Shown one piece after another: positions 1 to 64,000 of a stretch of DNA of 64,000 bases (within the stretch, counting starts at the first letter, position 1; each line of letters opens with the position of its first letter). The DNA is from Ceratodon purpureus (taxonomy: Eukaryota > Streptophyta > Bryopsida > Pseudoditrichales > Ditrichaceae): NCBI GenBank assembly GCA_014871385.1, contig CM026426.1, forward strand, positions 105,869,281 to 105,933,280. The letters are read 5' to 3'. The notes below the pieces were generated by a model that saw only the letters and a program-made list of their open reading frames with translations, was not told the origin of the DNA and searched no databases. The position numbers were made by a program, and so were the translations under genes.

Positions 1-464
1 AATTAGAAGCCAGACATGAAGACGATGGTTTCCGTCTGAGACCATAAACACCTAATTCGAGAAAACCTTCAGATCATCGTTTGACAGCAATAAATCCTCA
101 AACTTGTCAATTCTCAGAATCCACTCAGGGCCCCATTTCTCCTTGATTGCAGGTGTGACATCGTTTGTGAAGCCATGATTATCCTCGAGAGCAACATAGA
201 AGTAGCCGTTACCCGTCAAATACCCACAGTTCTTGAAATGGGATGCCAGGTTGAGGACGTTGTTCTTTAGCAATGACCTCACCACTAGTAGCGCCGTGGC
301 TGTTCACCGCCGCGGCAAGGGCATTCGCCCAACAAAAAAAAAACTGGGGTTCTAGAGGTACCTCCGTCAGGCTGCGGCCCTCAGGAGTCTTTAAGATTGC
401 CAAGGCAATGCAGCTCCTCGGCAATAAAGACAGTGGAAAGGAAACAAACCCGTAACCCTCCGGG

Positions 465-677
465 TACTGCTATTAACGGTAGTATCCTTGAGAAAATGTT
501 CACGCTGCTAATGCAATTAATTGCCAAAGCAAATTAGGATGGCTTTTTGTTACTGCCATTAACGGCAGTATCTCGGAGTGACTTTGAAAATGCTGCGGCG
601 ATGCAGCGCCTTGGCAGCAAAAACAGTAATGACGAAAGAGAAATGTCACCTTTTGGATACTGCCATTAACGGCAGTA
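465..677. repeat. Three spaced hairpin repeats TACTGCC-ATTAAC-GGCAGTA
   Basis: Near-identical 20-bp inverted repeats at 465-484 (slightly diverged), 551-570 and 658-677, each with 7-bp arms around a 6-base AT-rich loop, about 85-107 bp apart. The sequence between them is also similar (CTTGAGA-like and GCAGCG/CTTGGCA stretches), so this is a degenerate tandem array. It lies in the MULE-1 methyltransferase gene, where MULE-2 has coding sequence or intron. Confidence 0.7.
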
Positions 678-956
678 CCCTTGAGAGGCTGCTCACATTT
701 TATTAGACAATTTTGAAAGCAAAAAGTTGGGGTTTTAGGGGGATTTACCTTCCTCCAAGATAGCGTCCTCCTCGGTCGGGTGCTCCTCACCCTCCCCGGT
801 TGGTCGCTCCTTGTCCTCATCAACGTCTTTGTTTGTGGCTATCTCTCTGATGTCATCGCCGGTTGGTTGCTCTGATACAGGGTTGACATTGATAGCGTCG
901 CCCATCTCCACCTCTTTGGAGTCTGCTACGGATGGTGCTGCACTGCTCTCTGGCAT

Positions 957-1587
957 TTATCAATCCCACCCTCACAACATGAACCCTGTCATGCACTGAA
1001 ATGATTCAAACATCAACAAACCCAAAACCCTACATGCGGTAAGAAATTCTGCAAGCACTTCAAGGAAATTGATCGCACCGCGACAACAAGGGGCTGTCTC
1101 CTTTCTCGATAAGGGTTGGGGATAAAGTGAACAAGGCGCAAAATAGAAAAGGATCACGAGCTTGGCGGAAGCAAGTTTGAGAAATGTGAGAACTGATTTA
1201 CTGGAACAGCGACATAGAGTTTGTGAAATGGCGGAGTACTTGAAGTGCTGGCGAGAGAATCGCAATGGAAAATGAATTGGCGACAATGTGATAAATTTAA
1301 GGTACAAGAGATAGTGACTTGAAACTGCCTAAAACGCCTCGATGTGATGGGAGAGGACACCTAGGTCTTCAATATGATTACAGCCTTACTTGCTATGCCT
1401 TAGGTCCTTTAATCATTCATTTAGATTAGTCAAGCTATCAGTAACTAACTATATCAGATTATTTGAATGACAATGTAGAAACTAACTAACGCAATCAATG
1501 AAAGATCAATTCCTTTTTAGCTACAAAACATTTCACTATCCCAAACACCATCGATAGAATCAAGACTTCAAAGGGATCATGACTAAC
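957..1587. other. Intronic or decayed sequence of the MULE-1 ParB-methyltransferase gene
   Basis: Stretch between two recognisable exons of the minus-strand gene. Open frames on either strand here (up to 111 codons) have no homologue in the other MULE copies and look like chance frames. Confidence 0.4.
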
Positions 1588-1860
1588 CTTTGGAGATTTC
1601 TTGGCTTTCTTCTTGGTTAAGTCAGATATGTTAGGTCTTGATCGCCTTTCGTACTGCTTTGTGCTAGTCCTTAACCTATCCTTTGCACTAGAGTCTACGT
1701 ATGAATTTTGAAATTCTAAGACACGAGTAATCTCACTCTTATCAAAACGCTCTGTTGCATTCTTGATTTTGGCCGTTCTACCTGAACTAATACCCTCCTT
1801 GAACTAAAACGAAAACTCGTCTTTCTTCTCTTCTTCCTAATACTGCCTTGCATATCACAC

Positions 1861-2540
1861 TACAGTCATCTATTCGAGCGATAGAAAACCAAAAGACAGG
1901 GTCCGACTGAGACCCGACTCATATACTTGAGTCCAAGAAATTCAATACTTCCAGAAGCGTCTCATGCTTCTATGTAATAATTCAAAACATTTCACGACGC
2001 AATCTTAGAGGCGTAGTTATGGAACCATTCTATTATCTCACAATCTTAATTAGTACCCGTATCTTTGATGGCGAAGCCCAATCTGGTTCACTTCCGCAAC
2101 TAGTCGAATTTGCGCCATGACTCAGCATTAAAGCCAAGTAGTTACTAAATCCTACCAGAATAAACTTCAACTAAATAGGGAGTACAAAACAATAACAGTG
2201 CCTAAATACCTCTATTGTTCCTTGCTACATTCCATGATCAAATATGGAGATCGTGTTTAGATACCTAACAGAAATTTAGAACACACCATTGTGATTTAGA
2301 TGTTAAAAAAAATTAAGTTAACAATGATGCAGACTGTGTCAGTACCCAAATGGCGGCTCCTTAAATGTTTGTTCTATTATTTCATTCACCTTCACACCCA
2401 AGAGTAGTTAGGATTTCTTGGCACCAGTAAAACGGATGGATGCTGGACCTTGGATAAATAGAGCATGGACAATGCACTAATCTTCTCTATTTGCATTCTC
2501 TAATTCCTGTAGCATCATTCGAAGCTCTCTACAGAATAGA
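1861..2540. promoter_or_regulatory. Divergent spacer between methyltransferase and transposase genes of MULE-1
   Basis: AT-rich interval between two genes facing away from each other, equivalent to 37238-37799 in MULE-2. It should hold both promoters. A TAAATA-like box lies about 80 bp before the transposase start, but I see no clear paired elements. Confidence 0.35.
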
Positions 2541-5500
2541 ATGGTGCATCTCCCTGCAGACAGAGTGCTAGGCATGGCCGTCCTCAGAGCTCATGGTGTT
2601 AGTATTCCATTTACAGTACATGTAGATGAAGATGGATTGGCAACAATGACTACGCAGCCCCTCAGCCTTAGGTTCCACTTCAGAAAGGAAACTGTTAGTA
2701 TTGAGGAAGAGATATATGACGATGACACCAATGAGATTACACATATGCTTGATCAGGTTTCAGAGAAAGACGATGACGATAACAGGTTTTGGAACCTGTA
2801 TTCCGGTAGATACAGAGTTTACGGTCTCACAGACTCCTAGATATAGGCGTCCACTGAGATTCTAACTCCTCGTCGTTCATCTACTTGTACTATTTAGACT
2901 CCTCTGCCTCGTGATGTAAAGGTCAAATTAGAGCCTAACTTGGATACTCCGGATGTAAGGCCAGTCATCTCCCTCTCCTCAGACGATGAGTCTAGTCTGC
3001 CGAAAGGAGCACCTGCTGTTCTAAAACAGTCAGTAGAATCTAGGCTACCAACTACATATCTAGTCAAATGTGCCAGTAACTCCCAATCTTTAAAGGAGGA
3101 GAGTGTTAGTGTAGTCCCGCTGATCATAAAACTTGCGGAGAGACCAGGGAGGAAAAACATTCTTAAAAAAACAGATAACTCCTAAGTGAGACACGAGAAG
3201 GATGAGTACTTGCCTGCAGTGTTCAATGGTGCTGTGATTTTTGAGCTCCTCCCAGTTGGTGAAGGAGTTGCCAGGTCGCAAGCGAAGGCTATGCAAGGAA
3301 TGGACAAGCGTTACGATGGCTATGTTTGGACCAAGACAATCACTACCAACATCACAAACGACCTCAGCCTTTCTTTCCACTACTCTAGCTACGTTGGTTG
3401 GCTGCGCTGCAACAACAAAGACTATCCATTTATGGAACGGCGACCCCGCATTCACGAGATGAACGAGACTGAGTTCAACGGTTGTATACTCCAAGCGTTT
3501 AGAGTCGACTTGTCACCACCAAAAGATTCTACAGTTATATGCAAGGTAGGCAAAGAATACCCAGTATGCATTGCTACATATGGAGCTAAAATTTATTACG
3601 TAGCAGGAAAAATCAACTAGACCAGGGCGTGTATCCATCTTGAATCTCACGATCACCCAATCAAGGTTGGCGACTATAGAGACAATAAGGCGGAGATCAG
3701 TAGTTTAATTGAAGATCAGGTTGAGATGACTACCGGAGCTATCAAGAGCGCCGTTGTGTTGGAGGTGAGCAAAATTCTGATTGTGAGTTATCTCCTACAG
3801 CCTGAGGACGCACCACCAAAGAAGCTGAGCATAGAGGAGCTTGTTCCTGTTCTAGATCGATGCAAGGACATGGCATCACCAAACATCCGCAAGAAAGTGA
3901 TGACCTTCCGGCGGTTGAGAAGGTACGGTGTCATGGACGCTATCACCAAGCTCCGTGGAACCAGTTTGTGGGCCTTCGTAGAGGAGAATAAGTTTTCGGG
4001 TCAAGGAGCTGAACGCAAGAAAGTTTTTCTCTTCTAAATGTCGAAACTCGGGCCAAGTAGTAATGTCGACATGGTTAGTAGAATGCAACCACGCGGAGAT
4101 CTTTAGAACGCTTGGGTCATGTTCGATCATGTCAGACCGGTAAGAGACTAGTTCACGATGGCCTGCCATGTGTATGACTCTACCTACTGCCGCGCTATGA
4201 CTAACGTAAGTTGTAACATGCAATATGAGGACGTGAGGCCCAACTCGTATTCAGGAAGAATCTCAACCTTGTCATGGAGAGGAATGGCGTTAGAGCGCCA
4301 AACTTTAAAGGTTTTATGGCGAATAGCGCTCAAGCTAACTGGAATGCGGTGCGGATTGTCAACGGCAATGGGAAGAAAGAAGACTGTATGGAGGATCAGT
4401 AGAGGCCTTGCTTGTTTCACTAGACTCAGAACATGGTGCAGTATACTGAGAAGTACTTCCCCGAAGAGCTCTGGGAACAGCACAAAAAGATGTGTAACCA
4501 ATACAGGAGAGCGAGGAGTATGGAGGAGGCTGATAGTCTGTACCACGGGTTGCAAGCATGGTGGGTATTCACTAGGGCTTTGAGAACGAAGGCACTAAGC
4601 AAACTAAAGCAGTGGCTAGCATACTAACACTACCGCTACAGCCAATGGTAGGGATTTATGTCTGCAGTATGATAATCCTGAACTATGTAGCTCTCTATAC
4701 TTCTTTTTAGACAATCCTAACCGACAAAACTTCTATTATCAAATCTAACTGCTTCAATTGTCTAAACTGCAAAAATTTATAGAAGAAGAACTCATGGAGA
4801 GGTAGACCTTTAATCTCGCCGAAACTGTTCATAACAAGTAGCTCCAAGCTTTAGAAAACAACGGTGCCGACCTCTACGTTCCCACAGTGGACGATTTAGT
4901 TCGAGGATTTCTATAGGTTGTTAACTACAATCAGTTCCTCAAAAGAAACGTAGGCAAAACAAGACCATCAAAGAAACAACAGAAGCATAGGATGGCGGAA
5001 CGCAGAGCGAAACTTATAGGAAATCCTGCACTGCTCGAAGATCCCATGCTGAACATGCCAGATGCACAAGAGTTCTGCACCCGTCAGCCTGTCGTGGATG
5101 GAGCAGAAGTGTTTGGAATTGTCAGCTGTAAAGCAAATGTACCCCTCGACGCTCACGAGGAGTCACATCGTCCAGACAAGGTAAACTTCTCTCGTCCAAG
5201 AGGTTCAGGACGTGTCCTTAGAGCTCGCCCCGTGCAGATGCCAATCATTGTGGAAGCCAATTCTGAGCATGACATCGAGGTAGAAGGAAACCAATCTAAC
5301 GCCCAAGAAGTTGATTTGCCCCTATCACCTGTGAACGAAGGACGCATTCGCCATGTCAACGCGATTGAAGAAACCAAGGTCGATGTGAAGGAGTGGCACA
5401 TTTCAAGACTTTCCAAAACTTCTGCAAAGTGTTGCTAGGCCCAGAGAGTTGTTACAAAGAAGAAGTGTACTGAGAGAATAGTCTGGGGCGTAAACTGCAC

Positions 5501-6263
5501 TACTCCTCCGACCTACACCGGGGTTCGGACTAACATTCGCACGAACACATCTGAGAGGACAGAGTTCTTCTTCTGCTCCGATGACATTGAGAGGTGCGTG
5601 AAAGGCACACGGCGCAAGTGGATAGCTAGATACTCTATGGACCAAGAAATGCCTTCCATTCCAGAGGTCTGGCCGGTGAAACTAGGTACAAACCTCAAAC
5701 TCACTGAAATCCTTGCCCTTGAAGGAGCTCGGTTCCAACTACCGCTGAAGAAGCCGGTCTTCCCAAGACGCTTCTTCTCATTTGCCCCGCCTCCTGCAAA
5801 TCTTAGTTCGCTCGTTCTTCCTGCAGAAGCTAACCGGTACCCTAGTAGGAGAGAGGGTAAGATGGTCAAACGCACTACGACTCGCCCAAACACGGCGCAG
5901 CGACTCTCTATGGGCTCTTCAGAGCTCCTCAAAGCTCGCCTTCGTTTTGTCACTATGATACTTCACCCGGGGCATGGTTGCATCATCGGGCTGGATTCGG
6001 GCATTGCTTCTACCATCACACAATACCAGATCACCATTAGCTCTTACCCTGGTTGCACTTGCCTTGCATTGAGGAAGACGATGACTAAGTTCTGAGGTAG
6101 GACTCAGTTCTTCTACTGTAAACACATATATTACATCCTTCTGAAGGTCTGCAGCCGTGATCTCGAGGCCGACTTTTACATCCATGCGCCTACCTTTAGC
6201 TTCAACGAGGTCAAGGTAGTCCTAGAGAGTGGAATCTTGAGTCACCCCTTGGCAAAACAATAG
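2541..6263 (+). pseudogene. MULE-1 transposase (Mutator-like, SWIM zinc finger), decayed
   Basis: Co-linear along its whole length with the MULE-2 transposase (33489-37237, minus). Recognisable blocks in order: N-terminal region with SIEEEIYDDD; a Cys/His cluster ending in HDHP; the first catalytic block HVYDSTYC near 4170; a second block NFKGFMANSAQANWNAV near 4310, where the expected catalytic Asp of MADNAQ reads Ser; HFPEEL-type helix; and a C-terminal SWIM finger, CTC followed by CKH, at about 6055-6130. At least a dozen in-frame stops and one or more frameshifts break it. Many stops replace Trp or Gln of the other copies: TAG at 2895, 3618, 4431 and 5436, TAA at 4625. The last codons LAKQ end at TAG 6261-6263. 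The product would cut and paste the element; this copy cannot make it. Confidence 0.85.
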
Positions 6264-6523
6264 TAGGCAGGATACTTTGGACGACAGGCATTCACATAGT
6301 GGAGGGTGGTTAATGGGGATGCTTAGTCATTGATGATTGAATTTTTCCTTGTACTAAGTCAGCAATACAATTCTCGTATTGCCTATTTCAATATAAAGGT
6401 TTTGTCATTCACATTTATTACATTGTGTAACAATAACAGTTACTTTGGACAAGTGGCCTTTGTGCATTGTATCCCCTAATAGTTGGACTGTACAAGTGCC
6501 ATCAATACATATTAATAGCCATT

Positions 6524-6976
6524 TTATTCTTTGAACTTAACGCATTTAGGTATCCCCCTCGCATTTTCAGCATAATTACCAACCTTCGGCTGTACTACAG
6601 GACAAGCTACATTGACGTTCATTGTTCGTTCCACACTTGGCAATTGTCGTAGGTTGGGACGTTTCGACAATGGACGAGCTTCACTCTTTCCACGCAATGC
6701 TCCCTTAGAATAAGTCTCTGGTGGAATCTTCCCAACCTTGGAGTATGCGTGAAGTGGCAAGGGTACGACCGGCTCCTTCTCAAGTACTACAATACAACTT
6801 GGCTCTTCTACAGCTAATGGGTCTCCTATCACGTCTAATTCTACATCCACATCATTGTTTCTAGTATGACCTTCACTGCACCCATTCGCCTCTTCTTCCC
6901 CCTCAACCTTCACATATGGATGAAATGGGCCAACAACATCACCAAGTGAAAGAGCAGTATCCCCGACATCTTCTAT
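6524..6976 (-). pseudogene. MULE-1 accessory protein, convergent with the transposase
   Basis: Open frame of about 150 codons homologous to the MULE-2 ORF at 32783-33235. Shared blocks are the N-terminus (IEDVGD.. against MEDVRD..), HAYSKVGKIP, a basic PLxKR patch, LPSV, NVNVACPVVQ and a basic end (GIPKCVKFKE against GNPKRVRFQD). The position matching the MULE-2 start ATG is ATA at 6974-6976, so the copy has probably lost its start, although a GTG and later ATGs exist. It ends 260 bp from the transposase stop and points toward it. I know no family for it. Small size, acidic middle and basic tail would suit a nuclear cofactor, but that is inference. Confidence 0.7.
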
Positions 6977-7739
6977 AGTCGAAACCCGCTCCTTTAGGGA
7001 CTTGCTTCTAGAAGAGAATGAATAAAGACAAAGAAACCTTCTATTGCCACTACTTAAATATCCATGAGGTAGGTGCTTAGCGCCCTTGAAACGTGGACAA
7101 TATAATGATAAACAAATTTCATCCTTCTAAACATGGTGTGTCTGGGATTGTTAACACTATTTTAATTGATTTGAAAACAAAACTAAAAAATAAAAAATGG
7201 AAGGGGAGCCGGAGGACGTTCGTTTAAATATTTTTAAATAAAATTAAAATAAAATTTATAAAAAAAATTATTTTTAAAAAAACAAAGGTTGAAAATAAAA
7301 CTTAAGAAATGCAACCGAAAGTGGGTGAGTACACCAAGGAAAAACAGGATTAAAAATAAAAATTGAAATGGGATAAAAAATTTAAATTGAAAATGAACAA
7401 GGAATATATAAGAAGAAAATGAACAAACAAATTAGAAGATGAAATGGCAATAAAAATCAACGCTATAAAAGATAGAATGGAGGATTAGAATAGATAGATA
7501 GAGTAGGAATTGAGAAGATGGATAGAATGGAAGAAGATGGGAAGGGAAACAAATTCAAATAATAAAAAAAAAAAAAAAAAAAAAGTGAGGAATGCCATGC
7601 AGATGAGATTGGAAGAAATTTAGCAATGTGAAGAAAATGACATAGGATTCAAAAAGTTAGTTTATCCGTTGTACCGACTTTAGAGTTTGTACACAAAGGG
7701 ACAGGGGAAGGTGGTAAACAATTATTAAAAAACTATAAT
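6977..7739. other. AT-rich 5' flank of the MULE-1 accessory gene
   Basis: No coding potential seen. Sequence is dominated by A/T runs and degenerate purine-rich words (GATAGAATGGAAGAAGATGG-like), with a poly-A tract at about 7565-7584. It occupies the same place as the T-rich stretch 32051-32782 in MULE-2. Confidence 0.6.
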
Positions 7740-7922
7740 TCAGTCCACGGTTATAGGATAAAGGGAATTACTAAAAAAAGAATTATTCCAATTAGAGTTT
7801 TTATTTTTAGTAAAAACATAATTGTTTTTAGATTTAAGACCCAATTTTCTGCTCTTCGCTCTCCAAATCTCCGCTCTCTGCTCTCCGCTCGCCGCTCAAC
7901 GCTTGCATACAAGTCTCGTCCC
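7740..7922. repeat. Right terminal inverted repeat of MULE-1
   Basis: Starts near GTCCACGGTTATAGG at about 7743 and runs outward through TAGTAAAAA-type AT sequence into a tandem of CTCTCCGCTC-like units at 7850-7900, ending CATACAAGTCTCGTCCC at 7922. The same order of parts is present, suitably inverted, at 31837-32050, 46022-46141 and 53737-53930. Confidence 0.75.
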
Positions 7923-7959
7923 AGGTGAAGTCCAGCAATGGAAAAAGGTAACTACAATG

Positions 7960-8095
7960 TCTGTGACACACTGGTGCCGTATGTGAGAAGAGAGTGACAT
8001 TTGTGACACTACACTGTACGCTGTGACATTCTGACGTAAGCTGTGACACTACGCTATCGTTTGTGACTCCATATAAGTGGATTTGACACTCTGAT
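7960..8095. repeat. Degenerate TGTGACA repeats
   Basis: About six irregularly spaced copies of TGTGACA-type words in 135 bp, just outside the MULE-1 end, in what should be an intron or 3' part of the neighbouring minus-strand transposase gene. Confidence 0.5.
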
Positions 8096-8123
8096 TCATA
8101 TAGAAAGGGTAGAGGGAACTCAC

Positions 8124-9621
8124 TTTATGGCATTAATTTCACCTTGTGCAAAGTCAACAATGAAAGCAGCTGGTTTCCAATCCGGTTTCTCCTCAACCAT
8201 TCTTGCGTTCAGCGCCTTCATCCAGAGAGAGAGGTTAACCTCTGCGCATTTAGACGTAAGAATGAAAGCCACAGGAACACCATTATGCCACTTGTCGAAC
8301 ACCATGAGTGTATAGAGTGGAAACTGTCACGTACGAATAGGAAAAACACGTGGAGGTTAAATATCATTTCCATTTCATTACTGTCCTATTAAGGCATGTA
8401 AATTAGTCCTTCATGAGTTTTGGACATTGTAGCGACGACGGAAGAAGAAGTACAGCCCTTTCTATTACTAAATCAAAGGGGACGTAAGTAAATACAAACC
8501 TTTTTCTCGTTAGTCCCCACGTTGCATCTACTGAAATACCCCCTTGGTGGCCATGTTTCAACATCATCATACGTAGCCATTCGGTTTGAATCTGGATTGT
8601 AAAAGGCATGTTGGATCCTGCCTGTGATTGGCAGCCCCTTTTGATAGAATTCCCCCGTTTCTTCTTAGAATCTCGCTTGATTTTAGGCCGGGAATGGGGT
8701 ATAGTCGCGTCTTTTATCTGATTGTCTTCTACCACATTTGGTGACATGTTGCTCATGTCCACGACTTCACCTGCATCAGGATTTGCAGTCTCCCTTCCAT
8801 CACATATGAGTGAGTCCGCTGTCTTCTCGCGTAATGCGTCTGCAGTGTCACAGAGTACTGACAATAAAGGAGGGAGTCCATAAGAGAAACAAACATCAGT
8901 ACCTTGTATCTCGGATGAACCTTCTGGTAACTGGAGATAGACCCTCGTTCAGAATGTAGAGGTATTTCTTTGTGCACCGTACACACCGGATTGATCTCCA
9001 TGTCAAGTCATATCTGCGTGTGACACAGGGTCCTGTCTGCCTATGTCACAGGAGACTGTTTTTCTTCCTTGCCGCATATTTCAGTGCCGGTTTTTGAGAG
9101 GACGTTGCAAAATTTGGGAAAACACTAGCCATGGGCTCGACATTTCGAGGAAGAACTCAGAGATGGAAAGCGGAGGGATCATCAACAATATTGGTAGTGT
9201 CACCGCCACTAGACATGGATGGATATGGCGATACACCCCCATGACTACCTGTGGTCTGCGCAACCTGAATATCACTCCCCTATAAAAGTTCAAAGAAGTC
9301 CTTTTTTTCTACAAGGTCGCTTCTTAGGTGGAGCGACGTCCGTTATGCAGCCAGAGTCAGAAGTAGGAGCACCTTAGACATCCACTTCCAAAGACACTGG
9401 AGGATCTTGCACCACTCTTGCAACATCCTTCGCCCGTGAAACTCTTCTTCTCAATTTTGTGGTAGTTGTTCCTTGGACAATGACACAGGGATCCTTGGAA
9501 TTGACCATTGGCTTCTTCTTACGGATGGATATCTTCTTTGCCACTACAGGAGGAGTAGTGGAGAGTTCGACCTCGCAAGAAAGCTCATTAAGGTTGGAAA
9601 TCCCGCTTGATTTTAGGCCTG
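8124..9621 (-). pseudogene. Second Mutator/FAR1-type transposase gene, N-terminal part, interrupted
   Basis: Minus-strand exons with splice signals: 8124-8323 (donor GTGAGT; YTLMVFDKWHNGVPVAF and KPDWKPAAFIVDFAQ), 8500-8857 (ends GGISVDATWG..TRK before a GTTTGT donor) and about 8912-9020 (HPRYK before GTACTG). A basic N-terminal piece at about 9600-9290 carries a TAA. DAT and IVD are the usual positions of the first two catalytic Asp residues in MULE/FAR1-type transposases. The gene is cut at its 3' side by MULE-1 (7922) and at its 5' side by the hAT at 9630. Reading across the hAT target site joins STNAR at 21219 to PKIKRD at 9610, so both sides were one sequence. It differs from the MULE-1/2/3 transposases and is not expected to be functional. 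Confidence 0.65.
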
Positions 9622-9629
9622 GCGTTTGT
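9622..9629. repeat. hAT target-site duplication, left copy (GCGTTTGT)
   Basis: Eight bases GCGTTTGT immediately before the left terminus TAGGGCTG. The identical octamer follows the right terminus at 21211-21218. Eight bases is the normal hAT duplication length. Confidence 0.9.
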
Positions 9630-9839
9630 TAGGGCTGTCATAACGGACGGACATGGGCAAAATTTCCGAACACGGACGGACGGACGGACGAACAGACTGG
9701 TCGGTCCGGGGTGAAAATCGGACATTGAGGGGAGAAGGAAAATTACTAGATTAGTTTTTTTGTTTTTTACAACTTACCTATAGGGGAAACATACTAATGA
9801 CATAGACAACCAACGCTAACGGGGAATTCTACATATGCA

Positions 9840-10075
9840 AAAGGGGCGCCAGCGTGTTTAGGGAGGGGGCCCGAGCGGGTACAGGGGGGCGCAAGAGGGT
9901 CGGGGCAGCGCAAGCGTATTCAGGGGGGGGGGGAGGGGGGAGGCGCTAGCGGGTTCAAGGAGGGGCGCGAGCGGGTTCAGGGGGGGGGGGGGGGGGGGGG
10001 GGGCAGTGGGTTCAGGAGAGGGCGCAAGCGGGTTCACGGGGGCGCGAGCGCGTTTAGGAGTGTGGCCCACTTATG
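9840..10075. repeat. G-rich minisatellite, left subterminal block of the hAT
   Basis: Irregular tandem of about 20-35-bp units of the type GGGGGGCGCGAGCGGGTTCA with G runs up to about 24. Open frames here are low-complexity translations, not genes. Confidence 0.85.
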
Positions 10076-10335
10076 TAGATATAGCAAATTAGAGACATTG
10101 CAAAAAAACCAACATTTCCCTAGGAATAATATATTGGAACTAAGCGCAATGACAACTGTGTAAATTTTGCACAGGAAAAATGAGATACTTGTCATACATG
10201 GACTTTGAATTGTTGTCTATCTTCGTGAAAGTAAAAGTATCTCATTACCATTTCAAACCAAAACATTACAAAAATTGCAGTATACAAAAGCTACTCGATT
10301 AGTACTAAGTTGTAACTATTAGAAGTATTCTGCAT

Positions 10336-12670
10336 CTACTCCGCCGTGCCACTTGGTCCCGCTCCATTGTCCAACGTCAAGGTGCGCCTTGCTCTCGTCC
10401 GTGTCCGCCGGAATGGGCCATCGGTTTCACTGAGAGAACTCAAAATTTGCAAGTTCTTCAATTGTGCCAATGTACACAATGTCTGTGGAGAGTGTTCCTC
10501 TAGAAGAAAGTCAACAACTTCACTTCTGAAAAGATACTTCCACTCCGAAAGAGACATTTGGACTGCCTCTCGGGCGGTCAGAGTGGTGTGACCTTCATTA
10601 TCTGTAATCAAGTTCCCCTCCTTGTTCCATATGAGGCCTTGTGGGTGCGTACCAAGTTGGAATTTCTTATGCTTCGCATCACAGTATCCATTCAAAGTCT
10701 AATAGAAAAAAAATTCGCTTCCCTTGGTCCTCCTTCGCTGATCCAATTATCTTCTTGCACACCCTCACAATTGCCTTGTGGTCATCATCCCACTCCAACT
10801 CATCACTTACATTGCTCTTGAAGACCGATTGAGTGAGGGCTCGCCAACTCCAAATCAAATCTTCCCCCCACATATTGCGATAATTTTCACCCGGTGTGTT
10901 TTCGGGATTTCTCTTATGGCTTGGTGACATGTATGGAGAGAGTCCAAAAACCTCGTACAAGCATTCATGGAACGGAGATTTGCACACCGGACAAAATCTC
11001 CTAACCAAAAATATGTTAATTAAACACATTAGATGGAACATGTGTGGACATGATCCAAGTGCCCATCCCCCCTCCGGACCAAATGGATTTAGACACACCA
11101 TACATGTTTCAGAACCATCCAACACCCATGGTCAAGGATTTGGCCAAAGCTTTCTGCGTGTAACTCCTTCCTTCATTTGAAGATCATGGCACGAAGTTGC
11201 GTTCTCCACATCAAAATCCAACTTCGCCCAATCTATGAGTTTAGAATCCGATTCTTGCATTGGCAGATTGGATGGAAACATATCATCTGCATTAGTCCAT
11301 GAAGTGAGGCCAAAATCCCTTTGTCTCTTGTGTCGCAAGTACGATTCGTCGATCTTCTTGAACTCAAATGCAATTTGGCGACCGTGATCAACGCTCGGAA
11401 TGGTTGCCACTTTCCACACGTAGTATGATTTAGCGAACATCGAAACAAGGAGCGGCAATTCATCATTGGCTCTCCTCAATGTCTGTACTTCTTCCGTTTG
11501 AGCATTGGGTGGAAATGACAAGGAATCTTGACTTAATGGTCCATCAATGTCCATATAGGGTCACGCGTATGGGCCTAGTGGAGGCAATATTACTCCAACC
11601 CGTCGTCGTTTGGTTGGTGTGGAAATATTCTCCAACACACCGGCCGTTGCAACATCAATCGTATTGTTGATGTAAGATTCATCCACCAACATTGGACCTT
11701 GAACTACAGGTATATCCTTGGCTTGAGAAGACTGAGGTCTTTCTCGTTCTTGCAATTGATTGCGCAAATCTGTTATTACAGCATCTTTTCCTGCTGATTC
11801 CAATCGTAGTTTTTGGATGGTCTCTTGTAACTCTGCAATCAGACCATCCTCTTCTATAACCTTTAATTGAAACTCTCCGACCTCATCGTTCTGGTTAGAC
11901 TGGTTATCTCTAACCAGAACAGGCATGCCAAGAACCATCGTCGGTCCAATTCCGACCACCTCCAAATTAGCTGCGGAATTCGGATTGTTTTCCACGAAGT
12001 TGATGTTTGCATCAACGTGAGGTTTTGTCACGTCTGCTGGATGGTTGATTGGAGGCACTACAGCCATATTTGCCGGTGCTGCAACTCTACCTGGCACCCT
12101 CACTTCACGATGACCATCCGAATCAGAATCTGGTTCTGATTCTTCCGTCTCAGGCTCCGTCTCTTGTGGCTTTACCTTCATTTTTTTCCCCAAGCCAGCA
12201 TCTGGGTATACCCTTTGTTTGGGAATGTCATGCACTCTCGGCGTCGTAACACTCTTCGTGGTTTTGATAGTGGACCAATCCACCACTTTGTGAAGCACCA
12301 CCTCAGCATACGCCATTCTACAAATGAACAATGGTGCTTCATTGCGTTCTACAGATCGTTGCTTGTATAGATGCTGGTAAACTTGTATACAACGTTCAAC
12401 AAACTCCGCATTGAACCAGAAGTAGAGGTTAGCCTTGTCTGAGGTCCTGTGATTACTGTGGCGCTCGTGCGGAAATAGTTTTGTGATGTGGCACCACTCT
12501 ATGAATTCCTCGCATGTGGAATATTTCCACGGTTCTAGCTCATCTTGCCAACCTCTAAATGCCAACTTTGCAGGGTTGTTCAACACATGAAGCCGCTTCT
12601 TCATCTTCTTACCACCATGCTTCCGTTCCCGGTCTTTGATTCGCTTCCTTTCCGCCTTGGTGAGTGGCAC
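10336..12670 (-). pseudogene. RING-finger protein gene carried by the hAT, broken
   Basis: One minus-strand coding unit starting at ATG 12670 (MPLTKAERKRIK). The first 369 codons hold a basic N-terminus, a conserved-looking block around FIEWCHITKLFP, an acidic stretch, and a coiled coil near residues 275-310. A TGA at 11563-11561 and another near 11134-11132 lie in the same frame and are followed by continuous reading, so they are probably CGA-to-TGA type changes. Around 11110-10980 is a RING-type zinc finger: CMVC, then CPHMFHLMC, then CPVC. A run of eight T's on the coding strand near 10710 marks a frameshift, after which the tail reads from about 10695 to 10336. RING domains usually make ubiquitin E3 ligases; the substrate is unknown. 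The TATA-like TATATAA at 13036-13042 could be its promoter. Confidence 0.65.
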
Positions 12671-13035
12671 TACCGCCGCCGGAGCTGGATTTCCCTCTAT
12701 GGTGGTGTGTTGGGAAAGTTTAGTGTATTAAAAAACACACCAACTACTCAAAACTTCGCTTAAATGGTTTTACAAATCTCCTATGTGGTTGATTATGGTA
12801 TTCTAACGATACTTTGTGGCCCACCCAAGTATTTAGCAATAAGCCACCGTGAGGTAGTCTAGGGCCCAAATTCCCGAATGAGCGTACAAAATAAGGCTGA
12901 AAGATGGTACGTGGCGTTGTCAAAATACTGTAGACCCCACCCAAGTACTCAGCAATAAGCCATCGTGAGGTAGTTCAAGGCCTGAGTGCGAAGGTGGAGC
13001 TAAAAAAAGTGAGGGGAGGAGGGTGTCTACTTCAC

Positions 13036-13042
13036 TTATATA
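13036..13042 (-). promoter_or_regulatory. TATA-like box of the RING gene
   Basis: TATATAA on the minus strand, directly downstream (in gene direction) of the G/C-rich minisatellite and 366 bp before the ATG at 12670. The same arrangement is seen before the kinase-like and transposase genes. Confidence 0.45.
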
Positions 13043-13045
13043 GTC

Positions 13046-13049
<4 letters not shown>

Positions 13050-13080
<31 letters not shown>

Positions 13081-13195
13081 GGGGGTGGCGCGAGTGGGTT
13101 CAAGGGGGAACGCGAGCAGGTTCAGGGGGGCACGGGCGGGTCCAGAGGGGGGCGCGAGCGGGTTCAGAGGGGGGGGGGGGGGGGGGCGACTAAGT
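13050..13195. repeat. G-rich minisatellite, second block of the hAT
   Basis: G runs of up to 30 with interspersed GGCGCGAGCGGGTTCA-like units. Lies between the RING promoter and an AT-rich spacer. Confidence 0.85.
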
Positions 13196-14235
13196 CATGA
13201 AGCTTGAGAAAAAGGCTCAAGCGTGGTACTAACTTTTTGTTATTCCACTATTGTACACATCAAGTTCGAAGATAAATGAAAGTAGGATATTAGTAAAATG
13301 TTGAAGGAAATGTTTTAAAAGAAAAGAAAAGAAAAAAAAGAAAGGAGATACCATTTGTTACAAAAAATTAAAAAAAGAAAGGATCTTGAATAGCTATATG
13401 AACCTTAATACTGGAAGACATCAGAATTATAGAATCAGCAAGCGTGTCTACTCAGTTGCATAGCGGTGTCTTTGTTTTATTTTGCAGTTGAATAAATTTA
13501 CCATTTGCTTTAAGAAAATAAAAAACATATAAAATCAATGGAGTAGCGTTGAAGAAGGTTGGAAGGCAAAAATATAGACAAATAATTAGATAAGGAATAT
13601 TGCTCAAAAAAAATTGGGGATGAAACAATCATATTGGATAAAAACAATCATGACTATTATAAGAAATTGGGGATAAAAAGGGATGAATAACATGGGATGG
13701 AAGAAGTTATAAAAATAAATAAATCTCAGAATGATTAGAAACTAAAGTATGCCTTAATGGAATAATGATCTAATGAAGAATTAAAAATAAAATGTTGACA
13801 ATAAAAAATAAAACATTAATATTAGAAGAGATGTGAAAAAATAAAAAACATCAACATTGGAAGAGATAAAGGGAATAGAATAAAATCAATAGCATAGAGT
13901 GGAAGAAGGTTGGATTAGAGATAAATAAATCAATCTATATATTTTATTGTACATACGAAACAAACAATGCTTTAACATATAAATAAAAATATAAAGAACC
14001 GTTATGAAAGGCTCAAGGCAATTGATTTGGGAGATAAAAGGGATAGATTGAAAACAATAGCAAAGGATGGAAGAGGGTTGGAAGAGAGATTGTGCATGTA
14101 TAAAATCTCCGGAGTTTCTAATTTTTTATTTTATTTTTTATTTATTTTATTTTTCTTCAAGGAAATGGTGCAAAGATTCCACTTCCTTCAGAAGAAAACA
14201 AAAAAATAAATAAAAATAAATAAAAAGGAAATGTC
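13196..14235. other. AT-rich spacer with degenerate repeats inside the hAT
   Basis: No gene seen. Words such as ATAGAATAAAATCAATAGC and GGAAGAAGGTTGGA recur near 13530, 13880 and 14050, suggesting a decayed tandem or duplicated segment separating the divergent RING and kinase-like genes. Confidence 0.55.
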
Positions 14236-14410
14236 AGAGGGGGGGCGCGGACGAGTACAGGGGGGCATGAGCGGGTTCAGGGGCGCGCGAGTAGGTTAGG
14301 GGGGGCGCGAACGGGATGAGAGGGGGGTGGCGCAAACGGGTATAGGGGGGGACGCGAGTGAGTTCGGGGGGGGGGGGGGGGGGGGGGGGGCGAGCGGGTT
14401 CAGAGGGGGC
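14236..14410. repeat. G-rich minisatellite, third block of the hAT
   Basis: Units of the GGGGGGCGCGAGCGGGTTCA type with a G run of about 28, ending three bases before a TATA box. Confidence 0.85.
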
Positions 14411-14412
14411 AC

Positions 14413-14420
14413 TATATAAA
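14413..14420 (+). promoter_or_regulatory. TATA box of the kinase-like gene (TATATAAA)
   Basis: TATATAAA immediately after the minisatellite and 166 bp before ATG 14586, consistent with a core promoter. Confidence 0.55.
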
Positions 14421-14585
14421 GTGGGGAGATGCTCTCGCCACCTACACTCCTTTCCATAGCGGCTCCTTGTCCTGACGTGTGAAAACACACCTTGCTTGGA
14501 ACTGCTAACATGGAAAGTCTTCATTTGGGGGGGAGGGGGGGGGGGTGGGAATTGTTGATTTTTTTTTTCAGTATTTCATCTTGCG

Positions 14586-16154
14586 ATGTCTTCTAGGCAA
14601 GGCTCCGTCAAGCGGCCTATCTATGTAGATTTGGATGCTCCAGATGCGATGGACCCTATTAATTGTGTAAGAGTTGAATTGCATAGTGGTTCTACTCCTT
14701 CATCTAGCTCGAAGGGGAAGAAGAAGAAGAAGATTGGGGGGCATGAGAAGGATGAGGGTTATCCACCATTAGAGTATACGCATTTCATCAAGAAGGTGAT
14801 TGTCACTTACTACAAGCTCCATCAAATAAAGATGTTGAAGACGGATTACCTCGATCAGAGAGAAGCTGAGATTCTCAAACTACGTGATTTCGAAAGGGAA
14901 TTCCGAAGCGCATTGGAAGGTTCAGAGCACTACATGGATTGCATGGCAATGTATTTTCATAGTCCGAAGTGGTTGACACAACAAGTGAGCAGTGCTACGA
15001 CAAATGTCATTCATGTGTATGAATCACATGTGAAAAAACCACAAGGCGAAGAATGGAGCAACCAAGACAAAGTGTTTCTTGAGAAACTGAGAATGGTTCA
15101 AGAGGCATGTAAGAGATTTTCCAAGGGGAAAACGAAGAGTATGCCTTGGAATGAACAAGCGTTGAACTCAGCATTGGAAGCACACATGTATGGTTCACTG
15201 ATCTGGATTCCGACTACAGCCAAAGTTGTGCCATTATCTGGCTTCAATGCCGAGGGGGAGTATGGCAAAGTGCGAATAGCCAATATAAAGCGTATTCCAA
15301 TTCACATCAAATTCGCGGGAAAAATGTCCAAGGCTAAAATTGAAGCGGATAAGCAAAAGGAACGAGCGATTGAGGCCATGGTTTGCCCGGTAGAGCATCC
15401 GGGTGTGATAAAATTTTGGGCTTGTCACTCAAAGACCATGGAAGCTTATACCCTGTGGTGGAACGGAGATTGCCTACGCAACTTTCTCAAATTAAATAAG
15501 AATGCGTCGGGGGCAGCAAGTTACAAAGAAACTTTGAAGCTGCCTAAAATGCCCAGGGAAGACTGCCAAAGAATTGCTGCCTATCGAAAGAACCGAGGAA
15601 TGTTGGCATGGAGTCTCATCTAAGATATGGACATAGTCCATAAGGCTCAAATCCTCCACAACAACTTAACGCAATCCAACATTCTACTCCACTTTCCACC
15701 TCATGACAAGGATAAAGTATATATTGGTGTGTGCAATTGGGGTATGGCAAGCAGAGTTGTTGAGAAGAAGGCCTCCCCTTATGGTTTGAGGAACCCCGAT
15801 GATCTACCACGATTAAAGGAGAGGAGGGTAGGAGTTGCGCCGGAGTTGTTTTTTTTATATGGCGACAAAGATGACGAGGAACGCAGTTTGGAGCGCATGA
15901 AAAGGATGCATCCATGTATGACGCAATCTGTTGCATTTTTAGTAGGCCATTTGGTAAAGAAGATATGGAGGGACAAAAAATGCCCAAAACTCTTCAAGGA
16001 TCCAATGTCAATGATTGCATTCTCATCAAAGTTGGATGGCTTGGTTAACGAATATCCCGCGAAGAGGCTTTTGCTTGCAAGAGTTGTGGATGATTTGATG
16101 TGTCCCCCTTACAACTTCCAAGCTCCCAATGGTTGTTTTAGATACACATTGTAG
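14586..16154 (+). pseudogene. Degenerate protein-kinase-like gene carried by the hAT
   Basis: A single reading frame of about 522 codons with one TAA at 15621-15623. The N-terminal part is basic (KGKKKKK near residue 45) with a predicted helical segment. From about residue 225 it follows a kinase fold: EGEYGKVRIANIKR resembles the glycine-rich loop and beta strands, HPGVIKFW resembles HPNIVK, LHNNLTQSNILL takes the place of the HRDLKxxNILL catalytic loop, GVCNWGMA takes the place of DFG, and VAPELF resembles the APE motif. The catalytic Asp of HRD and the Asp of DFG are both Asn, so the family is probably a pseudokinase even before the TAA. It lies between two hAT minisatellites and reads in the same direction as the transposase. 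The role in transposition, if any, is unknown. Confidence 0.6.
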
Positions 16155-16349
16155 TTCCATAGTGATTTACGTTTGGAACATTTTGATTGCTTATGAGGCC
16201 TTGTTTGCACGTTTCTAATATTTTAATAAATCTATTTTTCGGCGTATATGTGGAACATGAAATGATATTGCTGGTTTTGTAATGGAAGGAAAAAAACAAT
16301 TAAAAAATAAATAAATAAATGTATGGGCCATTCACCAGGACTGCCCCCT

Positions 16350-17015
16350 CAGAAGCTCGCGCCCCCCCCCCCCCCCCCCCCCCCCCTTACAGAAGCTCGT
16401 GCTCCCCCCCTCCCCAGAAGCACTGGCCCCTCCTTTCCCCAGAAAGACTCGCCCCCCCTTCTCTAGAAGTACTCGCCCAGGGTTGTCATAACGGACTGAT
16501 ATGGGCTAAATTTCCGGACACGGACGGACGGACGGACGGACCGACCGATCGGTCCGGCTGAAAATCAGACATATTCTATGAATATTCTATGAATATTCCT
16601 AATTTTTTCTCAAATATGCTTGAATATGCATGAATATGCTCGAATATTCTCTTATGGACCGGACATGACCGCTAACGGACGGACAAGCGCACCGGACGGT
16701 CTTTTGGACGGGGAGGTCCCATGAACAACCATGTACTCGCCCCCTCCTTAGAAGTACTCGCCCCCCTTCCAAAAGCACTCGCCTCCCCACGTAAGTAGTC
16801 GCCCCCCCTTGCAGAAGCTCGCGCCCCCCTCTCCCCCCCCCCCCCCCCCCCCCTGGAGAAGCTCGCGCCCCCCAAAGAAGTACTCGCCCCCCTTCTAGAA
16901 GCTCGCGCCCCCCACCCGCAGAATCTTTCGCCCCCACTTAGAAGTTCTCGCCTCCCCTACCAAACACTCTCCTCCCCATGTGAGAAGCTCTTGCCTCCTC
17001 AGGAGCTCGCGCCCC
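16350..17015. repeat. C-rich minisatellite, right subterminal block of the hAT, split by a MITE
   Basis: Units such as GAAGCTCGCGCCCCCC, the complement of the left-side minisatellite, with C runs to about 24. Interrupted by the nested hAT derivative at 16478-16733. Ends 11 bases before the transposase TATA box. Confidence 0.8.
16478..16733. mobile_element. 256-bp non-autonomous hAT (MITE) nested in the composite hAT
   Basis: Left end CAGGGTTGTCATAACGG and right end, read inward, CATGGTTGTTCATGGGACC. A perfect 8-bp duplication TACTCGCC flanks it at 16470-16477 and 16734-16741. Both ends closely resemble the ends of the 11.6 kb element, including the ACGG tract, GGTCGGTCC-type word and GGACGGGGAGGT before the right end, so it is a deletion derivative of the same family. 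It inserted into the C-rich minisatellite. No coding capacity. Confidence 0.92.
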
Positions 17016-17025
17016 CTCTAACGAG

Positions 17026-17031
17026 TATAAA
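17026..17031 (+). promoter_or_regulatory. TATA box of the hAT transposase gene (TATAAA)
   Basis: GAGTATAAATGCC directly after the C-rich minisatellite and about 200 bp before the first ATG at 17232. Confidence 0.5.
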
Positions 17032-17231
17032 TGCCACCAACTTAGGCCAAGCCTAATTTCGTTTCAAATCATGGCCTCTAGTCCTGGAACTCCTTGTTGG
17101 CTCCTAGCTTGAGACTATGTGCATCACATTGGCCTGTGGTTGTTGTCTACACATACCATTTTGTTTTCTCACTTGTGACATACTAACACTTGCAGACAAG
17201 AGATCATTGAACTTTTTCGGAGACACGGAGA

Positions 17232-20200
17232 ATGACAGGTCAACATCGTCAAACAACGTCTGAGTGGGCTCCGTGGTGGACGTTCCTTAATAAGGACCAT
17301 GTTAAATTTGTGTGGTACAATGAGACTTTTTGTAATAAACGACAAAGAGCTATGAAGCACTATGGATGGGGTGAAGGTTCAAGCAAGAGTCATTGTTCCA
17401 AGGCCGCAGCCGCCGTATTTAGACGCTTTGCCCATTGTGGTAATGTAATACCCGAAAGGATGACACATGCAAAGATCTATGGCACTGACGGTGGTGATGG
17501 CAAGGCACACTTGGCACCATGTTCTAGCGAGTCTATGCCTATTGAGCAATCTACGGAAGTGCCTCAGGGAACACAGGAGGTCCAAGAGGAGAGGAATTCT
17601 TAAGTTGAACCGTCTCAGTCAACTCCGCCTGTAAGTCGAGGCGATTCATGTACACCAAGATCTATGCGGCAACAAAGTTTTCTGAGGCCTATCAGATTGG
17701 AAAGCGCAATGATTTGGATGAGAAATGGGCGGCCTTTTTTTACGAAGCAAATGTGCCTTTCAATGTGGTTAGACATCCAACTTTCATCGCAGTAGTGGAG
17801 GCAACCTCGAAAGCGGGTTTTGACTACCGTCCACCAACGTACAACGCAATGCGAACCAAACACATCCAGCCAACAAAGCAGCTTGTCAAGACGAAAATTG
17901 AGGAGAAAACCAAGCAGTGTATTAGCTTGTACGGGGCAACTATTTGCTCGGATGGATGGGACAACGTTGTTCGTCGGTTGTTGATGAGAGTCATGCTTGT
18001 GTGTCCAACAGGAGATACATTCCTTGGTTCCATTGATACAACGGGGAACAAGAAATCAAAAGCATACATAGCTGGGAAATTAAAAGAGTACATCAAAGAA
18101 GTTGGACCGCAGAATGTGGTACAGATTTGCTCTGACAATGCTAGTGCGATGTTGGGAGCCATGGACCAGGTGGTAGAAGCTTACCCACACATTTACAAGC
18201 AAGGATGTGCAGCTCACATCATGGACCTCTTACTGGAAGATTGGGGGAAGGAAGCAACCTTCAAAGAGCTGATTATCTTGGCAAAACGCATACCGAATTT
18301 TATACGTCGCTGTCATGTGACCATGGCTTTGTTTCGCCAATTCAGCCCAAAGTTGTCTTTGTTGTTACTACCGGAGACAAGATTTGGATGCCAGTACTTG
18401 ATGATTGTTCGATTGCTTGAGCTAAGGAAGGCACTAATTCAGGTGGTAGTCCATCAGAAATGGGACGAATATGTGGATACTTTATTCAATCGCCAAAACG
18501 GGCATCGTGCTCATGCCTTAGCAGGTCTAGTACGGAGTACCATTCTCGATGAGACGTTTTGGTTACGTTGTGAGGATCTTGTGCATGTTATGAAGCCGGT
18601 TGTAGTGACTTTGAAGACCTTTGATGGACAAACACCGGCAATGGGGAGGGTGTGGTTGGCCATGAATAATCTAAAGAAGCATGTGTTCTGTCTACGGGGT
18701 GACCCGTTTTTCCTAGACCCCGCTATAGCAGGGCGCTTTGAGAAACATTTTACGAAGAGATGGAAGATGATGTTGACAGATCTCCACTACGCAGGTGCCA
18801 TGTTGAATCCCTATATTTTCTTGGAGAGCCACGAGCTATTGATTAACGGTGCTGCAAAGCGTGCACTCCTGCAAGTGCTAATTCATTTAAGTGAGTGCCT
18901 TGGAGTGGACCATGATGCTATGATGTTCGAGCTAACACAATTTGAGGAATGCACCGGTCCATTCAGCCCTTTGGAGGCCCCAAACATTCGACAGATGCGG
19001 ATGCTACCTCATCTATGGTGGCAGCGAGTTGGGGGCGATGCGTTGCCCTTGATAGCAAAGCGCATCCTTTCGTTAACATGCTCGGCATCATCATGTGAGC
19101 AAAATTGGAGCATGTATTCCTTTGTTGACAATAAGGTTTGCAACCGATTGGGCATGAAGAAGGCAGAGGACTTGGTGTACATTTACACCAACTGTAAGCT
19201 CCTTCGAGAACGACCTGGAGCGGATCCTGTTATTTGGTATGACAACCAACCATTCTCCGAAGACTCCGATGAAGAAGTTGCAGCCATGCACGATGAAGAA
19301 GTATGTGATAATGATGGAGATGAAGGATTCAACGATGGAATTGAAGATAATGAAGGCGATGGTGATGACGGTGGTGTTCATGTTTATCATGGTAGTATGG
19401 ATGATGAGTATCCAGAGTTACCCGTGGACAATGCTGGTGGTGACATGCCACGCAGTGAACAAGTTTACAAGCCGAATGGAGTTTTTGATTGGGCAGGATT
19501 TGATGAAGAGGCAGCTACTTCGCCTCACCACGTTGTCAATGAAATACGAACTAGAGGCGTGGTCGCATACGATCGGGCAGACGATGATATTCACGATGAA
19601 TTTGAAGTCGAAATGACTCAGCATCAAAACGACGATGGTGGCGACAATCATGACATTCAACTCGTTCGTAGCGTTTCCAACAATGACAATGAAGGAGGGG
19701 GTAACAACACTGGAGTGCAAATTCCAATTTTACAAGACGTTGAGGGAGGAGATGAAGTTGAACAACTCCGAGGCGCTCTGCCAGAAAATGTTGAAGAAAC
19801 AATCAGGTCCAGAGGTTTGAATGAAAGCCCTCTAAGAAATGAACATTCAGAGAGAGTTCGAAATGGACAAGAGGATGAAATTCCTATTGGCCAATTGTTT
19901 CTAACACCGCTGCCCTAGAATACACCTCCGATCGGAGCAGTACTTGTTGGGTTGAGTAGACCTCCCCCGCCTCGTTCAAGCCGATCTACTGGGCATGGTT
20001 CATTTACTCCAACACTGAATACAAGTGTTCCACTCACTTCTACTGGAGCAAGTCTACCGGCCGGACCTTCTATGACGCGTCGTGGAGTGATGCGGTCTAG
20101 TAAAGGTCGAAGAAACGTTCGTCCATTTTTTTCAGGATATACTGTTGGGACTACCCCGTCTTTATCTGTGGCTGTGGATAAACATAGATTACCCGTAATC

Positions 20201-20506
20201 AATGAGGACGGGATCACCGATAAGACCAAAAGACGGAAGGTCAAAAGAATTGTGACTAGGGTGGTAGATGGTACAATTGACCACGAATTGCGCAACATTC
20301 ATTCCACAGTGGAGGAATATGTGCCTACTAATTGCGGAGATGGAGATGACAAGGGCTCACAATCCTCGGATGGATCGGATTCATCGGAAGATAGTTCTGC
20401 AGAAGCACCTAATGATGAAGACATTGTTGTAAGAGTACCATTGAGGATGCCCGACACTCGAACGAATCCGCGACGTTGCACCGCCAGAAAAAATAAAAAA
20501 AAGTAA
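17232..20506 (+). pseudogene. hAT transposase (DUF659 and hATC type), nearly intact core
   Basis: The N-terminal frame from ATG 17232 ends at TAA 17601-17603. It contains a worn BED-finger-like region (HVKFVWYNETFCNK, then GEGSSKSHCSK), with reading continuing past the TAA to MRQQSF near 17670. A frameshift then leads into the main 756-codon frame (17648-19918). That frame has FFYEANVPFNVVRHPTF, the DUF659 block with CSDGWDN and CSDNASAM supplying acidic catalytic residues, and a C-terminal hATC dimerisation block LPLIAKRILSLTCSASSCEQNWS near residues 458-480, followed by an acidic tail. TAG 19916-19918 is followed in the same frame by 195 more codons of similar basic and acidic sequence to TAA 20504-20506, so the TAG is probably a mutated Gln codon. 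The enzyme would mobilise this element and its MITEs. Confidence 0.85.
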
Positions 20507-20784
20507 TACATCTTTCAACATATTACATATAGAAGTTATATAGACAAAGTATAATATATATGACTCCAAAAAAATTTAAAAAAATCACAAAAAAATATAA
20601 TATATATATATATTTATAGATAGATACTTATATAATTTATATATTAACCTTAGTCAATGTCCATAAAACATTAGCTAAGGCTATTGAATGTATTTTTGTT
20701 TCGACATGAATTGATATTTCTCTCATTTATGTCACTATGAAAACCTCACTCATGTCTTAATTTCCTTCAATGCCTCATTTTTGT
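20507..20784. other. 3' flank of the hAT transposase, AT-rich
   Basis: A/T-rich sequence with an (AT)n-like run near 20597. It may hold the polyadenylation region. No gene seen. Confidence 0.5.
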
Positions 20785-20995
20785 CCCCCCCCCCCCCCCT
20801 CGCTCGCACCCCCCCTTTGCAGGCGCCCGCGCCCCTCCCAGTTGCTCGCGCCCCCTCGCTCGCGCCCCCCTTCCCCATACGCTCGCGCCCCCCTCGAAGC
20901 CGCTCGCGCCCCCTCGCTCGCGCCTCCCTTCCCCATACGCTCGCGCCCCCCTCGAAGCCGCTCGCGCCCCCCCTCCCCCAAGGCGTTGGCGCCCT
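20785..20995. repeat. C-rich minisatellite, right terminal block of the hAT
   Basis: Tandem units of the type CGCTCGCGCCCCCCTCGAAGC, including one duplicated 66-bp segment near 20850-20965. Complementary in orientation to the block at 9840-10075. Confidence 0.85.
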
Positions 20996-21210
20996 ACCTC
21001 TTAGCCACATCATCCTTCGTGTCAACTCTATATGTAGAATATTTGGTGACATGTCAAACGCGTGGCATCCGAGGTGGCCAAGGTAACTTCCATTTCACCA
21101 TTTGGACACTCAACCGTAAGTCTCGGTCAAACGGACCTCCCCTGACCCTTAACGGACGGACGAGCAGACCGGACGGTCTTTCGGACGGGGAGGTCTCATG
21201 AACAACCCTG

Positions 21211-21218
21211 GCGTTTGT
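21211..21218. repeat. hAT target-site duplication, right copy (GCGTTTGT)
   Basis: Identical to 9622-9629 and directly after the terminal CAACCCTG. Confidence 0.9.
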
Positions 21219-21353
21219 GCTCAGTGGTTTGTTTGTTAGGTACTCTGCTTCACAGTTTCCGCCCTGAGATATTCTTGGTGCGCTTTGTAGGTTCTCCGTT
21301 TCAGGGTTCCCGCCTTGAAGTTGTTTTTGGCGTTCCCCTGGGGTGTGTTCCAT
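21219..21353 (-). pseudogene. Upstream piece of the transposase-like gene split by the hAT
   Basis: Minus-strand frame from 21353 running into the hAT target site. Joined to the other side at 9621 it continues as NARPKIKRD, a word also present in the exon at 8500-8857 (HSRPKIKRD). It is therefore either a 5' exon or a second, duplicated copy of that exon. Too short to assign alone. Confidence 0.45.
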
Positions 21354-21767
21354 GGGATCGGCCTTTCTAGCCTGGTTGTTGAGGACTTTGTACCTTTTCT
21401 GCTTATCAATCTACTTGCGTGAAGATAGGTTTTAAGCTCAGTTGGTTAGAAGGCGAGAGGTGGCAAAAAAGGCGGCGTAGCAGCCGCATTGATTTTTCAT
21501 AATGTTTTTAGCCATTTGAGTAAGGAATAGTGATCGGGGTTGAGGGGGAAGAGTTTTGTAGTGTTTCTGCATTCTTTACTTGCCTTTTTCACTTTTCAGC
21601 ATTGTTTTTGGAGTAGTATTGAAGTGTGTGGGGAATTTTTTGTATTTATGCTAGGGGGAGTACTTCGCCGCCTTTATTGTTTTATTTATAGTTGTCATTT
21701 TATATGCAATTATGGCGTGCAGGGTAGGGCGCATTTACGGAGTACTTTCGCACACAGGATAACGGCT
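21354..21767. other. Spacer before the LINE, with a Pol III A-box-like word
   Basis: Probably LINE 5' untranslated sequence or a SINE remnant. AAGCTCAGTTGGTTAGAAGG near 21435 resembles a tRNA D-arm/A box. No matching B box was found, so no tRNA gene is called. Confidence 0.35.
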
Positions 21768-23867
21768 ATGGAGAGAGCAACTGATATTCCCGACCAGGCA
21801 AAAGCGCACTCTGACGCACGAGCAAAGACTCAACCGTGGGGTGAAGCACAGGCAACAAACACTGATATTTTACTTACTTTACAGTTTACGCCTAACGAAC
21901 TTTGCATCTTGGATACATGCAGGAAAGAAGCGGAAGGAGTTACCGTCATTCGCTTCCTCTTAGGAGTTAGCCCTAGCCATGAAGCTTTGAAACAATAGGC
22001 GACCGCAACATTTCCTCAAGCAGTCAAGCGATGTGTCCTCACGGGCAATGGATTTTTTGAACTTGTGTTCAACTCAGAGAAAGGAGCGATAGCCGCAATG
22101 GATCGCGCTCATTTCTTTGACAGAAAGGAGGTTCCGCTGACACCATGGAATCCTTACTTCAACTCGGACAAAGCAGCAGCAAAGTGCAACCTTCCCTATC
22201 CGGTATGGTTAAAAATCTTGGGGCTTTCAGATTGTTTCCGTAACGAGCCCTATCTCAGGCTAATTGGGTCGAAGGTATAGAAGGTGTTACACATAGAAGT
22301 GGCCGATTCTTACACGGGAAGACCTCGGGGATGCGCATGAAAGTTATAGTGGACAATTTAGCAGCGATACTACACTGCATCAAGCTATCGAGGGCAACCC
22401 GGGGGACCTCGGTGACGCATAAATTGCTGGTCACTCGCCATCCAACACTGTGCATATCTTGCGGCTCCTTTCAGCACCTAACGAGGCAGTGCCCTAAAGG
22501 TAAGCCGGCAACACCCAGCAGGAGCAACCTGGACCGCCAATGGACACAAGTATAACGAGCAGGAGGACGGAGAGACGGAGGAGGTAGGAGAGGCCGAGGG
22601 CGTGGAGGTACTTCCTTCAGAATTTCGGTGGAAGCAGGCCACAACCGTAAGGTGCATTGGAAGGAAGGGCCTGACGAGAGAGCTTCCTGTAACCACAGGG
22701 TGCAGGAGGACAAGCGATCTTCCTAAGAAGCAGGCTCTCGCCACGGAGACGGCCGCCTTGGAGGTCCATGAGCACATAGAAGTTCCCAGCCCCGAGCAGA
22801 TGGTGTAGAGCAGCAAGCCAGTGGAGGCCGAAAGAGACACACACGTACTAGCACAGATGACTAGCCACCACAAGGAAGCGAGCACTCACTCACAGCGAGA
22901 AGGAGGAAAGACCCTGACAGGCATCACCCCAGAGAATGCTAATACAACAAAGGACAAGATAAAAGAGAAGGCAGAAAGCGATCCAGTAGAGAAGACTTTG
23001 CTACTAGCGGAGGCAGAGGAAGGAGATGTAGAGAAGATTGTGTTACCGGCAGAGGCAGAGGAAGGTGATTACGTGCAGGCAGGTGACTCATCGGACAAAG
23101 TAGATTTGAAGGTAGGAGTTAAGAAGCAGGGGAAGCAGGCGAGCCCCCGAGCAGCCGCAACGAAGCACCGTCTACAATCGCCAACGCCATCGGCCACTAA
23201 CAGCCATCCCCTGTCAAACCCGGAGAATACTTTAAAGGAGGACATCGAATTCCTCTGGCGATCGAAGAAGACACATCACAAGAAACGTCCGTCAGATTCC
23301 TCGAAGAGTGAGGTTACTTTCACCGAGACAATTACCCAATAGACAAGTTATCGTTCAAGTTGAGGAATGGAAGATTCTCAAGGACAAAACAAGGATGAGC
23401 ATAGGCTTTTGCTAGCTGGCAGCCCTGGAGAGACATCAAGAATGGAGTGAGCGAGAGGAATTTCTCCATCTTACGAACGAAGCAACGCTTGCAGTGAAGG
23501 ACATAATACTGAACAAGCGCATCTTACACAACCTACTCAAGAGGTGGAACGATGCCTCATGGCACCACGCTTGGTTCCCCATTGAGAACTCAGAGACAGG
23601 CATCATTCTAGCCTTCATTCCAAGAGTGAAGAAGGAGCTGTTTTTGGCAAAACCCGCCAACTACGAGTGGCACACTTTACCGACAGACTTCTGCACACAG
23701 ATGCAGACGTGCGTTGAAATGGGTAGACAACTATGGATACCCGGGACCACAGTTGAGTTGTTCTCTTTGCTGCTAGAGGAAGGTTTCCTGCAAAAGGATA
23801 TCGCCAAAAGACCCCATTCTCATCATACCAACCCCCTTATACAAGAGGTGCGCAAGCTCGATCAATA
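21768..23867 (+). pseudogene. LINE ORF1 (DUF4283-like domain and CCHC zinc knuckle)
   Basis: Starts MERATDIPDQ at 21768. GFFELVFNSEKGAIAAM, then VPLTPWNPYFNSD and YPVWLKILGL, follow the DUF4283 pattern of plant LINE ORF1 proteins. CISCGSFQHLTRQC near 22458 is a CX2CX4-5HX4C zinc knuckle. The remainder is charged and repetitive (AEAEEGD repeats near 23000). Interrupted by TAG at about 21996, 22278, 22553 and 22806 and by frameshifts. The family protein binds LINE RNA. Confidence 0.65.
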
Positions 23868-23906
23868 GGAGAGCCCACACACTAATGATCCATAAGCTTA
23901 CAATAG

Positions 23907-24360
23907 TATTAACCGAAGATCCCCTTTCCCTTCCTTTGTTCCCTCTAAGTCCCCCTTAGTCTTTACCCTTACAGTTTCCAGACAGTCATCCAGTCATTTG
24001 GATGAACTCTGTTCAACCGACTGGATGAACTCTATCCAGTCGACGGGATGAACTCTGTCCAGCCGACTGGATGATATCCGCCAGGTTTCAAAGGGGTTTA
24101 AGAGGCAGGTTTAGGGTCTTCTGTAATCATTCCAGACTAGAGTAGTTAGAGTTAGAGGAGACTGAGAACCGTTAGAGGCTGCTATACTACGGTTATGGGT
24201 TGTTTTGAATCATTAATTGTAGTTTTGACTGTTTTCTCCACTTGTATTGTATGTTTCTAGCTTGTTATGAGTGATTGGAGTACTTGAATGTGTTGGGTTT
24301 TGTAGGGTTTTGATGGGTTTGTAGATGTTAGGGTTTAGTTGGTAAATCCTCCCTCTATCA
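23907..24360 (+). repeat. Solo LTR of the gypsy family
   Basis: A 454-bp sequence matching, in inverted orientation, the gypsy 3' LTR at 31123-31577 across its whole length. It begins TATTAACCGAAGATC (the other copy TGTTAACCGGAGATC) and ends CTCCCTCTATCA. Flanks AATAG and GATAG are a probable 5-bp duplication with one change. Three to four tandem GATGAACTCTGTCCAGCCGA-like units lie at about 23998-24074. It lies between LINE ORF1 and ORF2. Confidence 0.8.
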
Positions 24361-24361
24361 G

Positions 24362-27300
24362 ATAGCAACCCACAATATTCGCGCCATGGGGAAGGATATT
24401 GAGGAATCAGGAAGAGATATGACCTGCGGGATTTCTAATGGAAGACCATCCCACAACCCCAGGTGATTCTGCTACAAGAACACCACATGAACTTAGAGGA
24501 TTATCTCACAGAAACTAAGCAAATTCACTTCAAGGTTGGATCATGCTTGTGGAACAATGCTACCTTTTCGGCTGAATCGGGGAGATTCTAGAGGGGGGAC
24601 ACACATTATACTGTCTCGACAATTAGCTCCGAGGCTACTAGACAGCGGAGCAATCGTGGAAGCAAGAGCACAGTACGTGATCTTAGACATTAATGGAAGT
24701 ACAGTTGGGATTCTTAACATCTACACTCCCAACACGCCAGGGACGAGAGTGGCATTTTGGGAGAAGCTTGCCAACTACAACTTTCCCACCGCCGAGTGGA
24801 TCGTCTGTGGAGACTTTAATATGACAGAGAATGAGGGAGACATCAGTGAGGGGTACACATGACCGTGTATGAGTAACAGGGAGCTTGGTACGTGGACCAA
24901 ATTTGCAATGAACCTTGGGATCTCAGACGCCTTCTTAGCGGATGAGTTCAGGATAATAGGTAGCATATCCTTTACCTGGAGCAGGGAGAACCCCTCACCA
25001 AAATGGTCACGCATCGTTCGATGCTACATCAATGCTAGGCACAAGGACCGTGGGGGGGAAACACGGGATTTGCGCCACTATGGCACATCTCTTAGATCAC
25101 TTCCCAGTTTTTCTAGAAATCAATTATTCTAAGAAAAAGACTCCTACACGCTTGCCTTTTAACAAAGCGCTCCTACATGAGACAGAAGCGGTAGACCAGA
25201 TTCTACAGGCTTGGAGGGATTGTATATTGCAAGACAGCCCCAAGCCGCTCGCGACAGGTAGGAGGATGGCTGCGCCACTAGAATAAATTAAGAAGCACAG
25301 TGACAGCCTTTTACAAACTTGCAAGAAGGCGAGAAGGACGGAATATGACAAACAGTTTGCAACTATTACGGACGCAGAATTAACAATTTAGGCGGACCGG
25401 ACAAACCTGAATGCATGGGCGGAGTTAAACCAAGCGCAAGCTATTCTTCAAGGCTTTAGGATGGAGAAGTAGGAAGCCTCTAAGAATGCCACTGCTGCCC
25501 AATGGACGACTGTTGGCGATATGTGTAGTAAGGAATTTTTTGAATTTCATAAGGCATATAAGTCCAACAGCTCCATTAAAGAATTCGTTGACGAGGGAAG
25601 AGTCATCTCTTCGTAGGAAGAACTCAACCAATTCATCCAGGAATTCTACCAGAATCTTTACAGGAGGGACACTAGGGTCGATGAAGATGTCAAGGCAGCC
25701 GAGATCTGCCTTAGGAGTGTCCCTACCTATGTTACCCAGCAAAAGAATGAGCAGCTACTTGGCCCATTCACAAAAAAAGAGGTTATGGAGGCAGTGAATG
25801 ACTTACCTAAGAACAAGGTGTCGGGCCAAGGAGGAATTCCTTCAGAGCTGTTCCAGACCCTCACGGACAAAGTAGTTGATGATGTGACCAGATCCATAGC
25901 GGACTCTCTTGAGGAGGGCGAGATAGAGTAGACGCTGAATCAGGGATTAATCTCATTAATCCCTAAGCCGGGGCTGAGATCAAACATAAATAACTATCGG
26001 CCAATCTCGGTTCTCCCATCGCTGTATAAGCTGTGCGCATGCACAATAGCGAACCGACCTTCAGCCCCACCTTCCTGGTTGGATCTGTCCAACACAAACA
26101 ACCTTTGTTCAGAACCAGTGTATTCTTGACAACGTCTTCTTAGGTTTTGAAGCAATGGAGTGGGTGGTGGAAAGCGATCAGGAGATAGTAATATTGCTAC
26201 TTGACTTTGAAAAGGCGTATGACAATGTGAATTCGGAGTTTTTACAGAAGGTGCTCAGAAAGGCAGGTTTCAGGGAAGAATGGATCAAGTGGGTAACAAC
26301 GCTCTATGAGGGGGCAGATGCCTCAGTCATCATTAACGGGATCCCGGGGCCTAAGTTCAAGCTGGAGAGAGGAGTTAGACAGGGGTGCCCCTTGGCCCTC
26401 TATCTATTCCTCTACATTGCAAATGTTCTTACACACATGCTCAATGACCCAGACCACGGAATCGAAGGCCTGAGCTTACCAGATGGGGCCATGCTACGAA
26501 GCATGCTCTTTACAGACGATACGACCATTTACTTGAGCAGCTAATCTCGATAGAGCGTATAAGCTGAACGATCTGTTCTACAGGGCAACCGAAAGCAAAG
26601 TGAATTGGAGCAAATCAACGGCGATTTTTGTTTCCGATAGAAGAAGAACATGGAACTGGGAGCCGACCTGGGACTAATCTGGCTTAGAGAAGGAGAAGCC
26701 ACGCTATATCTAGGATTCCCATTCAGGTTTCGGATTTCGCTAGAGGACAAGGGAGTAAAGTGATGTAGTAGGTCCGCTCGAAGCTCAATATCTGGATGGG
26801 AAGGCCCCTGTCTCTAGCAAGACGAGTCCTAGTCGTAAAACAGGTGATTCTGGCCAATATTTGGTACCCGGCCAGCTACACGGTTATTACTCGGGGTTTG
26901 CTCCTTAAGGTGAGAACCTTGGTGCACAACTTCACCTAGGGAGGCAACCCAGAGCGAGGGTTGCATGGGCCAAGGCCACGCATCCCACCTGCAAAGGAGG
27001 GATTCAGATCTTCAATCCATTTGCACAAACATGGCGCTTCTTGCCATGATGGTAATGAGAGGCCTGGCCCTAGGGTCAGAGCCATCGAAGAAACTAATGC
27101 AATTTAGAGTCAATAGACTTCAGATGAGAGATAAAGGTGACTAGCTCTTCACGGCGAAGAAGGTGAAACCAGATGGCTCCCCCTTGTGGCAGGGGATTTG
27201 GTCGGCATGGACCAAGGTCATGGGGGGAGTCACCCGAAAGGCTCCATCCGAGAGGGAGGGAATCTAGAAGCAGCCTCTCTACATGAATCCAAGTATTAAA

Positions 27301-28600
27301 TCGCCTCAGGGTGAACCCTCGGGATCAAGGGCGCCCTCATTCTATCGCACCTGGTCAGCAAAGGGCCTCAACACGATACGTGATATATGGAATGAGGAGG
27401 ACGAGGCATGGAAATCGACACATGAGCTCAGACAGATCACTAGAGGTTTTGGGGTTAACTTACAGCAACAGAACCTCTTAACGAGCATTCTCTGGTCTCC
27501 TACAGTAGCCGTGCAACGTCATCCGGGGGATTGGGTCATCACCCTGTCACAACCAATTCAGGTATTTCACTTAGGCAAGATGGACGAGAATCAAAGATTG
27601 GCAACTATTTATGAGCAAGTCGAAGGCCTTGAGAGGCTGAAGATGGTGTCAAATGGATTTACCCTGGCACCTGATTGCCAGGTGATAGCGGCCAGAGTGC
27701 TACGCTTTGACTCGTAGCGGAACACCACGTATAACCCGATCCGGCAGCTAGAGCCCCAGGAGGAAGTGTGGCTCTTTAGAGAGGGGCGGGTCAAAGACCT
27801 CATCATAGACCCGAAAGAATGGAGTTGGAAGCGGGTGGATTTCCTGGAACCCACGGAAATCCTTTCATACACAACGAAGAGGGGATACAAGATTGTGCAA
27901 TAGGAGCAGACAGTACGTTTCCCTTTTGATCAAGAGTTGCAAGCTCGTGGTCTCAGCGGCACAGCAAAGAGCATACTTCAATTACTTATGGCACCCCTAG
28001 AAGCGGAGGAAGATAGCTAGTACGCAATGGTTGGCTATAGCCGAGGGCCTACTGATAGGGGTGTGGAGAAGGAAGATCCAGCAATTGGGGATTTGTAACA
28101 TGTGCACAGACAATGCATTAGAAACCAATGATCACGGTTTATTTAGCTGCCCCAAGGTGAGCCCACTTTAAAAAGAATTAAGGCAATAAAGACAGAGAGC
28201 GGGACTGGATAGAAGACTTGCCAATTGGAAGGAGGCGCAGTATGGCTCATTAAACCCCCTCCCCCCCCCCCCCCTCCAAGCTTAGGACGTGCAAGACGAC
28301 CCAGAGAACGACCTATCCTGGATCTCGGGAAAGAAGAAATGTGTCATCAGCAATGATACAGTGTGGAATTTAGCCACGGCCGCACTTACGTGGTTTGTGT
28401 GGTGTCAGATGTGTGCTGTTGACCTCAGGGACATCGAGTTTGTGCCAGGGGTAGTCCTATACCGAACATGGCAAACGATAGTTCAGATTTGAATAGGCGC
28501 CTTAAAGGAGCTAAGGATATACAAGAGGAAACGTAATCCGGAAAGCATGCAAAAATGGAAGCTCAGTTCAAGGAGGTCTAGACGCAAGGAGGGAATTTTT
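24362..28600 (+). pseudogene. LINE ORF2 (endonuclease, reverse transcriptase, zinc finger)
   Basis: Endonuclease start IATHNIRAMGK at 24362, LQEHH near 24475, and CGDFN at about 24806 are APE-type motifs. Reverse transcriptase blocks include LPKNKVSGQGGIPSELF near 25800, LISLIPKPG and NYRPISVLPSLYK near 25950, LLDFEKAYDNV near 26200, RQGCPLALYLF near 26380 and the catalytic FTDDTT at about 26509 (Phe-Thr in place of Tyr-Ala). CNMCTDNALETNDHGLFSC near 28094-28160 is the RVT zinc finger. More than ten stops, mostly TAG, and several frameshifts inactivate it. Confidence 0.75.
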
Positions 28601-28620
28601 GCACCATAGGGAGCAATGGG

Positions 28621-30230
28621 GGCCTACAGTGGAAGCCAACACCAAATCTGCTCTTCCTCCTAAGGCACTCGGCATCGGTGTTAGGCCACGTTAATCATAC
28701 AACAAGACCGGGGACACCCACCCCCCTGGACTCACCAACTGCCTTGCAGCAGGCAGAAGCAGAGCGCAGAGCGCAAGTCAAGGCGGAGGAGCTTGCTGAA
28801 AGAATAATGACAGAGCTGATAAGAGAGGTTGAAGAGGAAGCTCTGAGAGAACCTGAACGAGAATCATCAATGAATAAAGAAGAGCGTCAACAGCTACTTT
28901 CGGAGATCTTAGCGGAGGCCTTTGAAGAAGAACTCCTAGCCTTTCAGGCAACACTACAAGAAGAGCTGATTGGGAGAGCAAAGAGTCTAGCTCCGCCTGA
29001 TCCACCGGAGCCGCAATGGCCAGGGTGGCAGAAATAAATGAAGAAGAACGTAGAAGGGTGGAGGACATTGCGCAACGCGAAGAAGCCGCCCGAATAAGAA
29101 AAGCGCGGCACGCAGCGGCGGTTTAGTTCGATAAAGAAAGTGCAGAGGAGAAGAAGCGACTCGCAGCGCAGACTCATAGCAGCTGCCTAGTCCTAGCAAC
29201 GTCAGAGCTCCACCCCTGGTGGAGATGTGCAGGGGAATTTCTATGTCAGAAGACAAGCTAGTGCAATACTGGGAGTAGCAGCTTGCAGCTTTGCCGGCAT
29301 CACTCTCGGAGGATGAGCAAGACGACTTTCTCAGCGAAGGTAAAGGTACTGATTTTGATTCAGAAAGCCTACGGTTTGACTAGGACTCTTAGTTAGTTAG
29401 TTCAGATCTGCTAGAGATTTGCAGGGGATGTGGAGCCTCCCGATTGATGGTGGAAACCCGTGGTTTCTGCTTGATCTGTTGGGCTTCGGCGACCCCCCCC
29501 CCCCCCTCCTACTAGGTAGCTTAGGCTGCTGTTGACTAATCTGCGAGGGTCTGGTTTCCGAGGTTTTACCCGGGCCTCTGCCCTCCTAAAGGCGGTCTGA
29601 CTTTGGCCCTTTGTTTTGCTAGTTGCTTTTAATCGATACCCGTGTGAGTCGTAATTGTTTGTTGCCTTTAATTTCATCCCTAATTGAGACTTTCAGTTCA
29701 ATTGGTAAGAGCAGCCCCCACCAGCCCTCAATGCAGCTATCGAAATCCTCTTTCGCGTAGCACAACCACGGCTAGATGACAACTCCGAGGAGATTATCAT
29801 AGACGACGTGCCCACACCACCTCGGATCCCGCAAGACCCCCACAGTGGGTATTACTGGCAAAGCAGATATCACAACGTCTGCCCTGGTACAGAAAGAGAG
29901 ATGGAGGCAGCACACCAAGCAGAAATACAAGAATGGATTGCAGGAGTGGAGCGCAAAAGACAACAAGATCAAGAAGACGCCGAGCGAGAGACAGAATGCT
30001 GCAACAGACCCGCATCTCCAACAATCCGCCAGCAACTCCTCTTTTTTGCCCGTCTTCACCGCACGAGACTCGCTGAGGATACGCAGCTGCACATTTACTC
30101 AACCATGGCTTCCACGGACATCGAAGATGAAGACCTTTTTAGACTCATAGATAGCTCCTTCCCTAGTTGTGAGTTTTGGCTTGCCAATCTCAATAGAGTT
30201 GTTAATAGGGAAAGGATAGTCTAGTCCGAT
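28621..30230 (+). other. Coiled-coil-rich remnant ORFs after the LINE, function unknown
   Basis: Plus-strand frames at 28678-29037 and 29808-30224 encode Glu/Arg/Gln-rich helices (LAERIMTELIREVEEEA; EIQEWIAGVERKRQQ), with a further similar stretch between (about 29035-29180, broken by a TAG). The similarity in style suggests one former reading frame or a duplicated module, perhaps the 5' ORF of another retroelement. I do not recognise a family. A C run lies at 29493-29507. Confidence 0.4.
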
Positions 30231-31122
30231 AGCAAGTGATCAGGGTTAGCTTTAGTTATGCGGTTCAAGTCGGTGTTTCGCTGCTCCCCTCTCGTGGTCC
30301 ACCCACACAGTAGGGGACAACCGGCACTGGTTAAGCATCCGCTTATCTTTCTCATGTAGGGAGAAGACTCCCCCTACTCTGATTCTCCGAGGGCGGAGAC
30401 GTTGTTCCTATCGGGCCCCGCGCGTTTTTCAACAAGATCCCTGCTTTCCGATCGCACGGACGCCGGGTAAGCCCGGGGGTCCCTGCGCTTGGCTCGAGCT
30501 CTACCCGTTCACCCACGCCTCAGCGCGTTGTATTTTTATTGTGTTACGTTAACCCGGGGGGGTATTTGGCTCAGTTGGTTAGAGCATTGGTCGAGAGCCC
30601 AAGGCTCGAAGGCTCGGGCTGAGGGGGCTCAGTGAAAACCAGAGTTACACCGCACAGATCCGGATTTTTCGGCTATGCAATTTTGTTGAGAAATTGAGTG
30701 ATTCCTTTGTGTTTTCATCCGCATTTTGTTAGAGGTGCAATCTTCACACCTAGGGGAGTAGAGTGCTAGTTATTTCAACTAATTTCGAGTAGTATGGAGC
30801 GAGATAAGGCCTCTAGCCGGATCAGAGCTCAGCAAAGCTCAGGTAGTTAATCTATCTCGTCCTATGGGGCAAGATCGTCAGATGTGGGTTACAATGCAGA
30901 AGGGATAGGCTCAATGCACAAGTACAATACAAGAATGAGATCAAAATCATCTGGTCAGTTTTAGCAGCCATGTTGGAACTGGCTCCAACCACAAAGCACT
31001 GCTCTAAGATCAAGGAGGCGGCGGAAGGAGCCTTACCAGCATGCACACAGGAGACGAAGCAACAATCAAAGAAAGGGAGCAACAGATCCGACTCAAAGGT
31101 TCTCCACAGCAATCAGGTAAGC
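30231..31122. other. Unassigned sequence with a tRNA-like segment at about 30555-30615
   Basis: TTTGGCTCAGTTGGTTAGAG near 30563 has a good tRNA D-arm/A box. The following arms do not pair as an anticodon arm with a U before the anticodon, and the T-loop word is CTCGAAGG instead of TTCGAATC. Best read as a SINE-like or decayed tRNA remnant. The rest shows nothing firm. Confidence 0.3.
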
Positions 31123-31577
31123 TCATAGAGGGAGGATTTACCAACCAAACCCTAATCTCTATAAACCCATCAAACCCCTACAAAATTCAACACATTCAAG
31201 TACTCCAACCACTCATAACAAGCTAGAAACATACAATACAAGTGGAGAAAACAGTCAAAACTGCAATTAATGAGTCAAAACAACCCATAACCATGGTACA
31301 GCAGCCTCTAACGGCTCTCAGACTCCTCTAACTCTAAGTGCTCTAGTCTGGAATGATTACAGGAAACCCTAAAGTTGCCTCATAAACCCCCTTGAACCTG
31401 GCGGCTATCATCTAGTCGGCTGGACAGAGTTCATCCAGTCGGCTAGACAGAATTCATCCAGTCAGCTGGACAGAGTTCATCCAGATGACTAGATGACTGT
31501 CTAGGGACTGCCAAGGTAAAAACTGAGGGGACCTAAAGGAAACTAAGAAAAAGGGGGAGAGTGATCTCCGGTTAACA
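31123..31577 (-). repeat. 3' LTR of the minus-strand gypsy element
   Basis: On the minus strand it begins TGTTAACCGGAGATC at 31577, directly after a polypurine tract CCGGAAAAAGGGGATAA (31578-31594), and ends CTCCCTCTATGA near 31123. It is the inverted counterpart of the solo LTR at 23907-24360, with the same tandem GATGAACTCTGTCCAGCCGA units. Confidence 0.75.
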
Positions 31578-31826
31578 TTATCCCCTTTTTCCGGTAGTTC
31601 TGTCCTCAGAACGTGCGGGTAGCGGAAAAAAGAAGGAATGCAAACTAGGCCCTAAAAAACGCAACAGGTGAAAATAGCTCTAAACAAAATTGTTTGCGCT
31701 AACGGACTACTCTACAGCCTAAATCCGTTGAACACTATTCATACGAACCACACAGAAGCCGTAGGTAAGTCGGCTATGTCGTTGGCGGAGCATCATCGTC
31801 CATCAACCAGGGCTGGAAGTCGGGGT

Positions 31827-31836
31827 CTCGTTCCTC
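31827..31836. repeat. MULE-2 target-site duplication, left (CTCGTTCCTC)
   Basis: Ten bases directly before the terminal GGGACGTAGC; repeated at 46142-46151. Ten falls in the 8-11-bp range of Mutator-like elements (11 bp if the shared following G is counted). Confidence 0.88.
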
Positions 31837-32050
31837 GGGACGTAGCTTGTACGTGAGCGGAGAGCGCAGAGCGGAGAGCGGTGAGCGCAGATTTGGAGAG
31901 CGGTGAGCACAGAATGGGGGGCAGAACCTAAAAATAGCACTTTTTTTACTAAAAATAAAATATAAAATTAGAAGATTCGAATATTCTCAGTATATTTTTG
32001 GAAAGTTACTAATTTTAGTAATTTAATTGACCCTATAACCGTGGACTAAT
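31837..32050. repeat. Left terminal inverted repeat of MULE-2
   Basis: Outermost about 80 bp are AGCGGAGAGCG-type tandem units (31853-31912), then AT-rich sequence and CCTATAACCGTGGAC ending near 32046. Pairs with 46022-46141. Confidence 0.85.
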
Positions 32051-32782
32051 TACAGTATTTTCATTGAATTTGTAGTTCATTTTCTCTTTTCTTGGTGATT
32101 AATTTTTTTACGTGCACCAATTACTATGCTCGAGCTCCTTCTAACTAGTTCACGCATACATTAATTCCCCTTATCTCCTCACATTTATATGCAAATTACT
32201 ACTTAAAATGTATTGGTACTGAACCTCTTAAGAGGGTTCAAGTAACATTTAATTTCGTAACAATTTTTTAACATTGCTGGAATTCATCCGCCATAGTCTA
32301 CATGCCTTTCAACTTTTCTTTTTTTATTTTTTATTTTTTTATATTAACTTCCATTATTCTATCTATCTTGTTAAAGGGGTCAAAAGAGTCCTTTCCTTTA
32401 ATTCTCTTTCATTTTATTTTCTCTTTCATTTTCTCAATCGCCTTCATATTGTTTTCAACCTTAATATTTATTTTTGCTTTTGTTTACTTTTATTTTTTTA
32501 ATTTCATTTTTTATAAATGTTTTATTTTTTTATATTTTTTGCTTTTATAATTTCATTTTATTTTTTTATTTTTTAAATTTTAAATGCTAAATGACTTCTG
32601 CTCAACCCTCATCCTTTTCCATTTAGTTTAGGACGATGACAACTTTCAAATGAATGAAAAGCCGATTTTCAAGGGCGCCAAGCATCTTCTTCAACGATAT
32701 TTAAAATAGGGTTATAGAATGTCTCTTTCTCTTTTCTGTTGGTATTTTGTGAAGCTCTTTTCCGTAGTGCGGGACAGCAGTT
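32051..32782. other. T-rich 5' flank of the MULE-2 accessory gene
   Basis: Low-complexity T/A-rich sequence, especially 32270-32580. Presumably carries the accessory-gene promoter. No gene seen. Confidence 0.5.
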
Positions 32783-33235
32783 ATGGAAGACGTTAGAGAT
32801 ATTGTTGTATCACTTGCTGACGATGTTTGTCCATTTCAACCATATGTTGAGGTCGAGGACAAAGAAGAGGTGATGGCCAACAGCCAAGGGCGTCCTTTGA
32901 CAACGGATGTTGACGTACAACCGGATGTAAGAGCTGACCCTCCACGTTCAGAAAATTCGGATGATATCAGAGTGCTGGAGGAGAACGGAGATGTGCCTTT
33001 GCAAACTCATGCATACTCCAAGGTTGGAAAGATCCCAAGGGGAACCTATTCGAGGGAATCAGTGAATCGGAGGCGGGGAGGTGGGCCATTGCTGAAACGT
33101 TCATACCAAGGACACTTGCCAAGTGTTGGAACGAAAGTGAATGCAAATGTAGTTTGTCCGGTAGTACAGTCAGAGGCTGGCAGTCCTGCTCATACTATAG
33201 TGGGCAACCCTAAACGTGTTAGGTTCCAAGATTAG
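32783..33235 (+). CDS. MULE-2 accessory protein, 150 residues
   Basis: Intact ORF starting MEDVRDIVVSLADDV and ending GNPKRVRFQD at TAG 33233-33235. Acidic first half, then HAYSKVGKIPRGTYS, a basic patch with RRRGGGPLLKR, and NVVCPVVQ. Homologous to the frame at 6976-6524 in MULE-1, with the same convergent orientation toward the transposase and about 250 bp between the two stop codons. The arrangement resembles mudrA/mudrB of MuDR, but I see no sequence similarity to MURB that I could name. Conservation in two diverged elements implies a past function. It is the one intact gene of MULE-2. Confidence 0.72.
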   Translation: MEDVRDIVVSLADDVCPFQPYVEVEDKEEVMANSQGRPLTTDVDVQPDVRADPPRSENSDDIRVLEENGDVPLQTHAYSKVGKIPRGTYSRESVNRRRGGGPLLKRSYQGHLPSVGTKVNANVVCPVVQSEAGSPAHTIVGNPKRVRFQD

Positions 33236-33488
33236 GACATCTAAAAACAAGTATATGTTTGGTGTAATAAAGGGTACATGTCAGGGGATACGAGGTATAT
33301 AGTGCACTTGTTCAAAATAGAATGTATTGAAATAGAATGCAATCAATGTGTACGACACAGCCTTTAATATAATGAAAAGTCAATACAGCTTCTGAATAGC
33401 TGACTTAGTACATGGTATATTACTAAAATCATTCACTACGTGACAAATGGCCATTGTGGAAATGGCAGTTCTGAAGTAGGAGGGCTAC

Positions 33489-36400
33489 CTACTTCTTTGC
33501 CAAACGGTGACGCAAGATTCCACTCTCTAAAAGAAGCTTGACCTCGTTGAAGCTAAGGTAGGCGCAGGAATGAAAAGCTCGGCTTCGAGATCACGGTTGC
33601 AGACCTTCAAGAGTATGTAGTAAAGGTGCTTACAATACCTGAACTGAGTCCTGCCTCGGAACGTAGTCATCGTCTTCTGGAATGCAGGACAAGTGCAACC
33701 AGGGTAAGAACTAATGGTAATCTGGTACCGTGTGATGTGTGCAGCGACGCCCGAATCCAGCCCAATGATGCAACCGTGGCCTGGCACAGATATCATGGTG
33801 ACGGAACAGAGGCGCGCTTTTAGTGACTCGGAGGAGCCCATGGAGAGTCGCTGCGCTTGATTGGGACGAGTGGCAGTGCGCTTCACCATCTTGCCGTCTC
33901 TCTTGCTTGGGTAGCGGTCAGCGTCTGCAGGGACTGGCACCGAGCTCAGATTTGCAGGGGGCGGGGCAGAGGAGAAGAAGCGTCTTGAGGAGACCGGCTT
34001 CTTCGGCGGAAGTTGAAAGCCTGCTGCTTCGAGGGCTAGAATCTCAGTCAGTTGTAGGTTAGTACCTAGTTTCACTGGCCAGACCTCTGGAATGGAGGGG
34101 AATTCCTCGTCCTTTGAAGAGTGTGCTACCCACTTGCGCTTAGAGCCTTTCACGCAGCGCTCAATATCGTCGGAGCAGAAGAAGAACTCTGTCTTCTCGA
34201 CCATGTTCCTGCGATAGTTAGTCCAGAGCCCAGTGTAGGTCGGTGCAGCTGTGCAATGGGGCCCCCTGACGATTCTCTCAGTGCACTTCTTCATCGTTTC
34301 AGCTCTTTGGGCCCAGCAGCACTTTGCAGAAAGTTTGTGAAGTCTCGAGATGTGCCACTCCTTTACGTCGACCTTGGTTTCTTCAACCGCGTTGACATGG
34401 CGAATGCCGCCCTTGTTCACAGGTGAAGGTAAAGGTGAATCAACTTCCTGGGCAGGAGATTGGGTACCTTCTACCTCGGGGTCGTGTTTGGAGTCGTCTT
34501 CCACAATGACGGGCATCTGCATAGGGCGAGCTCTAAAGGCACCTCTTGGGCCTCTAGGGCGTGAGAAGTTTGTCTTGTCCGGCTGATGAGACTCCTCGTC
34601 AACTCCGATGGGGACGTCGGCTTTTCGCTTCTGTGAACCGAAGACTTCCGCTCCAGGCGTGATAGGCTGACGGGTGCAGAACTCATCCGCGCCTGGCATA
34701 TCGAGCATGGGCTTATCGAGCAGTGTAGGATTTCCCCATTTGCGTTCCGCCATTCGGAGCCTGAGTTCCTTCTTGGACGGTCCAGTTCCGCCGACGTCAC
34801 CTTTGAGGAACTGGTAGTAGTTAACAACCTGTAGAAAAGCCCGAACGAAATCGTCCATAGTAGCAACATAGAGGTCGTTCCCGTTGTTTCCAGAAGCTTG
34901 GAGCCACTTGTTGTGAACTGTTTTGGCGAGGTTACAGGTGGGCATCTCTGTAAGTTCTTCTTTCGTGAATTTCTGCAGATTTGACAGTAGGTGCCGTTAG
35001 ATTCACGGATTAGAGTTTTGTAGGTTAGGGCTAGGAAATCAGTATCAAAAACATCAAAACATAGTGCAGAGATCATACCTCGGTCATGAATCCCCCCACT
35101 GCCGGAAGCGGTGGTGCCAGAATGACAGCCACTGATCGAGTTTGATGAGTCCGCTTTCGCCAACGACCCCGGTGGATGCCCATCAGGCTCGCAACGCGTG
35201 GTACAGAGTTTCCGCCTCTGCCATGCTGGTCGCATTCTTGTACTGAATGCACATCTTCTTGTGCTGTTCTTAGAGTTCTTCGGGGAAGTGCTTCTGCGTA
35301 TACGCCACCATGTTCTGAGTCCAGTGGAACAAGCACGACCTCTCCCGGTCCTCCATTGGGTCTTCTTTGTTGCCATTGCCGTAAAGGATTCGCACTGCAT
35401 TCTAATTCGCCTGTGCGTTATCTGCCATGAACCCCTTGAAGTTCGGCGCTGCAACGCCATTGATCTCCATGACCAGGTTCAGGTTTTTCCAGAAGACGAG
35501 CTGGGCCTCCGTGTCCTCGGACTGCATGTCGCAAGTGGCGATTGTCATCACGCGGCAGTAGGTGGCGTCGTACACATGGCACGCCATCGTCGACGAGTCT
35601 TTGACGTGTTTGACATGGTCGAACATGATCCATGCGTTCTCCAAGTCGCCACCAGCTTGCATATGGCTGACCAAGTCGACACCACTTCCCGGCCCGACCT
35701 CCGACATCTTGAAGACAAAGACTTTGTCACGCATAGCTCCTTGACCAGGAAACCTATTCTCTTGGACATACGCCCAGAGACTGTTACCACGGAGCTTGGT
35801 GATACCGTCCATGATTCCGTACCTTTTGAATTTTTTGAAGGTGGCGACTTTGTTTCGGATGTTTGGTGACGCCATGTCTTTGCAACGATCCAAAACAGGA
35901 ACCAGCTCCTCCATCGTCAGCTTCCTCGGCGCTGCATCCTCGGGCTGTAGCAGGTAGCTCCCGATGAGGAGTTTGCTCGCCTCTAAGACAACGGCGCTCT
36001 TTGTTGCTTTGTTATTCATCTCTACCTGCTTTTCTAGTAAGCTACTAATCTCTGCTTTAGAGTCTCTGTAGTCTCCAACTTTCATTGGATGATCATGTGT
36101 TCCTATGTGAATACAAGTTCTAGTCTGATTTGCTTTGCCCACAACGTAATAAATCTTAGCCTCGCATGTAGCCACACATGCTGGAGGTTCTTTACATACC
36201 TTGCACACTAGCGTGGAGTCAGATGGAGGAGGCTGATCAATGAGAAAAGCTTGCAGGGTACACTCTTCGAACTCAGTCTCGTTAACCTCGAAGATCTTGG
36301 GAACACGCTTCAGGAAGTCACACTCCTGGTTGCTGCAGCGCAGCCATCCGACGCAGTTGGAACTTCGAAAAGAGAGTCCGAAGTCGTTTTTGATGTTTGT

Positions 36401-37237
36401 TGTGATGGTCTTGGTCCACAAGTGTCTGTCGTGTCGTTTGTCCATTCCCTGCATTGACTTGGCGGCGAGCTTAGAGGAACCTGCAGCAGCTGGGGGCAAC
36501 TCAAAAATAACCGGACCATCAAACTTCGCAGGCAAGTACTCTACTCTCTCGTGTCTAATAGTGGAATAGTCTATCTTCTTCAGAATGTTTTTTGACCCAC
36601 GCTCCTTTGCAAGCTGTTGAAGGAGAGGAACAATGCTAACTCTGACCTGGGACAATGGAGGAGAGACATTGGAAGGAGGAGCATCAACGTGGACCTTCGG
36701 GACCAACTTGACGGGACTGACATGGTCATCAGAGGAGAGAGAAATGACTGTCGGAGGAAGAGGTTTCTCTACATCTGAAGTCTCAGTACCAGGCTCAACT
36801 TTGACCTTGACATCACGAGGTAAAGGAGTCTGAATTGTGCAAGTAGAAGAGCGACGGGGGGTAAGGATCTCAGTGGATGCAGCCATCAGAGAATCAGTAA
36901 GACCATAGACTCTATAGGATCCAGGGAGGAGTCTCCACTGCAACATATTGTTTTCATCTGTCACTGAAGGTTGCCCGAGGGTGTGGGTAACCTCGGCAGT
37001 AACGTCATCAAAGATCTCCTCCTCTATACTGATGGAATCCTCACGGAAATGGAATTTGAGACTAAGGCGAAGAGAGGAAACTGTAGCTAGACTATCGTCA
37101 TCTATGCGAAACCTAAGAGGGATGCCCATGCCTTGGGCGTACAGACAGACCATCCCCATGATCGCAGGCAACTCAGTGATACTAGTGGAAGAAGGGAGAA
37201 GAGCGAGTTTACTAGCCAAGCTGTATCGCGAGAGCAA
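33489..37237 (-). pseudogene. MULE-2 transposase (Mutator-like, DDE and SWIM), few lesions
   Basis: About 1,210 codons from 37237. First exon 37237 to about 35087; an intron with GTATGA donor and TCTGCAG acceptor; second exon about 34974 to 33489. A Cys/His finger-like region (CSNQEC, CKVC, then CIHIGTHDHP) lies near residues 300-390. ACHVYDATYC (Asp at about 35569) and GFMADNAQAN (Asp at about 35422) are the first two catalytic positions. A C-terminal SWIM finger, CTCP then CKHL, is at about 33697-33627. Lesions are TAG 35404-35402, TAA 35272-35270, TGA 35185-35183 and a one-base deletion near 33558. All three stops stand where MULE-1 has, or would have, Trp. The rest reads cleanly, so inactivation is recent. 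It starts 562 bp from the divergent methyltransferase gene. Confidence 0.88.
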
Positions 37238-37799
37238 AGTGAGAGGAATGATGCGTCGCTGTTGATCATTTTATTCAGGTTGGAATGTCCATGCGGACGT
37301 CTAGGTAATGATTCATTCTGTTACGTAACGAATGTATGATTTCAGAGAGACGGCGCGAACTAATTAGAATGCCAGTTCCTGCTTGTCTAAGAATTTTTGG
37401 GCAAATTTTTATAACTCTACTTTAATAGTTTGAATCGTGGAGCAGATTCTATTTGTTATTATGTATTAAAAGATTAGGGTTAGTCGTCTTTTGAATTCTA
37501 CATTTAAAGCAATAAATATAAACAAGTGCATACATGAAAGTGCTTGATTCAAATCTTATTAATTTATAGTGTGCTTGGATTTATTCTTTATATTTAAAGG
37601 TTGAACTTTTCTAATTTTACTTCACAATGGAATTGTTATTCATACTCTTAAAATAAAGTAGGTACAGTATATGACACTAGTTAAGATGCTATATCTACTG
37701 AGGGTTGTATCAAAATAGTTGCAGCTGAAACGTATTTAAGCTGGTAGGAAGTTGTGCAGAGAGTCTTTTTGTGAGAGAGTTCTTGTTGAGGTTAGACAC
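37238..37799. promoter_or_regulatory. Divergent promoter region, transposase and methyltransferase of MULE-2
   Basis: AT-rich 562-bp interval between the two starts. TATTTAAGCTGG at about 37733 is a TATA-like box 60 bp before ATG 37800. Shared control of the two genes is likely from position, not shown. Confidence 0.45.
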
Positions 37800-38240
37800 A
37801 TGAAGCAGAGTGGAGGGCCATCTCCCTCCACTTATGTCACTCCTAAACCTAGAAGAAAACCAGGTCGTACAGATTTTACGGATAGAAGAGCGAGGAAGAG
37901 GAGAGAGTCACGTAAGAAGGTAGTATTTAAGACTGACCATTTGAGTGCACCTGTGAAAAGGAGAGGAGCTGGTCTGCCTGTAGCTTTGAAGTTCTGTAGC
38001 ATTCGTAAACTCATCGTAGACAGTATAGTTGAGGTGAAGGAAGAGATCTTGGAAGACAGTGGAGCTGCAAATCAGGAGCACGAGATACCATATAGTGAGG
38101 TACAACTTGAGGAGCAGATGGAAGACCTTGAATTTAATTGTAGTCAAAGAGTAGAATCCCTGCAGCCGTCTTTTGGGAAGAAGGATTCACGCTCAAGGGA
38201 TATGCATTCAAAATCAGACGAAGATTGTCTCTCTGAACTG

Positions 38241-40019
38241 GTAAGTGTACGTCACTGTCTTAGCAAATTTTATTTTATGGTTGGGCAACAACTCCATGTT
38301 ATGTTAAGCAAGTTATTTTCAAAAAAATCTGAACTATATTAAACAGTGATAAAAGCTCAACACTTGAACCAGCTAATGAACGTAGATGGATATTATAGTG
38401 TACAATAGTGTACGTTGACTGAAAGTAGTCGAGTGCTTCGAAATTTCTGTATGACACCCGTGTCATATCCAGTGAAGAGCATGTACATTATGGTGCTTTG
38501 AAATATGGTTTCAAGTAATCGAGGATAGCGAGCATATTAAAGGCATCAAAAATTTAAGTGAAGCCTGTACAGGGTGTGGGCCGTGACCACCTACTTGGCA
38601 GCCGGTAATTACGATGGGATGATTAACTGAATATCTAGCTTCGAAAGTAAAAGTCAATGGAGGTCACTAGATTCAGTTTGGCCCGGCCCGGCCTGGATAG
38701 ATCTGATGTGATTTTTGAATAGAATGCTTGGCCATTGTCGACTTCACTCTTTTTGCTATCAGAGGTTTCGAGTAGAGGGAGAGGAGGGTGAGGAATTGCG
38801 GGTTTGCGCAAGGAAGGTTCGAGCAGCGATCATGGAGGCTGCAAGCGACTCAGCTGGGGAAGCGAGGCGTGACGACGGGCGGGTGCAGGATCTTGGTGTT
38901 GCAGAAGGAGCAGGAGGATTGAATGGGTTTGAAGAAGCCGACGAAGGCGAGGAAGTTGGAGGAGGTGGGCAGGATGTCGGAGAAGAGATTCAGGTCGGTC
39001 GGGAGACGAGGATGGAGATTCCGACGACGACGACGAGGTACTTGAAATGTTGGGGTGCGGGATGTTTGTGTGTTGGGTTTGTTGCAGATTGCGTGTGGGG
39101 TTCTCGAATGTTAAAGTTGGCGGATTGTGGGTGTTGCGGATTCTTGCGCTGCTGCTGATTAGATGGATTGCATTGCTTGTAATGAGCTGTGAGTGTTGGT
39201 CAATCTGGGCTGGTTTGTTCTCGATAGCTCGCGGCTTGGGACTGTCCATCCGGGAGTTGCGGAGGCTTCGACTTCGGGCGGAGTTCGTGTCTCGTTCGGA
39301 CTGCTGCTGCTGCGAATTAAATATGGTCTTGTGCCGATTCGCAGATGGCCGCATCGTGTCTCTCGAGCTAGTAATGAACTTTGCGTGGACTTCTCGGCTC
39401 GTAGATTTGTATGGTTGTTTTGAAATGCTTGGGTTTGCTTAAGGTGTTAGTTCGGGTTTCCTTCTAGTCTGCTGCTCTGTTTGACTTTGCTTGGAACGGA
39501 AGTCCTTCTGGTGCTTGGGGTGCTCGGCTTGGGGCTACTTCATTTTTAAAATACTTTTTTTTTTTTAATTTTATCATTTTCTTAAGCTTTCTAATGATAT
39601 TTAATTCTAGTTTTTTTTTTAAATAGTATCCGTCACCCTACTGTCTGTGACGACAGTAGGGGAGCGGGATTTCAACTCTTGTTCATGTTGGTGATATTTG
39701 CTCTCCTTCTGGTGCTTGGGCTGCTCGGCTTGGGGCTACTTCATTTCAGCTTGTAGAGAGTATTCGGTTCGATTCCCCCCCGCTGGAGGTCCTGCTAGAA
39801 AGCTGTACCAATGATGGCCCCAATTTTTTAAACGTCTTCCTTACTATGCGTTAAATTTTTGGAGTGTCCTTGTTATTTTACTTGAGCTTCTGATATTCTT
39901 TCTTCAACATTAGTGGTGTTCGTTTGTTTTGAAGAGAGGTTTGATGGCTGCTTTGTCACATTTATTTGTCTTTTGCATTGATTCATTATTCAATATCAAT
40001 TTCTTTGTGTATGAATTAG
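38241..40019. other. Long first intron of the MULE-2 methyltransferase gene, with possible alternative exon
   Basis: Between a GTAAGT donor and the acceptor at 40019. An ATG at 38832 opens a Glu/Gly-rich frame to a GAG/GTACTT donor at 39037, a possible alternative first exon. A 45-bp direct repeat (TCCTTCTGGTGCTTGGG type) lies at 39503 and 39704. Between the copies is a hairpin, CCTACTGTC paired with GACAGTAGG, at 39637-39660. Confidence 0.45.
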
Positions 40020-40336
40020 GAGTCTTCTGAGGATAATATGGGGAGCCAACGTGAAGTCCCAACTCCAGCTGAGACCGAGGTACATAACTAATTCTTCTTA
40101 CTTGTCTTTTTTCTTAATTTATTGCTTACAACTCTTTTCAAATGTGGAAAATAACCCTCTCTTCATTTCTTCTACTCTAGGTATATTCAGATGCTCCTGA
40201 GATGTCCGCGACCTCCCCCATTTCAGTTATCAATGTTTCCGACCTCTCGGATTCATTTGATCAGCCTTATTGTAGCTGTGATGTAGCCAACCCTTTAGTT
40301 GGAGATAGTGGACCTTTCGAGGTCCACTCTCCACAG

Positions 40337-40441
40337 TACATGCCTACTTCTCCCGTGTACATGCCTACTTCTCCCGTGTACATGCCTACCTCCCCAGTGT
40401 ATGAGCCTACGTCCCCGGCCTACATGCCCACTTCCCCTCAT
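40337..40441 (+). repeat. Five RNA polymerase II CTD-like heptads (YxPTSPx)
   Basis: Five consecutive 21-bp units encoding YMPTSPV three times, then YEPTSPA and YMPTSPH, in frame inside exon 3 of the methyltransferase gene. The Pol II consensus is YSPTSPS. Here position 2 is Met or Glu and position 7 is not Ser, while Tyr1, Thr4, Ser5 and both Pro are kept. Confidence 0.9.
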
Positions 40442-43400
40442 GAGGGCTCACCGCCTATGTCTCCACCCTCTCCTTCCTCGCCTATCAGAGTGAGAAGGCC
40501 TGCCCATGTGGTGTTTGCTCTACCGGCAATTCTGCCGTGCCCGGTTCAGCAAACCAGGCGGTTTTGGAGGAGGCGCCGTCACTGGAACTGTAGACAGTCT
40601 AAGGAGTACTATAGTCGAGCATCACGTAGATAGTTCCCCCAAGCGCAGATGAATTCTGACTTGTTACAAAAGAGATGACAGTATGAAGATATATTGTTAC
40701 TTTCTTTTACATACTTGTCTTCTTTGCATGACTTCCTTTGATTGTGATTCCTCTCTTAATTCCCACACCTCTTGGCAGGTTACTCAAACACAAGATGTGT
40801 TGGCAAAACCATCTTGCCCGATTGACTTGAAGACTGCTATGGAAGGGGAATTGCAGCATCAAATTCAATACAAGGTGGACTCCAACGCCGTCATCAACAA
40901 CCTTAGGATCAAACCGTCGGACAAGTCTCGAATGCTGGTGCCCTTATGTAGGATGATTCCAATGGCCAAGGTAAGACCAGTGGGTGAAATGGGGGTAGAA
41001 CACTTGGAGCGGGAGTTTGTTAAGGGATATAGAGATGGGGACCGCGTCATGTACATCTCCATGTACAACACTGAAGAGGAAACGAAGAATGTGACGGCGG
41101 AGATTATGGCCACTTGGAGCCCTTTATGGAGGGCAGCGAGTGATCGTTTTGATGATGAGATCTCTGGGGACGAGGAGTTGATGCAGTTCTCGCACAAGAT
41201 GTTTTTTGTCTGGGAGGGTAATCATCGCCTCTCCGCTTGGCTCCGGCATATCAACAAGCATCATGCGGACGACCCATCCTGGCACATCTCTGTGCATTGC
41301 ATTGTACTTGACCCCCGCGGCCATGTGGGCAATCTCTTGCACGCCATGCACGACATCAACTGGTACGTTTAAAAGTTTTGACTATTTGTTATCCATATTG
41401 AAGTCTTTTTCTATTATATTTCATTCTACTTACTTACTACTTTGATATTCAGGTCGACTAAGAATGACCACGTGAAGAGTAATCTTCCAGCAAAATTGTT
41501 TCGAATCCGCTCATTTGGAATGATGAAGCTGGAGGAGTTTAAAGACCTCCTGAGCCCTGACAAATTTGAGGCTTGTTTGAAGAACAGGCCACCAAACCCG
41601 TCATGGTTCCCCTTGACAACTCCTGTTTTCATCGCATTTCTCTACCGAGTAAGTTGTACCTCCTCTCTGTCTTTCCTCGTTTTGTCTCCCCTCATTCTTT
41701 GCAAGTTTTATTTTGTTCATTTATGAATTTTCTAAGAATTGGTTATCCTTCTACAGCGGGAAATTGCTGTGGCCTCGGATGAAGCAGCTAAAGCCTACAT
41801 AAAGAAGACACCGGCGGATGAACAGAGTGCATCTGCGGTTTGGGATGTCATGAATGACGCGACTGAGAAAATGGTGGACCTCATTAAGAGGAAGGACTTC
41901 ACTAAGTACTTGGCAATCGCAAATCCTAGAAACGGAGAGGACTTCCTGAATGAGGTAACACCGTCATCTAATTTCAATTAGTATTTTGATTTGTTACAAC
42001 ATTATGCAATTATATTTTCTAATACTTCTCTACTCCTGGCAGATCGATCGACATTACAGTCTAAACTCTAAACCTGAGATGTCCCTCGATAAGCTCCAGA
42101 AGATCTGTCCAGCGGCCGTTGAGCCCAAATACAAGGCTCGGTGGCTGAGGTGGTGGAACTCATCTCCGAGTTCCCGACTATCTTATAGATTTCCACCGCC
42201 CGAATTCAAGGATACTCAATTCGACCCTTGGTTGAACAGGGCTTCATTCTAGGCTGGGGTATGGTTTCGAAATATGCCTTACCAATTACAACATGCTTTC
42301 TGATTTCTTTTCTCATTGGTACTAATTCGAATTCTGTATTACAGTTGGAGGAAGCCGTCATCAACGAGGTCGAGGACATATTCAAGGCAGAGAACCTTGA
42401 TATCGATTGGACGGCATTTCCTGATGTCCAACAGCCGGGCGATTATGTCGAGAGTTCACGTATTATGTTGTGGGACAAGGCCTTCCCTACGTTTATTGGA
42501 AAGAAGGCTGAGAAGCCCTTCGACAAGAAGTCCAATTTCTCTAAATTCCGTGGAACCGCTGAAGTTGTCAAGCGGGTTATTTATCGGCATGTTGCCTAAC
42601 TTTTTTGCATTTGCATATTCTAATTCGTTAGAGCTTTCTATGCTACTAACCTTCTAAATTTCTTCCCTTAGGTACTTCAAGCGAGAGCTTGTTTTGAAGG
42701 GGGCCATCACGGTCCAGCAGCTCCCCAACTACTTCCGTGCTTGGACGCAGACAACCTCGGACCAGTGTATCTATTCTCCCAAGCAGCTGCAAAGGTACAA
42801 AGCTCCTCACTTGCTTGAAGGATGCTGGTACCTTGATTGCTCTCATGGTTTCACGATTGACTCAGAGGTCGACGTCAAGACTCTACACGATGGGGGTGCG
42901 GTGGTGGTCGAAGACACAGAGGATGGTGCAGAGGATTTTGGAGGACAGCAAGATCAATCCTCTGCTCCTCCAACGAAGAAAGGGAGAGGAAGGCGACTGA
43001 AATCTCTCCGTTCTCAGTCAGAGGCATCACAGCAAACCAGTGCGGCGTCTTCCCAGCCAAAACAGAAGGAACCCGAGCCCTCTCCAGGTATTGTCGTTAC
43101 GAAGCCTTCTCCAGCTTCTTCGCCGGCTCCTTCCACGATCAGTGCTTCCGAGGTCACCAGAGGTCTCCTCGAGCAGCGGGAAACCAAGAAATTTCCACAG
43201 ACTACCTCTTCCGCTGGAACTCTCAATTCCTCTCAGGTTTATGTCATCAACTCCTCTGTGGGCTCGGTTCTATCCTAACACAAGGAACTTGAAGACGTTG
43301 GTGGCGATCCCGAATGGAACAAGGCTCTAGACATCATTCGAATGGTATGATTTGTTGTTTCATTCTTTCCCTTTAATTCTTATATTCTGTTAACCTTATA

Positions 43401-44766
43401 TTTTCTAACTCTGATTTCTTGTTTACTCAAGTTTGGGGCAGGCCGCGAGAACCGAGTTCCTGATAGATGCAATGAGGAGAATCACTTGGGATTCGACTTG
43501 ATCATTGTCGATGTTCCTGAGAACCTTCCGGTCCCCACGATATCCAATCCCACCTACGTCCCTCCGTCTTGGAACAAACGCGGCAAGGATTATTTGGAGG
43601 ACCTCTTCGAATTCGCAAGACATTATTTGCAGTTTGATGGTGCTATCTGCATCATCCACAACAACGACCAACGTCTGGCTACAAAGATTTCCGAAGTGGC
43701 TGCTGCTGATGGCTTCGTGTAGCACCAAGACTGGTGGGGCTTCAATGCACTAGGCTTGGCTCACCCAACGCTGCCCGGCTCCTTGGTATGTACTTCATAA
43801 TCTTCGCTTGTCTTTGCATTCTACTAAGTTTTCTTTTTAATTACACTCACATATTTTTGTTTCTCGCAGTCTCTTCGATTCTGGGTGCGCGTCTTCATTC
43901 GTGGTGGTTCTCCCCCATCCAAGTTTTCTTTTCAAACAAAGAAATCCGATGTCGTTTACAACGACCTCCACATTACCGAGAGTGATGCCATTCTCAACTT
44001 CACCGATGCAGACTCGCAGCTCATGAATGGGGAGGTGCCGTCGAGAGGCCCGAGGGAGAAAGCCCCTGAGATGATGCAGGCCATCATTGAGGAGATGACC
44101 AAGCTCGGTGGCATAGTCTTCGAGTGGTCGGCAGGAACATGTAATCCTCCATTAACAGTTTCTGCATTTCCAATCTTCTGATTTTCTCCACAGGGACTCA
44201 CTACTTTTCTGTGCTACGTGTTTTCAGGTGCCTCCCTCAAGGCTTGCCAGAGTATTGGTCGTCATATTATAGCTTGTGAGGAGGACAAAGCCATATTCAA
44301 CGCCCTTCTCAAACCGTATATGGCTACGTCATCTGCCATGGGCCGTCCTAAACATCCTAGGCCGGCAGCAGCAGAGGAAGCGCCTACAAAGAGATCAAGA
44401 AGACCTGATAAGTGGTGTAAGTCTTCTATTTTTTGTTCAAATTCTCCAAGCATTGCTTCTCTTTGCACCTCTACGTATTCAATCTAACCACAATCGGTTT
44501 TCTATTGCAGAGTAGTTTCGGCAACACCGCCACGTGGGCCAACATCAGTGTCCACTCCATCGTGGCGTCTTCATTCCAGCCCGATTCAGCCTTTTATACT
44601 TTCGGACTATGCAGAGGACTTAGCACAGGCGTTTCAATCTGGAGCCCTCACATATGTTCCTAGTCGGCCAACTACTTTTGATCCCAGAGCCCTTCTATTC
44701 GTGGATGAAGAGGCTGTAGAAGGAGATTCAGAGTCATCTAGTTCTGAGAGTGGAAGTAGCGACTGA

Positions 44767-46021
44767 AGCATGTTCTGAGTTAGAAGGAGGCTTCGGTCTT
44801 TCATTGTTTTCATTTGAATTGATTTGATTCAATTGGAGTTCATTGCATAATCCTTCGTCTACTCTACTCCAAACACCCTAAAGTAGTTATGATTCTCATT
44901 TCCAAATCCTCTCCGTGTTTGTAAAGGATGAAATGTCACAACTGTAATGCTCAGAATATAATATGAAGAATGAAATGTTACAAAAGAAATGCTCAAAATT
45001 TAAATTGCGCTTTAATTTATATTTTAATCATTCAAAATCCCACATTTCCATAGCCATGTTACATATCCTTGACTTGGTGTACATCTTGGTTTCTGCTACT
45101 CCATTACTGTTCGATAGCAAGGGATACGGGATTAGGGACAACTCCATAATACGGAGAAGCTCATTGGTACAAAGCATTGTCCAACGCCATTCACCTTCAC
45201 CAACATGGAGGCTTCCGATGTGCCTAAACGGTGGCTGGTCCATGCCTCGTTCCCTCGCGCGCTCCACCTCCAGCAGCCAGGGCCGCAGCTCCTCATAACT
45301 CGCCGGTGCCTTTGGGGGCAAACCTACAGCCGCTCTCGTCCTCCTCGATTTCGCATTACACACCTTCGGCATCGCGCAACACACTGAATTGTTGTAGTCT
45401 TAAAACATTCCACGCAAGCTTGCAGATTGACCCCCCCGAACTCCTACGCTACCTTCGCATACAGCACAAAATGCCAAGGACTGAGTCACTATCCTAATAC
45501 GCCACCTAGAAATAAGCTCAAGAAACCAAGAGTGACCTCCTTCTCTGGAACCCAGCTTACCAAGTGTTGTTTCATGATGAAGATCTCCTACTTGTATCAC
45601 TCAAATGAAGATGCTTCGCTGCCTAGGAAGAGAGAGTAATCTTCGATGAAGACAAAGACTCTAACAAGGTATATCTTGGTTTCAGCAGTTAAGATATTAT
45701 ACACGAATTTTGAAATATTCCAGGAAGTTTTCAAACCTTGCCTCCTTTATGTTCTGTGAAATTTGTTTTTTTCCTTGTGCATTTACATAATCCTATGAAA
45801 GAATTATTTGTTTGATCTTAAACTTAACGGCTGATCATTGTATCTTGCCTAAATCCATGACAACTCTTACAAAATATATGCATGACGTCATCATGACATC
45901 AGCCCTAATTTGTATCTTAGAGAACAAACGTAATAAACTCTTACCATAGATAACCCTGATCTCCACGGTAATATACTCTTTTCCTAAAAAAAGTGTCAAA
46001 ATCAAGCCTTAATTTAGTAAT
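44767..46021. other. 3' flank of the methyltransferase gene inside MULE-2
   Basis: Probable 3' untranslated region and spacer before the right terminus. Apart from the minus-strand frame at 45028-45384 no coding sequence is supported. Confidence 0.45.
45028..45384 (-). CDS. Possible small gene or exon of MULE-2, unknown
   Basis: 118-codon minus-strand frame, convergent with the methyltransferase gene, with balanced composition (SYEELRPWLLEVERARERG, HVGEGEWRWTMLCTNELL). A GTGTGT-type donor or CAG acceptor near its start could join it to upstream exons. No homologue is visible in MULE-3, so it may be chance or a captured fragment. Confidence 0.3.
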   Translation of the reverse strand: MCCAMPKVCNAKSRRTRAAVGLPPKAPASYEELRPWLLEVERARERGMDQPPFRHIGSLHVGEGEWRWTMLCTNELLRIMELSLIPYPLLSNSNGVAETKMYTKSRICNMAMEMWDFE

Positions 46022-46141
46022 TTTCCACGGTTATAGGGTTTACTTTGCTTTTGAAAATTTTGCTAATTGTCAATTCTGTGCTCTCCATTCTGTGCTCTCC
46101 GCTCTCCGCTCTACGCTCTCCGCTCACATACGAACTTTCCC
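46022..46141. repeat. Right terminal inverted repeat of MULE-2
   Basis: TTCCACGGTTATAGGG at 46023, AT-rich middle, then ATTCTGTGCTCTCC and CGCTCTCCGCTC-type tandem units to CGCTCACATACGAAC and the terminal TTTCCC at 46141. Inverted match to 31837-32050. Confidence 0.85.
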
Positions 46142-46151
46142 CTCGTTCCTC
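46142..46151. repeat. MULE-2 target-site duplication, right (CTCGTTCCTC)
   Basis: Identical to 31827-31836 and directly outside the terminus. Confidence 0.88.
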
Positions 46152-48468
46152 GAACCGCATTAACCATCGCTGTTGGCGCTGGAAGTCGGCATGATGACTG
46201 ATGAGGGCGGCTTCAAGGTCTCGGTTCTTGGTTGTAACATAGTCTCGCATGGCGCGACTAAGGTCTCAAGGGGAAGATGTCCGGGTGGCAAGCTCTAGAG
46301 ATAGGCGCTGATTCTCCAAGAGCAATCGGTCGGCTTGTTGCAAGCGGTTGCTGAGGGTCTGCTCCAACTCCAGACGGCGGAGGGATGGGTCGGGTCGGCT
46401 CACTGGAGCGGTGGCGACTGCCAACTGGTCCTGCAGGGTGGTGACAGCCAACTGAAGTTCCACCTTGTCCTTGACAAGCTGATCCCGTGCGATGGCGGTA
46501 GACTGTAATGTGGTTGCTAGTAAGGCAACCTGAGCGCTTAAGTCCCTGACCGTGGTGTTGAGGGCCTCGGCGGAGGAGGCTCTCTGCTGGGGATTGGTCT
46601 CCAGCTGTCTAGCTGCAGCCTTGGTCCTTACAAGGACAGTGGCTAAAGCCTGAAGGTTATTCATCAATACGCCAAAGTCAAATGACGGGTCAAGGAAACC
46701 CTGGGAAGATGTTCCGTTGGAACCGTCTGGTGGTCCTCCTGAAGAACCGTTGGGGTGAAGTCGCGTGGTTTGGTGGATGACTGGTGTGGCAGCGTTGCTG
46801 GCGCCGTGGGGGTTGCTGACAGGTGTGATGGTCGCTCGGCCCGTGTGGTGCTGCCGCCTTGAAGCGGTATGGGCAGGTGTGGTGGTTGGGGGATCGGCTG
46901 CGGCAGTTGATGGTGGAGCCAAGTCGGCTGCAGTAGCCGTGTCTTTTGGGCGAATGGTTGTGGACGCGAGTATCGCTCGAAAAATGGGAAGTGGCTCATG
47001 CCCGGGGAGAATGGCCCAACCTGAGGAGAGTGGACCAACTTTGGCTGCTAAGGGAGAATCCGCTCTGGGGGAGGTGCTCTGGCGAGGTGGTGATGCAGCA
47101 GCCCGAGTTGGCACGAAGGTTGGATCACCAAGGGGGTCGAGTGCAGGTTCAGGCACGGTGATGCAGGGTTGACAAGGGGGGAATGGACCCTCAGTCGGCT
47201 CGTCATCAGGGGGCAAAATCTGATCCTGTCCAGACACTGTGGCAGAAGATTCGCCAGACAGACTGCAAAGACGAAGAATGGGTACAGTGGGTCTTGTACC
47301 TAGGAATTCCAGGTCTGAGGGTGGAGTCGGCTGACCCTGAAGTTGTGGGCGGGACCGTAGGGTATACCGGCAACTGGGCGAGGCTGTCACTAGTTGTTGT
47401 AGGGGGTAGACGACTGGCTGGTGTTGCTTCCCCGGTTAAGTCTGGTTGACGCACCCTATTGCCATTCTTCACCAGCCGGCGACGACGTCGGCCGACATCA
47501 GACGATCCTTCTTGAGAGTTCGTGGTCGGCTGTGTCTCGGTGGTTGGGACAGATGCATTCACTGGACCAGGAAACCTATCTCCGCTAGCTCGGTCTCGAA
47601 GCTTTGAGCCAGCCAAAGACTGAGGGGGTGGGTTAGTGGCGGGTGAGCCCTCGTGGCTGCCATCCATGGTGTCGACGCTAGAAGATATATGGGTCGGGCC
47701 GACAACCTCTTCACGGTCAGGAAACCAGTATGACAACACTGCATCCATGACGGGGGCACCTCGAAGTCGGCGCTTTCCTGGAGCCTCCGAATGGATGTAA
47801 ATAAGGTGACGACGGAGGTTGGCGAGTACATAGTGTGACCAATCAAACCTCTCGTTGCGCTCACTAGCCTCCTCAGCAGCGAAAATATGCTCCAATAGGT
47901 TGTTGGTGACAAACAGCAACCGCTGCTTGAAACCAATAGCATCCCCTAAGGCCTGTGCGCGGGACTGATACGCAGGGGTAAGGGCAGAGGTACGATTACC
48001 ATCGTGAATGTGTTTATCTTCAATTAGCCCATACTTCGCGAATTTGGGATGGAAGCCATCAATCCTGCGCTTGTCCACTAAGTCGGCACCAGAGTCGAAA
48101 CCAAGAGCCTCCCGGATGACAATAGCCGTGATCTCGTCTGGTTTCCCCCAAACCATGGAGCGGATTGTATCCCTGCTGTCGGCTGAGGAGCGGCGGGAAC
48201 CCTTAGTTGGTGGAGAGTACTCGAACCCCTCGATGAAATCCAAGATAAGCTCGTGGTGGAACTCAGGCCAACGAAAGTGATAGAATACGTCTAGGCTGGT
48301 CAGCCTAGCCCAATCATCGTCCTGCATCTCTGTCCAAAGTCCGAGTGTGTGTAAGGTTCGAAAACAACCTCCCAGCGACGGTGGGTATTGCGGGGTACAC
48401 AAACCTGTTTGGGAAGCCGACCATCCACAGGGATGTGTATGTGCTTGATACCCCTCCTCTGAGTACAA
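46152..48468 (-). pseudogene. Gypsy 3' coding region after integrase, frameshifted
   Basis: Minus-strand coding sequence downstream of the integrase tail. The frame to 47206 contains a globular block [20 protein letters not shown] through LLEHIFAAEEASER, resembling the putative plant-transposon (gag-like) domains found in plant retroelements. The next frame (47390 to 46266) is Pro/Ser/Thr-rich and ends in a clear coiled coil (ALLATTLQSTAIARDQLVKD, LEQTLSNRLQQADRLL). A TGA at 46268-46266 is followed in frame by MRDYVTTKNRDLEAAL, running into the MULE-2 insertion and finishing at 31774. At least one frameshift separates the pieces. I cannot assign a function; an extra ORF in this place is seen in several plant gypsy lineages. 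Confidence 0.55.
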
Positions 48469-51400
48469 AGGGTCGGCAGTGACTCGCAGGGTGGAGGAAG
48501 TATAGTCGCTGAAAGAACTGGACGAGCATCAGCATGATCCAGCTGTGGGGCTCGGTTGACCGCCTCGACGGGCGGTGTGGGCAGCTGGCTGCTAGGGCCC
48601 GCCTCATCCATCGATTCCTGCCCGTTGAGGGTCTGCAATACTCCCTTCAAAAAGTAGCGCTCCAAGGTGCCGATCTGTCCTCTGCGACGTCGATGACCAC
48701 GCTTAGCAGGTCGGCTGTGATGCTCCGGGCCTTGTCTGCGCTCGAAAAAAGGTGAAGAGCTGAAGACCTGGGAGCAGTGGGCAGGAAATTCGCCACAGTC
48801 GGAGTCGCTGCTAGTACTGGAAAGCTGCGGTGGATCGTCTCCGTGAGCTTGAAAGTTGGTGGGACAGAATTGGCCTGAGAAAACCCGACCTAACTGTGGC
48901 TCTACAACTGTTGCGGGAAGACCTGCTTGTATGGAACTAGGGTTGCAAAGATAGTGACAGAAAGAGGGTGAAGAAGAGACTGGGGGGAGATTGAGCTGGG
49001 ATGAAGGAAGGTCCCTAAGAAGAGAATCAATGGGCTCAACCTTAACCCGACAAGCTAGCTGAGGTGCCTGACGCGAAACGGGAAAAACAGCAGCAGAAAT
49101 TGGGGACAAGAGTGACTGTCGAGACTGAACTTCAAGACAGCAAGGAGGGTGAATAAGGTGAGTGCGATCGAAGGATCGCTGACCTGAACCGCTGGTTGGA
49201 GGGAGGTGACTGGAAGGCGCGTCAATGTGGGAAAAATCCCGCCGAGCGTATGCTGCTGGGACTCCCGGATCAGCCCTAGAAATCGCCTCCAATGTGCAGG
49301 GTGGTGAGTGCGAGGATGCTCCGCCCGATGCTGAGTAACCGTGAATCCGCAAAGGAATGCCACCGACAGTGCGCTCCTTGCTAGTTGGGTGACCACGAAC
49401 GGGCCGGCTGGAGATCGGTTGGAGAGGATCGCGGGAAGAAATGTGTGCTGAGAAACAGCGTGAGCAGGGCGATGGGTGCGGAGTCGGTGAAGGGAAGCGC
49501 GGCCTGTGAAACCCTAAGTCGTCACTAGAGTGAGCTGTCTCGGGCTGGAGGCTAAAAACTTGTTCAATGACTGTATCCCTGGGTCGGACGGGGGCGGCAA
49601 TTTGCAAGGCGTCCTCTATACTCAGCGTATGTCTGCGAGGACGGAGAAGGGGCTCGGTTGGAGCTGCGTCCAGAGTGAAAGAGAGAGGTTTCTGGGGTAT
49701 GGGGGTTGGATTTTGGCCTGACCCTAACCCTAAAACAAACGAGGTAGCTTCAGCCCGAGTGCTAAATGGCAGACTGCTAGGGCTCTCGAGGGAGCGATGA
49801 GATTGGAGTGGGGGGCAGGTCTCGCAGGAGGTGCTGGCTGGGAGTAGGGGGGCCGTCAAGGGCGTAGAGTCAATAAAGCAACACGCCACATCAAAAATTA
49901 AATTTGCCAAAGTGGCTGAAGCAGTGGGTGAAGACTGAGTGTTGATGGGGGGAAGTTGCTGACTAAAATCTTGAGGGTCCGTCGTCAAGTGAGTTGGGTC
50001 CGCCATGGTTGAAGTAGACGAACTCCGGATGAGAGAATAAGGAAGGGAGCTACCAGAGCTCGGCTCGGCTCTTAAATGCACTGCTTGCTCGGGTGTCCCA
50101 TCAGCTTGGTCTTCAGGTATTTCCGTGGACAGTCCTCGTGGCAGCTGCTTAGGGCTAATAGTGACCAATTGATCCGCAGAGTAAAAACGGTATGGTTTTA
50201 GCTTATTAATGTTGACGATGATGGGGTCCGGCTCAAAATGGGCCTTTGTTACCAACAGGGCAGTGTTGTTACGTAACCTGTAGTGAACTCGATATGGGCC
50301 AAACCAGCGGCACTTAAATTTTCTTGTATGCTCCTTCTCCCCCTTGGGATACCAAAGAACATGATCACCCACTTGGAAGTCTTTCTGTCTGTGATGTTGC
50401 TGACTCCACAAGGCTCTGTCCCTCTGTCTGCTACCTGCCTCTTCCTGCGCAATAAGTCTGTGGCTGTCTAACTGTTCCAAGTCGGCTGTGCGCGCCTGCA
50501 GCACTCGGGTAAGAGTATAATCGATGCTGCCATTTGTCCTACGGGTAGGGACAGTGTACTCTGTAGGCATCAATGGATGGAGTCCGTAGACTAACTGGAA
50601 GGGTGTATACCCAGTAGAAACCTTATAAACAGTCCTGTAAGACAATAGGGCTGTGGATAAATGTTCATCCCAGTCCGTTCTGTTGTCACTAACCAATTTC
50701 GTCAACAGCCGACCTAACACCTTGTTGGTTGACTCGGCCTGTCCGTTCCCTTGGAGATAATAGGTAGTAGAGGTGCGATGTTGTAGTAGAAAATATTGCA
50801 CCAGGTACTCGATAGCCTCGTTGGTAAAATGAGTTCCTTGATCACTGATTAAAGTCAGCGGACAGCCATAACGAGTCAGGATCTGTTCGTACAGGAACTT
50901 GGCAGTCACTGCTGCAGTATTGGTGCGCAGAGCCTTTGCTTCCACCCATTTGGTGGCATAGTCGGTTGCTACCAAAATGTACTTGTTGCCGGTTCGAGCT
51001 GCTGCTGGCTTGATAGGGCCTACAAAGTCTAGACCCCACTTCATGAAAGGCTCCGCAAGTAGGCTAGTGACCAACTGAGCCAGACCACTGTTAGCTAATC
51101 CGCCGACCCGCTGGCTCTTATCACATGCCCTGTAGTATTCAGACACATCCTTGTGCATTGTCGGCCACCAATACCCCACATCTAGGATCTTCCGGGATGT
51201 GATGTCTTGTGAAAAATGCCCCCCTGCACAGCCGTCATGCATGTCCCTCATCACTGTCTCAGCCTGTACAGGGTCGAGAACTCTGCGTAGCACCAAGTCT
51301 TGGCCCTTCTTGTACAACACACCCTGAATCAGAGTATATGGTAGTGACCATAGGGTTAATCTCCGCTTCTCATCCTTGGTCATCGTTACAATGGGTTCAC

Positions 51401-53736
51401 CGGTGCGCCGGTAGTCCATGACGTCCTGGAGCCATTCTGGCTTGACATAAAACAGTCCTGCGTCTGGAAGCTGGTCTGGAACTCCTATTGGCGCCTCGTC
51501 ATTCGGAAGTCGGCTAAGCAAGTCGGCAGCGCCATGCGTCTTACCGGGCTTATACACCACTGTGAAATCATATTCTTGGAAGAGCAGTAGCCAACGTGCA
51601 ATCCGCCCCGACACTTGGGGCTTGTTAACCAGGTATACAAGGGCCATGTGGTCCACATAAAAAACCAGCTTGTTTCCCAAAAGGTAGTGGCGATATTTAT
51701 TTAAAGCATACACCATAGCTAGGGCCTCTTTTTCTGTTGTTGTATAATTCTTCTCAACTGAATTCAACAATGGAGATGCATAAGAGATGGGCTGATCACA
51801 CTTCCCATTCTGATTCTCAGCCAGCATAGCTCCCACTGCAATGTCTGAAGCATCTGTGTGAACGTGGAACTCCAGATCCCACCTCGGGGCAACCAAAATC
51901 GGAGCATTGGTATACCTGTCCTTAATATCCACCCACGCAGCTTCGCACTTCTCAACCCACTTGAACTCTTCAGTCTTCCTCATTAACCTGGTGATGGGCT
52001 CCATGATGTGAGCATAGAATTTGATGTAGATTCGATTAAACTGCGCAAAACCGTTGAAGATCTGGACGTCGGTTGCCTGTTGAGGTCGAGGCATATCCTG
52101 GATGACCTGAATCTTCTAAGGGTCTGGCATCTTGCATGCCTTAGAAACCACATGCCCCAAAATGATGCCAGAAGCTTCCAAAAAAGCACACTTTTTGGGA
52201 TTCAAGCTGATGCCATACTCCCGGCATTTTTAAAAGCACAGTCGCAGCTTGAGCAGATGGTCGGCTATGTCGCTGTAGACGGTGAAGTCGTCTAAGAACA
52301 GCTTCATGAAGAGCCCCAGGTATTCCTTGAACGCCTTGTTCACAGCCCTCTGGTAAGTCGGCGCTGCATTAGTCAAGCCAAAAGGCATGACTACCCATAC
52401 GAAAGCACCCCACTCCGTGATGAAGGCTGTCTTGTGCCTGTCATCTGGGGCAATGGAAATCTAGTAGTAGCTCGACCTACCATCCAGGAAAGTATACATT
52501 TCGTAACCTGCCACAGCATCTAAGACCTCTTGAGTAAACGGCAGGGGGTAAGGATCCTTCCTTGTAGCAGCATTTAATTTTCGATAATCAATACAATTGC
52601 GTAATTGACCAATTTTTTTAGGGACAACAACAATAGGTGAGAGCCAAGTCGCCTCTTTGACTGGTACAATGAACCTTGCTGCCAGGAGCTTGTCTATGTC
52701 CTGTTTGACAATGCTGGTATAGTTGGGGTTCATCCTGTATCTAGCTTGATGGTTTGGAGGAACATCCTTTTCCAATACGATGCGATGCTGGGCGACTAAG
52801 GGAGGGATGCCCTTCAGATCTTTGTAAGTCCAGGCAAAAACGTCTGTATACTCTCGTAAGAGATCCTCCGCTGCTTTGGCTAAAACTAGCTCCAGGTGGC
52901 TACCAATCTTCAAAATCTTGGGATCTTCCTCAGTGCCAACATTAATCTTCCGCAGCTGTTCTTCCTCAGTTAAATTCCATGCTGCCACCTTCATCTCCGT
53001 TAGCTTCTCTCGTACTGGGGTCTCATCAACCTGCACCTCTCCCTCTGTAAAGGTATAGAAATTCTCTGGATACGTCGCAGAATCGAGGGTAGGAGATGGT
53101 GCCTTCGCTGAGTCGGCGATGTCCAAGTCGGCTCGTAAGTCGGCTCCGTCAAAGTCGGCCTTGCGAAGGTCCGGTTGATACAGGTCGGCTTCGTCGTGTA
53201 GTGGAACGCGCAAAGGCTCTGGCAGGGTAATGGTGCCGACTGCAAATATATCTTCTTCTGACTGTAAAAATCAATCTTCTTCCTCATCAGTCAAACCTTC
53301 AGCCAGGTTGTAACATACCAGCACTTCCGGTAACTTGGGCAAGGGTCCTTGTCTCTGGTTAATGGATATGGTTTTCACAGTACCATTCCCTCGAATCGTC
53401 ACTACTTTGTTCCCCCAGTCATGGATTGCTTTAGCATTTATAAGCCAAGGTCGGCCTAGTAGCATGCTGTAGGCTTTGTTGACCTCCTTATTGCGAATGA
53501 CTGTAAGACTAATGTTATACGGAATGCCGTGAATGTGAATCCGAACATTCCTAATCAGGCTCTACCACTGCCTGGTCTGCCATGCGTAATCTATAGGGGG
53601 CAGGTGATGGCTCCTTGAGTCCCAATCTGATTCGTTCTTCCTTCGTGATGAGATTTACTCCTGAGCCTCCATCCTGCTGGACATTCTCCAATGTTAATTT
53701 GCCTACCTGCATAGAGATCACCGGTAGACCCCTGTC
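48300..53736 (-). pseudogene. Gypsy polyprotein: protease, reverse transcriptase, RNase H, integrase, long tail
   Basis: Protease DGGSGVNLI near 53680 and MLLGRPWL at about 53465. Reverse transcriptase has VVPKK and LRNCIDYRKLN, FLDGRSSYY broken by TAG 52463-52461 (expected Gln), MPFGLTNAAP, and a catalytic FLDDF near 52290. RNase H has [12 protein letters not shown] and ends [12 protein letters not shown]. Integrase has a zinc region HDGCAGGHF then RACDKSQR (final Cys is Ser), core [19 protein letters not shown] and [10 protein letters not shown] supplying D,D,E, and a GPY/F-type module WFGPYRV then [10 protein letters not shown]. The 1,264-codon frame 52094-48300 continues about 600 codons past integrase as a Pro/Ser-rich tail. 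Other stops lie near 52230 and 52120, and there is an indel in the protease near 53565. Gag is absent from this side. Confidence 0.88.
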
Positions 53737-53930
53737 GGACGTCGCTATTCTACGAGCATTGAGAGGCGAGCAGAGAGCGGTGAGCGGTAACTTTTCGGAT
53801 ATTTTGATGAAAAGATGATTTAGAGCGGTAAGGATACGGTATTTTATGGATTGACAACTTTTTTTAGTTTTTAAAATTCTAAATATAGTTCATGATGTGA
53901 CCTATGGCCGTAGACAATTTCAGTGAAATG
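53737..53930. repeat. Left terminal inverted repeat of MULE-3
   Basis: Outer AGAGGCGAGCAGAGAGCGG-type units to 53792, AT-rich middle, and CCTATGGCCGTAGAC near 53900-53917, corresponding to CCTATAACCGTGGAC of MULE-2. A second similar word, CTATGGCCGTGG, follows at about 53948. More diverged than the other three ends. Confidence 0.65.
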
Positions 53931-54356
53931 ACTGGAGGACCTGGATCTATGGCCGTGGAAAATGTTGGTTTAGGGTGACTGGGCTGTACAGGCTTGCATT
54001 CGTGGAACGTTGACAGTTGAGACTTTGTATCTTTTTATACATGCTAAAGTAACCTTTCATATTACAACAACCTTTCAACCGGTCACCTCCTCAGATGCCT
54101 CCACCAATTCAAAACATCAAACTTCAATTGATCACTTTTTGCCTTGATTCAACTCAGTGAATGACTGCTTGAGCTTGAGTTGAATACATCGTGATCCTCT
54201 TTTGAACACAACATGTGTCTGCTAATAATTTTTCTGTCACAATTTCCAGGAGGATCAAAATATAACATTGTTGCACATAGTAATAGTTCTCAACCATTCG
54301 AATAGAGGATCGAAATCGGGTCTCTAGTAATCAACTTTGTTCTCTGATTTTCTTAA

Positions 54357-55377
54357 TGTCTTCAGTTTCTCATTGCGTACATGCTTCGCGACCGAATACA
54401 CGTAGTCCCCTGCAGATTCAAAACGCATCTCTTTATCCAGTTATACTGAATTGTGCCGAAAAGAAAGCCGTCAAAGGATTGGTTAGAATGGATTATACTT
54501 TCTCTCAAGGCCTAGTCCGAATTCGGTAGCTCTTCTTGGTTCTCCGCTTCGACAACGTATGAACTCGAAAATGTTCAGAAACAATCTTCTCTGCAAATTA
54601 TTGTACGAAACACGGAACTGTTGGAATTTCCAGGAATCCTATATAGTTGAACCCGTCTGCGTTTATGAAAATCTGAAAGTGCTCAGCAAGCGAAACAAGT
54701 TGGCAGGATACTCGGACGATGACTGTCCAATTTGTGATGAATGGCCGCATACTGAGGAACCTCAGTGTCGTTGGAAGATTCAAGAAGATGGACTATATGT
54801 CTCTCAGTTCAGTCCTCCTCGAGGTTTAGGGTTTCTTTCTGCAGAAGGGCCATTTGAAGAGAAATCCATACATCTCGGGACTAATTGATTGACTTGGCGA
54901 CTACTCTGTTTCAATACTTAATGAGCTTCACCACGAATTGATGCTGCTTTACAGACTGGTAAATGGTGCTACGACAGTCAGAACACTTCCATCCCGTCTT
55001 CAGAGAGAAGCGGAAAATGAACGTACAACATGAGTTATTTTAAGAAGAGCTACACATCCATATTTTATAACGAAATAGACTCTTGCAAGTTCATTCTCAT
55101 AGCAACAAGGCAATTCCGCAAGGATGTATTTCTATAGATGCCTCCTGATGACCCGGATGATCCCATGATGTATATTGATTGGGCTTGGAAAGCAAATGAC
55201 AGTGGTATTTTTCTAGATACAAGAGGCTGTAATCAAAACAGCCCTAAGTGGATAAAACAATTTGATTGGGTTACACGTCCTGAGCCAGTAGTGGATGTGG
55301 AGGGCTGTCAGCCAACAGCCAATGTGGATAATAGAAATCCTAGCAAGCGTCAAAAACTGGAAGACAATGGACTATGA
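54357..55377 (+). CDS. Possible divergent accessory gene of MULE-3 (two or three exons)
   Basis: Plus-strand frames 54357-54536, 54559-54888 and 55138-55377 occupy the slot of the accessory gene in MULE-1 and MULE-2. The second has a Cys pair (DDDCPICDEW) and an RKG-free acidic middle. The third begins right after a CTATAG acceptor-like site with MPPDDPDDPMMYIDWAW and ends NPSKRQKLEDNGL, faintly like GNPKRVRFQD of MULE-2. Similarity is too weak to call homology and exon joining was not resolved. Confidence 0.35.
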
Positions 55378-55600
55378 CTACTATGCACACTAAGGAAGTC
55401 ATTAGAACATACATGTGCAACGTAACAAACACACCTACGCACGTACAGCAATCGAAGACATAAAAAAACCTCGTGGTCGGTGTGATGTGGTCAAAAGCTT
55501 TTACCCTAATCATTAACCTCCAACAAAGGTGGGTCATTAGTAGACCTCCCTCTGAATGAAAGTGCCGTAAAACTCTGATTGGTTTAGGGAGTCTGTAAAA

Positions 55601-55860
55601 AGGTTTGTTCGGGTCCGAGCACACTTAGGTGACTCCCTTCTAGACCCTGGAAAAGGTTTGTTCGGGCCCGAGCACACTTAGGTGACTCCCTTCCAGACCC
55701 TGGAAAAGGTTTGCTCGGGCCCGAGCACACTTAGGTGACTCCCTCCTAGACCGAGAAAAAGGTTTGTTCCAGCCCGAACACACTTAGGTGACTCCCTCCT
55801 AAACCTTGTAAAAGGATTGTTCGGTCACGAGCACACTTACGTGACTCTTTCTTAAACACG
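55601..55860. repeat. Five 53-bp tandem repeats with a GCTCGGGCCCGAGC palindrome
   Basis: Units start AGGTTTGTTCGGG at 55601, 55654, 55707, 55760 and 55813, exactly 53 bp apart. The core is TTCGGGCCCGAGCACACTTA followed by GGTGACTCCC. In the third unit GCTCGGGCCCGAGC is a perfect 14-bp palindrome. Related words (GTGTGCTCGG, GTTCGGCCC) are scattered through the methyltransferase introns at about 57671, 57787, 57918, 58158 and 61270. Confidence 0.9.
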
Positions 55861-56075
55861 ATTTTTTGGACCTCCTCAGGAATTAAATAGTTCTTTACAT
55901 TGCTTTCTTAACAGTTCTTCACAATGCTTCTGCGTATTCAGAGCAAATTTCACACCAAAATGGAGAAATGGAATCTAGTGCTACTGCAAATTTTGAGTAG
56001 TGGCCCTTTTAGTCTCACTACTTCACCATTGAAATAAATTAAGGTTTAGGTGTGCAAACAACGATTCAGATATCA

Positions 56076-57335
56076 CTAGTTGTCCAAGTACTTCAGAAGG
56101 CCACTCTCCAGGACTCGCTTCACCTCGTTGAAGCTAAAACTAGGTGCATGAATGAATGTATCCGACTCTGAGTCTAGAGCGCAAACTACACTGAACAAAT
56201 AGTACAAGTGCTTGCAACTAGCCCACTGACCCCGCTTCCCAAGTGCCTGCATTGCCATCTCCTTGAAATACGGGCAAGTGCAGGCAGGGTGTTGCGAAAT
56301 CGTCAGGTAATACTGCTGTACCTTTGGAAGCTTCCCAGAGTCCAATGTGACGATGCATCCCAGGGCTGGGGCTGGCAGCATGCACAACTTGCTCACCTTC
56401 GCATTCAACGACAAGGCAAAGGCACAATTATTGCTATGCTTCATTGACGGGGCCTTCTTGTTCCGTCGGATAAGCTTTCCTGATCGCCGGGTAGGGAATT
56501 CATCCGGATTTGCCGGCGTAGGGTAGGCCGAGAAGTCCACTCCCGGTGCCCGGTCTTGAAAGAGTCTTCTTGGTGACATCTCCTTCTGCTGCGGGAGTCT
56601 AAAGCCTGCACTCTCTAGAGACAAGATCTCTTTCTTCGTGAGCTTGGTCCCAAGCTTCACGGGCCAAACCTCAGGTACCTTTGGCACCAATAAGACCCAC
56701 TTCCGTCTGCTACCCTTGACGCACCTGTCAATGTCGTCATTGCAGAAAAAGAACTAATGAGTCTCTACTCTGTCTTTTTTGTAGTTCTTCATGGGGCCCG
56801 TGTATGTCGGCGCAGCAGTGCTCTTCTCGTTCTGCACAATCCGTGCAACGCATTTCTTCTCAGTCACGGCATGTTGGGCAAAGCAGGCCTTGGCGGATGT
56901 CTTAGGAAGTCGTGCAATGTGCCACTCGGAAGGGTTGCAGGCGCTCTCCTCAACTGAAGTGACGTGATGGTAGTCAACTGGAGGTGGAGAGTGGTTGGGG
57001 TGAAGGTCGGCTTGGTCGTCTTCGCTGCTTGTAGGGGACTCTAGTATTACCACAGTCGGAGGATAGTCGCTCTCCCGGCGTGCGGCTCGGGTCTGGACAC
57101 GAGGTCTTGACACGCTGATCTTATCTGGCCGATGAGACTCCCGTTCATCTCCGAAGGCAACATCAGGTTTTCTTTTCAGAGAGACACAGACCTCCTCCCC
57201 TTCAAGATGCGGGTTCCTGGTGCACCATTCCTCTGCTCCTGGCATGTTCAGAATCGCTTCATGTAGAACTTTTGGGTTTCCTATTCTCGCTGCAGATCTC
57301 TGTGCCCGTCAGAGCTTCAGCTCCTCTTTTGACGT
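56076..57335 (-). pseudogene. MULE-3 transposase, C-terminal half only
   Basis: Homologous to the second exon of the MULE-2 transposase: TSKEELKL (against PSKKELRL), ILNMPGAEEWCTRNP, EWHIARLPKTSAKACFAQ, TAAPTYTGPMKNY, the C-terminal SWIM finger CTCP then CKHLYYLF, and the end FNEVKRVLESGLLKYLDN at 56078. A TGA near 57310 (Arg in MULE-2) and a TAG at about 56756 break it. The upstream half, with the catalytic Asp blocks, is gone and the sequence passes directly into the methyltransferase exon. It differs clearly from MULE-2 in sequence, so MULE-3 is an older or separate subfamily. Confidence 0.82.
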
Positions 57336-57462
57336 AACCGAAGCGGAAAAAGTATTTGCCATGAAAGCAGCCGTGAAGAAGGTAACGGAGAAACTTAGGC
57401 AGAAGATGAATAAACTTGTCGCCGTCGCGAATCCCGAGTTGACACCAGCTTGGTTACGTGAG

Positions 57463-58310
57463 GTAAAAAAATTTTGGCCTCTTCTATAATGCAATGTGTT
57501 GAGACTGTACATGGCATTTACCCAACACTTTATAAATATATGATATGATCCACTTGCTTGGTATATGCACACTTTCAAGTACAACTCTCAATGTTGGGCA
57601 CTCAGCTTTCCACGAACTGCTTGGTACCGACCGGGTTCACATTTGGTCTCCGTGGTGGAGGACTGCCCAGGCAAGTGTGTTCGGCCCCTACTAGAGTTGA
57701 TTACGAACGAATTCTGTTATTGCTTCATCTTCTCATCCGGCACCTTCGTTCACCTCGACGGAGTCTAATATGGACTGCCTAAAGAAGTGTGTTCGGCCCA
57801 GATCAAAGTTGGTTTCTACCAGTAGCGCATCGCCTTCTGGTGACTGCCGTCACCAGTTACATCCCTCGTCCTGAATTTATGTTCGTTGGAATGTAGCGCA
57901 AATCAGTTTGCCACAGCAAGTGTGCTCGGTACCTACGAGAACCGCAAGGCCTTACTGCGATTGCCGTCATCTGTCACTTTTTAAGTGTTGCAATGTGTTG
58001 ATTGGGGTGTAGTGTGGTTGGGTGGGATAAAGCAGGTGTCGTTGGCACCTAACATAGGTGGTTGTGACCAACACCTGAACACCTTGCCACTGCATCTGTG
58101 ATGCCTTGATTCTACTTCGTACAATTAAGTTCGGCATTGTGAGTGCAACGGAGCTGGGCACCGAGCACACTCATATCCTCATGTTCAGTCTGAGTCGAAG
58201 GAAGTTCTAACCAGGACATCCAAGCCGTATTCTAGGCCAGGGTGCTCGTACTTTGCGCAGTTACTTCTCTTCAGATTTTATGAATCACCGTGCCACTCTA
58301 TGTTTTGCAG
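57463..58310. other. First retained intron of the MULE-3 methyltransferase gene
   Basis: 848 bp between a GTAAAA donor and TTTTGCAG acceptor. It contains several CTCGG-type words related to the 53-bp array and no coding sequence I can support. Confidence 0.6.
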
Positions 58311-59949
58311 GTGGAGCGACATTACTCTTTCAACTCGAGCAATACGAAGTTGACTATGGAAAAGCTACAGCTCATTGTGACCGCGAAGGCCACGGCATCA
58401 GCTAAGATTAAGTGGCTTGAATTCTTCAATTCCTCTGCTGCTACCCGCGAGGCCCAGAAGATCCCTCCAAAGCCTGTCAACGAAGAGAAGCTTACCCTTT
58501 GGCTGCATAAGGCCACATTCTGGGCAGAGGTACCTTTTTAAACTGGATAACTCCTCGTTGTTCATGGATTTTGGTCAAGGAAAAAAGGTGTTGAGATGCA
58601 TAGCTAGGTTGATTATGAATTCCACAGGGGTGAGTCCAGCCCTAAATTACAACTTCTATGGAAATTGGACAGCTATCAGATGAAGCCACGGCAGCCTTTG
58701 ACGAGATCGTGCGTCAAGACCGTATTACCATTGATATGTCCGTATCAGCCGGCCCGGTGCTGCTGCCTGCTTATGTGGAGGACTGTCGGATGAAGCTGTG
58801 GGACAATGTCTTTTATTCTTACTTCCGCGGAAATGAAGCCTTCCAAAAGGGACACGAGTTTCGGGAGTTGAAGGGATCAGACCTGATCGTCAGGCGTGTC
58901 CTCTACCGGTTCGCATCATTTACATCTCATTCTGTTTGTGAACATAACAATGTCATTTATATACGCGTTGTCTTATTGTTGTCGATAGCATGATCGTGTG
59001 CTCACTGTTCATTTCGTAAAAACTAGAAGGTCTGCTGCAGTTGTAAAATGTTGGATTACATTCGCTTGTTTTAATGGCATTGGTCAAGGGTGTGTTTTAC
59101 TTGTGACTAAACCTGATGGAAGAGGGTGTCTTTTACTGATGACATCTTTTACGTTCCGGTGACTAAATTTCTCCACAGGACCACCTCTACGCATTCTTCT
59201 TCATGAACTGTTTAATCTGTTATCTTTTATTTGCTATAAGCTAATTGGTTTCTTGTGTGTTGGTATTCCTGCAAAGGTATTTCAAATACGAGCTCTTAGC
59301 GAAGCAAGCAATTTCAAAGGAAAACCTTCCTGTATTTCTTGCAGCCTGGGTCGATCAATCGAGTCCAGCATGCATGTTCTCTGCTTTGCAGCAGCGGACG
59401 TGGACGACTTCACACCTTACCGCAGGTGCATGGTACTTGGACTGTGTGCCGAGCTTTACTCCATCGTTTGAGATCGAGCTCAGGAAGTCGAGGGACGCAA
59501 TTGGGGAGTCTGGTATAGAAATGGTTGATCTTATTGGAATAGAAGACGAAAATGAGAGAGCGAAGGCGCTGAAGAGAAGGGTCGAAGAAGACCGTAAGAA
59601 GGCCCAAAAAGTGAGAGAAGCCGAGCAGAAGGCCGAGCAAAAGGAGCTTGAGAAGCAACAGAAGGCACAAGAGAAAACAGCAAAAAAAGGCAAGAAGGTC
59701 ACTACCCCGGGTCAGGAGGATATGGAAAGTCCGACTAATGACTCCGGGCAGAGAGAGCAGACGGCCTCGAGGAATAGAAAAAGGAGAACAACCTATGATG
59801 AACTTAACCAGCTTCTCGAATTTAACGATGTCGGGGACTGTGGGAAAAATGAAGAAATGATCCTGAACTCATCCGTCGACAATGTTCTAGCAGGCAGCGA
59901 TGATGACTACACACCAACGTACCTGGAAATCAAAGATTTCCTACTTAAG

Positions 59950-60648
59950 GTAAAGCAGCTCACATCTCTTTGATTCAAGTCATGCTTGAAATGGCAGCAG
60001 AGGTGACTCCACTTTGAAACTAGTCGGTCAATTCACTTCATCAATTTACTATTAGCCTAGGTTACAGCACCTAGTTAGTCCTTTACGAGAGAATGATATC
60101 CGTGTAATTTTAACTCATACCATGGTGGGTTAGAACCATGGGGACTGTGGCGCGGCCCGAGCAGTCACATACACATCTCTAAGAATCGAGACTGACTGGG
60201 CCTTTGTGTGTTCAATTTATTTGTAATTCTCATTTTCTAATGTCTGTATAGCTCTGCTCGGTGGCAACCGTAGTCAAAGAAGTCTTACTTGGGTTTCAAT
60301 ACTTTGGAATGGTGTCCGATTGGCCCTTTTTACATGTGCTTATTTGTGACTTCTAATGGTGACCGTGATGTTTACTCAGCCCATTTGTGCATTGAGTTTA
60401 ATTATACTATTGCCTTTCCATTGTCTGTACTGCTCTGCTGTAGTGTCATAGAATACCTGATCGGTCGCGGATGCTATGACCTTTGCATTTGTCCAGCTGC
60501 AACTTTGTCCTTGTACTTAAAGGGGAGCTCATGTGTATCGACTTATTAGTTGCGGATGTGACTAGGACCTCACCTTATTGAGAGGCCTCCAGAATTTGAG
60601 TTATTATGCTGCGTATAATTGACTTCATTCTATTTACTTTATGTGCAG
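59950..60648. other. Intron of the MULE-3 methyltransferase gene
   Basis: 699-bp intron with GTAAAG donor and GTGCAG acceptor, phase 0, equivalent to the 87-bp intron 43345-43431 of MULE-2. The frame at 60289-60549 inside it has no counterpart in MULE-2. Confidence 0.6.
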
Positions 60649-62363
60649 GTTACTGAAGGGAGAGCCCTGCATTTGAAGGGAGAACAAGTGAGTCACCCGT
60701 TTGTCGACCTCATCATTGCTGACTTACCAGAGAACCTCCCTATCCCAGGTGTCTCAGACCCTCCTAGATCCATCCCCGCTTGGAATGAGGGAGCTTCTGA
60801 TTGGTTGCAGAGCATTTTTGACTTCGCTGAGAATCACCTCCACGATGACGAGGCGATGATACTTTTTCATCCTTTTCGTGCAACAACGAAATCTGAAATT
60901 CTAGGTTACTGTGACGTGTATGGAATGAAAGTCCGCAAGGAATGGTGGGCAATGAACCGACTCCACCTGACATCACCCTTGGATCAGTCCGTTACTGTAA
61001 GTTCTAGCTAAACATTACGCCCCTTATTTTGTTTCGTAGTCACCCCCGTTTTGCAAATTTTCTCTCCAGATAACCATTGAGAATCAGCTTAAACTTATTC
61101 TCGTAGCCAAGGACCACGAGCCTGTCTGGATAACTTAGTGATACTAGCAGTCTCCTTTCAGTACCAAGTGGTCACGGCCTGGGCGGACAGCCATGGAGAA
61201 AGAGCCATTGAAAGAAGCGTTTTCAGAATTAAACTCCTCATCTCTTGAGCAGTCACTCATCATTGCTCGGGCCCTATGAGAGTTCGAAATCCCTCCATCT
61301 GAATGCAATCACAGAGTCCTGATGAATTATTACTAACTTAGTGTTTCAAATTGGGATGCAGACACTCCGGTTCGGGATCACCCTGGCAGTGAAGAGTGGA
61401 GTTCCTGCATCAAAGTTTGCTTTCAGGCCTGTGCCCAAGCTGCTTAGCCGCCACGGTGTAGACGTGGGCCGTGATGACTGCCTACAGAACATTGTTCTGC
61501 CCGAGAACCAGATGTGTGATGGTCAGAGGCCATGGAGAGGCCCCCGGGAGAAATCGGTGGTACTCATGGAAATGTTGATTGAAGCTGCATCAGATCCGTG
61601 CAACGTCATATTAGACTGTACGGCAGCAACCGGTCAGTTTCCTGTACCTAAAAAATCTTTGTACTCTATGTTGCAGTACCTCTCCTATTTGTCCACGAAC
61701 ACTTATACCACTATATAAATTCATTGGGTTGTGTTTCAGGCTCATCAATCCATGCCTGCCGCAACATTGACCGCCACATTGTGGCCTTGGAGGCCGATGC
61801 AGCCATTTTCAAGGCTTTGTTGGAACCATTAATTCGGAATACTTCGGTCCCTGAAGGCAGCACCGCACAGCATGTCATCTCTGAGGATCCTGAGGGAGAA
61901 GTTCCTGTCATGAAGATCATGAAGAGATCTCGATTCAAGAAGTGAGTTTAGACTCTTTTTCTCTAGTGTTACCTCTCATATACACGCATTCAATGTAAGG
62001 TGGATTTATAAACAACTTGCCATTTACATTTGCAGATGCAATAACATGAGGTCTCCCGTGCATCGTCCTTTTTTTTCTGATCCTAATTTCCACCCGAGCC
62101 CTCCACAGTCTTGGAATCTTCCATGTTATGCAAACGATGCAGCTATCCAACTAGCTCGTGGTTCGTACCGTTACTTTAGATCCAAAACTGCACCAAGTAG
62201 ATCGTTGGAGTTTCTTGATATTAAAGCCGATGAGTCAGACGACCATCTCTCAGATATGAGCCCCTCCTCAATCACTCTATCGTCCTCTGATCAGTCCGAC
62301 CTTGAAGAAGAGCGCCGTCTAGAACGCTCTGTCAATACTTTGAAGGACATTTTGGAAATGTGA

Positions 62364-62889
62364 GTTGGGGCAGTTAGCGAGTTGATAGAGAACTCGCATG
62401 TACTGAAGGGCCTAGCCAAAGCTCTGTATATGAATTCCCTTAATTTGCAGTTGCATAATATATTTTTTGTTCTTTCTCCATTCCAGCCATTATCTGCATA
62501 TATCCCTTCCACTCCAATTGTCCATTTTCATTCTCACCCCCCCCCCAAATTTTTTATTTTTACCGTTCCCTTTTTTATTTTTTGTTTATTCCTTCTTCTC
62601 GGATCTTTCTTCTTCATTAACATCCCATTTTTTTGTTGCTTCAATTTTCATTCCTTTTTTAATATCTCATTTATCCTCTCTACTCGCACCTTCGTTTTTC
62701 ATTAACATCATTTTTATTTTTCTTTTTCCATTCCGTCCAATAATTTCACTAATCCCTTCCACTCCAACTATCCACTCTCATTCCTATCCCCGTTATTAGT
62801 TTTTTCTTTCCTTTTCTTGCATTTCCATTTTGTTATTTTGTATATACCTTCCATTCGCACTTTTCCTTTTCTTAGACATATGCTTTATT
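62364..62889. other. 3' flank of the MULE-3 methyltransferase gene, T-rich
   Basis: T/C-rich low-complexity sequence, with degenerate versions of the satellite unit (CCACTCCAACTATCCACTCT near 62757). Long open frames here are composition artefacts. Confidence 0.6.
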
Positions 62890-63860
62890 TTCTTTCTAGG
62901 TTTTGGCACTCCACCCCCTATTTTCATTCATCTTTTCCTCTCCCACTCTGCACTGTCATTTCCATCCCCGTTATCATTTTCATCTATGCCTTCCATCCGC
63001 TCCGTTCCTCTTCATTAACTTCTCCTTGGTCCTTTTTATTTGCTTCTGCATTCCATCCCCTATGTTCATTCGTCTTCTCCACTCCAACTATCCACTCTCA
63101 TTCCCATCCCCGCTATCATTTTTTTATTTTTTTTATTTTTTTTTCTTTTTTTTCATTTATGCCTTCCATCCGCTCCGTTCCTCTTCATTAAGTTCTCCTT
63201 GGTTCTTTTTATTTGCTTCTGCATTCGAACCCCTATTTTCATTCGTCTTTTCTACTCCAACTATCCACTCTCATTCCCATCCCCGCTATCATTTTTTTAT
63301 TTTTTTTATTTTTTTTTCTTTTTTTTCATTTATGCCTTCCATCCGCTCCGTTCCTCTTCATTAAGTTCTCCTTGGTTCTTTTGATTTGCTTCTGCATTCC
63401 AACCCCTATTTTCATTCGTCTTTTCCACTCCAACTATCCACTCTCATTCCCATTCCCATTCCTGTTAACCTTTTTTCTTTTTTTTTATTTACTTTTTTAT
63501 TATTTTCTCATTTATGCCTTCGATCTGCTCCGATCCTCTTCATTAACTTCTCCTTTGTCCTTTTTATTTGCATTTGCATTCCAACCCCTATTTTCATTCG
63601 TCTTTTCCACTCCAACTATCCACTCTCATTCCCATTCCCATTCCTGTTAACCTTTTTTCTTTTCTTTTTTATTCACTTTTTTATTATTTTCTCATTTATG
63701 CCTTCGATCTGCTCCGATCCTCTTCATTAACTTCTCCTTTGTCCTTTTTATTTGCATTTGCATTCCATCCCCTATTTTCATTCGTCTTTTCCACTCCCAC
63801 TCTACACTGTCATTCACATCCTCGTTATCATTTTCTTTTTCTTTTACCGTTATTTTTTTA
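62890..63860. repeat. 173-183-bp tandem satellite inside MULE-3
   Basis: The word GCATTCCAACCCCTATTTTC recurs at about 63049, 63222, 63395, 63577 and 63760, giving periods of 173, 173, 182 and 183 bp, with a more diverged unit from about 62900. Each unit carries CCACTCCAACTATCCACTCT and a T-rich tract, then CCGCTCCGTTCCTCTTCATT. Its plus-strand open frames of 114-153 codons are translations of the repeat. Confidence 0.92.
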
Positions 63861-64000
63861 TATTTTTCATTTATTCCCTTGTCATTCAAACATGAAATGC
63901 ATAATTGCATTCATAAGCTCATCATGTGAGCAAACATTATGCCCATAGTGGCCATCCACAGGACTCTGCTCGGCCCCGACCACTCTTGAATTGCATTGTT

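Follow-up and report, generated by a model that had tools for sequence, protein, structure and literature searches.

Why should a transposon in a moss carry a gene that joins a ParB-like motif to a permuted DNA methyltransferase domain, and what might the product of such a gene do for its element? This question is raised by a stretch of 64,000 nucleotides of Ceratodon purpureus DNA (the window), which lies on a contig that looks like, we infer, the 110.5-Mb sex chromosome. A preliminary description of the locus, made from the sequence, had proposed that a Mutator-like element acquired a fusion enzyme of a kind typical of bacteria and phages.

The feature at 37800-44766 of the window is the accessory gene, and second gene, of a high-copy cut-and-paste Mutator-type transposon of a moss. 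In the window this element occupies 31837-46142, with its borders taken from comparison of copies and from the target-site duplication (TSD). The left TSD, TCGTTCCTC at 31828-31836, is identical to the right TSD at 46143-46151, and the TSD is 9 bp long in all six copies in which both ends were read; TSDs of Mutator-like elements (MULEs) range from 9 to 11 bp. The left terminal inverted repeat (TIR; 31837-31892, forward strand) has its end fixed by copy comparison and the TSD, and the right TIR lies at 46089-46142 on the reverse strand; in an inverted-repeat search, 31844-31891 matched 46089-46136 over 48 bp at 88%. The 3' end of the element is common to 10 of the 10 other copies compared. Element size is 14-18 kb (or longer), and the genome holds at least 150 matches to exon 5 of the accessory gene (150 scored of 1893 candidates).

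The transposase gene and the accessory gene are divergent. The first transposase ORF (35405-37270, reverse strand) is shorter in the window copy, with 622 aa versus 724 aa in copy c3; it looks Mutator-like from motifs read by eye, with no relevant Pfam match in either copy. The second (33530-34996, reverse strand), which has a 505-aa homologue in c3, shows a weak SWIM-like zinc finger in the window (Pfam SWIM, E 0.093, below the cut-off) and no SWIM match in c3, and Pfam matched no MULE transposase domain in the transposase ORFs of either copy. With TIRs, 9-bp TSDs and a divergent transposase gene, the proposed Mutator-like element in a eukaryote is supported, and its identity as a Mutator-type element with a methyltransferase-family domain is close to certain.

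The accessory gene runs on the forward strand from an ATG at 37800 to a stop codon ending at 44766, matching the interval of the preliminary description to the base, and comprises 14 exons. Exon 1 (37800-38240), which starts with MKQSGG and ends at a GTAAGT donor, is intact in copy c1a, and the acidic exon 2 (38763-38993) is open, in phase 0, and by eye resembles exon 2 of c1a, though diverged. A candidate first exon at 38832 (exon A) was rejected for its phase mismatch and for the lack of a match in the five copies listed; the exon at that place is exon 2. Exon 3 (40020-40079) is followed by exon 4 (40181-40489), with YxPTSPx heptads, and by exon 5 (40779-41362), in which the ParB-like motif EGNHRL starts at 41214. 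After exons 6 (41453-41648), 7 (41757-41954), 8 (42043-42258) and 9 (42345-42586) comes a linker, exon 10 (42672-43344). Exon 11 (43432-43785) carries methyltransferase motif IV, DVPENLPVP (DVPE from 43510), and exon 12 (43870-44140) carries motif X, RGPREK (from 44044), and the start of motif I, WSAGT (from 44125); the c1a counterpart of exon 12 has a Pfam N6_N4_Mtase match. Exon 13 (44228-44416) completes motif I and contains the acidic ACEED motif, and exon 14 (44513-44766) provides an acidic tail and the stop. The motifs thus lie where the preliminary description had read them, and the exon phases fit, but the single frame that it described is broken in the window: this copy is dead, with premature stops in exons 8 (TAG), 10 (TAA) and 11 (TAG) and with GC for GT at the lost splice donor after exon 9.

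Another copy retains an intact reading frame of 1447 aa in 14 exons. The model of exons 4-14 fits all 17 copies examined, the internal splice sites are all GT-AG in 15 of them (the exceptions, at one site each, being the window copy and L034), and the frame of exons 4-14 is unbroken in 11, so that the gene cannot be put down to chance. Related proteins occur in public databases, including 86 homologues of exon 5, and exon fusions among relatives support the prediction of one polypeptide: exons 5 and 6 share one frame in L053, as do exons 9 to 12 in L052 and the linker and exons 11-12 in L035 and P0010. Between types, the ParB-like exon has a dN/dS of 0.10-0.12 and the methyltransferase one of 0.37-0.43, and the accessory-gene family shows purifying selection. 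The gene architecture is repeated in further diverged families and in one outside contig, and methyltransferase modules have been recombined with N-terminal halves.

Is the C-terminal domain a methyltransferase? The Pfam N6_N4_Mtase profile (PF01555) scores 29.3 bits on the isolated domain against a cut-off of 26.7, as the preliminary description anticipated, and 26.0 bits, just below the cut-off, on the full-length protein; over the full 1447 aa, Pfam yields nothing else at E < 0.1 and one weak DUF6568 match (E 0.11). By phmmer the domain matches DpnA (1e-4) and CcrM (0.0099), a profile match to CcrM spans motifs IV to I (E 0.0049), and hhalign to phage and bacterial enzymes gives Prob 92.8 and E 4.1e-7, with IADLPENL aligned to VTDPPYNV. 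Aligned with CcrM, DpnA and phage enzymes, the domain shows the proposed motif order IV-X-I, that of the permuted beta class, and both motif X and the glycine-rich motif I are retained. The catalytic motif, however, is D[VI]PE (D-x-P-E, mostly DIPE) where DPPY is canonical, with Glu in the aromatic position in 31 of the 31 database homologues that cover the motif, and the family of the window element falls outside the pattern (D/S/N)PP(Y/F/W). Since the motif is D-x-P-E and not DPPY, enzymatic methylation by the DxPE family cannot be assumed. The earlier word "enzyme" therefore holds for a permuted beta-class amino-methyltransferase domain under purifying selection but not for its catalytic motif; we would place the domain in PF01555 by descent and do not class it as an active enzyme. 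The same genome contains a sister family with a near-canonical DQP[FY], which would be the better candidate for enzymatic methylation.

For the other half of the proposed fusion, the search found a motif and sub-threshold profile matches. Exon 5 has [DE]G-x-[HQ]-R after a strand, as in ParB/sulfiredoxin-like proteins, and EGNHR or DGNHR is present in 74 of the 86 exon 5 homologues; five others deviate at the last residue, four elsewhere in the motif, and three stop short of it. The ParBc profile of Pfam, the check proposed at the outset, matched 0 of the 56 members of set A3. PHROG_1033 (ParB-like) matched eight of the 56 below threshold (best E 0.0027), and one sub-threshold match to DndB (0.02) was gone on trimming. 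Comparison of exon 5 by hhalign with 10 phage and archaeal-virus ParB-like domains, repeated with the insert removed and with sets of 92 and 89 sequences, gave Prob at most 0.4. Nothing significant for ParB came from Pfam, PHROGs and NCBIfam (56 A3 members), from hhalign or from PDB searches, and the assignment of exon 5 to ParB, at the level of a single motif, is unproven.

Where, then, did the gene come from? IMG/VR contained no relative for five queries and the phage collection none for one query, and residues 386-1359, used as a protein query, had no match among 7997 scored candidates. GTDB contigs contained one relative, from a soil-crust bin, whose gene is split by introns and which we read as eukaryotic contamination. 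A viral or prokaryotic origin of the fusion was accordingly set aside: since the IMG/VR, phage and GTDB collections searched held no clear relative from prokaryotes or viruses, the suggested capture of a ParB-methyltransferase fusion from a phage or bacterium is unsupported.

The preliminary description had not noted an intron array of mostly palindrome-bearing units beside the ParB-like exon. In the window a remnant of this tandem array, two partial units of a ~200-bp repeat, lies in intron 2 at 39503-39753 (forward strand; direct repeat 39503/39704) and includes the palindrome CCCTACTGTC-tgtgac-GACAGTAGGG at 39636-39661, whose core is kept between otherwise unalignable arrays. In other copies the stretches read hold about 5-45 units, array length differing widely from copy to copy, with 0.74-1.3 palindromes per unit in 13 arrays. 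Between some arrays the 24-bp palindrome is the sole similarity, the changes seen in c6a and L032 are symmetric, and the L030 array has different palindromes. No known RNA family was found in L060-L062 or the window, and a tandem-repeat scan of short stretches of families 2 and 3 found no long array. Comparison of five arrays gave no support to the idea that array type follows methyltransferase type; array type instead follows the N-terminal half, as expected from linkage alone, and since the array adjoins that half, on the ParB-like exon side of the gene, simple linkage may account for any association. The palindromes could have arisen as the array grew, or could be hairpins in the intron.

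How might the protein and the array work together? Taken as a whole, the best explanation (this element, this gene, and an anti-silencing effector that binds the array) has in our judgment slightly less than an even chance of being right. The N-terminal half, from the ParB-like exon through exon 9, would bind the palindrome array of its own element, and the methyltransferase-fold domain would serve as an effector at that site, either SAM-dependent or SAM-sensing, such that the element would stay accessible despite host silencing by cytosine methylation, much as VANDAL elements do via VANC in Arabidopsis. In the DQP[FY] sister family the domain may be a genuine DNA-methylating enzyme (6mA or 4mC), and in the DxPE family it is more likely an altered or non-catalytic version. 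The mechanism itself, an array-bound effector countering silencing, we advance by analogy and tentatively; the palindrome array inside the gene lends indirect support to the earlier idea that the protein marks or protects the element's own DNA or counters silencing.

Among plant transposons, VANC is the anti-silencing system that we found described, and the element resembles the VANDAL/VANC transposons, with an apparently unrelated protein. The binding sites of VANC are tandem repeats in noncoding VANDAL sequence (PMC10398659). Like the moss element, whose noncoding DNA also contains tandem repeats, VANDALs are Mutator-type and have a non-transposase accessory gene and fast-evolving noncoding tandem repeats (PMC10398659, PMC13317346); unlike it, they are described as non-TIR. 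The moss array, moreover, is intronic, lying within the accessory gene; the moss protein has a methyltransferase-family domain and, by Pfam profiles, no VANC-type domain. If the anti-silencing reading is true, self-targeted epigenetic control would have been invented independently in a moss, by means of a methyltransferase-family protein together with a palindrome array inside its gene, at very high copy number and including on an apparent sex chromosome. It would also illustrate how amino-methyltransferase domains of bacterial type spread through eukaryotic genomes and change there. The natural series from DQP[FY] to DxPE is material for asking how a catalytic site gets rebuilt. A broader view, which we consider rather doubtful, is that a Mutator-type superfamily in plants has its own sequence-specific chromatin system, in which a large protein with a swappable methyltransferase-fold effector would read gene-embedded palindrome arrays and mark or unmark the element, with DxPE standing either for a novel chemistry or for a SAM-dependent reader derived from a DNA amino-methyltransferase.

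Perhaps the array is unrelated to the protein, a satellite-like growth in a permissive intron with palindromes serving as hairpins that favour expansion. The highly variable array length and the other palindromes of L030 would be as expected, but a 24-bp palindrome was conserved though the rest of the unit turned over, and the palindromes of c6a and L032 have changed symmetrically; we think this account somewhat unlikely. A part in transposition seems still less probable, and indeed quite unlikely: the accessory protein would assemble on the array or the ends and bridge the long element as a ParB-like DNA organiser. The array does recall plasmid partition sites, which are repeats bearing palindromes, and the stretch read extends to transposase-side sequence in 8 of 10 copies (those of c2 and c6b are filled by array), but the relation to ParB is putative and the palindrome is absent from the TIR sequences read.

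The protein could also work as a DNA amino-methyltransferase, placing 6mA or 4mC on its own element, at the palindromes for instance, and so hide the element from, or signal to, host machinery. The permuted beta-class domain with motifs X and I retained is consistent with this, as are the sister family with DQP[FY], the score of 33.4 bits for L048 and the bdelloid rotifer enzyme N4CMT, which deposits 4mC on transposons and certain tandem repeats; against it stand the Glu in place of the catalytic aromatic residue and the loss of N4CMT activity on changing SPPY to APPA (PMC8885841), and we rate it as unlikely. That the gene is a functionless passenger captured by chance, as pieces of host genes are by plant transposons including the Mutator type (PMC13317346), is largely refuted by the low dN/dS and is most improbable; the intact frames and the recurrence of the architecture in more diverged families and in an outside contig also speak against it.

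Fungal KDZ elements carry TET/JBP genes, and these provide another case of a DNA-modification enzyme family on a eukaryotic DNA transposon, albeit a different enzyme family on a different transposon superfamily. N4CMT likewise has a permuted N6_N4_Mtase domain (PF01555) in a eukaryote and is tied to transposons and tandem repeats, but it is encoded by the host, has SPPY and bears a chromodomain (PMC8885841), whereas the moss gene is transposon-borne, with DxPE and no chromodomain match in Pfam. MpDN4MT1 of Marchantia, a bryophyte DNA amino-methyltransferase likened here by description, differs in being a host sperm enzyme (PMC8566409). The phage fusions L040, L041 and L046 share the order of a ParB-like N-terminus and then a methyltransferase domain, but are compact (about 390-410 aa) and have the canonical DPPY, and the ParB domain of the phage and archaeal-virus fusions is without profile similarity to exon 5. 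The archaeal virus protein L044 (526 aa) is a ParB-methyltransferase fusion according to its depositor's note.

The accessory gene (window 37800-44766, plus strand) lies within an element that spans window positions 31837-46142, with ends placed by comparison of copies and by the target duplication. Its terminal inverted repeats (31844-31891 and 46089-46136) are 88% complementary, its 3' end is common to all ten other copies compared, and a perfect 9-bp target duplication flanks each of the six copies with both ends readable (the window copy and genomic copies c6a, c3, c8, c9 and c1a). Duplications of 9 bp are a habit of Mutator-type elements. Four other copies measure about 16.8-18.0 kb. The transposase gene, on the minus strand, consists of two ORFs (724 and 505 aa in copy c3) that Pfam did not recognize, SWIM appearing only at E 0.093 in the window ORF; the Mutator label is thus one suggested by the target duplications, the inverted repeats and motifs recognized by eye. 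Exon 5 of the accessory gene alone has at least 150 genomic matches (150 scored of 1893 candidates) at 81-100% identity, and by our count 131 of the 150 contain no stop within the match.

The preliminary description had proposed a single multi-exon frame for this gene. Such a frame is intact in copy c1a (C1:28.24 Mb), where 14 exons with GT-AG introns encode 1447 aa, but it is broken in the window, where premature stops in exons 8 (TAG), 10 (TAA) and 11 (TAG) and loss of the splice donor after exon 9 mean that the gene is dead. Exons 1-3 were checked in c1a and, in part, in the window and c3, and in these copies only. The model for exons 4-14 fits all 17 copies examined; its frame is uninterrupted in 11 and broken in c6a, c1b, the window, L031, L033 and L034, and all internal splice sites are GT-AG in 15. 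Fusions in relatives (exons 5 and 6 in one frame in L053, exons 9-12 in one 567-aa frame in L052, and the linker with exons 11-12 in L035 and P0010) argue for a single polypeptide containing the ParB-like and methyltransferase exons, while links 6-7, 7-8 and 8-9 and the gene ends rest on splice phase. At window 40329-40432, exon 4 specifies about five YxPTSPx heptads reminiscent of the RNA polymerase II C-terminal domain; their number differs among copies (c6a, L030, L031 and L033 have one fewer), and c7 is 21 nt longer overall.

Membership of exons 11-13 in the methyltransferase fold family, with the proposed motif order IV-X-I, is the part of the earlier reading of which we are sure from sequence comparison. 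The c1a piece matches Pfam N6_N4_Mtase at 29.3 bits (cut-off 26.7), and the full-length protein falls just under that cut-off at 26.0 bits. Sequence matches in the PDB include DpnA (1e-4) and CcrM (0.0099); a profile of 26 relatives aligns to CcrM from motif IV through motif I (E 0.0049), and an hhalign comparison with enzymes of phages (three) and bacteria (two) reaches Prob 92.8, with a pairwise E of 4.1e-7. Scanned singly, 6 of the 26 relatives match N6_N4_Mtase (best 8.9e-5). A profile search yielded 42 database matches at E <= 0.1 among 8000 candidates scored: 40 close relatives (E <= 1.3e-6) and two proteins, at 0.07, that Pfam labels N6_N4_Mtase.

The hhalign pairing of IADLPENL with VTDPPYNV replaces the first proline of motif IV and turns its aromatic residue into Glu. 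Judged from these alignments, the catalytic side of the domain is changed, since Glu occupies the last place of motif IV in all 31 close relatives covering it (DIPE 24, DLPE 2, DVPE 2, DILE 1, DCPE 1, NIPE 1), but the SAM side looks kept, 23 of the 40 having WRG[PAT]REK at motif X. Bdelloid N4CMT has an SPPY motif and needs it (PMC8885841, in excerpt), whereas the moss DxPE family has lost the aromatic residue, so methylation by that family is in doubt.

This genome contains two or more additional families whose exons come in the same order. Family 2 (L054 followed by L052) matches exons 5-14 and carries DVPED. Family 3 (L053 followed by L049, L055 followed by L048, plus L051 and L050) shows matches between members in exons 5, 6, 7, 8, 10, 11, 12, 13 and 14, exon 9 going undetected in that comparison, and a genome search with it gave at least 150 matches (150 scored of 772 candidates). 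Its catalytic motif is DQP[FY], its member L048 matches N6_N4_Mtase at 33.4 bits, and it may be the active methyltransferase family. L035 (CADCWO010000058.1), a contig of 4.7 kb assigned to the bin of a soil-crust Synechococcales cyanobacterium, holds an intron-split family-2-like gene and is probably eukaryotic DNA contaminating that bin. No relatives were found in the viral contigs or phages searched.

The claim of a ParB-like segment fared less evenly. Of 86 database homologues of exon 5, 74 have EGNHR or DGNHR (five of the others differ in the last residue of the motif and four at another position, and three stop short of it), but the proposed profile search for Pfam ParBc gave no match among 56 homologues, and hhalign of exon 5 against ten phage and archaeal-virus ParB-like domains reached Prob <= 0.4, no better than against an unrelated methyltransferase profile. 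An NCBIfam scan of the homologues gave nothing relevant. PHROG_1033, 'ParB-like partition protein', matched 8 of the 56 below threshold (best E 0.0027) and, on rescan, 2 of 10 proteins (E 0.074 and 0.25), both matches covering the motif; a single Pfam DndB match at 0.02 vanished with a trimmed query. The strand-helix order, by eye, is compatible with a ParB core, and exon 5 can be called ParB-like by motif, unproven by fold. Some homologues (P0066, P0070, P0086 and others) lie on public-assembly contigs of up to 727 kb, so longer relatives exist.

Between types, dN/dS is 0.10-0.12 for exon 5 and 0.37-0.43 for the methyltransferase. Synonymous divergence separates two methyltransferase types, M1 and M2 (dS 0.04-0.11 within, 0.57-0.65 between), and four N-terminal types (exon 5 dS 0.16-0.24 within, 0.64-1.04 between). 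Because N-type A occurs with M1 (c1a) and M2 (c6a), and N-type B likewise (L032 and L029), so that all four pairings are seen, methyltransferase modules have passed between elements whose N-terminal halves are old and distinct; this analysis covers seven copies, some broken (c6a, L031, L033).

Other copies carry a tandem array in intron 2. Its unit is about 200-211 bp long, or 128 bp in c6a and L030, and roughly 5 to 45 units were read per array, several arrays running into the ends of the fetched stretches. Across 13 arrays there are 0.74 to 1.3 palindromes per unit (c1a, 18 in 18.4 units; c6b, 38 in 44.6; c2, 35 in 44.2; L030, 10 in 10.8; c6a, 4 in 5.4), against an average of 0 to 0.4 per array after shuffling. 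Units were compared for five array types only. Apart from A/T runs of 9 bp, the c1a consensus unit resembles those of L029 and L032 solely in a 24-bp palindrome (E 3e-5), in two forms, CCTACTGTCGTCA-CA-GACAGTAGG and CCTACTGTCGTCA-AC-GACAGTAGG; around it L029 and L032 have a common 66-bp stretch. The c6a palindrome, GCCCACTGTCG-NNNN-CGACAGTGGGC, is changed on both arms, and among L032 units the outermost pair differs symmetrically. Counting against a conserved core, the L030 palindromes differ, with only T runs common to other arrays. What remains of the array in the window is a pair of partial units with a single palindrome (at 39636-39661). A search for Rfam families gave no match. The arrays of c4, c7, c8, c3, c9, c1b and the window each contain one palindrome with an inverted loop (tgtgac/tgcgac vs gtcaca).

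VANC of VANDAL Mutator-like elements binds the noncoding tandem repeats of its own element and strips silencing, and the repeats quickly grow, shrink and diverge (PMC10398659, in excerpt). The moss element also pairs an accessory protein with a fast-changing array with a conserved core, although the protein is unrelated to VANC as far as Pfam shows. Since the parts of the element follow this logic, we favor self-targeted anti-silencing, in which the accessory protein would act on its own element and the methyltransferase-fold domain would be the effector; we infer binding, expression and modification alike. Accessory genes in transposons and amino-methyltransferases in eukaryotes are already known; no description of this element or gene was found in the open-access literature, most subscription journals being outside the scope.

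The window (C6:105869281-105933280) comes from a 362.5-Mb assembly of 151 contigs in which C6 is 110.5 Mb. The Ceratodon purpureus U and V chromosomes each exceed 100 Mb, about 30% of a 360-Mb genome (PMC8000587, in excerpt), so the window is probably on a sex chromosome. The flanks of c9 (L025/L026) read, by eye, as the transposase ORF of another same-family copy, a nested insertion, and in c1b (L028, joined coordinates 16451-18900) an inverted partial second copy directly adjoins the first. Just outside the window element, ORFs of 389 and 440 aa (46266-48528, minus strand) possibly belong to a retroelement, and the window end (62001-64000) has strong strand skew (GC skew -0.487, AT skew -0.411).
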